Shown piece by piece: positions 1-64,000 of a DNA stretch of 64,000 nucleotides (its first letter is position 1; every line of letters begins with the position of its first letter). The DNA lies in the NCBI GenBank assembly GCA_030063045.1, contig JAQSEB010000046.1, forward strand, positions 496,001-560,000, written 5' to 3'. Under the pieces are notes generated by a model, which was not told the origin of the DNA, made no database searches, and saw only the letters and a list, made by a program, of their open reading frames with translations. The position numbers were made by a program, and so were the translations under genes. Source of the DNA: Pratylenchus scribneri (lineage: Eukaryota > Nematoda > Chromadorea > Rhabditida > Pratylenchidae).

Positions 1-2178
1 AGAATGGGAAAATTGGATGGGCAAGAAGAATGGAGAGGGAAGAAAGGATTGGACATGGACACACTTTGGCCAAGTCTGAAGTGGCCTTTTGGCCATTGGA
101 TGGATGGAAAAGGCCAAAATCAAATTAAGTGGCCGAGGAGTGGGTCGAGAGGGAATGAAGGGGAGGAACATGGAAAGGCCAAGGAATGAAAATGGATTGG
201 GCAATGGGAGGAGGGAGGAGGCCAATCCATTCATTAAATTATTGGAATTAATTTATTTTACTTAAATAATTGCTTTTCCCAATTAATTTGAAGGTTAATT
301 TGGTCATCAACCAATGATTTTACATGTGTTTTGCCAGAGGGGAAATGGACAAATTGGCCAAAAAGGCCTTTGGGGAATAATCCGAGTGAATATTTAGGTT
401 GGCCATTGAATGGATATTGGGGCGACATTTGTCCCCTGAGGGGAGGGGATGAGAGTTGGAGTGGCTTGGTCAGAATGAATGGAGAATTTGAGATGAATGT
501 GGGTGGAATTGGGCAATCGGAAGGATGCTTCATTCGATTGTTGGCCATTCTCGCCGGCTGTCCACTTTTGAAATGATATATTTTGACAATTGCTGGCAGA
601 AACAAGCAAAAGGAGACAAAGTATGACCGATTGATATAGGAAAAAACAAAAAAAAATTGTATATTTTGAGAAAAGAATAAATAATTCAAAGTGAAAAGTG
701 AAAAAAAAATTGAATTTGACAGCGCATTTGGTGCTGTGAAGGGCCAATTTGGTCAGAAATGGCTTTTGGCATGTTTTCCGGCCCAATAATTGTCCCCACG
801 GGATGGAAGGATGAAGGTGGATTGTCCACTGAGGCGAAAAGGTTTGCGAAGGATAAAGCCAATTTCGACTTAACCGCCGGTAGCAGAAAGCATTGACCAA
901 TTGAAGGGCCACAAAATTGGCCAAAATATGAAATTGTTGGCCAAATGGTTGGAGGGAAAGAAAGAAATGGAATAAATTCATAACATTGTCTTAAAAGTTC
1001 CATTGAATTGAATGGACATTGGTATTATTCCCTCCATGCGAATAAAGAGGAATTTGATTATATTTTTGTGATCGGTCGATTGGGCAATCCAAATGGCCAT
1101 AAGAATTCCGTTTAGGAACTTTTTGAGAGCCCGAAGTTCGGAAGAGTATTTTTGAGAGGAACCGAAGTGAAAGACAAAACTTCATGGGAAAATTGGGGAA
1201 AAGGCTAAAGTAAACAAAGGGCCAAAAAGAGGGCATATAAAGGAGATGAAGCCAAGGCCAAGGATGCGCCCAAGTGCCCCCATTTTGAGGATTGGTGATG
1301 AGAAATGAGGGATTGCGGGATGAATGAGGATGGATGTTTAATTAAAAAATTTCACGCTTGAATGAATAAAAGGAAATTTGGCGAGGGGAATGAATGGAAA
1401 TTGGGAGAAATTGCTGATGGTGGTTGGATTGGATGGCACCAATAGAAAAGTTTCAGATTTGTGGGCTTTTAATCGAACGGCATGAAAATCATCCATTTTA
1501 TTTTATTTATTTGGGAAATATTCCTTCAATGTTCAGTCAGTTGAGATGGGAATGGAGGAGGGAGCTTGGATGTCTCTCACCCCTTTCAAAATTTGCATAT
1601 TCATTCATTCAATTCCCAATTCTCATCATAAATAAATTCTTTCTGACACTCAAATTCATATTTAGCCCAAAATATGAATTTTGTCTGTTTGCGGTTTGGC
1701 CTACACAGATGAAGTAAGAAGATATGCCCTGTTAGCCACTTTCCAGCAGCTTCAGCAAAAATGATAATTTTGTACAATCCAAATTCCAAACTCCCTCAAA
1801 GGTCATGGAATAAATTCACTAAATATTGAAAACATCCAGTTTTTCGTTTATAACAAATTCTTTATTCGTCGTCAACAACCTCAAAAAATTACGTAAAGGT
1901 CAAAGAGATTTGTGATCGGGCGGAATATGTGTTTTTTGAATGAATAAATGAAAATATGGTTGCTTTTAGTGCGTAAAAGAGAGTAACATAGAATGGTTTG
2001 GAAGAAGTCAAAACAAAACAACAACAAAATGGGAAGATGGTGGAATGGGATTGGATTTATGGGGGATGGATGAAGACTGGTGGATGATGAGAAGGATGAA
2101 AAAATAAAAATTGTTCAACGAAGTGTCATATTCCAAATAGCATCCATTGACCAAAACCCTTTATTCGCCTCCTCATTC
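1..2178. other. Gene-poor left flank
   Basis: No exon chain or protein family can be recognised on either strand. The stretch is AT-rich with short low-complexity runs. It has a few open frames under 200 codons whose composition looks like chance reading of such DNA. The extreme right edge holds the 3' end of the nap-1-like gene. Confidence 0.6.
2160..2165 (-). terminator. Candidate polyadenylation signal of nap-1-like gene
   Basis: AATAAA on the minus strand lies about 14 nt past the stop codon of the nap-1-like gene. This is close, but plausible for a compact nematode 3' UTR. No cleavage site can be proved from sequence. Confidence 0.4.
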
Positions 2179-3573
2179 TTATTCTTCTTCGTCCGCATCG
2201 GAAGCATCCGCCGAATGGTCCATTCCCTCATCAGCACCGTCGGAGCCATCATCCTCTTCTTCTTCATCATCGCCGTAAAATTCATCCTCATCCGCTGCCT
2301 CACCGGTGTAGAACAAAACGGCGCGTGGAATGACCTAAAAAATAAACAAATTTTGATTTACTGGTTAAATAACAAAAACCTGATCCCGGATAATTTGTCC
2401 AATTTCGAAGTCTTCCTGCACCTTTTCTAGAGCACTGTCATCTTCCTTTAATATAAAATTACCAATATAACTTTTTCTAAATTTAATTTTAAACCAACCC
2501 CTTCGCCTTCTAGAACTTTTGGCCCAAATTCGAAGAAATTGAAGAAACTTTCGTTGGTAACCTTAAAAATTAAATAATTTAAACAATTTATTTGTTATAA
2601 AACCGTTTTGGTGACGAATTTGCCGGCTTGCGGTCCTCTTTTCTGCTTCTTTTTCACGGTCTTTTGGGTCACATTTTTGCCCTCATTCCAATCAATGCTG
2701 CAACCTTGTGACTTCACCACTGTTGGACCATCATATTCGAATCTAAAAACCAACCAAAATAAAAAATGAAAATCAAATTGCACTGACGGTTCATCTTTGT
2801 CCAGGTCAATGTTGAGTTCATAGTACTTGGTCAGCAGCTCATTGGAAAAGTATGGATTTTCGGCGAAGTAGAAATTCAGAGTGAAGCCAGGCGGATTGGA
2901 ATGAACTTCGCTGGTGATGTCGGTCAAATATTTGAGGATGGGCTCATCATGTTCCTGCACAAATTTATTACATATTTTAAATAAAATGTGGGGAATACCT
3001 TGATGGTATCGCTAATCTGTGCAACGCAATTTAACACGTTGAACCAAAATCCGGGAATGCCCTTTGATTGTTCGCCTCCTTCCACTGGCGCGTCTTGTTC
3101 GATTTTCTTAAAAATAATTAATTCAGTCTCATTCTCATCTGTTTATTATTAAATAACCTCCAATTCGGCTGCTGGCACTCCATGCAACAATGGTAGGTCG
3201 GCTTCTGCATCGGTTGGTTCATGGTCCCCCAACACAACTTGGCGACGTTTTGCGCTCACAGATTCGAAGAGCGGTTGATATTTCTTAAGAAATATTTGTA
3301 AATAATTTCAAAATATAGAAAAAACCTTCTCGAGTTCATGAACTTCTTTGTAAAATTGCGCTTCCACCTCCAGACTTTCCAATTGGATTTTCTTGAGTGC
3401 GCGAACACGACGAAGAATTGGACGAGAGAGCTTAAAAATGAATTAGCGATTGAAGAAATCTTATTTATTACCTCAAGAATGTGCGGAGGAACCCCAGTTT
3501 CTCCGTGATCAACTTCATTGTAACCGGATGCTTTGAGCAGTTCTGACAAATTATGGTTTTGTTGAGATGCCAT
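2179..3573 (-). CDS. nap-1: Nucleosome assembly protein 1-like histone chaperone
   Basis: NAP/SET-family chaperone that binds H2A-H2B (and H3-H4) and helps assemble nucleosomes, shuttling between cytoplasm and nucleus. Nine exons (3472-3573, 3326-3430, 3158-3283, 2999-3106, 2788-2954, 2604-2742, 2499-2561, 2380-2445, 2179-2334) join in one frame of 343 codons, typical for the family. Visible landmarks are PPHILE near the N-terminus, the dimerisation helix (YKEVHELEK), EHDEPIL, the core motif IDWNEGKNVTQKTVKKKQK, TNESFFNFF, a second core segment IPRAVLFYTGEA and a strongly acidic tail ending DADEEE. The vertebrate C-terminal CaaX box is absent. The start is the first ATG of exon 1. Introns are 41-53 bp. 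It is divergent from the IMMP2-like gene, with about 0.97 kb between them. The family call is very firm; NAP1 rather than another NAP paralog is inferred from the motifs. Confidence 0.93.
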
Positions 3574-4544
3574 TGTTTGTTGTTTAAGTCAAATTTTCAA
3601 ATTAAAATATTTAAATATGTCAAATATTTTGTCTAAAAATTAAATTTTTGATGGAATGAAAATTATTTTTGAATGTGATTTTATGGAAGAATGGGCAAAT
3701 TAAGTAATGTGAATGAAATGAAAAAATGGAAAGGCAAGGAAGTGGAAAGGAATGTTTCAAAATAAATAATCTCCAATCCAATAAAATTGCCCATCTCTTT
3801 ATTTTTTCTACTTATTTATAGACTAGACTAGACTAGAATTCTCTGTGCCCCTGCTGTCCCATTCCCATAGTAATATCGATAATTTAAAAATGATTGCATC
3901 TTCAATCGTCTTTTTTTTTGTCATCAAATTGACCTCTGTCTATTTCATTTATTTATTAATCTCTAATTGATAATGTAAATTTGTTTTCTACTTCAAACTT
4001 CAGTGATGAAGTGAAGTGGGTGGTAAATTGAGATGCAGTTTGAAGATTCGAAAAATATGGAATGGAATTTACATACATGTTTCGTTTGATAGTTTGTGGT
4101 TTAACGTTTTGACGATTGTTTCGTTCATCAAATTTCAAATCACCACATTCATAATCAACCAACCAACCGAATCGAATAATTTTTTAGTGAAAAGTTTGTC
4201 AAATCTAGAGAAAAAAAGAACTTAATAAAAATTAAAATTCGTTTCAAAATTTTTTATTGCTTTTAAAATTTTTAATACAGTACGCATTTTTTTGTAGCGG
4301 AGATAGAAGGGAGAACGGAGAAACATTGAGTTTGGGTTTCTCTGATTTAAATTTACCTAAATTAGTCGAAACTCGAAAGACTAGACTTGCCAATTATAGA
4401 AAAACAACCATTTTTAATCTTGATAAGCTCTACATATTTATCTATTTTAATTTAAATTATCTCCAATTTTCTATTTCTACACATAGATAAAAATAAAATG
4501 AAAATTTCTCGGCCAATTTTCTATATGACTGGAGTCTTTTGCAG
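3574..4544. promoter_or_regulatory. Shared divergent upstream region, nap-1-like and IMMP2-like genes
   Basis: AT-rich intergenic DNA between two divergently transcribed genes, so promoters for both must lie here or nearby. It contains a short GACTA repeat near 3822-3837. No TATA or other box can be assigned with confidence. A missing first exon of the IMMP2-like gene could sit in the right half; a TTTTGCAG acceptor-like site ends at 4544. Confidence 0.35.
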
Positions 4545-5207
4545 TTTGCACCACCACCTCCTACATCATTCTCAATAAAATTGGGCATCCGATGATCATT
4601 GATGATCATTCTATGACGGTAGGCAAATTATTAATAGAAATTCATTATAATAACAATTTTAGCCAACACTCAATCCCGGCGAAGTTGTTTGGATTTCAAA
4701 ATTAGCCAAGCCTAAAGAAGAGGACGGCAAAATTGTTTGGGTTTCAAAACGAGCCAAGAAGTTTAGAGGGAACATCTTCATTTTCAGGTAATTGAAATTA
4801 TTCATATTTAATCAATAAAATTTTTAAGTCCCCAACGGATCCATCAAGAAATGACATCAAACGTATTTATTTTTTTACAATTGTTTGCAAAAGAATTTTA
4901 AAATCTTATTTAGGCATTGCTGGAGTTCCCGGGGATTTTCTCTCATGCCCAAACCATGGACCACAACATGCAATTCCCAGTCATTATTTTTGGATGCTTT
5001 CCGACAATCGCACAATCCCAACAGTGAGCAAAAATTTTAAATTTATTTTAAAATAATGCTTTAGGTCGATAGTGATCAATATGGATGGGTAAAGTTATTC
5101 AGAATGATACAATAAATTTATTTATTTTTATTCAGGTTCATCAAAGTCTACTCAAGGGAAAAGCAACTTTTGTGATTTGGCCTCCATCAAAATGGTCCAA
5201 ATTATGA
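4545..5207 (+). CDS. immp-2: IMMP2-like mitochondrial inner membrane signal peptidase (5' end incomplete, possible break)
   Basis: Serine-lysine protease of family S26 that would cleave presequences of intermembrane-space proteins. Exon-like blocks: 4545-4618, 4663-4787, 4829-4862, 4914-5023, 5065-5088, 5136-5207. The catalytic serine sits in SMTPTLNPG across the first junction. The catalytic lysine sits in IKRIAGVPGD across the third junction (4862/4914). The C-terminus ends IWPPSKW, matching the family's WPPERW ending. Oddities: exon 4663-4787 ends in phase 2 while the recognisable frame of exon 4829 needs phase 0, so the join as drawn shifts frame. A segment around VVWISKLAK is repeated as IVWVSKRAK. 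The usual GDN box reads SDN. No N-terminal membrane segment was found. It could be a live gene with a sequencing or model error, or a decaying copy. Family call firm, integrity uncertain. Confidence 0.6.
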
Positions 5208-5450
5208 TGAAATTACGAGGAAGAAATTAGAAATAATTCTTTTAAATGTATCAAGATTTTGTTAATTATTGTTTGTTACTTATTGTTTGTTTATTGATTG
5301 ATGATTTGAATAAATATTTTAAAAGATGTAGAACGAATATTATTAGACCCTCAAGTGGACAAAAATTTTATTCGTGATATTAAAAGCAGAGGCCTGAATA
5401 AATATGTAAATGCATGTAAAAATGCAGATCAAAGATAGACTTATTTTTAT

Positions 5451-5582
5451 TTATTTGACTTCGACTCCGCCCACCCAACCTGCGAAATTGGTCAAAATCC
5501 TTGACCGCACTATTTGCTGCTGGCTCTTTGACATAGCATATTCCACCGAATTTAGTATTGCTGAATTGCCCTCAGATCCCAT
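5451..5582 (-). CDS. Small unrecognised open frame
   Basis: A 43-codon frame (ATG at 5582, stop at 5451) beginning MGSEGNSAILNSVEY. Upstream on the same strand (5600-5745) there are protein-like stretches in other frames, interrupted by a stop. This could be a remnant of a small gene or chance. No family is recognised. Confidence 0.15.
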   Translation of the reverse strand: MGSEGNSAILNSVEYAMSKSQQQIVRSRILTNFAGWVGGVEVK

Positions 5583-7998
5583 TTTACCAAAAAATATCCA
5601 TAAAAAATTATAAATTTTCTAATTAACCTAAATAAAATGGACATTGGCCAAGTTGCGTAGGCTTCTTGTCAGCGATCTTCTCCATTTGGGGTTTAATGCC
5701 CTAATCCAGGAATGTGAATCGCGGCATTTTCCTACGCACCATGGCCATGTCTATGCTTAATTCTATTTAACTTATCCAAATTGAATGAAGTAAATTTATT
5801 TTATGAAAATTCATTGTAAATGATTATGAAAAGCAAAATCGAATTATTTCCCATATTTATTTTTGATCTTCCAATCCAATTACCAAAAATTATAAATGAA
5901 AAATGTAAAATTCGATGTACAGTAACGGAAAGAGAAGAGAAGCCCAGCAGCAATCGAATTGCGCGAAATTGGCTGACATGAGAATGAAGGTATAATAATA
6001 ACAATATTTTTGTTGTAAAAAGAATTCCTCCACCCAAAATTGAATTCCTTCCAAAGCTGAATAACCCCTTAAAATAAAAATTGTCCATTGTGTTCTGCCC
6101 CCATTCTTCGGTCAGCATTAATTGCATTGCTCAAAATGAGGGGAGTTGGTATGCAAACATATACCCAAAATTCTCATTCAAAGGAACAAATTTGGGACAG
6201 CCTGACACGATTGAATGGATTTGGATGGATGGATGGATTGAATCTAGGCAAAATGCTCAGTTGACTGGCCCTTTTATGGCAACAAAAGAATGGACAACAT
6301 CTGCGTGAGGGAAATTTAAATCGTCATTTGGGACATTGAATTTAAATGTAAAATTATTTGATGAAATTCAAATTAAAACATTTTTAAATGATGAAAAATG
6401 AAATTGTAAATGAGCCATCGAGAATGAGATTTTATGATCGAGAAAATTCAATTCATTAGCAATGATAGAAATTACGGCGATTGCTGGACGAATTCACGTA
6501 ATTTTGATCGATGCCTATGGGGAATTCAGCCTTCAAATTGTGAACAAATTGGTCATTAAAAGGGAAATCTTTTTTTTCTAATGAATTTGCCCTTGGGTAA
6601 AATATAAAATTATTTCAAATACAGTAGGATTCCTCTTTGATGACTGATTTATTCTTCGCTTTTTACGGGCCAATCATTTATCGAATCGAATCCAACGATG
6701 AAAATGATAAATTTGTTCGAAAATGGCCTTAATTTCCATATATTTTTTTTAAATTCCATAGGTTGGCGTTGTCCGTTGCCATTTTCTTTTCATTTTCCTC
6801 ATTTTTGTTGACAATTTTTTTGTTTTTCCGAATCCCTTTAATTGCCAAAAGAGAAATCACCAACAGCAGTTGAGAATGGAAGCCTCATTTTCCGATGCCA
6901 TAAAAGGCATGGATGTTGTTTGGCAATGATGAGAATGGACACATTGGAAGGTGGAATGAAGCCTTAAAAAATATACATTTTTTTAATTAATTTATTTCTT
7001 TTTTTTTGATTACAAAAAAGAAATAGTTTGAAACAAATTTGCAGTTTTGCAATTTTTACAAAATAAAATTTACTTTGAAGAAAATGGACACCAACAAATC
7101 AGAAAACATAAAAATGATCCCAATTGAGCCCAAACATAAAAAGTGAATATGCGCAAAGACTGTTGCCAATTGCCAGCCACTCCACTCATCAATCCATCCA
7201 ATATTATCCCTTCTTTCAATGTTCCAATGTTCATTTGAATGCATTGCTAAATAAACATTTCCATTTCCTCCATTCGATCAAGTTGGACAAAAAACACAAA
7301 AAAGAATTGGAGAGGGGATCAACTGGAATTAAAGTCCTCCTTTGTCTTTTCAACAATTCGCGAAAGAAAGGCCAATTCAAAATGAAACAATACGGTCCGG
7401 CGAATCTTTTATAATTCATTCAATTTCCAATTTGCCACTACCAGACAAAGACAACCATTCGATCTTCGCACTAAATGTGAATGGACTTTATATCAATTAA
7501 AATGTTCCTTTTGAAAAGTGGAATCCCTAATTTAGATAAATTCATTTAATTCACATTCTCTAGAAGTCTACAACTTTATTATTTACATTTACTTCCTTTT
7601 ATTATATTTGTATTTTTTTCTCAATGGTAATTGTAATTCAAATTGCACGCAATCCATCTGAATATTGCCGCCAGCAATTTGTTTTTTATTAAAATTTAAA
7701 TGTACTTCGAATAGGCAGCTGTTGAAAGAAAAACTAATAAATATTCAGAGTTGTAAAAATGCGCCATTTCCTATTTTTTCATTCAATGTTCCTTAATAAT
7801 AAAAAAACGGATATTATCCATTTGCGCAATTCTCGAAGGAATAATAATATTCCGACCGAATATTGCAACAATTCCTCAATATTTCCCCGATTTTTTCTCG
7901 ATTTTCCATAATTTATTTAACTTTTGATTTTTGTGTTTTCTTCATCCGTAATTGGCTTCTCATTTGCCCGCATCCCTTCAAAAATGTTCCAAATTTAT

Positions 7999-8021
7999 CC
8001 CCCCCCCCCCCCCCCCCCCCC
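7999..8021. repeat. Homopolymer C tract, 23 nt
   Basis: Twenty-three consecutive C residues in an AT-rich context. One of several such runs in the window. Exact length is unreliable, because such tracts slip in replication and sequencing. Confidence 0.9.
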
Positions 8022-9347
8022 ATCTTCTCATTTGCATAAAATGGAATTAACAAAAAATATTTAATTTTTTCATTTCCCTCCGGCTAATCCCCCAATGCCC
8101 AATTATTATGCCATTTCCAAATTTCACTTTTATTCTTTGGACTATTGTCGCTGTCTGGCAAAATTGCCTTAAAAAATAATATTCTCTCCAAAATGTGCCA
8201 TTAACATTTTTGAGACAATTTTCATCTATAATTTCAATACACAATCCAAAACATCTTAAATGTATTGAATGGGCCAAAATACACAAATAATATTCATTAA
8301 ATTGGCAAATTTTTCGTATTTTTGTGGCATTACTTCCCGGCACATCTCCGCCTAATGGATCCAGAAAATGGATGGGAAAATGTGGTGAAATGGTGTGAAT
8401 TGGGTCTGAAATGGGAAAATAAAAAACATTTTGTAAAAATTTGCAATATTCTCGATGGGATATTCAAAGCACATCCTTCCATTCTTTCCTTGCCTTTTTT
8501 GCATTATTTTTGGCTTAAATTAGCATTTTTATGAATTTAAATTTGGAAGAGGGTGGATGTTATTTTTATTTGGAATATTGCAAAAAATAAATAAAACCTT
8601 CCCGATAAACCAATTCAATATCTTTATAATACAATAATTTTATGGCCAAATAAATGCCAAGTTTGATGAAAATAATCCCGAAATTAATGGCATAATCTCC
8701 TCATTAAACTTCAATAGGGAATCTTCTACCTAATTTCATTTTTTCCATTTGATATCATCTAAAACCCACATTCAAATCCATCCAAAATCCATTTTATGGC
8801 CATTGTTCAAAATTTCCCCTCAAATATACCACCTCTTTCATTTCCGCAGCATTTCCCATTGAAATTGCTGTAAAACCATCCAAAATACATTTTTGGTCTG
8901 TTTTTGAAAAGGCCAACTGTGAATTCAATGGGAAAAGAGAATGGATGCTTTTTAGGATTGTTGGACCAAACCAAAAATTGTTGAGAGGGTGGCATTCAAA
9001 AAGGGATGCCATTTTCTCCATTTTCAAACCATTTTCCACCCAAAAATGGCCTCCCTCTCCTTCATGGACAGAGGATGGTCTCAATTTTGTTGTGGGAAAA
9101 GACGAATTCCAAATTGAAATGCGGAATGGATCGGCCATTTATGATGCCATTTCCAATGGGCCAATATTATTTTGTGCCTTTGAATGAATTGGAGGAAAAT
9201 GCCCTTTCAGAATTGGAAATATCCCTCCAAATAAATTATGCCAAATATTTCAAGTTAAATGAATTTTTGGACCATTTTTGGCCACAATAGAATCTTTTTG
9301 TACCGAAAATTGTTCGCCTCCGCCCCCCAACATCCGTAGCACATATT

Positions 9348-9370
9348 CCCCCCCCCCCCCCCCCCCCCCC
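9348..9370. repeat. Homopolymer C tract, 23 nt
   Basis: A second run of 23 C residues, about 1.35 kb after the first. A shorter run of six C lies just upstream near 9323. Confidence 0.9.
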
Positions 9371-12300
9371 TCAATTTTGGACATAATTGGGTGGGGCCAC
9401 AAAATAGAAACAAAATACCAAAATCGAAAAATATTTCCAATTTTTTAGTTCATTTTCTAGAAAAGTATTTCATTTGAAATTCTAACCAAAACTTGCGCCT
9501 TCGATGCTTTTTAATGGGGCATAGAAAGGGGCAGAATTGAAAATTGAATTGCTGAAAGTAAAATAGAAAAAGGAATGAAAAATGTAAATGGATGGTCGGT
9601 TTCGGAATTGAATTTGCCCCTAACAATGTTAATTTTACGCCTTTTTCCTTCAACTTTTCCTTGTCCCTTAATTTTTGACATTTTCAACAATTCATTTATT
9701 TCAACACCCAAAAATCACTTCTCAATTTTCTCTGACAAAAAAACATAAAGATTGTGGCAATTCTCAAACAATTTCCTCTTTTGCCATTCACCAAAAATGG
9801 AATTTAAGCCATTCGGAACAATTGGATTAGGGGGGAACGGACGAAATCATGGCCAATGATGAAAAAAAGCAACAAAAATGTCTCAAAAATGGTTGGCTTG
9901 GAATATGAAGAATTCTAAATGGGAAAAATGCCCAATTTTATGCAACAGAGCAAAGAACGAATTAGAATTTCCCATCCATTTTATTCAATTTTGTGTGTTT
10001 TAATCAAAAATAATAATTGAATTTATGTTGCAATTTTGGACCAATTTCTTGGACATTTTCCCATTTTGCATAATTCAATAATATCCATTTACAAAAATTA
10101 AAAATGCACAATTTGACCACCTTTGCTGCTGTCTAGACGACGCAAATATATAATCCGCAAAAATGGTTTCAACCTCATTTTAAAACCCGTTAAAATATAT
10201 TCCATTTTACGTATTTCTTCAAAATTTGCTACATTTTTTGCTAATATATTGAACATTTATTAATGCAATTTCAATATATTGTGCAACCACCTTTCCCTTT
10301 ATAAATCATCCAAATTTGGCCATAAATTGGCTCCAATCATCCATCCATCCCATTCATTCCCGTAAATCCAATGTTCCTTGTTCTTTTCCATTTCCGCCTT
10401 TCAATTCAGTTCGGTTTGGATTTTCAAAAAATTTATTCTTTGAGTTTTGGCCAATTTTACTTTTTTCCAACAAAATTTCCTCCCCCACTAATTTTGTAAC
10501 ATTTTTTCTGCCAATTTTATTTACACTGTAATCCATCTTATTTCCTCCGAATTCCACCCTCGCCCATCCATTCATTTCCATGTCCATTTATTCATTTCCG
10601 TAATTCCAACTCAAATGACAACCATGGTGGAGTAAAACATGGAAAAAAGATGCGCATCGAGACATTTTGGCCATCCATCCAAAATTCCACATCCTTTCCA
10701 TTTTAGTTGAATATATTGGGTGGAATCCCCATCCATGGCCAATCCAATGGAAGGTGGATTTAAATTTAAATTAGAATGAAAGGGATGAATTTAAATTAAA
10801 GAGAAAGAAAGGGGGAATTTGTGCCCGCAGGGCGGATCATTTTGCATTAATGGAATTAATGGATTTGTACGGCACAAAAAAGGAAATTTAAGACAAAGGA
10901 CGGATTAAAATATTTTTATACATTTTCAAAAATGACCCCCGTCCAAATATTTTTGGCCTTTTCCACTAGTCTTTTAATGAATATTTAAATTAAATTAAAA
11001 TTTCATTTTTCTCCATCTTTTAAATTGTCCAAAATATTAATATTATCGCATATATAATAATCATTATTATTTTTTTGATGATATTTCTTCTGCAACTGTT
11101 CAATCGAGGACTTGGCAAAAATATTCCCATAACATTTAGGTATTTGCTGCCCAAAAATGAATAAGTCTATAATTTTCCCAAATCCGGGTACAATTTTATT
11201 ACTTTAATTTATGCCAATTTTTCCATATTTTATACAATCAAAATATTCATTTTTTATTTATTTTCTCTTTGAAAGTTCAAAAACCATCTTTTAAAAATTC
11301 TTTTGTTTTTTAACTTTTCAGAAATTCAAGAAGGTGTTCACACTTTTTTCTATTTCTTCCATTTTTAACCAACAAACTCAAAAAGATTATTGAATTTTTT
11401 TGTTTCCATTGACCATTTGCCACACCCAAATTATTTCATAATAAATGCCCAAAATGGCTCCAATTATCCAATCAAATATCAAAATCAAAGATTCCTTTAA
11501 AATTTTAATGGATTAATGCTCTTTTTCTATCAAAATGGCATTTATGAGGTAAAATGCCAATTTTGTGAATATTCTTTATAATTTTAGTCCACTTTATTTA
11601 TTGAATTTTTCTCCCAAATTCATTTGCAAAATTGAGGGTGTGGCCAAAAAGGGAAATAGAAATGAATATTTTTGTGCAAATTTTCACCCAAAAATGAATT
11701 TATTTTCTCATGCTAAAATGTTGAAGGCCAAATTCCCCCACTCAATTCCGCCCACTAATTCCACAGGATAAATAATTTTTACAAAAAATTGGTTGCATTT
11801 CAATACAATAAGCAAATCACCTTATAAATCACTAAATCAATGTTACATTTCCAAATTAAATTATCAAAATAAATCACTTTGTCCCATGATGCCATTCCAA
11901 CATCCATTCATTCCTTCATTTGGCTTCCAAGTTTCAACATTCCCCTCCCCCCATCCATCCAATTCATTTTTGTTGCACTTTCTCCATTCCGTATTCATAT
12001 TCATTCACAATATTACCAATTCCACCCCCAAAAAGTTGTCATTCAATTAAATGAGTTGGATTTTACCCACAAAAAATTCGCAATACCTTCTCAAGGAATA
12101 ATCCCATCCATCCATATCCATATATCCTCTTCACTAAACCAAAATCCCCCATCTCCTCCCACATTGGCATTTTTGGCCACAAATGTGAGAATGTGCCACC
12201 ATTGTTCTCCATCACTGTGATGCTCATCTTCCAAAGTCACAAGTTCATTATTCATGCATATTCCCTCCACTCCACACCTTTTCCCTACTTCTTTTTGGCT

Positions 12301-13074
12301 CATTCCGCTTGGCCACTTTTCCCCATGGCAGTTTCAACCATTTCTTTTCCCTTTTTTGTATTGTTTCCATTTTATTTGCCTTTCAATTTATTTCCGCCCC
12401 AAAAATCACTGACATAACTCCCTTCCCCCCTTTTGGGTGCTCAAATCTAAGAAAGGAACACTTTTTTGTGGGCTAAATTAGCATTTTCATTTTCCTCCAG
12501 TTCCATCGATTTTCCTCTGGCCAATAACCCATTTTAAGGCCAACTTTCTTTAAACCCTAAACCCAATTCCTTCCTTCCTTCTCTCCACTGCCAAATTGTT
12601 CTTTAGTCCCCAATCAATGTATTTGAATGGAATATTCAATTGTTTCCATTTGCGCAATTTTATGTGAATTTTCCCAGTGCCAAAAATGAAAATGACCATT
12701 GGCCTATTTTCAATTCAATTCACTTTTTTGCCAATTGATTCCTTCTCCAACTTTTATATTCAATATTCCCACCCAAAATTGCAAACATTTTTATCTCAAA
12801 TTTCTCTCCAAAAATTGGACATTTGCACAATGTCCACATTCAAATAATTTTAATAATCAATTTTGTTCTATTTTTGTGGCCGAAGGAGTGCCTTTGAATT
12901 AATCCAATAAATTTTTCCTTGGCCCAATCTTCATTCCTCAACAATAATTTATTATTATTTTTGTGCTTTGGATGGGCCAAAATGGGCGTTTGTTCCGTCA
13001 AATTCCAAAATTGGCGTCATTCTCCGCATTTCCGCACAAAATTGCACGGATGAATGAATGAATGGCTTCCCAAT

Positions 13075-13079
13075 ATTCA
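13075..13079. repeat. Target-site duplication, left copy (ATTCA)
   Basis: ATTCA immediately precedes the 5' LTR and recurs immediately after the 3' LTR at 24795-24799. A 5-bp duplication is what integrase of LTR retroelements commonly leaves. Confidence 0.85.
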
Positions 13080-13519
13080 TGTCGAATCCGTCGACTTAGT
13101 AAATTGGAAAAGGTTAAAATTGGTCGGAAGGACCAAAGTCCAAAGAATTGCGGATTTTTTGGGAATTGTTAACATTTACAGTTGAGGAATTCAACTGCCT
13201 TTTCTATTTGCTTTTTGGTCTAAAATAATGGCTCATTCCTTCCAACATTTTTGGTTATTTGCAAATTGGTCGATTTATTGCCTTTTTTGATGAATTCACA
13301 GTTTTTTGCCCCCACAATTTGTTCCCATTTTTGTGCCTTTAAAAGTCCCTCGATTTGTTCCCAAAATCACCCTTTCAACGAACATTTGAACATTTCAACG
13401 AATTCACCAATTTAATATTGCTTGACCAATTTTGCCTTAAATTGAATAAAAGAACCAATAACTGAATTTTCCCCAATTTTCGAGTCTTTGAATTGGTAAA
13501 AAGCGGTAGATTCCGAACA
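13080..13519 (+). repeat. 5' long terminal repeat
   Basis: 440 bp, starting TGTCGAATCC and ending CCGAACA. It repeats at a constant offset of 11,275 bp and no mismatch was seen on reading. It should carry the element's promoter and R region. An AATAAA polyadenylation signal lies at 13445-13450. Confidence 0.95.
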
Positions 13520-13521
13520 AG

Positions 13522-13537
13522 TGGCGCTCCTGTGGAC
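13522..13537 (+). other. Candidate primer-binding site
   Basis: TGGCGCTCCTGTGGAC begins two nucleotides after the 5' LTR. A TGG start is expected for pairing with the CCA end of a host tRNA. Which tRNA cannot be decided here. Confidence 0.45.
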
Positions 13538-13548
13538 TGTGGATAAAA

Positions 13549-13556
13549 GGTAAATT
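13549..13556 (+). promoter_or_regulatory. Candidate splice donor in the retroelement leader
   Basis: An AAAAG/GTAAAT site just upstream of the first ATG resembles a strong 5' splice site. Retroelements with an envelope often make it from a spliced subgenomic RNA, so this donor could serve the envelope or downstream segments. This is inference from the motif and position. Confidence 0.35.
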
Positions 13557-13592
13557 TGGGTTCTTTTGGTTTTCTTTTGTGGAATTCTGGAA

Positions 13593-15100
13593 ATGTCGGC
13601 AGCCATCCGGATGATTCTTGGCCCGGCCCTTAGCCGGTTGAGAACGAACTTGGCCCAAGGAAGGGTCCTCCTCGGTGAGGAGAGAAATGCGGCGAATCTG
13701 GAAGGGATTCACCATCGGCGTGTGCTCTTAACGCAAGGTTTAGAGCGCATTGATGCCGAAACTGCTCGGTGGAGAGATCTAATGGAGGATCTCGAGGATG
13801 ATGGTCCAGAAGTAGCTATCTTCGAGGGTTTTAACCAAGAAGGTAGACACTTCTTGGACTGGGTGGAGGAAGCCAGAGAGGTGTTGGCGGAACTACAACT
13901 CGCCATTGGGGCAGCGGAAGGGCAACCTCCCGTTGTGCCCCAACAGCAACCTCCTGTGGTGCCTCAACAGCAACCTCCCGTGGTTGTTAATGGAGTGGGT
14001 GGGGGAGGAAATGGGGGAGGAGGTGCAGCAGTACAACCCCCAGTTCGGCTTCCCCAACTGAATCTGCCCACTTTTGGGGGTGATCCCCTCGAATGGCCCA
14101 ACTTTTGGGAGTCGTTCGAAAGTGCGATTGATCGACATCCTCTCGAGGCTGTCGATAAATTGAACTACCTAATGGGCTGCCTAACAGGAAAGGCGGCTAA
14201 ATCGGTGGTTGGCTATCGAGGAGGAGGGAACTATGGCAATGTAGTGGATACCCTCAAACGGCTCTATGGCGATAATCGGGTGATTGCGGAGGCTTTACAA
14301 GCCGAATTGATCAATTTGCCGGTGTGTAATGATTCGGTTGAATCCCTCCAAGCTTTTGTGGAAAACTTGGAAAGATCATGCCGGCAATTGACGGCTCTAG
14401 GTCAGGCTGTTGAAAATCCTGTTCTTTGCCAGGTGGTGAAGAATAAAATTCCCAAAACTGCACTTATGGAAATCATAAAGGCAGAAAGAGTTGCAGGGCA
14501 ACAATTTGGGATGGAGGATTTACGAAGACAGCTGGCCGAGTTCGTCTCGATCAAAGCCGAACTTCAGCGCTTTTCAACTCCCTCACAGAGGGAAATCCCT
14601 AGGAAAGAAAAAGGGGATAGAGCAGTTGAGAAAGGGCGCGTTTTCGTAGCAAATGCCCAATTGCGAGGAAAAAGTTCGGAAGCGCAGGGAAAGGAGGCTA
14701 ATCCAGGGGGATGCTTCCTTTGTGAGGGGAAACACAGGGCATACGATTGTTCTAATTTCAAGGGACCTACGGAGCGTAGGCGTCGCCTTTTCAATTTAAA
14801 GCGGTGCTTTAAATGTCTGGGCAAAGACCACTGGGCAAGCCAGTGTAACAAGGGTAGGAAATGCGCCAACTGCAGTAGTGAGGATCATCATATCCTTATC
14901 TGTAGCGAGCCTATCCGAAAGACTAATAAGCCGGAAGGGAAATCCGGAAAGAAGAAGGGTAAAAATGGCAGACGTCCATTCCGTGCAGCAGTAAATGCAG
15001 TTACAGAAACCAAGGCTGACCATACGATGGCAGTAGTTTCCGGAATGTCTGACCAGCAGTCGGAATCTGTCATTTTGATGGCACGGGATGTGCCCTTCAT
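13593..15100 (+). other. Gag region with zinc knuckles
   Basis: Structural protein that would form particles and bind the element RNA. A helical N-terminal part is followed by a Pro/Gln linker (13918-13990) and a Gly-rich stretch. Next comes a capsid-like domain (about 14070-14570) of the kind common in Pao Gag, with PTFGGDPLEWPNFWESF as landmark. Then come three cysteine-histidine knuckles, the first reading CFLC...H...C and the last CANC...H...C, flanked by basic residues. Confidence 0.85.
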
Positions 15101-18100
15101 GAATGAAGAGGACCCTTCAAAAAATACGGAGGCTATGACCTTTTTTGACCCAGGGGCAACCCTCAATCTGATCAAAAGCTCGCTGGTCGAGCGGATGGGT
15201 TATAAAAGGTTTAAGCCTAAGAAATTGGATGTGTCGGCTTTTCAAAGCCGAGATCCAATTCAATTGAAGGCCCCAAGAGTTATAGTGGTCATGAAAACTA
15301 AATGGGGCACACCATTCCGCCTTCCAGCTTATGAAGTGGAATGGATGGTCAATTCAGTGCATCGCGCTGATTTGAATTCGGGTGAATTGACTCTGGCAAA
15401 TGAGGAACCCGAAATGCTTATTGGGTTATGGGAATTCTGGAATTTATTCAGCCAAAGAGAGAGAATAAATTCCCATCTTTTCCGCATTCATACAGCGTTG
15501 GGAAACGTAATTTGTGGAAAAGAAGAATTCCCAGAATGGGAAGAAGAGGAATTCCAGTCCATTATGACCATTTCAAGTGAAATGAAAGCAGTGGATGCTC
15601 GTCAAGAGAATGAACTGAGCAAGTTTTGGGACTTGGAAATGATCGGTGTGAAGGATGATCCCACCGAGAAGGACGATGATATCGCCCTAGATCGATTTGA
15701 AGAATCGGTAAAACGTCTGGAAGACGGGAGATTTAGTGTGGGTTGGCCGTGGAAGGAGTTTCCACCTAAATTACCCACCAATTATGAAATGGCGTATAAA
15801 CGGATGTGCTCGAACATCCGGAAAATGAAGGATACGCCAGAACTGCTGGGAAAATATCACGGAATTTTCCAAGAACAGTTGGAAAAGGGGTTTATTGAAC
15901 CTGCAACTCGGATGGGTTCTGGGGAGCATTTTCTCCCTCATCATGTGGTGATAAACCCGAAAAAAATTCGAATGGTTTTCGATGCTGCAGCGAAGCTGCG
16001 TGGGCAGTTGTCGCTCAATGAAACTATGTTTCGGGGACCGGTGATACTTCCGGATTTGGTGGGCTTGCTTTTGCGCTTCCGCAAATCTCCCTATGCCCTA
16101 TGGGCTGATTTGGAGAAAGCCTTCAACTCTTTGGCCTTAGAACCAAGGGATAGGGAATACTGCAAGATAGTTTGGGTGAAGGACCCAAATAAGCCACCGG
16201 AAAAGCCGGGAAATTTGGCAATTTATCGATGGGCGAGAGTGCCTTTCGGTGTTATTGCTTCCCCATTCCTTCTGGCGGCATGTGTCCGCAAATTCTTGAA
16301 GGAAGCGGGCTCAGACTTGGCCACCGAATATATGGGGAACGATTATGTGGATAATCTGCTCGCCTTATGTGAGACAGAAGAAGAGGCTGCTTCCAAGTAC
16401 AAGGAAGGAAAAGCACTCTTCAAAAGTTGCCAAATGAACCTTCGAGAGTTCGTATGTAACTCAGAAAGGGTTATGGCTACAATCCCAACTGAAGATAGGC
16501 TGAATGAGAAAATGCCTAAAGTTTTGGGAATATATTGGGATTTGGAGAAGGATGAACTCCTAATCAGACTTCCCCCAATGTTTGTGGGGAAAGTAATTAC
16601 ACGACGAGTTGTGCTCAAACAGCTGGCGTCTATTTATGATCCATTAGGAATTTTAAGTCCTTGCCTTTTACCTGCAAAAAGATTTTTACAGGGTTTGTGG
16701 CAGAAGCCAAGGGGTTGGGATGTACCCCTGGAACCCAATGAAGGGGAGGAGTGGACTAAGATTCTGACCACATGGAAAGTAAGCCCATTTAGTTTCCCAC
16801 GGATTGGGATCCTATCCACAAAGGCCAAATTCCAGCTCCATGTGTTTGTGGATGCTAGTGAATATGCCTATGCTGCCGCTGTGTATGTGCGGTCAGAATG
16901 GGCAGAAGAGACCTCAGCACGCATTTTTATGGCAAAAAGCCGTCTTAAGGCGATCGGAAAAGAGGTCACTATTCCCAGGATGGAATTGATGGCAATGCTT
17001 ATTGGGACTAGGCTGTTGAAGTTTGCATCGGCCCAGCTCCAACTTTCCTGGGAAGGAAGGTTCCTATGGGGGGATAACCAGTCGGTCCTAGCCTGGGTGG
17101 CTTCAAAAGAGCCACAACCACGGTTCGTTGAGAATCGGCTAAGGGAAATAAGAGAAGTGGGCATGGATGTTCGCTTTCTGTATGTTCCCACGGAACAAAA
17201 TCCCTCTGATGTGGCGTCGCGGGGTTGCGAGCCCGAAAGCTTGAAAAAACATGAGCTATGGTGGGAAGGGCCGGAATGGCTTAAGCAGGAGGAAAGTCAA
17301 TGGCCTTCAATAATGGAGGTGCGACCCACACAAGTCCTTGAAGAAGAGGATGAGCCCGAGACAAGGGTAATAGGAGCAGTAAACCTGGCTGTGGCCTTGG
17401 ACCCTATGAAGGGCAATGACTTAATTGAAATAAGTCGGTTTAGCCATTGGGTTCGACTCTTGAGCTCTTTGGCATTTGTTTTTCGATGGATAAGCCTGAT
17501 TTTTGCCAGAATGGGCAAAAAGCCGCAGGCAACGGAAGTGAGAGAAATATCCAAGAAAGGATCTTGGACTGCAAATGATTTTGCCCTAATGGAAAGGGTA
17601 CTCTTTCGCTCTGCCCAAAAGGTTTGGGATAAGCGAGAATTGTCGGGATTTAAGACAATTCAGGACCAAAATGGGATAATCCGGCTAGCTAGTCGATTGT
17701 GTAACAGTAAGATGAAGGATGAATTCATAAATCCTATCTTGCTCCCCACAAAATCCCAGGTCACAAAATTGGTTATCCAGTTTTGTCATGAAGGAGTTCG
17801 GCATATGGGTGTGGAGTTCACCCTATCCCGGTTCCTGGATCGGTTTTGGACTCCAAAGTCTCGCTTACTGGCCAAGATGGCAGTAAGACAGTGCCAAAAA
17901 TGCCGAAGGATACGGGGAAAATCATTTGCCCTCCCAAATATGCCCCATTTACCCGAGGATAGGGTAGTTCGATGCGCTCCATTTGAGAGTGTGGGCATTG
18001 ATTATTTGGGGCCAACGAACACTATCTTGAGGGTTCAAGATGGGAAAAGGGATGTGTCGAAGGCATGGATTGTGCTGATAACATGCCTGTCGACCCGTGC

Positions 18101-21100
18101 CGTATATTTCGAGCCAGTTTTGGATATGACGGCCGGTACCTTCCTCCATGTGCTCCGGCGGTTTGCAAGTCGGAGGGGGACTCCAAGGAGAATCCTTACA
18201 GACAATGGAACGTCCTTTGTACTGGCTAGTAAGGTAGCTTCTGCCCTTGAGGCGGGGAGGGTGCCATCGACATTTTTAGACCACTTCTTGGCCAGAGAAG
18301 GGATTAGATGGCGATTTATTTCCCATCTCTCCCCCTGGCAAGGGGGAGTCTATGAGAGGCTGGTAGCCCTCATAAAGACGGCTTTCAAATGTGAACTTGG
18401 CCGTAAAATCCTGAATTGGGATGAATTACTGACCTTCACTACGGAAGTGGAGGCTATTGTTAATCAACGCCCTCTCACCTATACGTCGGTGGATGGGGAT
18501 GGTTTGGAACCATTAAGGCCGATTGATTTCATCGCGCCAAAAGCCCAGTTAAGTATTCCAGTGGACTTGAAACTGAAGGAGGAAACCGGTGATCCGGATT
18601 TCCAAATAAGTCCTCCAGACAATCGTCAGGGACTGATTGCCTTTTGGACCGGCTGCGCAGCAGCTTTGGAAGGGTTTTGGGCAAGATGGAATCGAGAATA
18701 CCTTCCCATGCTTCGGGAAAAGGCTAAATGGGAACATAAAGGCCGCCGAAATCAAACGACAGTTCAGCCGAGGGTAGGTGAAGTCGTATTGATTGAAGAG
18801 GATTTAGTTCCTCGGAACCAGTGGCATCTGGGTCGAATAGTGGAATTATTTGGCTCAGTCAAAGCCGTTCGCAATGCCAGGCTGAGAATGGGAAATGGCA
18901 AGTTTCTCATAAGGCCTATCAATCGCCTTGTTCCCTTAGAAGTGAGGGAGGAAAAGACTGAGGATGAAACTCCTCAAGCTGAAATCCAATCGGCTACTAA
19001 AGAGCCAGGAAGGGTGAAGAAAGTACTAACGGCAATGCCGAGCCATGGAATGGTTACGAGGTCTAAGGCTAAGCTGGCTTTACCCATTCTGATGCAGTTA
19101 ATAATGGTTATGGGGGTAGTGAGCAATCCGTTGAAGCCTTCCCCACTCCCAAATGTGGGAATACACCCGGCTGTGGGATCGGAGAGTATCCCAGGTTGTC
19201 GGGATTGCGAAGTGCGTTGTACGTTGGAAGGAGTCCAAATTAGAGTACCCGATCGAATTTCAAAGTTCGAAATTTGTTGCGGAGCAATGAGAGAGTGCAT
19301 ATCCCAAAAACTGGTAAGGAGTTATATCTACCGGTCAGCTAAGGAGCAGTTGCTCCTGGGATTTGACTGCGCACTCAGCTTTTGGACTAAAAAGGGTGAA
19401 GCTGAAATAGGCAGGGCAGAATGCCCAGCTATTGAAGCATGCGAACTCATAGAATGTTGGGTTTGCATTGAAAGGTTGGCAAACCCTGACTGTCGGCCAG
19501 ATTTAACGCTAGGCTTAGCAGGGATCACAGGGGCTGCAGTTCTTTACGGGCTTTGCTGCCTAATTGGATTCTTCCGGTCATGTTGCGGAAATATGGCATG
19601 GATTTGCCGGCTAATGTGTTGGCCAAAGGCAATATGGCGATGGATGAGTCAAGAAAAGCGAAGAGAGGGTCAGGAGGAAGTCCCTCTGATCGAGGGTTCT
19701 CGATCAAAGCCAACAGTTCGCAAGAATAGGCGAATTTCTCAAATGGCATTATTGTCAAAAATGGCGATAATGGCATTTTTGGGATTGGCTATTCCGGCAG
19801 GAAAAGGATACCGAGTCGACTTAGAGGGAAGTTGCTCGGCCTTTAAATCTGAATCCCACAACCAAAGTATGGGTACTGTTTGGTTGTGTGTGGTTGAGAC
19901 TCGGGAAGAAACAGTTCCTATTGTGGCTGGTCGCCAATTGGAACTATACATAGGGGGAGTGCCTGTTAGGACCTCCACCCCTTCCTTCCCAACTGCCAGT
20001 TGTCCTAGTGGGGAGTATCATCCTGTGTGTGCCTGGAAATGGTACATAGTTGGATTGATTGTTTCCACCTGGGTTTTGTCCTTCCTCCTGGCTGTATTTT
20101 TCCTGGAATGGGATTTGGCGATCCCAAATATCCGGAATTGGATAAGACGGAATGTTCAGGTTCGCCGGATATTTCCATGTTTATTCTTACTTGGCCTAAT
20201 CCGGGGAATCGGAGGTGAGGCGCAAGTTTTCTCCGTTGTGGCGAAATCGGAGAATTGTTGGAGGACTCCCACGGGTTCAGTGTGTCGCCTAGAAAGTGTG
20301 ACGACATTGACCCTTTTGCCGGCGGGACAGCCGGTGAGATTACTCCTAAGGAATCCCCAGGGAAAGATATTGGGGGTACTGGAGATATATATGGAGTCAA
20401 TCTCCGTAGGATGCATTCGCCACCATGAGAGGTGGCTACGATCCTATCGAGTGGACATCAAGTCCAGAAAGGATTGTTTTACAGTGGAAAGCTGTCAGAA
20501 CGATTTCTGTTCCCGTATGAACAAGGGAATGGTATCAGAAACAATCCCTGAGTTGGGAGAAATCTCACAGGCGTTGCCTGGATTCACTAGGTGTGAACCA
20601 TCAACAGCCTTTTGGCACAATGGCTGTTTCCTTGCAACGAGCAGTTGCTTATTCTACAGGCCATATGTAGTCCCATTGTCGGAAGTGGTATACGAGTTAT
20701 TCACTTGCCCAGGGACTGAGCACCGGATTGGTGCTAAACTGAAATTGGAAATGGGTGGAAATACCACGAAGTTGGTAAACACGACCCTAATCCCAGGAAT
20801 AACTTTCCGTTGGGAGAACATTTCCGTATTCCCTGTGGGGGACTCACAGCCGCAGATTCCGGCTTTATCCGGTCAATTTTTGACCGATGGAGAGCGGGTT
20901 TCTCTTGTTCAATCCCTAGAAGAGGGGTTAAGCTGTGCAGATTTTGAGTCTGCCAGAACTTTGAATTGCTCTTTTGAGCAGAACCAATGTCGAACGTGTG
21001 CTTTCAACCACGATGAAGGTACAGCACATTGCCAATGCCGGGAAATGGCGTTGGAAAGATTGATGGAAGACGAGGAGAAGCGTCTTCCACTGTCCATTGG

Positions 21101-24100
21101 GCAAATTAATCTAGTGAATGAAGGGAGAGATGTGCTCTCCGTAAGCTCATACACGCCCATCCAGGTAGGAATCCATCTGGAGGGTCTCCACTTAGTCCTC
21201 GAGGAGGACTTGAATAAGTGTGAGGGTAAGGCGGAAGGCCTACGGGGCTGCTATGGATGCATGGCGGGAGTTGGGGGTGCCCAACTCCAATTCTCCTGTC
21301 AAACAGACTTCGGTTCTGCACTGGCAGAGGCGCAGTGCGATGACGGGACCACCTTTCTAGTAAGGTGTGAAGAAGAAAGAAAGGAGCAGAATATTTCGCT
21401 CCATTTTGACAGAGCAGAGGTAGACACGGAGTGTATACTTCGATGCCCTGGAGGCCAAAATAAGTTCAGAATGCAAGGGCATTTGAACTTCATCCAGGAG
21501 AAAAGGATGGAAAAGTGGGGCGGAACCCAAAGTAGGGGATATGCCCCAGGGAATGGTACAATTCCATGGCCAGAATGGCCCAATATAGATGTGGGGGACA
21601 TTGGACGTTTTTTCCTAAACCCCACGAGAATGATAATTCTCATTGTTTTAGTGCTAGGAGTGGTATTTCTAGCACTTTGCCTAATTAGGCTTAATCCTTT
21701 ATTAAAGGGTTGGAGGATTGTTGGAAGACTGGCGATGGCCGGTTTGCTGCTGGCGGGAGGGTCGTCAGCGACGACGGGCCAGCAGGCCCGATTGTTAACT
21801 ACCCATCTAATCCCCAAATCCATCCTTCCCATACAATTCCTTCCCATTCAAATTCCCATCCAAAGCAAAAAATTCTTCCCCATTTCCACTTCCATTTCCC
21901 AAAATGAAATGATGAATTGGTGGGGAAAGGCAAACAACGGTTGTTGTTTGGCCCGGAGGGGAAGACGGGGGAGGGAGGCCCAGTGCCTTAATCATGAACA
22001 CCGAATTGGTGAAGGATCGGAGGCAAGAGGGTGGATGAATTGGTGGGGAAAGGCCAACAACGATTGTTGTTTGGCCCAAAGAAGGGGATGGAGGAAAGAG
22101 GCCCAATGTCTTAATCATGAACGCCAAATTGGTGAAGGAATGGAGGCGAAGGGATGGTGGGGCCGAATGAGAAAGGAAAGGTCGCTTATGGGGCGAAGCA
22201 ATGGGACTGGGTTGCCGGAGAGGCAATTTGGGACCGATTCATGTCGGTTTGTGGAATGGGCGCCCGAGAGGCGAAGTGAGGAAATGGTGGGGAAGGAAGT
22301 AGCCGAGTCATTCGGCTTTGAGGAAGGAAGAAAGGCAATAAAAATTCATGCTTCCACCTTTCTTTCATTCATTTTCCTAAATTCCCTTCATTCATTCCTT
22401 TTCCCGAATCCTAAAACCAATTCCACAATCCCATATACAATGCCAATAAAAATTCCGCTATTATCCCTAGCTGAAGCCGTTAGTGGCCTGGAAGGGGAGT
22501 GTTTTTTGGATTTCATCCATGCTTTTCAAGGAAAGGCATGGATGAGGGCTATGGTGGATAAAATCGGCCAAAAGGCTGGTAGGATTGGTATATCCTATCT
22601 ACCATCCCACAATTTTACCCTCCAGGGACCGCTGACTTTGACCAAAGCTGCGCGGGAGGCGAAAGCTTATGGCGATACTTCGGTTGAGGACCATTATCGC
22701 CAAAGGAGGGGGATCAGTTTACGGTATCCCCATCTTTTTTGCCTTGTCTCTATGAGCCAAGGCCAAAGGAATGTTTTTCCCCCCGAGGTATTGGTGGTTT
22801 ATCTTGATGGGAGGCAACATTTGTTTGAAATCCTGGAGGAACTCCAGGGGTTAGCCGAAAAACCCACCGATGTTGACGGAGCCTATTGTTGGGTTGAGGG
22901 GCATATTGTGGAAACAGAAATTCCACCATTGGGCCCTTGCACCTATAGAGAAAATGCCCCAGGAATTTTGGGGAGAGGCCCGTCGAGTTCTCCAGGGAAT
23001 TTGGAGTCGGTTCGGGTTTCATTGGGTTCCCGTCCAGGCACTAGTGGGGCTAGTTCCCAAGGAAAACAGGGAGGAACCCAAAAATCCCAGAAGGGAAAGA
23101 AACGGGAGGAGGCTGGACCGTCAAATGCCCCATGTGGCCCATCCCTTTTGGATGAATATGAACTTGAAATGGGAAGAGCAACCCTAACCTTCCTTCGGGA
23201 ACGAGGGATAGAATCCACAATTCAGGTGGAAGGCCGAGTGACCATTGGGAGGGGAATGAGAGGAAGAAATTCCCAGCATATTGGATTTGGGGCTAGTTAC
23301 CCCGTGTACTTGGCCATCATCGCGCTCTTTGTGTTTTTCGCGTTTACCCCTTCCACCGCTTTCATTGTGCCATTTTCAGGAATTACAGGAAAAATTGAGA
23401 ATATTACCCAAAAATTCTATTTATTGAAAATGGCGGCGGAGAATTCCCAACAACAAATGGAGGTGGACAACAATCCACTCGGTTGTTTTGCGGAGGCGGC
23501 CGCAGAAGCTGCTGCCGAGGAAGGTTGGTTGGCTGGGAATGATCCGGGGACAATGAAAATCCCATCCACAGAGGTGGATGTGGGCGTGAACAACCCGAAC
23601 CCGGTGACCGGTGGTACCAAGGATGGGAATCTTCCAAGCGCTGGTAGTGTTTTGGGAAAAGAAAAGAAAAGAAAATTCCCAGCAACAGGTGAAAATGATG
23701 GCCAAAAGCTCCCATCCAAGGAAAAGAAAAAGGATGGGTTGGGCGAGGATGTCCAAAAATATGTGGACCGCGCTGTGAGAAAGGCGGTCGCAGCAGCCGC
23801 CCTAAAATCAACTGGAACGGGTGTTGGTGTTGGCCAAAATTCCTCGGTTGGTGGTGTGGTTGGTCCTCGTTCTTCGGTTGGTGGTGGTGGTGGTGGCAGC
23901 AGCAGCAGCGGCACATCAAAAAATACTCCAAACAACAGCAATGGTCGTCCAAATGTTGGGGGTGGTGGCAGAAATTTGGTTGGAAATGTTGGTGGATGCA
24001 ATCAGTTGGGCCGGAAACGTTCGAATGATGAGATGAAAGAGATGAAAAGAGAATTGGAAGAATTGAAAAATTTGTTTGTGCCATCCTCTCCCCTCAAATC

Positions 24101-24374
24101 ACCACATCCTGTGTCCCTTCGCAATAGGTATTCCCAGGCAAAAAGACCAAAATTTGGGGCGGGGTTTGCCCCCCAGAATGGGGGTGGAAGTGCCAGATGG
24201 CCCCTGGTAAAAGCCATTCATTATTTGGAGGAGGCCCTTGGAAGGGCCCGCCGTGACGGACAGGTCGATGGTGCCGAATTTGTGGGGGAAAAGATACTGC
24301 AGCTGCGAGCAGCGGCTGAGCGGTACTTCCCAGACCCACTTTCGGCGGCGGGAGTGTCGAATCCGTCGACTTAG
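13593..24374 (+). CDS. Retroelement polyprotein: Gag-PR-RT-RH-IN-Env-PAZ-like-C-terminal accessory region
   Basis: 3593 codons without a stop. The frame is open a little upstream (from 13566), but 13593 is the first ATG. In order: Gag with a proline-rich QPPVVPQ triplet; capsid-like region; three CCHC-type zinc knuckles (14712-14903); aspartic protease; RT; Pao-type connection region; RNase H; integrase with HHCC and DDE; an integrase C-terminal domain; envelope; tandem 41-residue repeats; PAZ-like domain; a hydrophobic segment; a basic glycine-rich C-terminus. The last six codons lie inside the 3' LTR. BEL/Pao elements normally fuse Gag and Pol in one frame. Fusion with the envelope and two further modules in the same frame is unusual. 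Separate spliced messages, or proteolysis of one product, could resolve the parts. Confidence 0.93.
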   Translation: MSAAIRMILGPALSRLRTNLAQGRVLLGEERNAANLEGIHHRRVLLTQGLERIDAETARWRDLMEDLEDDGPEVAIFEGFNQEGRHFLDWVEEAREVLAELQLAIGAAEGQPPVVPQQQPPVVPQQQPPVVVNGVGGGGNGGGGAAVQPPVRLPQLNLPTFGGDPLEWPNFWESFESAIDRHPLEAVDKLNYLMGCLTGKAAKSVVGYRGGGNYGNVVDTLKRLYGDNRVIAEALQAELINLPVCNDSVESLQAFVENLERSCRQLTALGQAVENPVLCQVVKNKIPKTALMEIIKAERVAGQQFGMEDLRRQLAEFVSIKAELQRFSTPSQREIPRKEKGDRAVEKGRVFVANAQLRGKSSEAQGKEANPGGCFLCEGKHRAYDCSNFKGPTERRRRLFNLKRCFKCLGKDHWASQCNKGRKCANCSSEDHHILICSEPIRKTNKPEGKSGKKKGKNGRRPFRAAVNAVTETKADHTMAVVSGMSDQQSESVILMARDVPFMNEEDPSKNTEAMTFFDPGATLNLIKSSLVERMGYKRFKPKKLDVSAFQSRDPIQLKAPRVIVVMKTKWGTPFRLPAYEVEWMVNSVHRADLNSGELTLANEEPEMLIGLWEFWNLFSQRERINSHLFRIHTALGNVICGKEEFPEWEEEEFQSIMTISSEMKAVDARQENELSKFWDLEMIGVKDDPTEKDDDIALDRFEESVKRLEDGRFSVGWPWKEFPPKLPTNYEMAYKRMCSNIRKMKDTPELLGKYHGIFQEQLEKGFIEPATRMGSGEHFLPHHVVINPKKIRMVFDAAAKLRGQLSLNETMFRGPVILPDLVGLLLRFRKSPYALWADLEKAFNSLALEPRDREYCKIVWVKDPNKPPEKPGNLAIYRWARVPFGVIASPFLLAACVRKFLKEAGSDLATEYMGNDYVDNLLALCETEEEAASKYKEGKALFKSCQMNLREFVCNSERVMATIPTEDRLNEKMPKVLGIYWDLEKDELLIRLPPMFVGKVITRRVVLKQLASIYDPLGILSPCLLPAKRFLQGLWQKPRGWDVPLEPNEGEEWTKILTTWKVSPFSFPRIGILSTKAKFQLHVFVDASEYAYAAAVYVRSEWAEETSARIFMAKSRLKAIGKEVTIPRMELMAMLIGTRLLKFASAQLQLSWEGRFLWGDNQSVLAWVASKEPQPRFVENRLREIREVGMDVRFLYVPTEQNPSDVASRGCEPESLKKHELWWEGPEWLKQEESQWPSIMEVRPTQVLEEEDEPETRVIGAVNLAVALDPMKGNDLIEISRFSHWVRLLSSLAFVFRWISLIFARMGKKPQATEVREISKKGSWTANDFALMERVLFRSAQKVWDKRELSGFKTIQDQNGIIRLASRLCNSKMKDEFINPILLPTKSQVTKLVIQFCHEGVRHMGVEFTLSRFLDRFWTPKSRLLAKMAVRQCQKCRRIRGKSFALPNMPHLPEDRVVRCAPFESVGIDYLGPTNTILRVQDGKRDVSKAWIVLITCLSTRAVYFEPVLDMTAGTFLHVLRRFASRRGTPRRILTDNGTSFVLASKVASALEAGRVPSTFLDHFLAREGIRWRFISHLSPWQGGVYERLVALIKTAFKCELGRKILNWDELLTFTTEVEAIVNQRPLTYTSVDGDGLEPLRPIDFIAPKAQLSIPVDLKLKEETGDPDFQISPPDNRQGLIAFWTGCAAALEGFWARWNREYLPMLREKAKWEHKGRRNQTTVQPRVGEVVLIEEDLVPRNQWHLGRIVELFGSVKAVRNARLRMGNGKFLIRPINRLVPLEVREEKTEDETPQAEIQSATKEPGRVKKVLTAMPSHGMVTRSKAKLALPILMQLIMVMGVVSNPLKPSPLPNVGIHPAVGSESIPGCRDCEVRCTLEGVQIRVPDRISKFEICCGAMRECISQKLVRSYIYRSAKEQLLLGFDCALSFWTKKGEAEIGRAECPAIEACELIECWVCIERLANPDCRPDLTLGLAGITGAAVLYGLCCLIGFFRSCCGNMAWICRLMCWPKAIWRWMSQEKRREGQEEVPLIEGSRSKPTVRKNRRISQMALLSKMAIMAFLGLAIPAGKGYRVDLEGSCSAFKSESHNQSMGTVWLCVVETREETVPIVAGRQLELYIGGVPVRTSTPSFPTASCPSGEYHPVCAWKWYIVGLIVSTWVLSFLLAVFFLEWDLAIPNIRNWIRRNVQVRRIFPCLFLLGLIRGIGGEAQVFSVVAKSENCWRTPTGSVCRLESVTTLTLLPAGQPVRLLLRNPQGKILGVLEIYMESISVGCIRHHERWLRSYRVDIKSRKDCFTVESCQNDFCSRMNKGMVSETIPELGEISQALPGFTRCEPSTAFWHNGCFLATSSCLFYRPYVVPLSEVVYELFTCPGTEHRIGAKLKLEMGGNTTKLVNTTLIPGITFRWENISVFPVGDSQPQIPALSGQFLTDGERVSLVQSLEEGLSCADFESARTLNCSFEQNQCRTCAFNHDEGTAHCQCREMALERLMEDEEKRLPLSIGQINLVNEGRDVLSVSSYTPIQVGIHLEGLHLVLEEDLNKCEGKAEGLRGCYGCMAGVGGAQLQFSCQTDFGSALAEAQCDDGTTFLVRCEEERKEQNISLHFDRAEVDTECILRCPGGQNKFRMQGHLNFIQEKRMEKWGGTQSRGYAPGNGTIPWPEWPNIDVGDIGRFFLNPTRMIILIVLVLGVVFLALCLIRLNPLLKGWRIVGRLAMAGLLLAGGSSATTGQQARLLTTHLIPKSILPIQFLPIQIPIQSKKFFPISTSISQNEMMNWWGKANNGCCLARRGRRGREAQCLNHEHRIGEGSEARGWMNWWGKANNDCCLAQRRGWRKEAQCLNHERQIGEGMEAKGWWGRMRKERSLMGRSNGTGLPERQFGTDSCRFVEWAPERRSEEMVGKEVAESFGFEEGRKAIKIHASTFLSFIFLNSLHSFLFPNPKTNSTIPYTMPIKIPLLSLAEAVSGLEGECFLDFIHAFQGKAWMRAMVDKIGQKAGRIGISYLPSHNFTLQGPLTLTKAAREAKAYGDTSVEDHYRQRRGISLRYPHLFCLVSMSQGQRNVFPPEVLVVYLDGRQHLFEILEELQGLAEKPTDVDGAYCWVEGHIVETEIPPLGPCTYRENAPGILGRGPSSSPGNLESVRVSLGSRPGTSGASSQGKQGGTQKSQKGKKREEAGPSNAPCGPSLLDEYELEMGRATLTFLRERGIESTIQVEGRVTIGRGMRGRNSQHIGFGASYPVYLAIIALFVFFAFTPSTAFIVPFSGITGKIENITQKFYLLKMAAENSQQQMEVDNNPLGCFAEAAAEAAAEEGWLAGNDPGTMKIPSTEVDVGVNNPNPVTGGTKDGNLPSAGSVLGKEKKRKFPATGENDGQKLPSKEKKKDGLGEDVQKYVDRAVRKAVAAAALKSTGTGVGVGQNSSVGGVVGPRSSVGGGGGGSSSSGTSKNTPNNSNGRPNVGGGGRNLVGNVGGCNQLGRKRSNDEMKEMKRELEELKNLFVPSSPLKSPHPVSLRNRYSQAKRPKFGAGFAPQNGGGSARWPLVKAIHYLEEALGRARRDGQVDGAEFVGEKILQLRAAAERYFPDPLSAAGVSNPST
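15100..17250 (+). other. Protease, reverse transcriptase and RNase H region
   Basis: The protease aspartate is at 15147 in FFDPGA, where most relatives have D-S-G or D-T-G. The RT has its first catalytic Asp at 16107 (ALWADLEKAF) and the second at 16350 in YVDN, where the canonical motif is YVDD. The Pao-type segment after the RT contains ASIYDPLGILSP (about 16627). RNase H keeps all four acidic positions: Asp 16851, Glu 16983, Asp 17073, Asp 17208. These parts copy RNA into DNA in the particle. The two motif variants may be lineage features rather than damage. Confidence 0.88.
17640..18960 (+). other. Integrase region
   Basis: An N-terminal zinc-binding HHCC module (His near 17787, CQKC near 17890) is followed by the catalytic core. 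Its three acidic residues are Asp 18000 (GIDYLGP), Asp 18201 (LTDNG) and Glu 18354 (VYERL), with 50 residues between the second and third. The C-terminal part (about 18720-18950, including VGEVVLI and HLGRIVELF) matches the domain found after the core in BEL/Pao integrases. All catalytic residues are present. Confidence 0.9.
19034..21790 (+). other. Envelope region, phlebovirus-Gc-like (class II fusogen type)
   Basis: A cysteine-rich, membrane-anchored region after integrase. It has several hydrophobic segments (about 19079-19120, 19504-19575, 19743-19802, 20041-20112, 20170-20215). A long cysteine-rich ectodomain follows (about 20220-21600) with N-glycosylation motifs, then a strong transmembrane anchor (about 21629-21700). 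The pattern of paired cysteines with a hydrophobic loop near 20610-20670 resembles the Gc glycoprotein family known from phleboviruses and from envelope-bearing BEL elements of Caenorhabditis. The multi-pass layout would fit a Gn-like part ahead of Gc. The cell-entry role is inferred; no breaks were seen. Confidence 0.7.
21791..22440 (+). repeat. Inter-module spacer with two 123-bp in-frame tandem repeats
   Basis: Between envelope and PAZ-like module the frame stays open through sequence that looks non-coding in composition (CCATTCC-type words at both ends). In it lie two direct copies of a 123-bp unit (21912-22034 and 22035-about 22157), each beginning with codons for MNWWGKAN. Because 123 is a multiple of three, duplication kept the frame. 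A pyrimidine-rich tract (about 22350-22470) ending in TTATCCCTAG could be a splice acceptor for the next module. Confidence 0.7.
22440..22830 (+). other. PAZ-like domain (Argonaute-type small-RNA 3'-end binding fold)
   Basis: Starting at an internal ATG (22440), the frame encodes about 125 residues that read as a PAZ domain. A leading segment includes CFLDFI (22500). Next comes the stretch before the signature, including GRIGISYLP and FTLQG. Then comes the signature SVEDHYRQRRGISLRYPHLF (about 22681-22740), followed by PPEVLVVY and a closing DGRQ (to about 22815). In Argonaute and Piwi proteins the same positions read like V..YF...H...LRYPHLPCL...LP.EV. No N, MID or PIWI domain follows, so slicing is not expected. 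It could sequester small RNAs. The assignment rests on motif memory, not on a search. Confidence 0.65.
23290..24374 (+). other. C-terminal accessory segment: hydrophobic stretch, then basic Gly-rich nuclear-like protein
   Basis: A hydrophobic run (about 23301-23370) is followed by an acceptor-like CCATTTTCAG (ends 23379) and an ATG at 23430. This opens a 314-codon region: Ala-rich start; two lysine clusters typical of nuclear localisation (KEKKRKF, KEKKKDG); an alanine-rich helix; Ser/Gly-rich linkers; a coiled-coil-like MKEMKRELEELKNLF; and a helical C-terminus. The stop lies 20 nt inside the 3' LTR. No family is recognised. It could be made from a spliced RNA as a separate nuclear protein. 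Confidence 0.45.
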
Positions 24375-24794
24375 TAAATTGGAAAAGGTTAAAATTGGTC
24401 GGAAGGACCAAAGTCCAAAGAATTGCGGATTTTTTGGGAATTGTTAACATTTACAGTTGAGGAATTCAACTGCCTTTTCTATTTGCTTTTTGGTCTAAAA
24501 TAATGGCTCATTCCTTCCAACATTTTTGGTTATTTGCAAATTGGTCGATTTATTGCCTTTTTTGATGAATTCACAGTTTTTTGCCCCCACAATTTGTTCC
24601 CATTTTTGTGCCTTTAAAAGTCCCTCGATTTGTTCCCAAAATCACCCTTTCAACGAACATTTGAACATTTCAACGAATTCACCAATTTAATATTGCTTGA
24701 CCAATTTTGCCTTAAATTGAATAAAAGAACCAATAACTGAATTTTCCCCAATTTTCGAGTCTTTGAATTGGTAAAAAGCGGTAGATTCCGAACA
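24355..24794 (+). repeat. 3' long terminal repeat
   Basis: 440 bp, visually identical to the 5' copy. A purine-leaning GGCGGCGGGAG directly precedes it and may act as polypurine tract. AATAAA is at 24720-24725. The end of the coding frame overlaps its first 20 bases. Confidence 0.95.
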
Positions 24795-24799
24795 ATTCA
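24795..24799. repeat. Target-site duplication, right copy (ATTCA)
   Basis: Matches 13075-13079 exactly and abuts the end of the 3' LTR. Confidence 0.85.
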
Positions 24800-27700
24800 A
24801 TTTGATCCATTTTCCTTTCCTTCACATTTTGTTCCCCAAAATTGGATGGCAATTGGAAGTTGGAACACATTCCTTTAAAACATACCAAATATTTTATAAA
24901 TTATTCTCATAATTTCCTATTCAGAATATTAATTCCTAAACTTTTCAAAGCCTTCAATTCCCTCAATTAATTTTTACCGGAAAAAACAATCTGCCCATTT
25001 AAAATTCGCACAATTGTCAATAATAAATGACAATAAAAGTGCCATTTTAGGGCCAAATTCTCCGAACAAATCATTTCTTTACCTTTGCCAAAATTACATA
25101 TTTCCTCCTTCATTTATTCTCATTTTCACTCTAATCCATTGTTTGGGGATTATTTAGTTTATTTCTTAGTCTGACTTTTCGAAAAAGTTATTTTGAATGT
25201 TAAAAAAATGGTACTGGATCAATTTATGTGGGAAAATGAATTGTAGAAAATAGAATATTTTGGAGTCCAATTTTTATGGGAATTTGTTACTAAAATGAAA
25301 CAAATATAAATGAGCTAAAACATCCTAAAAAAGAAGGAAATTTGTCTGGTTCAAAAATTCAATTCACAATTTTTAGTTCATTTCAATTTACGCAAAAATA
25401 TGGCCAAAATCCTTTAATTCCTCCTCCAATATTTGAAGTCCATCAATTCAATTCATTTCCCTTGCATTAATTCCTTTCTAAATTTTTCATCCAAAAATGT
25501 TTATTCATTTTTTTTATTTCCTTCTTCCAATTTTTAATCCCCTCCTCCACTCCACTCATTTTTTGCCTCTGGCCATTTGACCTTCCAAAAATGGTCAAAT
25601 TTGGCCAAATTACTGAAAAAAAAGTCCAAAAATTTCCAAATGAATTGAATAAAAGAGGAAAATGTTGCAATAACCAAAAAGGGCAACCAATTCCCACATG
25701 CTCCTTCGCCCCTAAATTTTGTGAAAATTTAAACAAACCAAAAGAGAGGGAATGAAGTCCCTCACATGTTTTCCTGGCAATCCCCCAATTCCCTCGCATA
25801 ATTAATTAACAAAGAAGAGCATATTTTCCCCTAAATAAAGTGCACAATTTCGTTTGGCCAACATCCCATTATAAATTATATGCCATGCGCACTCCCCCTC
25901 CTCCCTTCATCATTGTCCCTAAACAGATTGAATCACTGCCAAATTGTCCCACCCCAATATTTTGAGGAATTTCAATTTTTAATTCGAAGAAATGATTTTT
26001 TCCCGCCGGAGATGTCCTCCTCCCTTTATACCAGGAAATATGTCGTCCCCAACCCATGATGAATTATTAAAGCCCAAATAGAGGGCATGTGGGTATTTTG
26101 TTGCGTTTCCAAATTGCCAGCCTCATTTCCTTTTATTTTGCACCCAATAATTTAACATTTTTTTGTGCCACCTGTGCCCCCCCCCCCCTCCCCGGCTAAT
26201 TCCCTTTAATTTACGCAAAATGGCCACCCTTTTGTCGCATTTTTGTTTCAAAATTGAAAGGAAAAGCTGCCAATTTTGTGGGATTGAAGGGGAAAATGGC
26301 AACCAAACATTTTATTCCAATGAAAATGACAGCAACAAATTAGTGGAATTGGACAGGAAATGAATGGAATTGAGCGAAGCATCCATTGGAATTAGAAGAG
26401 AAGGGGATTTTTGTTGCCATTCCAATTTAGAATTTAAATCCGTCATATCCCCCCCCCCATTATTAAAAAAAAGAACAAAATTCGTATATTCAGTTCGAAC
26501 TTCGGATAAAGTTCATAAATTAAGTTTTTATTCAGTCAAACTTTTTACGCATTCATTCCCCAAAATCCTCTTTAAATTTTCCTTCCATTTTAAAATATTC
26601 TAAATTGAGGCATAATTCCTGACTTAAAATGGAAGGAAGCAAATTAATTCCATGAAAATTGATGAAAAAACGAATACTTTTTGCAACTTAAAATACAGCC
26701 AATGACATCCATCCCATCCAATGGTGCCAAATTTAAAAATGCACAGCTAAAATAACATTAATTAATATTCGATATTCTTTCCATATTTCATCACCAAATT
26801 CCAATATTAAATTAATTTAATGCCACAATATTTATTATTTCTCCTACATCCCACCATTCCCTCTCTCTATTTCTTGTGCCACATTTTTGGCACAATAATT
26901 CGATAAATAATAATTTTTTTGGGTTGCCATTTGCCTTGGCCTTCCCCCACCCCCTTTTCGAATGTTTCTCAAATTTCGCCGACACTCAAAAATTGTCCGG
27001 CGGCCACATTTTTTTGTTGGCTTTTGGCCCTTGTCCCAATTTCTCCCCATTTTTGGGTCCATCCATAATTTGTCCCCTTCAATTTGATTAATTTCCAAAG
27101 CACACCTTCATTCCCCCTCCCCCTTCATTTTGCCAATTTTTGCCAACAAAAATGGCAACAACTTTTCCCCATTTTTTCCATTTAATTTAAATTATATTGT
27201 CCCCATAAAGAAAGAGGGAATCACATTTGGGCTTGGGGGAATATTCAAACAAAAAATTATTCCACCAATCGACGTCAATAAAAAATGAATTTGGATTGGA
27301 TTGGTTATGCAAATCCATTCATTGCCATTCTTTTTCTTTTGTTCGGTTTAAACAGAGAATGCGGATCATTAATTATCAATTTTATTTTATTGAAATTCAA
27401 TTGCCAATTCGAGCTAATCAATCCATTGTTATCCTCTCCATTAATCTCTTTTTTAAAAGAATTGTCTGTGAAAAAAAAGAGGATGAAGCCCCAAAATTGA
27501 ATTGAATGGAAGGGCAAAATACCAGGAAGAAAGGAATGCCGAGGCGGACTATTAATTAGGTAGAATAGAAGTACACAGGAATGATGCCCTTTTGTGAATA
27601 TTCATAAGAAATGTTTTAGGTATATTCCCTCCTTTTATTCAATGAAATAATGTAAATTCATCGGTGCCATCCATCCAAATTCATCGTTTTTGTCCTTTTT

Positions 27701-29513
27701 TCCATCAAAAATGCCATTAAATTGTCTGCCATTTTTACAAGCATTTTTTAAACTTTTGGCAAATTTTAATGAGATAAAAACACAACAATCCCAATTAATT
27801 CATTCATCCGTCATCATTGGGAAGGGTAAGGGGCAGACACAGCAGATGCATTTTCAAAAATTGGCCAAAAGGGAATTGGCTCATTTTGCATTAGCACAGA
27901 AAATAATCACGCCATATTCCCCCAACACCCATTTGCGCACTTTTCCGCCATCCACCGTGGGTGGCAAACAATTCATCCATTCAATTATTTCATTTATCCT
28001 AGATTGGGCCAAAATAATTGGTCTCTCCTGGGGGATTTGTCCATCGCCCCCTCCCATTTAATCCAAATGAATTTATTTTGTTTTTTCCCCATAAATTTTA
28101 GGTCAACTTGGCCATCCTCATTTTCTGTCCGAATATTTCTTTTTATGCCCACAAATTGATTCCAATGAATCCCACCAATTCCACTATGATTACTTTCATT
28201 CGTATAGTCACGGAATCATCCCCCTTCAATTATTTTGCCGTGTGCCTTCTTCTTCCTCCTTTCCCCAAGAATTGCCATTTCGCGCATCCCCTTCTTCATT
28301 TTATTAATCCATCATTTTGCCCTTTCACCATTGCTTATACCAATATTCCTATAGTGGCATTCAACCCCACCAAAAGAATGCCAATTTGCCCTCCCTTTTA
28401 ATCCGTTTAATATTATTCTTTATTCTTTGATTTTTTAATTCTTTTAAATTGTTGCCGTCAATGGATGAAGGGGAATAAATTTGATTGTAGTTTGTTGTGC
28501 CAAAACATTCTAAATTTGTCCATTTCCCATTCAAATCCAGCAGTCTTTGTCCCTTTAATCGGCTGAAAATGATGGCATGGCCACACATTGAGAATAAATC
28601 CAACATTGGGATTTAACCAACCTCTTTCCAGACAATATAAAAATATTCTTTTTGCCCATCTGTCATTTGGCCCCAATAAAAATATTTTTTTATTTCCCAT
28701 TGAAGGCCATAAAAGACGAAATTTGAGAGGGGAATCATCATCATTTTGCCTTCAGGGAATAATAAAAATAGGTTGAAAGGATGTTTTGGCCAAGGAAAAG
28801 GTTTCTTCGGTCTTTTGGCATATGTTCATCCCAAAATCCCATAATTTCCCCATTCCTTCGTTTTGTTGTTTTTTGGCCATAAATTTGTCATCTTCTTGGC
28901 CAAAAATCTGTGTCAATTTGGCCCAAATATGATGGATTCAAATTTGGCCCTCAATTAACCTTTTTCATCCAGGGAAAACCCAAAGCAAAAACATCATTTT
29001 TGTTCTCCAATTCCCATCAAAATGACCAAAAATGAGCAAAATGATGCGAAATTGATGTGAAGGAATGCACTTTTTATACAAACAAATGAATTTGCGAGAA
29101 AAAAGCTGAACAAATTAATTGGACAAATGGCAAAATATTGAGAATAATTCACAATTATGATTTGATCGATGGATGAATTTAATAGTTTATTCCCTTTTAG
29201 CAAATTAAATTTAAATATGCAAATTTGCGAGTGCAAAAAGCTGCCAAATTAATTGAGCAAAAATTGAAAATAATTAAATTTGCCCACTCCCAATTTTCAT
29301 TTTCCCTTTTAATTTTCTTTCCGCATTTTATTTATCCCTTCCGAATTTATCATTTCCAATAATAAATTTACAAAATCCCTTTTTTGGCATCCAATTTTCC
29401 TCAATTCATATTTCCCTTTTTTTCAGCCCACAACTTATTCCCTCCTTTGGGATTGGCCCAATTTCCTCCAATTTATTCATTTTTCCGCGGGTGGTCTTTC
29501 CATTATAATAAAA
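24800..29513. other. Gene-poor interval right of the retroelement
   Basis: No gene is supported across about 4.7 kb. The DNA is AT-rich with a 12-nt C run at 26177-26188 and a shorter one near 26450. The last few hundred bases must include the promoter and 5' UTR of the GPCR gene, but no element can be named. Confidence 0.5.
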
Positions 29514-32505
29514 ATGCCTCCGGCATTCAAATTGCTTGAGGACGAATTGATGGCCAATAATTCGTCCGTTGTTGAATTAAGCAATGAAACGGTGAAAAGG
29601 GCGACGGCCGAACATCATTTTGTTGCCTCAAAAGCAATTCGTTTGGCCGAGGATTTGGATACCCCAAATTGCACATACAGATATGGTCGGTTTTGGTGGC
29701 ATTTTTGGCTTTATTCAATGCCAATTTTTGTGCAGATTTGAACGATGATTTAATTCGGCTAATTTCCCTTTGGCTTGATGGCCCAATCACCATCATTGCC
29801 GCATTATTGGCCTTTGTCGGCTGCCATTTTGCCGTTCGTTTTTTGGCACGTGCCGGCCTAAATCGTGATTTGACCGCCGGTTTGCCTCCATTCATTCAAA
29901 TCCAATTCAATCCCTCCACCAACTCAGCCCTTTATACACTTTGTGTTTGCGATTCATTCCTCATTTCGATGGTGGTCATTTATCATTCATTGGAGGCTTG
30001 TTCCATCCTTTTACTCGGCAAAAACCTAATGTGGGATGAACAAAGCAGTGTTCTCATTTTCCATGGCATTGTCAGTGCCGCAACCACTGCATCCACCCTT
30101 TTAGTTGTTTTCATCACATTTCAACGTTTCCTTGTTGTTTGGTTCCCATTGCGATATGCCCGAATTCGGGAGCCAAAAAGAAATGTGAGTTATAGTCCTT
30201 ATTCCCCAGATTAATGTTGGTTCTGGGCCTTCGCCAGGAGCCAAAAACCCCCGGTGGCCCTAGATTAGGGGATGAAGATTAGTTGAACTGACTAAATGAA
30301 TATTTATCTGTTGTGCATAGATGGAAAAACAGAATGAAAAGTAAAGTGAACATTTTGTGAAGAGAAAATCGGGTTTAAAAAGGCAGATTGGAGCAATATT
30401 TGATTGATAGGTTGACGGGTGACAGGTGTAGGCAAGAAGTTGGGGTACAGTAGGATGAATAGAAAAGGCACTTAGGCAATATTGTCTGTCTACAGAATTA
30501 ATCGGCCAATCAAATGCAAATTCAATTCAATTTTGCAGGATAATATGAGAAAATCATCCTCATCGCTGGGCGGCGATCCGGACACCGAAATTAGTGGAAG
30601 CATATTTCGCAGTGGTGGCCTTGTTCGAACCCTTTCAAAGAGATTATTGAGCAGCCATAAAAAGCCGAATATGCGCAAAATGTTTCGGCCATTCCTTTTC
30701 CCAAGTATGTCCAATTCATTCCTTCAAATAAATAACCCCCATTTTTAGTGTGTGTCCTCATTTTCGCATTTATGCTCAATTTTTCGGTATTCTTCGAATT
30801 TGAATTGGTTCCATGTTTTGCATTCGCCCATAACACATTCTCTATGCAACTTTTCCCAACCCAATTGAGGCAATCCCAAAATGTAATCATCAATAAATTC
30901 AATTCTAATCTAATTCAAATTCAATTTATTTAGTACAATTTAATTCGCACTGCAATTGCAATGAGTTCCCAAACAATTGGGCCAATTCTTTGCATAACCC
31001 TTTTGACCATTGTCACCGAATACAAAGTCCATTCTGCGCTGAAGGCACGTCGAATGCTTTTCGAGGCCCAAAATCGTCGTCGTTCCCTCGTCGCTTTGGA
31101 GGAATTGAAGGAGAAAGTTTCGCGCACTGTTTCCATTTTTATTGCCATCAAATTCCTCATCCTCAGGTGCCATCAATCCATTTTTTAAAATAATTATTTC
31201 CCCATTTCTCATCAGATCTTTGCCAATTTTTTTCGACATTTATGAAACATTTTACGGCATTGATTCATTTGGAATTATTCTCAGCATTTTGGTGCGCCTT
31301 TCCGATTTTGGTGTTGTCCTCAATTCGGCCACAAATTCGCTTGCCTATTTTGGCAAAACTGAATTCTTTACAAATCGGCTCAAAAGCAAATTGCTGAAGG
31401 AAAAGCAGCACATTATGGTTGCCAAGGTTGTAAGTTAATTTTTTGCTTTCACAATTCACATTTTCGCTTAAAATTCCTCATAAAATTGATGCTTTTCATT
31501 CATTCTTTCTCTTTTTTTTATTAGAAATTTTTCCAGATTTTGCCTTCCACAAAATTCATGAGCACATTTCATTTGGTCAGAATATTTTCAAATTCATTCT
31601 TTTTTTTTCCAATTCTTTCTTCCATCTTTTTTTTAACATTTTCATTCTTCATTCTCAAAATGGCTAATATATTTTTGCCTAATAAAAATTAACATTTTCC
31701 CATCTTCCTCCCTTTGCTCATAATTTATCAATTGTTTACTTTTTAAGGCCGCATCAGCTTGCTTGGTCACCGGCATTTCGCCCAAATGTTTGCCAAAACC
31801 AATGGTCAAATATAGCCAATCCAGTCGATTATCAGTGCCATTCTCTGATCTTGGTGAGGGAATTCTAACATTTTTGATATGGGTATTAGTCATAATCTTA
31901 AGGCTAATAAAGTTGTTTGGGGCGAGAGCTGGGCCTAGGCTCTCGATTTTAGCGATATTTATCTATTTTGTGCAGAAATGGCAAAACAGCACGTCGGCGA
32001 AAAGTAATCGAAAAAGTGAACATTTTATGGGGAAATAAACTGGTAAAAGAGGCTTGGGGCAAAATATGATTGATAGGGAGGAGGCATGATATTTGGGCAA
32101 AAAGTGAGGAATATGGTAGGAAAAATAGTTGGCATTGACAATGAGGCATTTTCCAATTATTCCATATAAATTAATTTATATTTTTATTTTGCAGCCCGAC
32201 GTCGAGAACAACGCAAAACGGTGACCTATGGTCTGGTGGATTCCTCCTCAATTTCCAACAATTCTTCAAAATGTTCGCCGGCTGATTCTCCATTGCTTCG
32301 TTCCAATCATTTCCTCTCACTTCGAAATGGGGTCGTCGTCCACACTCACCCAATGGCCAGAAGGATCCAACAACAATCACCTTTGGCCACAAATGAGGCA
32401 ACCAAAAATGGAGCCGAAATTCGGGAGAATGGAGGCAGCCAATTGGGCGGAGAATTCAATTCCGAAACGGCTAGCGAACCACTCAGCGATCCTCCACCAA
32501 AATGA
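29514..32505 (+). CDS. Rhodopsin-class GPCR, nematode peptide-receptor-like
   Basis: Seven-pass receptor expected at the neuronal or muscle surface, signalling through G proteins. Eight exons (29514-29685, 29736-30184, 30539-30704, 30749-30882, 30934-31166, 31216-31429, 31748-31853, 32195-32505) give one 594-residue frame. The N-terminus is extracellular with N-glycosylation motifs (NSS, NET, NCT). TM1 begins near GPITIIAALL. TM3 ends FQRFLVVWFPLRY, with QRF in place of DRY. An unusually long second loop of about 55 residues rich in Ser and Lys precedes TM4. TM6 begins near KVSRTVSIFIAIKFL. TM7 contains LNSATNSLAYF, a variant of the NPxxY region. The long Ser/Asn-rich C-tail ends SDPPPK. The style resembles FMRFamide-like peptide receptors; the ligand cannot be given. 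Introns 2 and 7 contain related repeats. It runs tail-to-tail with the PAN gene. Confidence 0.82.
30299..30480 (+). repeat. Intronic repeat, copy 1 (GPCR intron 2)
   Basis: A stretch of about 180 bp inside the 354-bp intron 2. It aligns by eye with a stretch in intron 7 of the same gene. Shared landmarks in order are ATATTTATCT, TGTGCA, AAAACAG, AAGTGAACATTTT and TTGATTGATAGG-type segments. Confidence 0.6.
31954..32140 (+). repeat. Intronic repeat, copy 2 (GPCR intron 7)
   Basis: The diverged partner of the intron 2 repeat, in the 341-bp intron 7. It has the same order of landmarks (ATATTTATCT, TGTGCA, AAAACAG, AAGTGAACATTTT, ATGATTGATAGG). Both host introns begin GTGAG. Confidence 0.6.
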
Positions 32506-32681
32506 GATGAACAAAATTGTGGGAGCAATATTGTATTTTGAATGAACTCATCAAACATATTTCACTCATTTCATTATTTACTTATGATTATTATTCCACA
32601 AAATGCGATTGATCTCTCATTTTCCTATTTAATGCCTTTTTATCTGCACAAAATGAACAAATTGAATTTTTGTACAAAAAG

Positions 32682-32687
32682 AATAAA
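32682..32687 (+). terminator. Candidate polyadenylation signal of GPCR gene
   Basis: AATAAA about 180 nt after the GPCR stop, in the 506-bp gap between two convergent genes. A minus-strand AATAAA near 32722 could serve the PAN gene, so the two 3' UTRs may overlap. Confidence 0.4.
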
Positions 32688-33011
32688 ATTTGGAAAAATG
32701 CACACGGACAATTTTATGGCATTTATTTTTGGGGCCCTTCTTCAAATCATCACAAAATGCATTAACAAAATGGTCAACAATATTTTAATTTAGCAATCCA
32801 CCGGAGGAGTACAAAATTCCCTTTTTGAACCATTCCACCTAAAAATGCCAAAAATAATCACTGTTTCAATTCATTGTCCCCCAACCTCATCCCATATGGA
32901 CATCTTTTCATGCCCCTGGCATCCCTCACTGCCAGACAATCACTGAATTCATTTTTGGCAATTTGCTCCATTTCTGGCCTCCAAATTCGTTGAATTTTCA
33001 ATGATGGCACT

Positions 33012-36000
33012 TTAAATTGGAATATCCCAATATAATCTAATAATAATTATGTTACTTCTTTTGCATGGAATTGATTCTTTTGGGCATTTTCGGACATCTT
33101 TTGCCTCTTTGCATTTCAAATATCGATGCCTCATTTCATTGTTTGCATTTTCACTTGAATTCAGGCATTTTGACCATCGAGTCCATGTGGCATTTGCCCT
33201 TTCCCATCCCTCACCCATTTTTGCATCCATTGGTGAATCCTTTTCCAATACAGTAATCCCATCATTCAATTCCCCTTTCCCTACCCTGAATCTCCTCTGT
33301 TCATCTACTTTCCCTCTGCCCAATGTTGGCAATGCCAATGGCACTTTTTGTGATCCATCAATGTCCAAATAAAGCATATTCACCACTGATTGGTCCTCCG
33401 GCACAAAAACATCCTTTTGTGTGTGCCGACTCTCCGAATTCATCAAACAATTCTGAATATTTATTCCAAAAATGATCAAATCCAATTATTTTTACTTGAT
33501 CTTGATCGGCCGGATAATACATTAATGATTTGCAAACAAAGCCAAAATCAATTTCAGCCATTAAACAGGATTTGAGGCATTCGGCCAATGAGCCAGCATT
33601 TGACACCTCTTGAACATGTCTTCAAGTGAATAAAAATATTAATCGAATGTCAAAAATGGAATAATTTACCCAACAAGAATGAAGCCGGGAATTGCCTGGA
33701 ATATGCGCCGATTTTCGCCTGAATATCAAAATAAATCGGGTAAAAATTGTCACAAACTTTTGGCAATATTCGAATCCAAACAAATCTTCTCCAAATATTC
33801 GGATGAATGATTTTTTGGCACAACAACCAGAGAATCAGCCAAACTCAAATTCACCTTTGATTGCGACAATTCGCATCCTTTTATTGACAATTGTGCAGAA
33901 TTACTGCATATTTTTACGGAAATGAATCAGAAGAAGATAATCCCAAAAAATAAACTGACCAAATGGATAAATGGCCGCTGGGCGAATCGCAAGCATTCAA
34001 ACATTCCCTCTGGTCCTTTGCCCCTTTGGCCAATTCAATTCGGCCTTTCCTTTTGCCCATTCTCCCCCGAATTTGCAAATAATGCGCAATTTGACCTTCT
34101 TTTGGGCATGCCCGAATGGATTTTTGTTTTGTAATTTCCGCAGAGAATGGCATCCTTTTCTCGCCCGAATTTCCATTATCCGTGAACAATCTCATCCCAA
34201 CACGGGCAACTTTATCCAATGTTTTTCGAAATGGAACACGCACTTCCTTATAAGGCTGAATTCAAAAATGAATTTTATGAAAAATTTAAAAATTGACTTG
34301 GAATGTTTTGGAAGCGAATGCTTTTCGAATATTGGAGGATGGTATGGAGGAGGAAACATCTGCCGAAGATGATGAAAATGATGAGGAGATTGATGATGAA
34401 TCAGCAGAAGATAAAGAAGATGAGGATGATGAAGATGAGGATGAAGAGGAAGAAGATGTGTTGGTGATTGTGATAGTCTCGGTTGAAATAGATTGGGAAG
34501 AAGATGAATTGGCGGAGGATTGTTGGATGGACGAATCGGAGGAGGCAAAATTGGATGAAATTGGCGGAATTGAGGAAGAAGATTGAATGGAAAATGAAGT
34601 CAATTCAGAGGAAATTGATTGGGGAGGAATGGAGGAAGAATCGAATTGAGAATCAAAAAATGTGGAGGAAGAAGAAGAAGAGGATGAATTGAAGGAAAGC
34701 AAATCCAAATCGGAAGAGGCCATCGATGAATTTTGTTGTTGTTTTTGGTTATTTTCATTTTGTTGTTCTTCTCCAATGGAATTAATCATTGTTGTTGGCT
34801 GTGGGGAAGAATCAGAAATAGAAGAAGGCAAAGGAGAAAGTGAAGGAAAGACACGATTCTGAATAAATGTTTTTAGGGCATAAAAATGGACCAAATTAAT
34901 AAATCACTGGCTCCAGGGTCGATTCAGAATTGATGGTCATTTCAATTGAAGCTGATGATGATTGGCCGCCAATTATTGGTAAAGGTGAAGGCGATGATTC
35001 AAAAATGTTGCCTTCCCCTGAGATTGAAGGAATGGGTTTGACTCCGGCCAAATGTTTAGGCGAATTTTCAGCCGATGGAAACAAAATTGGCTAAAAATGT
35101 TGGAAAAATCATTGAATCCTCCCATTTGCCCATTTTGCCTCATTTTGTCCAATATTCAATTCATCAGTGGGAATAGATGATGCATTTGATGGGAAATCAT
35201 CAAATTGATGACTAATATTTTCCTTTTCATTGCCATTGGCACCCAAATCCAGTGGGGGGATTTCTTGAGCCGTCAATTGGGTCAATGCCTTGCAAGGGCA
35301 AAGGCATTGTTTGTTGTTCCCATCCAAACCTTCTTCTAAAGGTTCATTTTAATGGAATAAATGAATTATTTTCTTTCTTGCCTGTTTTGCTTTGAACAGA
35401 ATTTGGGGATGAGGCAGGCGTAAATGCGGGCACAACCGAATTTTTATCGTAATTTGCTGAATCCCTTTCCTCTTTTCGACTAATTCCCAACATTTCTAAA
35501 TCAGTTGGAGGCAATGCGGCCATATATCTACGGACAAATTGATTCTAATTTTGGAGGGAATTTTACTCAAAATAGTCGCGTCCTTCATAATCCAACAAGA
35601 AATATGGCGATTCAGTGCCATTCACCGCAAAAAGGTCACATATTTTCCATCGATGATCGTAGGTCAATGACCGACAAATCCATTCCGTTGAATGATCCTT
35701 TTAAATATTACAATTATTGTGGTGAATTAACGTTTTTACTTGAAATTTAGTGCATAAATCCATGCATTGTTCACAACTCAACCCGCTGGTCCTGTCGAAC
35801 ATGACGGCATTTGCCGCCGCCGATTGTGGATGCATTTGCCATTTTGCCCCATCTTCAAATGTTCCGATGAATTATTATTGGGGGAAAATCATTCAATTTT
35901 GACCAAATCTGCATTTTCCCTCACTCCTTGCATCTCTTCTGACTGGAGGCGGTGCAGGCCTATAGCTCACTGAATTGGTCGCTGATTGGCCATTGTTACT

Positions 36001-36281
36001 GTTTCCCGCATTTATTATTGGCTCATCCGAAGGGAAAAGAGGAACCCTAATTAATTAATCCATTATTCCCTTCCAATTCCAATTTTCAACAACCTTGGAG
36101 GTGCAATTGGGGCCACAGGGGCCTTTCGAATGTTGGAGGCAAGTGCCACCGATTTTGGGTCATTTTCTGATTGATCGGCCCCAAAACCAGAATAGGCGGC
36201 ATAGCCTTGGGAATGAATGGATGGAATGAAAATGAATGAAACAATCAAGGCCAAATTGGAGGCAAATATTCGAATGAACAT
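33012..36281 (-). CDS. Secreted multi-PAN/Apple-domain protein with C-terminal thrombospondin type 1 repeat
   Basis: A signal peptide (MFIRIFASNLALIVSFIFIP) suggests export to matrix, cuticle or cell surface. Thirteen exons join in one frame of 905 residues: 36094-36281, 35904-36046, 35740-35852, 35567-35697, 35382-35527, 35139-35335, 34908-35090, 34298-34858, 33960-34255, 33758-33903, 33670-33718, 33496-33619, 33012-33452. Three PAN-like cysteine modules can be seen: one around CEQCMDLC and WICRSLTYDHRWKICDLF, one around ECLNACD, one around FILVGH and ECLKSCL. A mucin-like block of serine runs is encoded by 34298-34858. The C-terminus has a TSP1 signature, WTRWSKC, RHRYLKC and KESIPC. PAN and TSP1 domains bind protein or glycan partners. 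Introns at 35336-35381 and 35091-35138 appear to use GC donors. No close named ortholog was recognised. Confidence 0.8.
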
Positions 36282-36948
36282 CTCTTTAAAATGGAATGAG
36301 GGGAATATTTATTCTATTTAATGGATTGAATTAATCCTCTTTTCCATTCACACTTTTTATTCAAACAATGGGAAGATGAATAAAATAAATTTGAATTGGG
36401 GAATTTCTCTCGCTAAATTTCCCTTTTTTGGGTGCCATTAACGGACTCTTGAAGGAGGAAAAAAGCGGAAGGAAAAGAGAAAGGGGATGCGAGGATTGCG
36501 CACTTTTCCATTTTTCGGCTTCCACTTCCTTTCATTCAGTTATTATTATTGTTCCGGATGGAATGGCAAATAACAAGGAGAAAATTGGAGAAGCAAAAAA
36601 TGAATGAATTTTTTCTACCCAATTTGGGAATTGAGAAAAACGATGAATTTTCTGTCGGGAGAAATTAGAAAGAGAGAAAGGGAAGATTAATGTTCAAAAA
36701 TGCCGAATATTAAATTGAGAAAAAATTAAATTTCTGATCATCTTGGGGTTAATTTTGTTGACATTAATTCCCTCAAAAATTTGTTAGGTGAAATTTGTGA
36801 TTGGAGGCACCAGATAAGCAAAGCAAAGCATAAACCTGGATTGGGGTAATGGAAGGAAGGAAGGAAGGAAGGGGATAAGCCGACCCCCTTTTGCTTCATT
36901 GCCTTTCAATTTGCCTTGGGGTCCCAAAAACGAGTTCCCGGCGAATGA
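36282..36948. other. Upstream region of PAN/TSP1 gene
   Basis: Non-coding by inspection. It should hold the promoter of the minus-strand PAN gene and perhaps the start of the plus-strand unidentified gene. It contains a short GGAA tandem at about 36853-36871. Confidence 0.35.
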
Positions 36949-37596
36949 GCGAGAAACTGGGGTAGAAGGGCAAATGTGGAGAATATCCTCACTTCTTTTC
37001 GAGATCCGTTTTCGTCTCCAGAAAAGCATTTTGAACACGGCTATATACCAGTTCAATTCAATCCCCACAATCCAGATTTAGGCAACGGAAAATTTTTTGG
37101 TTATAAAAACAAAGCAAAAGGCGAATTATCCACAAAAGGGATGATTATGAATTGGATTGACAATGAATGAATGAGTGGGAATTGATGGTTAATTGAGTGG
37201 ATTTTGAATGATTTTAATCCATTAAAATTAGATGTTGTTTTATTTTCAAGGCCCTGATGATGACCCATATTATATAAACGAGCCCGAAGGCGAAGTTGAT
37301 GGTGTGCCGAAAATATTCCATTACAATTCACACAAGGGCAAGGTACAACAACATTTACAAATGCAATTTTTAATAAATTCACTTTATTAATTTAAGCTGA
37401 GCGCTGGCATCGAGTGGAACACACATTCAAAGACTATCCGGCCGGGATGCGATATTTGTCAATGCGTACTATTGCGCGTGTTCGAGATGCCCAGCAGAAT
37501 CTCAATCCGGAAGGATGGACTCAAATTGACCGGTTGTTCGGTGATGGCATTGTGCGAGAAGAACGCAGAATAAAGCAACGCAGAGGAATATTATGA
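36949..37596 (+). CDS. Unidentified gene, C-terminal part, with an F-box-associated-like stretch
   Basis: Three blocks read as protein: about 36949-37108 (including GYIPVQFNPHNPDLGNGKFF), 37251-37337 (GPDDDPYYINEPEGEVDG, FHYNSHK) and 37397-37596, ending KQRRGIL and a stop. Frames join if the first two introns use GC donors (AAAAG/GC near 37108 and AAGG/GCAAGG at 37338). A GT donor at 37343 would instead shift the last exon. The last block contains ERWHRVEHTFKDYPAGMRY, which resembles the W..V..TF.DYP.GVRY part of F-box-associated (FBA) domains, but the rest of that fold is not evident. No ATG-bearing first exon was found. It is possibly a real small gene with an unusual structure. Confidence 0.35.
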
Positions 37597-42248
<4,652 letters not shown>

Positions 42249-45200
42249 ATTGGGACTTCAATCAAATGTGGACAATGGATGGAATGAGAGGAGTGTTACT
42301 TTTCAACAATAATTTGGATGGATGAATTGCACCTGAATGATGATCTTCCCGACCTATTAAAAAAGACAACAACGCTCCTTCTCCTCCATCATATGTTTTT
42401 TTTAATCATCGCTTATTCCCCCGTATTTTATTCATTTGGCTATGTCCGTTCATTTTTTTTTCATTTTGGATGAAATAAAAATATTTAATTTCACAATAAC
42501 TGCCAAAACCGATTATTGGTTAATTTTTATTGTTTTTAATGTGCTCTGATTGATGGGAATGATTGCAGAATTAATTTTCCATAATTTATAATTGATGTCA
42601 AATACTAAATATTTTTCGACAAAGAAAGTTGAATTTCTTTTAAAAATCCGAAACTATGTTCATTCCCATACGATTTCATTTGTTTCCACCATTTTATCCG
42701 GTTTAAATGGGTCGCCTCTATTCCCAGAATGGAGTTTTCTTTTCCATTCCGAGGTTTCACACAATTGCCAATAAAAAGCAAGGTTCCATTTGTGTGTGAA
42801 TATCAAATTTCGCCTTTTAAGCCTTTTCCAGAAGCTAATGATCATTCCATTTAAACCAGTGAAAATTCATTTTTCCATAGGCAAAATAGATGGAGAACAT
42901 CAACTTTTTAACCAAAATTTAAATAAGCTAATGATAATTGATTCATCGAAAAAATTTGTGAAAATATTTGGATGATATCACAACTCCATTCATGTTTTCC
43001 GTTTCTATGACTTATTCTGTGTTTGATTATTTCCATCAAATTCCGCCATCAACCAACAAAGTTGTCAACATCAATGAATGTTTTTGAAACACCCTCAAGG
43101 GCCGACACGTTGATCGGCTGGCGCAAAAATTCCTCCCTTTTCTCTTCTTGTAAAATTCCCCAAATTCCTTTCCTTTTCTCAATATATTTGCTTTCTCCAT
43201 TGCATCCTTTCCCGAACCTTAAACTGCCCAATTCCTCAGTCAATAGTATTTGTTGACGAACATAAACCAGCCGCAATAGTTTGGCATTGAACAGAGGGAA
43301 AAGTGGAGGCCATAGGAAAGGCGAGAACGGTGGCCAACCTTGGGTGATTAATGGCGATTTGAGAGACACCAATGCCCCTTCTAATAATGATTGAATTGAA
43401 AATGGATGGAAAAATTGGCCGCACTGCACAAAATGCAATATTGCCCCGTAAAGTAACTGCTCATTAATTCTCCAATTCCCACATCTCCATTGGACCTTCC
43501 TTCCAACCCTCCAAGGCCCAGTCACCGAAATCCATCCATCCATCCAATTTTGCGATTTCCCAATTTCATTCCCGTCACCGTCATCCGCTCGCCTCCCTTT
43601 TGGTTCTCATTTACAATTTCTATTGGTCCATTCGCTCTATATTTTCCCACTTCACTAAGAATTATTCTCGTTCATACAATTGCCAGTATTGGATGGGAAG
43701 TGGACGTGAAGAGATAGTTTAAAAATGTGTGCAGGGGCAGAGGTCGGGATTGGCGCTGGCTGGCAGGAATCAATATTAAGAGCCAAATGAAGAGAGAGGA
43801 AATAGGTTGGTCGGGATTGGTTTGGGCGAGAGTTGAAGAAGTGAATGGGATGGAGTGAGGCGGCTGGCAGAACCGCCGTTTTGGCCAATTGGGCGACCAA
43901 CTGAGAGAATTGAAAAAAGAAGAAGGACAACTGAGTAAGCCGCCCATGACTAAGGGGAGATGGGCGACATCCCCTGGGCCAACTAAAAGGGACTGGCTAC
44001 TATTAAAATGGATTTGGAAGAAGAGTCGTTTTGGCCGATCCACTCTAAATTTTGGGCCTATCCCTTTTCCCTCTCCCTCTCTCTCTCTTGTCAATCCAGC
44101 CGAAATGGCCGATGGGCACAAATGTTCTGGCCTCATCCAAATGGATGGGAAAACTTTTTTATTATTGGGCACTTTAGTCCGTTTATAGTCCATTCATAGA
44201 CTGGCTTGTTCCTTTTGCATGCCGCGGCAATAATGCCAGTTTCCTCTGCCCTTTTTTTGCTAAACCATTCGCATACGACAAACTCCAATAAAAAAGGAAG
44301 AAAGAGATGAATATGAAATGGCGATGAAGCTGGTGCTACTTTGGGATGAGACATGGTCAATTGTGGGTATGGACTGCAACTCACTGGACCATACAAGAGA
44401 ATTAGGGGGAACTGCTACTTGGGGTTTTTTTTGCGGCAAACGTTATGTCCTCTCCAGTGGCAGCCAATTTCCCCTCCCTTACTATACCAAAACCAAAATT
44501 TGAATGAAATGGTGAAAAATAGATAGGGTGGAATATTTCACAATTCTTATTCTAAAATGTGTTCACAATTTGCCATTCTCCTTTCCCAGAAACAAAAAAT
44601 TCAACTCTGCAGCCATATTGACTTGGAAATTGGAATGACCAAAATTTTTCATTACTGAAATTGAGAGGGGCACTGTAGTCCCACCATTTGCGCTTTCCCT
44701 TTCCTTCCTATTCCATTCCCACGACCGCACATTCCATTTTTCCTCAAGGAAAATATATTCCTCTGTGATTTTGTGCCAATAATTTTCTTTTATTTTTTTT
44801 TGTATTTTTTGATCATCCACTCGATCCTTCCCTCCAGCCGAATCAATTGAATTGACTTTTTCACCTTTGTTCCCCCTCCCCTTTCCCCTTCAATCACCCC
44901 TTCCTTTCTTTTTTGTGCGCCAGCTCCGGTGGTCGCGGTTGGCGGTGCTGTTTTGACCTTTCACTATCAATTATCAATCACAAAACGGTGGCAAATTATT
45001 CGTGCGAAATTGACGGAGAAGAAGGCAATGGAATTCGCGTGCCTCACCGCTTTTTTTGAAGAAAAAAAGGAAAAAGCATTGTTGCTTAATTTCCTTCTTT
45101 TTGCATCGCTAATAAACGATTAAGACATGTTTTTGGCCAAATTTACTATGGCAAAAGTGACAAACAATTAACTAATTCATTTTATTATAGGCATTAATTT

Positions 45201-45329
45201 ATTTTTGTGCCTTTGAAAAAAACGAACAAAACTAAATAAAAATCGGTGGAATCAACAATTTTCCATCCTTTTCAAACTTTTTCCCCGTCAAAATAATCGG
45301 CAACAATCCTTTCAATTCTCCCTCGCATA
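42249..45329. other. Interval between rho-1 and soc-2
   Basis: No family is recognised. 43050-44480 is less AT-rich and open in several frames on both strands, without a convincing exon chain. 44930-45065 reads as protein-like in two frames after an acceptor-like GTGCGCCAG, so it might be a remote 5' exon of the gene to the right. The rest appears non-coding. Confidence 0.35.
42474..42479 (+). terminator. Candidate polyadenylation signal of rho-1
   Basis: AATAAA about 225 nt downstream of the rho-1 stop codon, in a T-rich 3' region. Confidence 0.45.
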
Positions 45330-45539
45330 ATCCCCGATCATTTTTACGCCGACGAGTTCATTGTCCATTCTTCATCGTCAAAAGATCAGCCGATTGAATT
45401 GCGGGAATTGATTTACGGATTTATCATCCTCCATCGACCACATCATCAATCGGTTGGTCCTCCTCTCCCCAATATTCCTCATTTATAAATAAAATTCATA
45501 TGAATTGAACAAATATTCCTCATTTCATTTTCAATGCAG

Positions 45540-48500
45540 AAAAAGGACGAAAACCACATTTCCCAATCTTCATTGCCCTCATTCATTGAACGCGCCCTAA
45601 AAGAGGCCAGCAAACTGGACATAATTTCCCATCGCCAAAAACAACTCAAGAGGAACAACGGTGGAAGTGAAAAATTGTCCACAATAAACAGTGGCCAAAT
45701 TGCGCATAATCCAAGCTTGAATAGTAGCAGCAGAGCTTCGCCAGCTTCTTCAATAATTAGTGGAAACAGCGGAGGTGAGAATGATGAGAGAGGGAGAGGC
45801 ATGAGGAAGGCAATTATTTATAGAATAATTCGGAGGAAAAGAAAAGTAAAACTAATTAAAATTATGTATGTGTATATAGATTTTTTGATTTTAATATTCA
45901 ATTTATTTGGAATTTGGACACTATTAAAAGCATATGAAAATATGGGCTTTTGGCTTTTGCCCCATATGCAAATTTCAAATACGGTATGGCAAATAATTTT
46001 AAATAATAGACTTTTCGCCTTTTTAATGGCATTTTATATAAAATAAATGACAATTTGTCTTCTAATCACTAATCAATCAATAAAAAAATTTCAATTTTCA
46101 ATCAGCAGTCAGCTTCATCATATCAGTTCAGCAATCATAATCAGTATCAATATTAGTGGTAGAGTGTTATATAAAATCGATACATTTCAAAACCAAATTT
46201 AGTTTTTTTTTGTTTAAAAACCGGAAATATGGTAAACCGAAAACTGAAATTTTCAAAAACCGAAAACAAGATTTTGGATTCCATCTATTCCAATAATCAG
46301 TTCAATCTTCTATGATTTCAATTTAAACTTTTCCTTTTCATAGATTAACTTTTATGTTCTTTATTTCTATTCTAAAATTGTTAGCAACACTAAAACCTAA
46401 AAGCAAATTTAAATTACCTTTGAATATTTTAGACAGCTCAATTCCTGGAACAACAAGAAAGCAGAACTCATCCAATCACCACCATCATCATAATCACCAA
46501 TCTTCTCATCAAAATTCATCTGCGAATCATCATTATCAAAAAACGAATCGACATCGACAAAACAGCAAAGAACGACCCTCTCCCTCATCATCGGTGGTCA
46601 GCACCAGCACAAACAGTTCATTTGATCGAGAACAACACAGAAGAGAGCACTTCCTTCCTGCCGACAAATTCGCCCTTTGTTTTCAGGTAATCAAAGTTGT
46701 TTTGATTTATTAAAATCAATTTAAGAAGGCCTTATTGGTCGGCCGTAAATTGGACGATAAGCTGCGGCTGGGCGGTTCCATGGGCGATAAACAAAGTCAA
46801 GGCCAACAGGCCAAGCCAATAGAGAATAAAAATGGCGGAATGGAACATACTTTGGAATTTCGTCCAAATAATAGCGGAAATGGCCAGCCTGGAACGGCGG
46901 CGAACAGCAATGGAAACCAATCGACCCGAAGCAAATCCCCCGGTGGCCACATTATCAATAAAATATCAAATTTTGCACGTGGAAAATATCGAAATAGTCT
47001 CAGTGAAAAGCAAAGCAATTCAATTTCCTCATCAGACGACAAAGTTCGCAAGGTTTGCCAGCCCCCACCCTCTAGGAATACTTGGGGAAAAGACTGAAGA
47101 GGGGAAATTCAATTATTCCTCTGTCAAGTAATCAAATCATATTTACCAAAAATAATGTTTTGACTTTTGACAAATATTATATATTTAATGCAACAAACCA
47201 TCAATTAACCTAATTTAGTGTTTTGCTTTTTAATTTTAACTGAATTTTTAATGCTTTTTTGTGATTTTTGGTCTTTTTGACTGACTGAATTAAATTTTTA
47301 AATAAAATTAATTAATTAAAATTTTCAGGATGTCAGCCGCGAATTGAATCGATGCAAGGAAAGCGTTGAGACAAGATTGGACTTAAATTCATCGGATTTG
47401 ACCAGCATTCCCAGTTCAATTCATTCCCTCACTCAACTCACCGAATTGTTCCTTTATAAAGTATGATTTGAATATTTATTGCCAATTAAATATTAAATTT
47501 GCAGAATAAATTATCAAGTTTACCCCCCGAAGTTGGTCAATTAGTAAATTTACGCATTTTGGGACTGAGCGAGAATAGTTTGGCCAGTTTACCGGAAACA
47601 TTGTCAGCATTGAAGAAATTGGAAACTTTGGATCTTCGGCACAACAAAATTACGGAGGAAATTCCGTTGGTCGTTTTCCAAATGGAATCTTTGGAAACAC
47701 TTTGGCTTCGATATAACAAAATAAAAACAATTCATCCAGAAATAAGGTTGCCAAATTCAAATAATTTTATTGAATTATTTTAGACGATTAAAACGGCTGA
47801 AAATGTTGGATTTGAGGGAAAATAAAATCAGTGAATTGCCTTCAATTATTGCCGAAATGCAATGTCTCTCCATTCTTTTGCTTTCCTCAAATCAATTAAA
47901 AGCAATTCCCGAAGGTTTTTTTCCAAACCATTTCAAAATTGTAAATTAATTTTTATTTAAGAAATTGGCCAATGCTCTCAATTGACCCAATTGGATTTAC
48001 AACACAATGAATTGGAAAGATTGCCCGAAAGTATTGGCCATTTAGCTTTGTTAAAACGATTGGGCATTCGTTATAATCATTTGCATGAATTGCCGTCGAC
48101 CCTTGCTCAATGCACTTTATTGGATGAATTTGTGGTGGAAAGTAACAAATTACAGGCATTACCGGTTAATTTTTACATTTATTTAGTAAATTTAAATATT
48201 TATTTAAACTTTAAAGGAAGGAATTTTGTCTGCTTTGCCAAATTTGAAAAGTATAAATTTGAGTCGAAATCAATTGAATGCAATTCCACAGGGAGGATAC
48301 GAAATGGCAGTGGTAATTTTGACAAAAATAATGCAGAATTAATTCCAAATTTGCAGTCAGTGAATGTGGAACATAATTCAATTGGGAAAGTTCCATTTGG
48401 GATATTTGCAAAAGCAATTCAATTATCCAAATTGAATTTCAAAGAAAATGAATTGACCGCATTTCCGTTGGATTTTGGCACTTGGCTTCCATTGACTGAA

Positions 48501-49273
48501 TTGAATGTTTCCAATAATGAAATCCACGAATTGCCAGCCGGTAAATTATTTAGATTAAATTAATTCGAACAAATAATTAAAATTAGATATTGACAAATTG
48601 GTCAATTTGGAGGTTTTGGTTTTGTCAACAAATCGCCTAAAACGACTTCCTTCACAAATTGGCTCATTGCGAAAATTGAGGGAATTGGATTTGGAGGAGA
48701 ATGAATTGGAGGCAATCCCATCGGACATTGGCTTCCTAACAACTTTGACCAAACTTTGGGTTCAGGTTAAATTAAATTGAAATGGATAATTAATGTAAAA
48801 AATATTAATTTTCAGTCGAATCAATTGACCTCATTGCCAAGGACCATTGGAAATTTATCAAATTTGGTGGATATGCGTGTGGGCGAAAACCTATTGACAT
48901 TCATTCCAGAGGAAATTGGTAAAAAATTATTTTAAAATTAATCCAGCAAACTTTTTCCTTAAAATTCAGGCCATTTGGAGAATCTAAAAAGCCTTTACTT
49001 GAATGATAATCCCAATCTCCACAGGTAAAAAAGGAGAGAATTTTTATTGCCAATTTTTACAATTCAGTTTGCCCTTTGAATTGGTTCTTTGTTCTTCATT
49101 GGAAATAATGTCAATTGAAAGATGTCCACTTTCCCAAATTCCTGGAGGTTGGAATTATTATTTTTTATTATTTTAATCCTTCAAATAATTCAGATATAAT
49201 TGAGGGTGGCCCATCACTTGTGATTCAATACTTGAAAATGCATGGACCTTATCGTGGCGTGCTAAATCTTTAA
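45540..49273 (+). CDS. soc-2: Leucine-rich repeat scaffold SHOC2/SUR-8 (first exon not found)
   Basis: Ras-pathway scaffold which, with MRAS and PP1, dephosphorylates RAF to raise ERK signalling; cytosolic and membrane-associated. Fourteen exons starting 45540-45774, 46433-46686, 46726-47052, 47329-47460, 47505-47746, 47784-47914, 47962-48164, 48217-48312, 48357-48540, 48587-48765, 48816-48918, 48970-49024, 49068-49147, 49194-49273 give 766 in-frame residues. From 47329 about 20 LRRs follow the SHOC2 order and end [18 protein letters not shown], as in SHOC2. Ahead of the LRRs is a long low-complexity N-terminal region with a poly-His run ([11 protein letters not shown]), Ser/Asn stretches and basic patches. 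Exon 45540 begins at an acceptor in phase 0. A stretch ending at 45452 (including DEFIVHSSSSKDQPIELREL) splices to it in frame and may be the preceding exon. Start codon not identified. Confidence 0.9.
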
Positions 49274-50480
49274 TCAATTCCCATTGTAATTCAATTCAAT
49301 GAATACAAATTATAATTAAATCCTTTTTTCCCCTCCATTCATCCATTCATTTTCATTTAATTGTATTGAATTTGCATTTCGCCACCCATCAATAACCAGA
49401 TTTCTCTTTGTCCACCATTCATTTCATTTTTTAAATATGCATAAATATTATTAATTATTTGAATAATTATTCTTCATTCCATATTCAATTGCAAATATTT
49501 TATTTTTGTATTTATATTTTATATATGGAGTTATTATATTTAAAATAATATAAAAATAGTAGAATATGATACAATTCTGACACAGCATTTTGGGTTTAAT
49601 TTGCCCTCCTATTTACAAAATATAATTTGTTGGACAAATATAAATGGGGGAAATTATCCTCTGCATGTTTTGCCATTTTTTTGTTGTTTCCAAAATAAAC
49701 AATTCAAAATATTTGATGGAACATGAAATTTTGAAAATGAAATCATACAAATGTGTTAACCGCAATTTTTGATGGTTTTGGATGAATGGGAAAGGTGAAA
49801 TTGAATTGAATTGTGACCTCGCTTCAACAGTTTGGATAAATTTGTAAAGGGAAATTGGGGCCAAATTTGGATGAAAGGATATCGACAGAAGCAAACAGAG
49901 GGAAAGTATATTTACATCGATTAAAAGGACAATGTTTATACAAATTTTATGGACAAATTCCAAAAATGGCTTTAATTTAAATAGAAAAAGTCCAAATTAA
50001 TTTTATTTGCAATTCTCCAATTTTTGACTAATTTTTATGCACAATTTTAAGCATAAACTTTGTCATTCATCGACGATATTCTCAAAATATAATTAGAGGA
50101 TTGGACTTTTTTTGGTGGAGTTTATGTTACACAAAATGTTACTTAGAATGCGTAAAATACAAAACTTGATATTTAAAGATGGAAGGAGGACACAATAAAA
50201 ATAATGGAACAAACATCATAAAAAAATAACATTTTTATATTATTTAATGTACACCTGTGTATGAAATTTTTGTTGAGTGATTGTAGTTATGATTCTGCCC
50301 CTGAATTTTGGTTTTTGTTGTTGCTTTTTTTCAGCATTTTAATAAGAAAAATAACACATTTTGATGAGGAGAGAGGAAGAGTTTGCGTGTTGAATGGATG
50401 GCAGCGGACTTGGATGGATTTGTTCATCAATATTTACATTTTGGGGGAATTTGTACAAAGGAAATATACACAAAAATATG
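49274..50480. other. Convergent intergenic region, soc-2 and hlh-30
   Basis: AT-rich DNA between two tail-to-tail genes, expected to contain both 3' UTRs. No gene or RNA was recognised. Short open frames on both strands look like chance. Confidence 0.45.
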
Positions 50481-53400
50481 TTAAGGTGGATTATTGGTGG
50501 GAATCATTTCCCGGCGAAAATCCAGACTGATCCCATTGGATGACCGGCGATATTGGTTGGACAAACTGCCATGGGACATCAATGGGTCTTGGCCTTGGAT
50601 TGGGCCTCGATTCTGTGAAAGACGGGATTAATTTGATTATACGGCCATTTTTTACACCTGAAATGCGAATTCCTCCATACTCAATTCCGCATAATTGCCC
50701 GAATTGAACATTTGGCCATTCCAGTTGAGAGGATTTGTGCCTACAAATTAAATGATTATCTCCTTTTTTCCATTAAAATTTCCTGATGAGTATATTTTTG
50801 TCCTTATCTCAAAGAACAATTGTGCCCCTGGACCCATCAAAAATAGGATTAATCACTCTTTTACTCGGAGGAAAGCAATATCCCAATCCAAAGTGAATCA
50901 AATGATCCCCAAAAACATAAAAAGTTCAAAAAGACATATTTATAATGCCCCGGCTGGCAACATTTGTTCCCTTTTGTCTCACCAAATTCCATTGGCTGTT
51001 GTTGTGGTTGCTGTTGGCGTTGTTGTTGGAGGAAATTAAGTGTTGCGGCTGTTGGCGAATTGTTGTTCTGCCCATTTCCATGCAAATAACTGGCCATATC
51101 ACTTGGGGCACTTCCAATCATGAATTGGCCACCACCCGGATGAGGGGACAATTTAAGCAATGGCGTATGGTGATGATGATTGCCAACGCCCAATGGACTG
51201 GTAATTTGCATTTCCTGCAAACTTGATGCAATTTTGGTGGCCGCCTGCGGTGTGCTGGATGGCGAGAAGGAATTCAATTCCTCCAACGGTTCCTGCTTAA
51301 TTGATTTCCCGTGTTGGGAGGAAGTTGGCGAAAATGGGGCAAGGATTGGCAAATTGCACGGTGGCACACTGATCCCATTCTTCTCCAATTGGACCTCCAA
51401 TTCCTGCAAATTTGTGAATGCCATTTTATTATTTATTCATGTGAAAATGCCCAATAATAATAGGCTCAATGCTCAAAGATTGATGCCATTAGGACTTAGT
51501 TAGGAGAATTGAATTACTTAATATTAAATTAATTAATAATTTTATATTCTTTAGAGGACAAAATCCAATTTGAAACCCTGCGGCTTCTAATTTTCGTAGC
51601 CACAAAAATCGACAAAATTTTGGGTCCTATCTTATCTGCCGATGACATTTTTGAACAAACTATAGCGTTTTTATAGAGCCCAATGGCACTAATAAGAAAA
51701 TACAATGAAACTTTTGCCAAAAAGTTCATTTCTTGAGGTACAGTACCTCAAAGTCGAAGGGAGGGGGGGGGGATTCTATAGAGAGGTGTCTTCTAATAGA
51801 AAATGAACGGAAATGTAAATTGGTTTGAACTTACTTGAATCCTTTGGAAATATTGTTTTGTCAATTCCTCCAGCCTCGTCGTTTGCTGATGTTGCCTTCA
51901 GGGGAAAATGAATGAACAAATGAATTTAGGCCAAAAAGCCAAACCTAATCATAATTTCCCTATCCTTTTGCAATTGCCGAATATAATCGCAGGATGCCTT
52001 CAAGATGGTCCCTTTGTTCAATTTCATTTCCCTGAATAAAATTTTTTGACGAATTGAAACCATTTTTGGGTGGATGGAATTGGGCCAAAGATTGAATAAA
52101 AGCATTTTTCTGCACATTTTCCATTCCCTTTCATTTTTGCTTTTTACAGTGACAATGATTAATTTTTTGAACCGCTCTTTGTCTTTGGCAAAAAATGGCA
52201 ACAAAAATGGTAGAATGGGGAATAAATTTTCCAAAATTGGATAATGAATTGAAAAAGTTTTGTAAATGAATGGAATTGGGATGGAGAATTGACCCTTGAT
52301 CCTTTTTAAAAACCTACTCTGCCGTTGATTTTGGCAACATCAATCCCAATTCCTTGATCCGATCATTTATGTTGTACCTTCGTCTTCGTTCAACTTTAAA
52401 TTTGAATTAATTTCAATTAATCCAAACCAATTCCCAATCAATTAATTTCCTTACTCATATTGTGAATGTCCTTTTTGCGCCTGTCTTTGTACAATTCGGC
52501 CTCCGTCAAATTGTTCAAATCTCGTTGAATATTATTATTTGTTGTTGATTGGCCTCCATTCATTGTTGCCCCACTTCCTCCACTTCCGTTGCTATTCCCG
52601 GGTCCGGCACCCCCACGGCGAATGAAATTCCTTAATAAATAAATGGAAATTGGTGGAATTAGAGACAAAATTTGGCCAGAAAAGAGGAAGATGGGAAAGA
52701 AATTCCCTTCACAGAATATATTTTGGGACACCTGAGCACAATTTCGCGGAGTCTTTCACCGCCTCTTGGGCTTGAATTTGATGTGGATGGGCCAATTCCC
52801 ATTAATGGATTATTTCCCACCATATTCAACATTCCAATCATTCTAATTTCCTCATCATCTTCTTCTTCACCTTCTCCTCCATCAAAACTATTATTTATGT
52901 TTTGTTTTTCCAATTTTTGCCTTTTCCCAATTTTTCCTCCTCCTCCTTTTCCATTTTCCAATGCCAATTTTTGTTGGCCCTCATCAATAACGTACTCAAT
53001 TTCGCAGGAAGTTGGCGCAGATGAGGAAATTATTTGCCGAAAATCGCTTTCATTTTTTGGGCTATACAGGTTGAAACCACCGCCGCCCGTTTGGAAACCG
53101 GGTGAACCACTTTGGATGGAGGCATTCTGTCAGGGTGATGGAAAGGAATATTCATTTTTGTATTTTTATTGAAAGAATTTGGAATTATTATTCATTTTAT
53201 TTTAAATATTTCCATCAATTTTTGTTTGAATTTTTACAGTGCAAACCGATGAATCCCTGCTGCACGCGGTGTGCAACGGAATTGGCCTGCTATTTTGTTG
53301 GGCGGACATATTTTCGGCACAACTATAGCTGTTGGGCATCTTCATGGGGAATGGATAATATTCGAATATTATTTGGCCTTTTGGCCAAACCTGGTGCTGC

Positions 53401-53629
53401 TGATTCGCAGCCCTTTGCCTCAAATTGTGGACTTGTTCGCCCTCAAGCGAGAGGATTTCGTCAATGATGAATTCGTCCAACTTTAATTCAAATTCATTCA
53501 ATCAAACAAAATGGCATCCCCTCAATTAGTAACCTGCTGTTGGTTTTTCTCCCTTTGTTGGTCCTCTAAATGCTGTTGTGCAGCAATTTGTTGTTGTTGT
53601 TGCTGAGATTGAAGGAAATTTTGGAGCAT
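50481..53629 (-). CDS. hlh-30: bHLH-leucine zipper transcription factor, MITF/TFEB family
   Basis: DNA-binding regulator of lysosome, autophagy and starvation genes, held in cytoplasm until dephosphorylated. Eleven exons (53534-53629, 53391-53480, 53238-53339, 52732-53126, 52455-52630, 52318-52393, 51945-52031, 51835-51895, 50983-51403, 50658-50740, 50481-50612) make a continuous 572-residue frame. The N-terminus is glutamine-rich like the MITF N-terminal domain. The next exon has [13 protein letters not shown], matching the family's activation helix. The bHLH reads [12 protein letters not shown] then [17 protein letters not shown], with loop and helix 2 [17 protein letters not shown]. The zipper runs into [24 protein letters not shown]. 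The C-terminal half is Ser/Pro/Gln/His-rich. The key E-box-contacting residues are intact. A hAT-like element lies about 540 bp upstream of the start. Confidence 0.92.
51733..51751. repeat. 19-bp perfect palindrome in an hlh-30 intron
   Basis: Arms TTGAGGTAC and GTACCTCAA around a central A, followed by a G-rich run. It lies within the 431-bp intron 51404-51834, which is much longer than the other introns of the gene. Confidence 0.7.
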
Positions 53630-53977
53630 TTTTCAAAAGGGGGGAATTTGGCCACACCAATTTGGAATTGGATTGGCTCGATTATTCTTTTTTTTTTTGG
53701 TTTACTTTGAAATCAACGGGTGAAATTTTGCACTTTTTCTACAATGAATTTTTAGGGGAGAATTATGGAAAACCCAAAATTTGGAGGATAATTCCAAAAT
53801 CAAATTGGCCTTTCCCAGTGGTTTTTGATTTTTTATACATAAAGGGCACACATTGTGGTGAAAGTGAGGCGAACGAACGAACACAACAGGAAGGAAGGAA
53901 AAGACAAAAGACCGGTGGACGGCTGCCATTAAATGTTTTGGCCAAAGATTGGAATTGGCACGCAAATTGGGGGAAGA

Positions 53978-53992
53978 GGGGGGGGGGGGGGG
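53978..53992. repeat. Homopolymer G tract, 15 nt
   Basis: Fifteen G residues upstream of hlh-30. A similar 16-nt G run lies at 56099-56114 and another about 13 nt long near 55677-55689. Confidence 0.85.
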
Positions 53993-54166
53993 TTTGCAAC
54001 AGTGAAATTATGTTGGATTGATAAAGCCAATTCCTTTCCGCCATTTTTGCAAATTAAGCGAAAAATTATGGAGACCAAACTCAAAGCAGAATAATTTGAA
54101 TTTCCCTTTCGGCCTTTTTGGTCCTAATTTGGATATAATTGAGGAAAAGGTGAATAAAGTATGAAA

Positions 54167-54947
54167 TAGGGTTGCGCCCCCGTCCCCGCGGGGGTCACCC
54201 CCGACGGGGGCCCCCGCGGGGGTTTGAGTCTCACCCCCGTCCCACCCCCGAAGGGTCACCCCCGATCACTCCCGTCCCCCGAACCTTCACCCCCGCGGGG
54301 GTGCGGGGGTGGAAAGCACCCCATATTATTGGATTTTTCAAGGAAAATGGGTTACGATATGGAAATTTTGACCAAATTTTTGTAGGATATTAAAATTTTT
54401 TGTTAAAATTTTCCTCTTCGAGGCTATTTTTAAGGAGATAATATTAATTTGGCAAAAAAAACACTGAATTTGGCAAAAATCTTTCGTGTCGAAAAATATT
54501 ATATTTTTGAGGCCATATAACTTGGCCATAACTAGGGGTTTAGGGCTAGGGTTAGGTTCAGGGCAGGCATGGGATTAGGGGCTAAGGGCTAGGGGTTAGG
54601 GAATCTTAAAGAAGTCTGATTTGGCCAAGTTATATGGCCTCAAAAATATAATATTTTTCGACACGAAAGATTTTTGCCAAATTCAGTATTTTTTTGCCAA
54701 ATTAAATGACTCCCATTTTTAAGTAAAATTTTTCCCTGTGAGGCTATTTTTTGGATGAAATTTTTCGTCAGAAAAATTTTTATTTAAAAAATTAGCCTTT
54801 TTAAAAAATTTACACTACCCCCGCCCCCGCGGGGATCCCCGCGGGGGCCCCCGTCAAGGTCACCCCCGTCCCCGCCCCCGAAGGTGCCACCCCCGATCAC
54901 CCCCGCCCCCGTCCAACTCGCCCCCGACCCTCGGGAGCGCAACCCTA
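54167..54947. mobile_element. Non-autonomous hAT-like foldback element with CCCCCG arrays
   Basis: 781 bp, starting TAGGGTTGCG and ending with its inverse CGCAACCCTA. It is flanked by an 8-bp duplication GTATGAAA (54159-54166 and 54948-54955). Ends beginning TAGGG and 8-bp duplications are typical of hAT transposons. Terminal parts (about 54173-54315 and 54815-54935) are packed with CCCCCG and CGGGGG words. Inside them are inverted arms of about 85 bp (left about 54446-54532, right about 54618-54705), nearly perfect complements. The middle carries degenerate GGGTTAGG-like words. There is no transposase, so it would move only with help from another element. Confidence 0.85.
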
Positions 54948-54955
54948 GTATGAAA

Positions 54956-57900
54956 ATGAGGGGAGGGGAAGTAAATTGGCCTAATTGAGTACATTTTGGA
55001 AAGGGATAATCAGTGGAAAATGAGCTCCAATTGCAAAATTTGCTTGATCATCAAAAAATTTGTGGCCATTTTGATCTCTGATTGGTGGAAGGAAGGTTGG
55101 CGACTGCCCAAAATGAGTTTTGCTCATTTCATTATCGTCCAATGTGGGTTGTTTTTTTATTTTTAACTAACATAAGTAGACGAGAATGGTCGGCTCCTTT
55201 TTGACTAAAGGAAAAACTGCGGCCACTGTGTCCCGGATTGTTGTTTTTCCCATTGGCGGGATTGTGTCCCCCTTTAAAGCCACAAAAGAGAATGAAAAGA
55301 ATGGGCCAGACGCCAACTCAGCATTGTGGCCTTTTGGGACAAAATTGGGGCCATAATAATTGGTTGGTCACAAATCAGTTTAGTAAAAGCATCAATCGCA
55401 AATTGGCGAACCAAAAATGCGGAGGCACAAAATGGATAGGGGACACTTATCGACGGAGAGGAGGGGAGGGAAGATAATAGTTGGCGGAGGGGGGAACATT
55501 GAACAAAACTCCGTTTTGGCCCTTGCCTCTAATGAATGGCGTTTAATCAGCATCCTCTGTCCCCCTCCCCCCCAATCATGTTCAGTGTTCTGGCCAATTG
55601 GGTCCATTTCTTTCTGATTTCGTCCCAATCGGTTTAGTCCCCGGGAATTGGGAAGAGGAGGCAAAAGGCAAAAAAAGGGGGGGGGGGGGAAAGCTCCGAA
55701 CAGGAGCAGGGCAAAGCGAATGCATCGATTGGGTCGTCCCCCGCGGCCTCGTTTCTCCCCTCCAGCATCGCCCATTCCCGGCCGTGGCCTTCTCCCCTCA
55801 ATGGACGAGAGTCTGGAAGCCTTCTTTCTTTTCCTTCGCCTCACTCTTGCCAGCCTCCTCCTCCCTTCTTTTGCCTCTCGAACTGATAATATGAAAGGAG
55901 GAAAGGAAAGCGAATGCTCGCTTCCTCCGGCGTAGTTTTCCCCCAAAAGTGGTTGGCAGCCGGCCAAGGGGAAATGCGAGCGGCTGGAGGGAAAAAATGG
56001 GAGGCAGAAGAGAAGGGAAGATAAAATTAATTGATTGTGCTGGAGGAATTCGTCGCGATAATTTCCGAATGGATGATGGAATGGGAAAGAATCGGGGAGG
56101 GGGGGGGGGGGGGGTTGGAGAGTGGCAGCCGGTTGGCGGCGAAGGACACATTTTTACGTCGTTTTTTATTCGGCCCTTTCATAGTCGCGTGGTTCCTTTC
56201 TCCATAAGGGAAAAACCCGGGGGGCCGATGTGGTCTGATAAATTGTTCAATTCGGCCTTGATAGGGAGAAGAAATGTGGAATGAAAATGGGGGATTGGAT
56301 TGGATTGGATTATGGGAGGAATTTGTTGGTTGCGAAATGTTTTCTTTTTTATGTCAAAAGGAAAAAAGGGTGGCTCCCGTCGAGAAAGGGCAACAGACGG
56401 CCGGCGGCTGCCATCAGCCAAAGACCGGCTGGAAATACATAAAAATATATTGGGCTCTGGGGAAGATTGGCAGCGGAATATAAAAATGGGGGAGCTCCGC
56501 GTGGTGGCGCCAATATATGGGCGGGCAGATGGGGGAATTGCGCTTTGGGGCGAGAGTGGTTGGTCGAGTATTTTGTGTGATGGAACATTATTGTGGAATT
56601 GGAGTTGGGGGACTGCCCGTTTTCGTTTTGTGTCCGCCCTTTTGAGAAAAATGGAAAGGACACATTAAACAGAGGTGTGGCGGCTGGCGGAACCACGTGG
56701 AGTGAATGAAATGGGGGACTGGCCAAAGATGAGAAGGGGGGCTAGGCAACGGCACCCAAACAACCAGCCAACTCCTCGCATTGCCCCCACCGGCCCACGT
56801 TTTGACGTTTACATTCTCCGGCAATCCTCCTTCAACCCTATCAACGGTCCCCAGCCAAACTTCTCCTCGTGGTTTGGCTTTGGCCATTCCTTTCATTTAT
56901 TTTTGAAATGAACTCGTCGACGAGGGACCAACCAAGGGAAATAATACATTGAAGGGGGATTCATTTCAAAATTATTTCCCATTTGAATGGATGGAAGTGA
57001 ATTTGTGAGGTGGTTTTTTGTTTGAGAATTTTTTGAGGCAAAAGATCAAAAATATTTAACGAGGAAATAAAGGGAAAAGGTGTGCAATGCATTCATTGAT
57101 TGGTTTGGCCAAAATATTGGGAAAAAGCTGAGCAAATTCTATTTTTCTTTTTTTGGAAATAAAAATTTGGGCAAAAATCCATTTGAAAGGGTAAATGAGG
57201 AGGAGGCGAGGGTGGGCAAGAAAAAAGGCAAGCATCAAGATTGGAAAGGGAATAAATGAATGAACGAATGAATGGATTGGAAGGTGGATTTGATTGTTTG
57301 TAGGGAGAAGAAGGTGGTTGTGGGGATGAAAGGCATATCCCCAAATGCATATTCTATAATAATTTCCATTTTAATATATAATTGTTGACTTCATATTTTT
57401 AAAAAGTAGGAAATTATTTTTAAAAAACTCATTTAAATAATTAATAAAATATAAGCAAGAATGATGGAGATTAAGAAAACTATTAAATAGGTTTAAAATT
57501 TAAAAAAGCTTTATAATTTTTTTTTAAATCGACAATCCAAAAAGAAAATGAGTGGACACTGGAGCTTTTGGGAATGGAAAAAAAAGGTTCTCTCGTTTAT
57601 TATTACTGTAATAAAAGGAAGGGAAAGGAAAAGAAAAGGAGGGAAGGAAAGAGGAGGGCACTGATTGAACCTCAAGGCATTTTAGATATTCTTTGAGGAG
57701 ATTCTCTTTGACCAATCGAAGAGGGTGGATGCTGGATGGGTATATTGTATCTGTACTGTAACTGGCATCTTTATCAAATGGTTAATCTTCGCCAAATGAG
57801 GCAAAAATGGGGAGAAATTTTTTTAAAATGTTCAGTTCATTTGATCCAAAATTCTCACCAGCAGAGGATTATGTTTTTTAAATAGCTAGATCCCAATTAA

Positions 57901-57980
57901 AATATTTATATTTTTTTTTTGATCAATTTTTAGCAATTAATAAAAAAAAATGGCTAATTTTAGTCCGATATTTCAGCGAT
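54956..57980. other. GC-elevated interval without recognised gene
   Basis: From about 55,200 to 56,900 base composition is richer in G and C, and long frames are open on both strands at once (for example about 190 codons on the minus strand at 55392-55967). No family, splice chain or consistent codon character supports any of them. Homopolymer G runs occur at about 55677 and 56099. The right part returns to AT-rich. Confidence 0.4.
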
Positions 57981-59382
57981 AATTAATTCGGCTTCTTTTG
58001 TGTTTCATCTTTTAATTCCGCCTTTTTGTGTTTTGCCCAAATAATTCCGCCTGTTTGTATTTTGCCCCAACTAATTCCGCCTGTTTGTGTTTTGCCCAAA
58101 TAATTCCGCCTGTTTGTATTTTGCCCCAACTAATTCCGCCTGTTTGTGTTTTGCCCAAATAATTCCGCCTGTTTGTGTTTAACCCCAAATAATTCCGCCT
58201 GTTTGTGTTTAACCGCAAATAATTCCGCCTGTTTGTGTTTAACCCCAAATAATTCCGCCTGTTTGTGTTTAACCCCAAATAATTCCGCCTGTTTGTGTTT
58301 CATCTAAATAATTCCGCCTGTTTTTGTTTAACCCCAAATAATTCCGCCTGTTTGTGTTTCATCTAAATAATTCCGCCTGTTTGTGTTTAACCCCAAATAA
58401 TTCCGCCTGCTTGTGTTTCATCTAAATAATTCCGCCTGTTTGTGTTTAACCCCAAATAATTCCGCCTGTTTGTGTTTCATCTAAATAATTCCGCCTGTTT
58501 GTGTTTCATCTAAATAATTCCGCCTGTTTGTGTTTCATCTAAATAATTCCGCCTGTTTGTGTTTCATCTAAATAATTCCGCCTGTTTGTGTTTCATCTAA
58601 ATAATTCCGCCTGTTTGTGTTTCATCTAAATAATTCCGCCTGTTTGTGTTTCATCTAAATAATTCCGCCTGTTTGTGTTTCATCTAAATAATTCCGCCTG
58701 TTTGTGTTTCATCTAAATAATTCCGCCTGTTTGTGTTTCATCTAAATAATTCCGCCTGTTTGTGTTTAACCCCAAATAATTCCGCCTGTTTGTGTTTAAC
58801 CCCAAATAATTCCGCCTGTTTGTGTTTAACCCCAAATAATTCCGCCTGTTTGTGTTTCATCTAAATAATTCCGCCTGTTTGTGTTTCATCTAAATAATTC
58901 CGCCTGTTTGTGTTTAACCCCAAATAATTCCGCCTGTTTGTGTTTCATCTAAATAATTCCGCCTGTTTGTGTTTAACCCCAAATAATTCCGCCTGTTTGT
59001 GTTTCATCTAAATAATTCCGCCTGTTTGTGTTTCATCTAAATAATTCCGCCTGTTTGTGTTTCATCTAAATAATTCCGCCTGTTTGTGTTTCATCTAAAT
59101 AATTCCGCCTGTTTGTGTTTAACCCCAAATAATTCCGCCTGTTTGTGTTTAACCCCAAATAATTCCGCCTGTTTGTGTTTCATCTAAATAATTCCGCCTG
59201 TTTGTGTTTAACCCCAAATAATTCCGCCTGTTTGTGTTTCATCTAAATAATTCCGCCTGTTTGTATTTCATCTAAATAATTCCGCCTGTTTGTGTTTTGC
59301 CCAATAATTCCGCCTGTTTGTGTTTCACCTAAATAATTCCGCCTGTTTGTGTTTCATCAAATTAATTCCCCTCGTTTTGTGT
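57981..59382. repeat. Minisatellite of about 47 units, 29/30 bp each
   Basis: Each unit contains ATTCCGCCTGTTTGTGTTT followed by one of three linkers: CATCTAAATA (29-bp unit), AACCCCAAATA (30-bp unit), or TTTGCCC(C)AA-type units at the left end. The left end (about 58030-58150) alternates two linker forms as a 59-bp dimer. The centre is a long homogeneous block of the CATCT type (about 58480-58760), and the two main types mix elsewhere. The outermost units are degenerate, as expected for an array growing from inside. Confidence 0.95.
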
Positions 59383-59622
59383 TTTTTTTATCTTACGATT
59401 CTGGTGGAAATATGAATGAATAAAACTTAAAAATCTTATTTTGACCCTTTTGAACTATCAATTATTCCTATAAATTTGATAATTGACAGAAATTTTGTTA
59501 AGTTACAATGCATATCAATCCAATTGAATGGAGAGGAGGGAAAGGATTGATTCCCAGAGGAAATACAAGTAATCTCATAATGCAATTTACATTCATAAAT
59601 TTGAAGATTATTATTAAATATA

Positions 59623-59628
59623 TTTATT
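59623..59628 (-). terminator. Candidate polyadenylation signal of aminopeptidase gene
   Basis: AATAAA on the minus strand about 115 nt past the stop codon. Confidence 0.4.
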
Positions 59629-59742
59629 AAACGGCAAGAAATCACAATATATGAAGTTTGAAGTTGTATTGACTTTGATTAGGGGAATGGATGGATGAAG
59701 CAAAAATGTACAAATGCCAATGCCAATTTCGATAGAATTATT

Positions 59743-62700
59743 TCATGTTTTCCCCTTTGTTGCCATTTCCTTGACGAGGTATTTTCGAATTCGTTCACTG
59801 GCCTCTCTTTCAATCCATGACAATTTTCTTCTCAAATAATCCTGCACAAATTGGATTTCTTTCATCCAATCATTAATTCCATTTTAAAAACTGACCATTT
59901 CCACTCGCAATTGATCTGGCCATAAATTGAGCACGATTCTCTCCACCAAATTCAATTCACCCAATGAACGAATTGAATGGAGCAGGAGGCGGGCCATTCG
60001 ATTCGATTTCCCAGTATTGACGGCAAAAAGAATTTGTCTTTCATGAATATTTAATTGCTGAGAAAGGGCAGTCCAAAAAAGTTCGCGGAATTTTCGATTA
60101 TATTGGATGGTGTAGCCATTCTAAAAATATATAAAAAATATTTTAAATTTGAATTAAATTAAATTACAATTAATGTTGTGGAATAGACGATGGCATTTCG
60201 AGTGCGCATTATTTCCGCAATTGACTGGCGAACCAATGATTCATCCTGAACACATTGGGAGGCCAATTGCCGAATTACTGCTGCAAAAGTTGGCGAATTT
60301 GGTTGTTTGAGGAGTCCAAAAAGAAGGGCAATTTCGGATGGACCGGAGTGAGCAAAAAGGTGATGGCAAATTGCGGCCAATTGTTGATGATTATCGGCGG
60401 CCAATGCCGTTGGATAGGCCAACCATTTTCGCACCTTAATCAATGCCGAAATATTTTTTACAAATGAATTCATTCTTGCCTGTTTACTCTCGGCACAAGT
60501 ACCCAAATTGGCGGCACACCTCAGTTGATATAATTTGGCCAATCGAAGGGGACTAAGCAGCCAAAGGGCGGCTAATTCCGGGTCAGTCCCTTCGGCTGCG
60601 GCCATAATCAATTGTCTATCCATTTGTCGAATGACCGGCAAAAAATGGACCAACATTTGGCCGAAAACTTCGCTGGCAGAGAATAATTCCAACAAAGAAT
60701 GGAGGGCATCCAATCCAACCAACAAAACACCCAAATCATCTTCATTGGCCAAATAGCTGGAAGGGAGATTGGAGGATTGAGGAGAAATGGCCTTGAACCT
60801 GAGTAATTGGACGAATAAATGGGGATGAGTGGATTCCCTGAGGAAACATTCAGCATCAACAATTAATTGCATTCTGGACATTGTTGGCACTTCTTGGTGA
60901 TTTTTGTGCAACTGAAAATGGCACAAAAAAGGAAAAAATTTTGGACTAAATACTTGTGCGATAAGCATTTGCCAATTTTGTCGATCATAATTCACTCGAT
61001 ATGCATAAACCCAATGTGGATTGGCCAACAAGAATTGGTCTTGGCCCAATCCAACATCAACAAAACGAATTGTCTCATTCAACAACCAAAATTGACGAAC
61101 AGTTTGGCCTCGAGGCGATCGAATAGAGCCAAATGAATAGCTGAATGGGATTGGCCAAAGTGGGCCCAAATTGGCGGCCTTCCCCCTTTGTGCCCGCATT
61201 TGTCTTCTTTTCGAATCATCCATCGCCGATTTTGATGGCAAAAAACGAACTCGTGTTTCGGATTCTTTTGTCCGTTCATTTTGTTGTTTCCTCAGAGAAA
61301 ATATGGGTGGTCCATTAAATTCTTCCTCCTTTTCCTCTCCTTTCCATTTCCTCCTCAATGAATGTTGCTTTTTCATTTTTCGTTCCTTTTTCCTTTTCTT
61401 TTCTTCTTTTTGTTTTGACCAAAACATTGTTGATTCATCATCGAATGCTTTTCCCGTTGATTTAATTGTTTTATTTTCTTCCTTCTCCTCCCATTCTTCG
61501 GCTATCCACCAAAGAATGCCGTCAATATCTTCCCTTGCCGCCTCATCCCTTTCCGAATACAATTCTCCCTGTTCCGCTAATCCAAATCCACTCCGTTCGT
61601 GCCTTCTTCTCCTTCTTGTCCATCTTTTATTCCTGCCCTTTTCGCCCAATTCCATTCTCATTTTTTGCATAATTTCATCGTCCAAATAGGCCAAATGTCT
61701 ATTTCGATCCGCTTGCCTTTGCTCCAATCGAATTGATTGATCCTCATAGCTTCTGGTCACCTCCAATTCGGGCACTCCTTTATTCAATAGCCATGCTTCC
61801 ATTGAATCCTTCAATCGCACCTAAATTCCAATCAAATTCCAATTTATTTTTTGTTATTTTCCATACTGGATCTGCCCCATGGTCGGCATGCGTTGGAAAT
61901 GCCGTCCAAATTGCCCTTCGATCCACCGATTGGAATGTATTTTCTCGCAAAAATCGAGCAATTCCAGCTCGAAATTCGGCTGGACCAACCAAATCCTTGA
62001 GCATTTTGGCCATCACCGCCCCTTTCGTGTACAATTGGATTCCATCAAAAATTCGATCCAATTGGCGCGAACTCCGCAAAGGGCGGACCAGGGCGGAACG
62101 GCCATCCGTGGATTGCCGATTGATTAATTCGATCAATCGCAAATAATATTCATGTTCGGTCAAATGTGGATGATGGAGGGCATTGAGGAAATCGAACACA
62201 AAATAGGTGGCAAATCCCTCACTCAGCCACAATTCCTCCCAATCCCAAACACTGACCAAATTGCCAAACCTAAAGTAAATTGAATGAATTAATTCAAAAT
62301 TATGGCCAATTTTTGGACCATTGATGTGCCAATTCATGGGTGATCACTTTTTCAATTCGATATTGTTCCGCCAATCTGTCGACGGCCACCAAACTTTGTT
62401 GCTGTTGTTCCCTGGCCCTTTCCTCCCTGGACGAGCTGCCACTGTCAATGTTGCTCATTGGCAATGTGCCATCGCCGGTTGCCAATCGCACAATGTCCGA
62501 ATGGAGCACAATTAGTCCCCAATTCTCCATTCCGCCCACTGGAAATTTTGGTGCCAAGAAAATGTCCATTTTGGCCAAAGGATATTTCACCTGAATTTCC
62601 CTCAAATTTATGATGGAATATTCTCCCTGTTTTACAACCCCAAAATCCTCTTGGAGTTTGTCGAAAATTATTGGCGAAAAATTGGCCACAAATTGGGCTG

Positions 62701-63951
62701 ATAGCAAATTTTCCGGGGCACTCCAAACATTCATTGAAATATTCCCTTTTGTGGTGCGCACCTCCAAAGGGGCGAATGGGCCGGTGGCAAATGCCAACAA
62801 ATACAAAGGCATTGGAGGGGTTGTGCCAAAATGGGTGGTCCGAACGAAGGCGCCACCACCGCCCATTTGAGGGGTTTTTTGTTCATTTGAATGGAGGATT
62901 GGCGCAGAATTGGTTAGAATTGGGCAATCGGCAAAATGGCGAATTGAAACATTGAAAGTGGACCGAAATCTGGGCTCATCCCAACCAGGCAAAAATGTTC
63001 TCGCAAAATTCGGTTCAAATTTTGTGGCAAAACCGGCCACCAGCGATCTTTTCTCTTCACCTTGGCCATCATCCCCTTCGGCAATTGTGGCCCCAGGAAA
63101 ACAATGGGTGCCCTCAATTTCGGATTGGCAAATTCTCGTCCGAAATTCCATTTCCAGCCAATACCTTTTTAATATTTTAGTCCATTTCCTCCTCATCAGT
63201 TCCCTTTCCTCACTTACCATCCTGTCCTCAGCCTTTCGCCCAGTACCAATCTGATTAATTCCCTTTCGGCGTGCCTTTTCACCGATTTAACTTCCATCCC
63301 AGATTTGCCCAATTCATTTTGACGGAATAGCCGAATTCTTTGGATGAAAATATTTGTTCCCGCATGGAAAATCAATTCATCGTCGGTGGCATTGCCAAAA
63401 GCTTCCAACAAAATTGAAAGATTCCCTCGAATTTGTGGAGGCTCAACGACGCCATAGAATTCGGTCAAATCCAACTTCAAATAAATTTCAATTATTGTGC
63501 CCAAAATATTCCTCACTTCCACATTATAATGTCTTGGCAAAACTGTGCTTGGCAATGGGATCAATGGAATATCTGGGCCAGGAATGGCCATTGAACGATG
63601 CACAATTGGCCCATTTCCAAGTTGATATGAAGGGGATTGAGGTGGCAAAAGGATGAATTGGTCATCCTCATCCCATGGATCGGTGGCATCGGATGAATCC
63701 AATTGGGGTGGATAAACCTCTCGAAGGGAGGGAATTCGTTGCCGACTCCTTTCAACATTCTTTTGAAGGGAAAATTGATTAAATTTGAATTTAATTTTGT
63801 TTTTTGCCACTTTTTTGAATTCCATTTCCCTTTGCTCTTCGACCGTAGGCAACCCGTGGTTATTTGTTATGGAAAGCGATGGTGGCGGAGGAAATGGCGA
63901 TGATGGCATTGGCATTGAATTTGAGGATGGGGAAGTGATGTTAGTCTTCAT
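59743..63951 (-). CDS. M1-family zinc aminopeptidase (aminopeptidase N type) with a large charged insert
   Basis: Removes N-terminal residues from peptides using zinc. Seven exons (63218-63951, 62319-63164, 61867-62269, 60954-61820, 60168-60911, 59896-60120, 59743-59841) give a clean 1305-residue frame. N-terminal beta domain includes FLPGWDEPRFRSTFNVSI. Substrate motif GGMENWG (about 62535) corresponds to GAMEN. Zinc motif HELAHQW straddles the junction 62319/62269, with the third ligand in WLSEGFATYF. The C-terminal helical domain starts near WPIPFSYSF and includes LANPHWVYAYRVNYD. Between the catalytic part and that domain, exon 60954-61820 inserts about 170 residues dominated by Arg, Lys and Glu (RWTRRRRRHER, KKRKKERKMKKQ), absent from ordinary M1 enzymes. 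No signal or transmembrane segment is visible at the N-terminus, so an upstream exon may be missing or the enzyme may be cytosolic. Catalytic residues are intact. Confidence 0.88.
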
Positions 63952-64000
63952 TTTGTGAGGGAATAAGCAATAAAAATAAATAAAAGCAATGTTTTTTTGC

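Follow-up and report, generated by a model that had tools for sequence, protein, structure and literature searches.

BEL/Pao elements (Belpaoviridae) are defined by long terminal repeats (LTRs) of 0.2-1.2 kb, together with gag and a pol that contains protease, reverse transcriptase (RT) and integrase (PMC8742986). In the passages of the Atlas virus paper on which we draw, the polyprotein of this nematode belpaovirus comprises 2828 residues and ends with Gc, and a YVDN motif serves as one mark of nematode belpaoviruses in general (PMC9094657). The captured ORF3 of bdelloid rotifer LTR elements, as described in excerpts of PMC5408684, offers a parallel in which accessory genes are likewise common to unrelated retroelement classes. 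However, that ORF3 encodes an esterase or exonuclease rather than a silencing domain, and the exchange described in those excerpts is among retroelements and not with DNA transposons (PMC5408684).

The element considered here occupies positions 13080-24794 of a 64,000-nucleotide stretch of the Pratylenchus scribneri genome (the window) and is 11.7 kb long (Table 1). Its LTRs of about 440 nt show no difference across the 441 positions compared, and an ATTCA direct repeat at 13075-13079 and 24795-24799 reads, from the letters, as a 5-bp target-site duplication. A first-pass annotation made from the sequence had called the carrier an envelope-bearing BEL/Pao element, and the identical LTRs, the gag and pol domains and the phlebovirus-type Gc bear this out. 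The LTR size agrees with the published definition, and gag, protease, RT and integrase are all found, the last with an H2C2 match above its cut-off and an rve match below it. No RNase H family is among the Pfam matches of the element. A single gag-pol-env polyprotein, identical LTRs, YVDN and a phlebovirus-type Gc are common to this element and to Atlas virus and the nematode belpaoviruses, as far as the latter are described in the parts of PMC9094657 used here. Unlike Atlas virus in that description (PMC9094657), the window element continues beyond Gc with a PAZ domain, a hydrophobic tail and a third segment, for a total of 3606 codons. The length of 11.7 kb, the PAZ and the third segment after env do not exclude it from the Belpaoviridae, the published description being one of known members.

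Table 1. Features of the BEL/Pao element, by position in the window.
Feature	Position	Strand	Evidence or remark
5′ LTR (TG...CA)	13080-13519	+	441 nt identical, 13080-13520 vs 24355-24795; 300-nt core
Candidate primer-binding site TGGCGCTCCTGTGGACTG	13522-13539	+	Directly after 5′ LTR; read from the letters
Single open frame, 3606 codons	13554-24374	+	Stop within 3′ LTR; first Met of gag taken at 13593
gag, DUF1759	14073-14483	+	Pfam 97.3 bits
Reverse transcriptase, RVT_1	16077-16442	+	32.7 bits; YVDN active-site variant read from translation
Peptidase_A17 (Pao) region	16599-17078	+	Pfam 47 + 86.6 bits, two adjoining pieces
Integrase, H2C2 zinc binding and rve core	17757-18320	+	H2C2 31.2 bits; rve 28.5 bits, below cut-off 32.6
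DUF5641, 3′ of integrase core	18645-18938	+	Pfam 67.4 bits
Phlebovirus-type Gc envelope fusion protein	20226-21686	+	Phlebovirus_G2 198.7 bits, Phlebo_G2_C 32.8 bits
Gc membrane helix	21630-21686	+	Hydropathy
Open linker between Gc and PAZ	21753-22439	+	Two 123-nt tandem copies, 21911-22156
PAZ domain with N-terminal extension	22440-22871	+	Pfam core 22671-22808
Tail after PAZ	22872-23429	+	Hydrophobic stretch 23313-23369 by hydropathy
Third downstream segment	23430-24371	+	Later part conserved in two relatives; protein comparison with C234 and C61
3′ LTR	24355-24794	+	Repeat comparison with 5′ LTR

The segments around the PAZ domain are conserved to different degrees. The tail has 31% identity to that of C234, a relative in the same genome, and no match in a second relative, C61. 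The third segment has 47% identity to C234 over 115 residues and 27% to C61 over 173, and matched no Pfam, NCBIfam or PADLOC family; its stop codon sits in the 3′ LTR. The tandem copies of the linker are 82% alike and leave the frame open, and the linker has no match in the relatives compared.

The PAZ domain itself was identified by several routes. The ATG at 22440, SVEDHYRQRRGISLRYPHLF, PPEVLVVY and DGRQ all lie in the frame 13554-24374, where the first-pass annotation had placed its motif, and its assignment to the Argonaute-type PAZ held up. PF02170 matches with 33.6 bits (E 4.3e-8), above the gathering cut-off of 28.8, over profile positions 60-103 of 123. As a single sequence, the window domain matched Argonaute PAZ in the PDB weakly (best E 0.051), while a profile of six BEL-type copies gave 31 sequences at E<=1 (best 5.9e-6), all of them Argonaute chains. 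A profile of the Polinton copies discussed below covered most of the Argonaute PAZ (E 5.4e-9), and the BEL and Polinton profiles aligned to each other with a probability of 97.1 (hhalign, E 5.1e-11) across 62 columns, all of them in the second part. The annotation had also held that the preceding 60 or so residues are compatible with a PAZ fold. These residues do align with Polinton PAZ proteins in a multiple alignment, but the direct Pfam and PDB matches of the window domain are confined to its second half, so the first half is PAZ by alignment with relatives and not by profile score. By eye only, the N-terminal part resembles what precedes PAZ in Argonautes; the profile search did not recover that host exon. 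An AlphaFold2 model from one sequence of the window domain was uninformative (mean pLDDT 38.3). A chance match was rejected as the source of the PAZ call, and so was a Dicer origin, the PDB matches being Argonautes. Overall, the window gene is almost certainly an element-borne PAZ gene.

Pfam scans of pieces spanning the entire frame 13554-24374 returned no MID or PIWI family, as the first-pass annotation had said. Thus, the window protein has PAZ in common with Argonautes (AGO/WAGO), its closest PDB matches, but is without the MID and PIWI that stand alongside PAZ in an Argonaute. Since PAZ lies in one continuous frame with gag-pol-env, its release as a separate protein is only a candidate event. 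Upstream of the ATG at 22440, a pyrimidine-rich stretch but no clear TTTCAG splice acceptor was seen by eye. A protein search across 5.8 billion sequences gave 285 candidates, none of them at E<=0.01, and of the 19 and 31 pattern matches from two scans of viral contigs, not one was confirmed.

Protein searches of the same genome revealed 36 BEL/Pao-type PAZ loci including that of the window, which fall into group A with four (window, C234, C61 and C22), group B with eight, group C with five and group D with 19. The search for related carriers that the first-pass annotation had proposed therefore yields 35 further BEL/Pao-type loci, in addition to the Polintons described below. Used as a query, the window PAZ retrieves only five BEL-type loci besides itself at E<=0.001, and no Polinton or host gene. 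Some copies are more divergent: L073 (group D) and L058 (group C) score 18.8 and 21.2 bits, below the Pfam cut-off of 28.8, and L048 (group B) and L072 and L075 (group D) have no Pfam PAZ match, the latter two being assigned to divergent group D through protein matches to L073. The group D PAZ of L072-L075 (C247, C33, C75 and C109) has an insert rich in R and S ahead of the final conserved stretch.

Of the 123 envelope loci scored, 29 are followed on the same strand by a BEL-type PAZ no more than 5 kb away. When RT loci were ranked by their match to that of the window within this genome and the best 50 of 143 were examined, 27 of the best 36 had a PAZ locus within 13 kb on either strand (24 within 7.2 kb). 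Among ranks 37-50, PAZ is nearby in two, one of which (C30) is on the opposite strand and part of another element. PAZ is thus common among the best-ranked RT loci and rare at ranks 37-50, and therefore marks one part of BEL/Pao diversity here. Several other envelope-bearing frames of more than 3000 codons occur among the 123 envelope loci, and these may hold accessory genes other than PAZ after env.

A related PAZ gene is also found in many Polintons (Mavericks) of this genome, whose replication machinery, built on PolB, is unrelated to that of BEL/Pao elements. A PAZ match was taken as a host Argonaute where PIWI followed it on the same strand at a distance of no more than 12 kb; the upstream control gave one case. 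By this rule, 27 of the 123 PAZ matches listed above the Pfam cut-off are PIWI-adjacent and 96 are without PIWI. The unit at L046/L047 combines PAZ (36.8 bits) with PolB (69.7 bits) and an A32 ATPase (23.1, cut-off 22.8), as well as matches below their cut-offs to an integrase (25.2 bits against 32.6) and a C48-like cysteine protease (16.7 against 20.7). We take this to be the Polinton gene set of PolB, retroviral-type integrase, A32 ATPase and cysteine protease, although Pfam identified no capsid genes at L046/L047. In fetched pieces of 2.8-4 kb, 13 of 18 sampled non-BEL PAZ loci adjoin PolB, ATPase or protease matches, some of the reference proteins for this survey having been taken from L028, L036 and L046. 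One further locus (L070) neighbors a gene known only beside PAZ in L028 and L036, and in the remaining four (L035, L061, L062 and L069) PAZ stands alone.

After two match lists were merged, there were at least 160 distinct PAZ loci that are neither BEL-type nor PIWI-adjacent. This count omits five doubtful or host-like rows (C104 twice, C41:9390, C10:1120065 and C48:923297), and among the 176 rows behind it one (C139:572379) has PIWI within 12 kb on either side. That all of these roughly 160 loci are Polintons is an extrapolation from the 18 sampled. Some Polinton-type PAZ loci form head-to-tail arrays, with spacings of 20,145 and 20,144 at C63:11769/31914/52058 and of 38,409 twice at C138:42318/80727/119136. 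In L064-L067, also Polinton-type, PAZ is divided between two open frames in an intron-like manner.

The nearest relatives of BEL-type PAZ outside BEL/Pao are the Polintons of the same genome and not the host Argonautes found. The matches listed for the PAZ queries L003, L005 and L059 include other elements but not one of the 27 host loci next to PIWI. The window's own query finds only BEL-type loci, so the link of this copy to Polintons comes from its relatives and the tree. In a tree of 48 rows and 118 columns, 14 host rows, whose groups we take to be ALG and WAGO-like, split from 34 element rows at 100/98. With the PAZ core only and the joined host row L007 (15 host rows), the split stands at 97/96. 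The alignment omitted short profile matches (including host L007-L009 and L025) and duplicate loci; the first tree further omitted L064-L067, L011, L013, L022, L053, L056 and identical rows, and the PAZ-core tree omitted L075, while L072 and L074 did not get through the profile at any stage. Among the 14 host rows, three (L012, L021 and L029) have no PIWI nearby and were assigned to the host because they resemble rows that do.

A T[TSN]H[LM] stretch recurs in many host and many element rows, the window row not among them, and suggests a worm-type Argonaute donor. The PAZ gene was thus probably taken from an Argonaute of the worm-type (WAGO-like) group. As the element PAZ stands apart from the sampled host PAZ, exchange between the retroelements and Polintons appears likelier than separate captures. 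The competing account, in which different Argonautes were captured separately and the grouping of element PAZ is a long-branch artefact, concerns origin and not mechanism, and we consider it rather unlikely. It draws on the flagged long branches, on the fall of the split to 76/94 (unstarred, in 78% of bootstrap trees) once four more divergent host rows are included, and on the absence of a single BEL PAZ clade from the trees, although such a clade is not rejected (p-AU 0.127). Against it stand the starred host/element split of the first two trees, the element queries that match elements among the matches listed, and position 316 of the small-RNA pocket, which is His in Polintons and group C and Tyr in 19 host rows.

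Constraint on the gene was assessed by NG86 counts on the PAZ codons of 17 pairs (given as synonymous:nonsynonymous). BEL pairs gave 16:0, 8:1, 19:1, 41:24, 39.5:24.5 and 17:6, whereas two were saturated (C46b/C84, 67.8:76.2; window/C234, 84.3:102.7) and two had too few changes (C72/C1, 3:4; C40/C1, 3:5). Polinton pairs gave 15:3, 11:2, 38.8:34.2 (w 0.18), 52.8:68.2 (w 0.19) and 6:6 (w 0.26), with too few changes in two others (0:3 and 0:2). Where the counts suffice, the PAZ protein is kept by purifying selection in recent copies of lineages other than that of the window; the very close pairs (3:4, 3:5, 0:3, 0:2 and 6:6) show no constraint. A functionless insertion of a host Argonaute exon, by chance or recently and in frame, into one element has no more to appeal to than the general rate at which retroelements capture genes. 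It is hardly credible in view of the selection in close pairs, the 36 BEL-type loci in four divergent groups with 29 at the same place after env, and nearest listed relatives that are other elements and not host genes.

Over longer distances, PAZ diverges faster than RT. Between the window and C234, identity is 51% in PAZ against 83-90% in pol (90% in an RT piece, 83% in a longer PR-RT piece and in the integrase), with 64% at the end of gag. The corresponding values against C61 are 38% in PAZ, 41% at the end of gag, 57% in Gc, 61% in PR-RT and 76% in the integrase. This pattern fits an arms race, as well as relaxed constraint or replacement.

Pocket residues were mapped through the Ago2 alignment of the Polinton-copy profile, to positions that we presume to be Y311, R315 and H316. 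Position 316 is His in all 18 Polinton rows and all three group C rows and Tyr in all 19 host rows. It is Arg in the four group A rows (including the window), Phe in the single group D row, and Gly or Trp near a gap in all seven group B rows. Among the Polinton rows, 17 of 18 have R, K or H at position 315. Of the 52 rows, 50 retain the P and E of the PLE motif, and the remaining two have gaps there. The equivalents of Y311, R315 and H316 are altered in groups A, B and D, and the pocket residues are for the most part retained in Polintons and group C. From these residues, small-RNA binding is plausible for the PAZ of Polintons and group C, and less sure for groups A (the window's), B and D.

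One reading of these changes is that the PAZ fold was kept while small-RNA binding was lost, so that the domain would now serve the polyprotein structurally or by binding proteins, a non-RNA role. The R/S-rich insert of group D and the faster divergence of PAZ relative to RT agree with such a loss, as do the pocket changes themselves, but the conserved 316 His of Polintons and group C and the basic position 315 of Polintons do not. We regard this reading as unlikely.

Hydropathy bears on where the domain would lie. At a threshold of 1.4, the Gc helix is the only hydrophobic stretch of the window protein between Gc and PAZ, and one more follows PAZ. At a threshold of 1.6, the number of stretches from the Gc helix to PAZ is odd in five of eight relatives (C61, C46b, C109, C1 and C84) and even in three (C33, C247 and C223). 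This hints weakly at a PAZ on the cytosolic or inner side of the membrane. Such a location, which the count gives for the window and for five of the eight relatives, would also suit a PAZ that serves the element's own RNA, holding the 3′ ends of genomic RNA, primer tRNA or small RNAs so that they are packaged, as a nucleic-acid chaperone in the particle. The frame shared with Gag-Pol-Env and the basic residues at 315-316 in group A point the same way. However, Polintons carry a related gene under selection, and they use protein-primed DNA synthesis with no tRNA primer and no RNA genome. A role in the element's own RNA is, in our judgment, as unlikely as the loss of binding considered above.

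In the model that we favor, the accessory gene carried by this envelope-bearing BEL/Pao lineage encodes PAZ only, without MID or PIWI, and descends from an Argonaute. Its product would face the cytosol at the membrane or be enclosed in the particle. There it may mask the 3′ ends of host small RNAs, may replace Argonaute in a complex and so poison Argonaute complexes or occupy a partner, or may do both. In either case, host small-RNA silencing would be counteracted. A stand-alone PAZ has no slicing activity and no hold on the 5′ end of a guide. Argonaute pathways silence mobile DNA, and host silencing is the main thing that reverse-transcribing and protein-primed DNA elements have in common. 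Most of the closest BEL/Pao relatives of the window element in this genome carry PAZ, and many Polintons do too. Purifying selection in close copies and presence in two element classes favor an anti-silencing role, and the strongest argument for it is comparative, namely that small-RNA silencing targets retroelements and protein-primed DNA elements alike, despite their different modes of replication. The altered pocket residues in some lineages, including the window's, argue against simple 3′-end binding everywhere. Judged from sequence, an anti-silencing role of the element PAZ has about an even chance of being correct. A broader proposal is that a transmissible PAZ-only anti-silencing module, descended from a worm Argonaute, passes in nematodes between BEL/Pao elements and Polinton DNA viruses, that it outnumbers host Argonaute PAZ several-fold in this genome, and that it influences an arms race with the 22G and piRNA pathways. 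This proposal is tentative and somewhat less probable than the role itself.

We know of no PAZ-only suppressor of RNA silencing. Viral suppressors of RNA silencing and rice AGO18, which sequesters a microRNA according to part of PMC4358150, resemble the proposed activity in principle, through small-RNA sequestration. The first-pass annotation had stated that no retroelement family with a PAZ domain was described. In print this stands, since no PAZ gene in a retroelement or Polinton was found in the top-ranked papers, with nematode Polinton papers partly covered; in the genome, by contrast, the 35 other BEL/Pao-type loci show that the window element is not alone. The word PAZ is absent from the main text of PMC9094657 and PMC3118150 and from the preprint PMC11071308 on nematode Polintons, and the word Argonaute from the main text of PMC9094657. 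The passages of PMC11599104 and PMC6361761 that mention PAZ concern Argonautes and cited PAZ papers. Taken as a whole, the interpretation offered by the first-pass annotation is partly supported.

In this genome, two unrelated classes of mobile DNA encode part of an Argonaute, under selection where this can be tested, which suggests that mobile DNA borrowed part of the host silencing machinery. If silencing is blocked by this protein, it would be, to our knowledge, the first PAZ-only suppressor, and would offer a direct way to study the evasion of 22G RNAs and piRNAs by nematode elements. If the exchange is true, gene traffic between retroelements and virus-like DNA transposons would be documented.

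The element also differs from its surroundings in composition, with a G+C content of 44-50% (window 13000-24800) against 28-41% in most flanking kilobases. Elsewhere in the window, an Srx chemoreceptor match lies at 29588-30211 (29.8 bits, cut-off 23.8), in keeping with a nematode host, and M1 aminopeptidase domain matches lie on the minus strand at 60159-63286, where the ERAP1_C match is below its cut-off.
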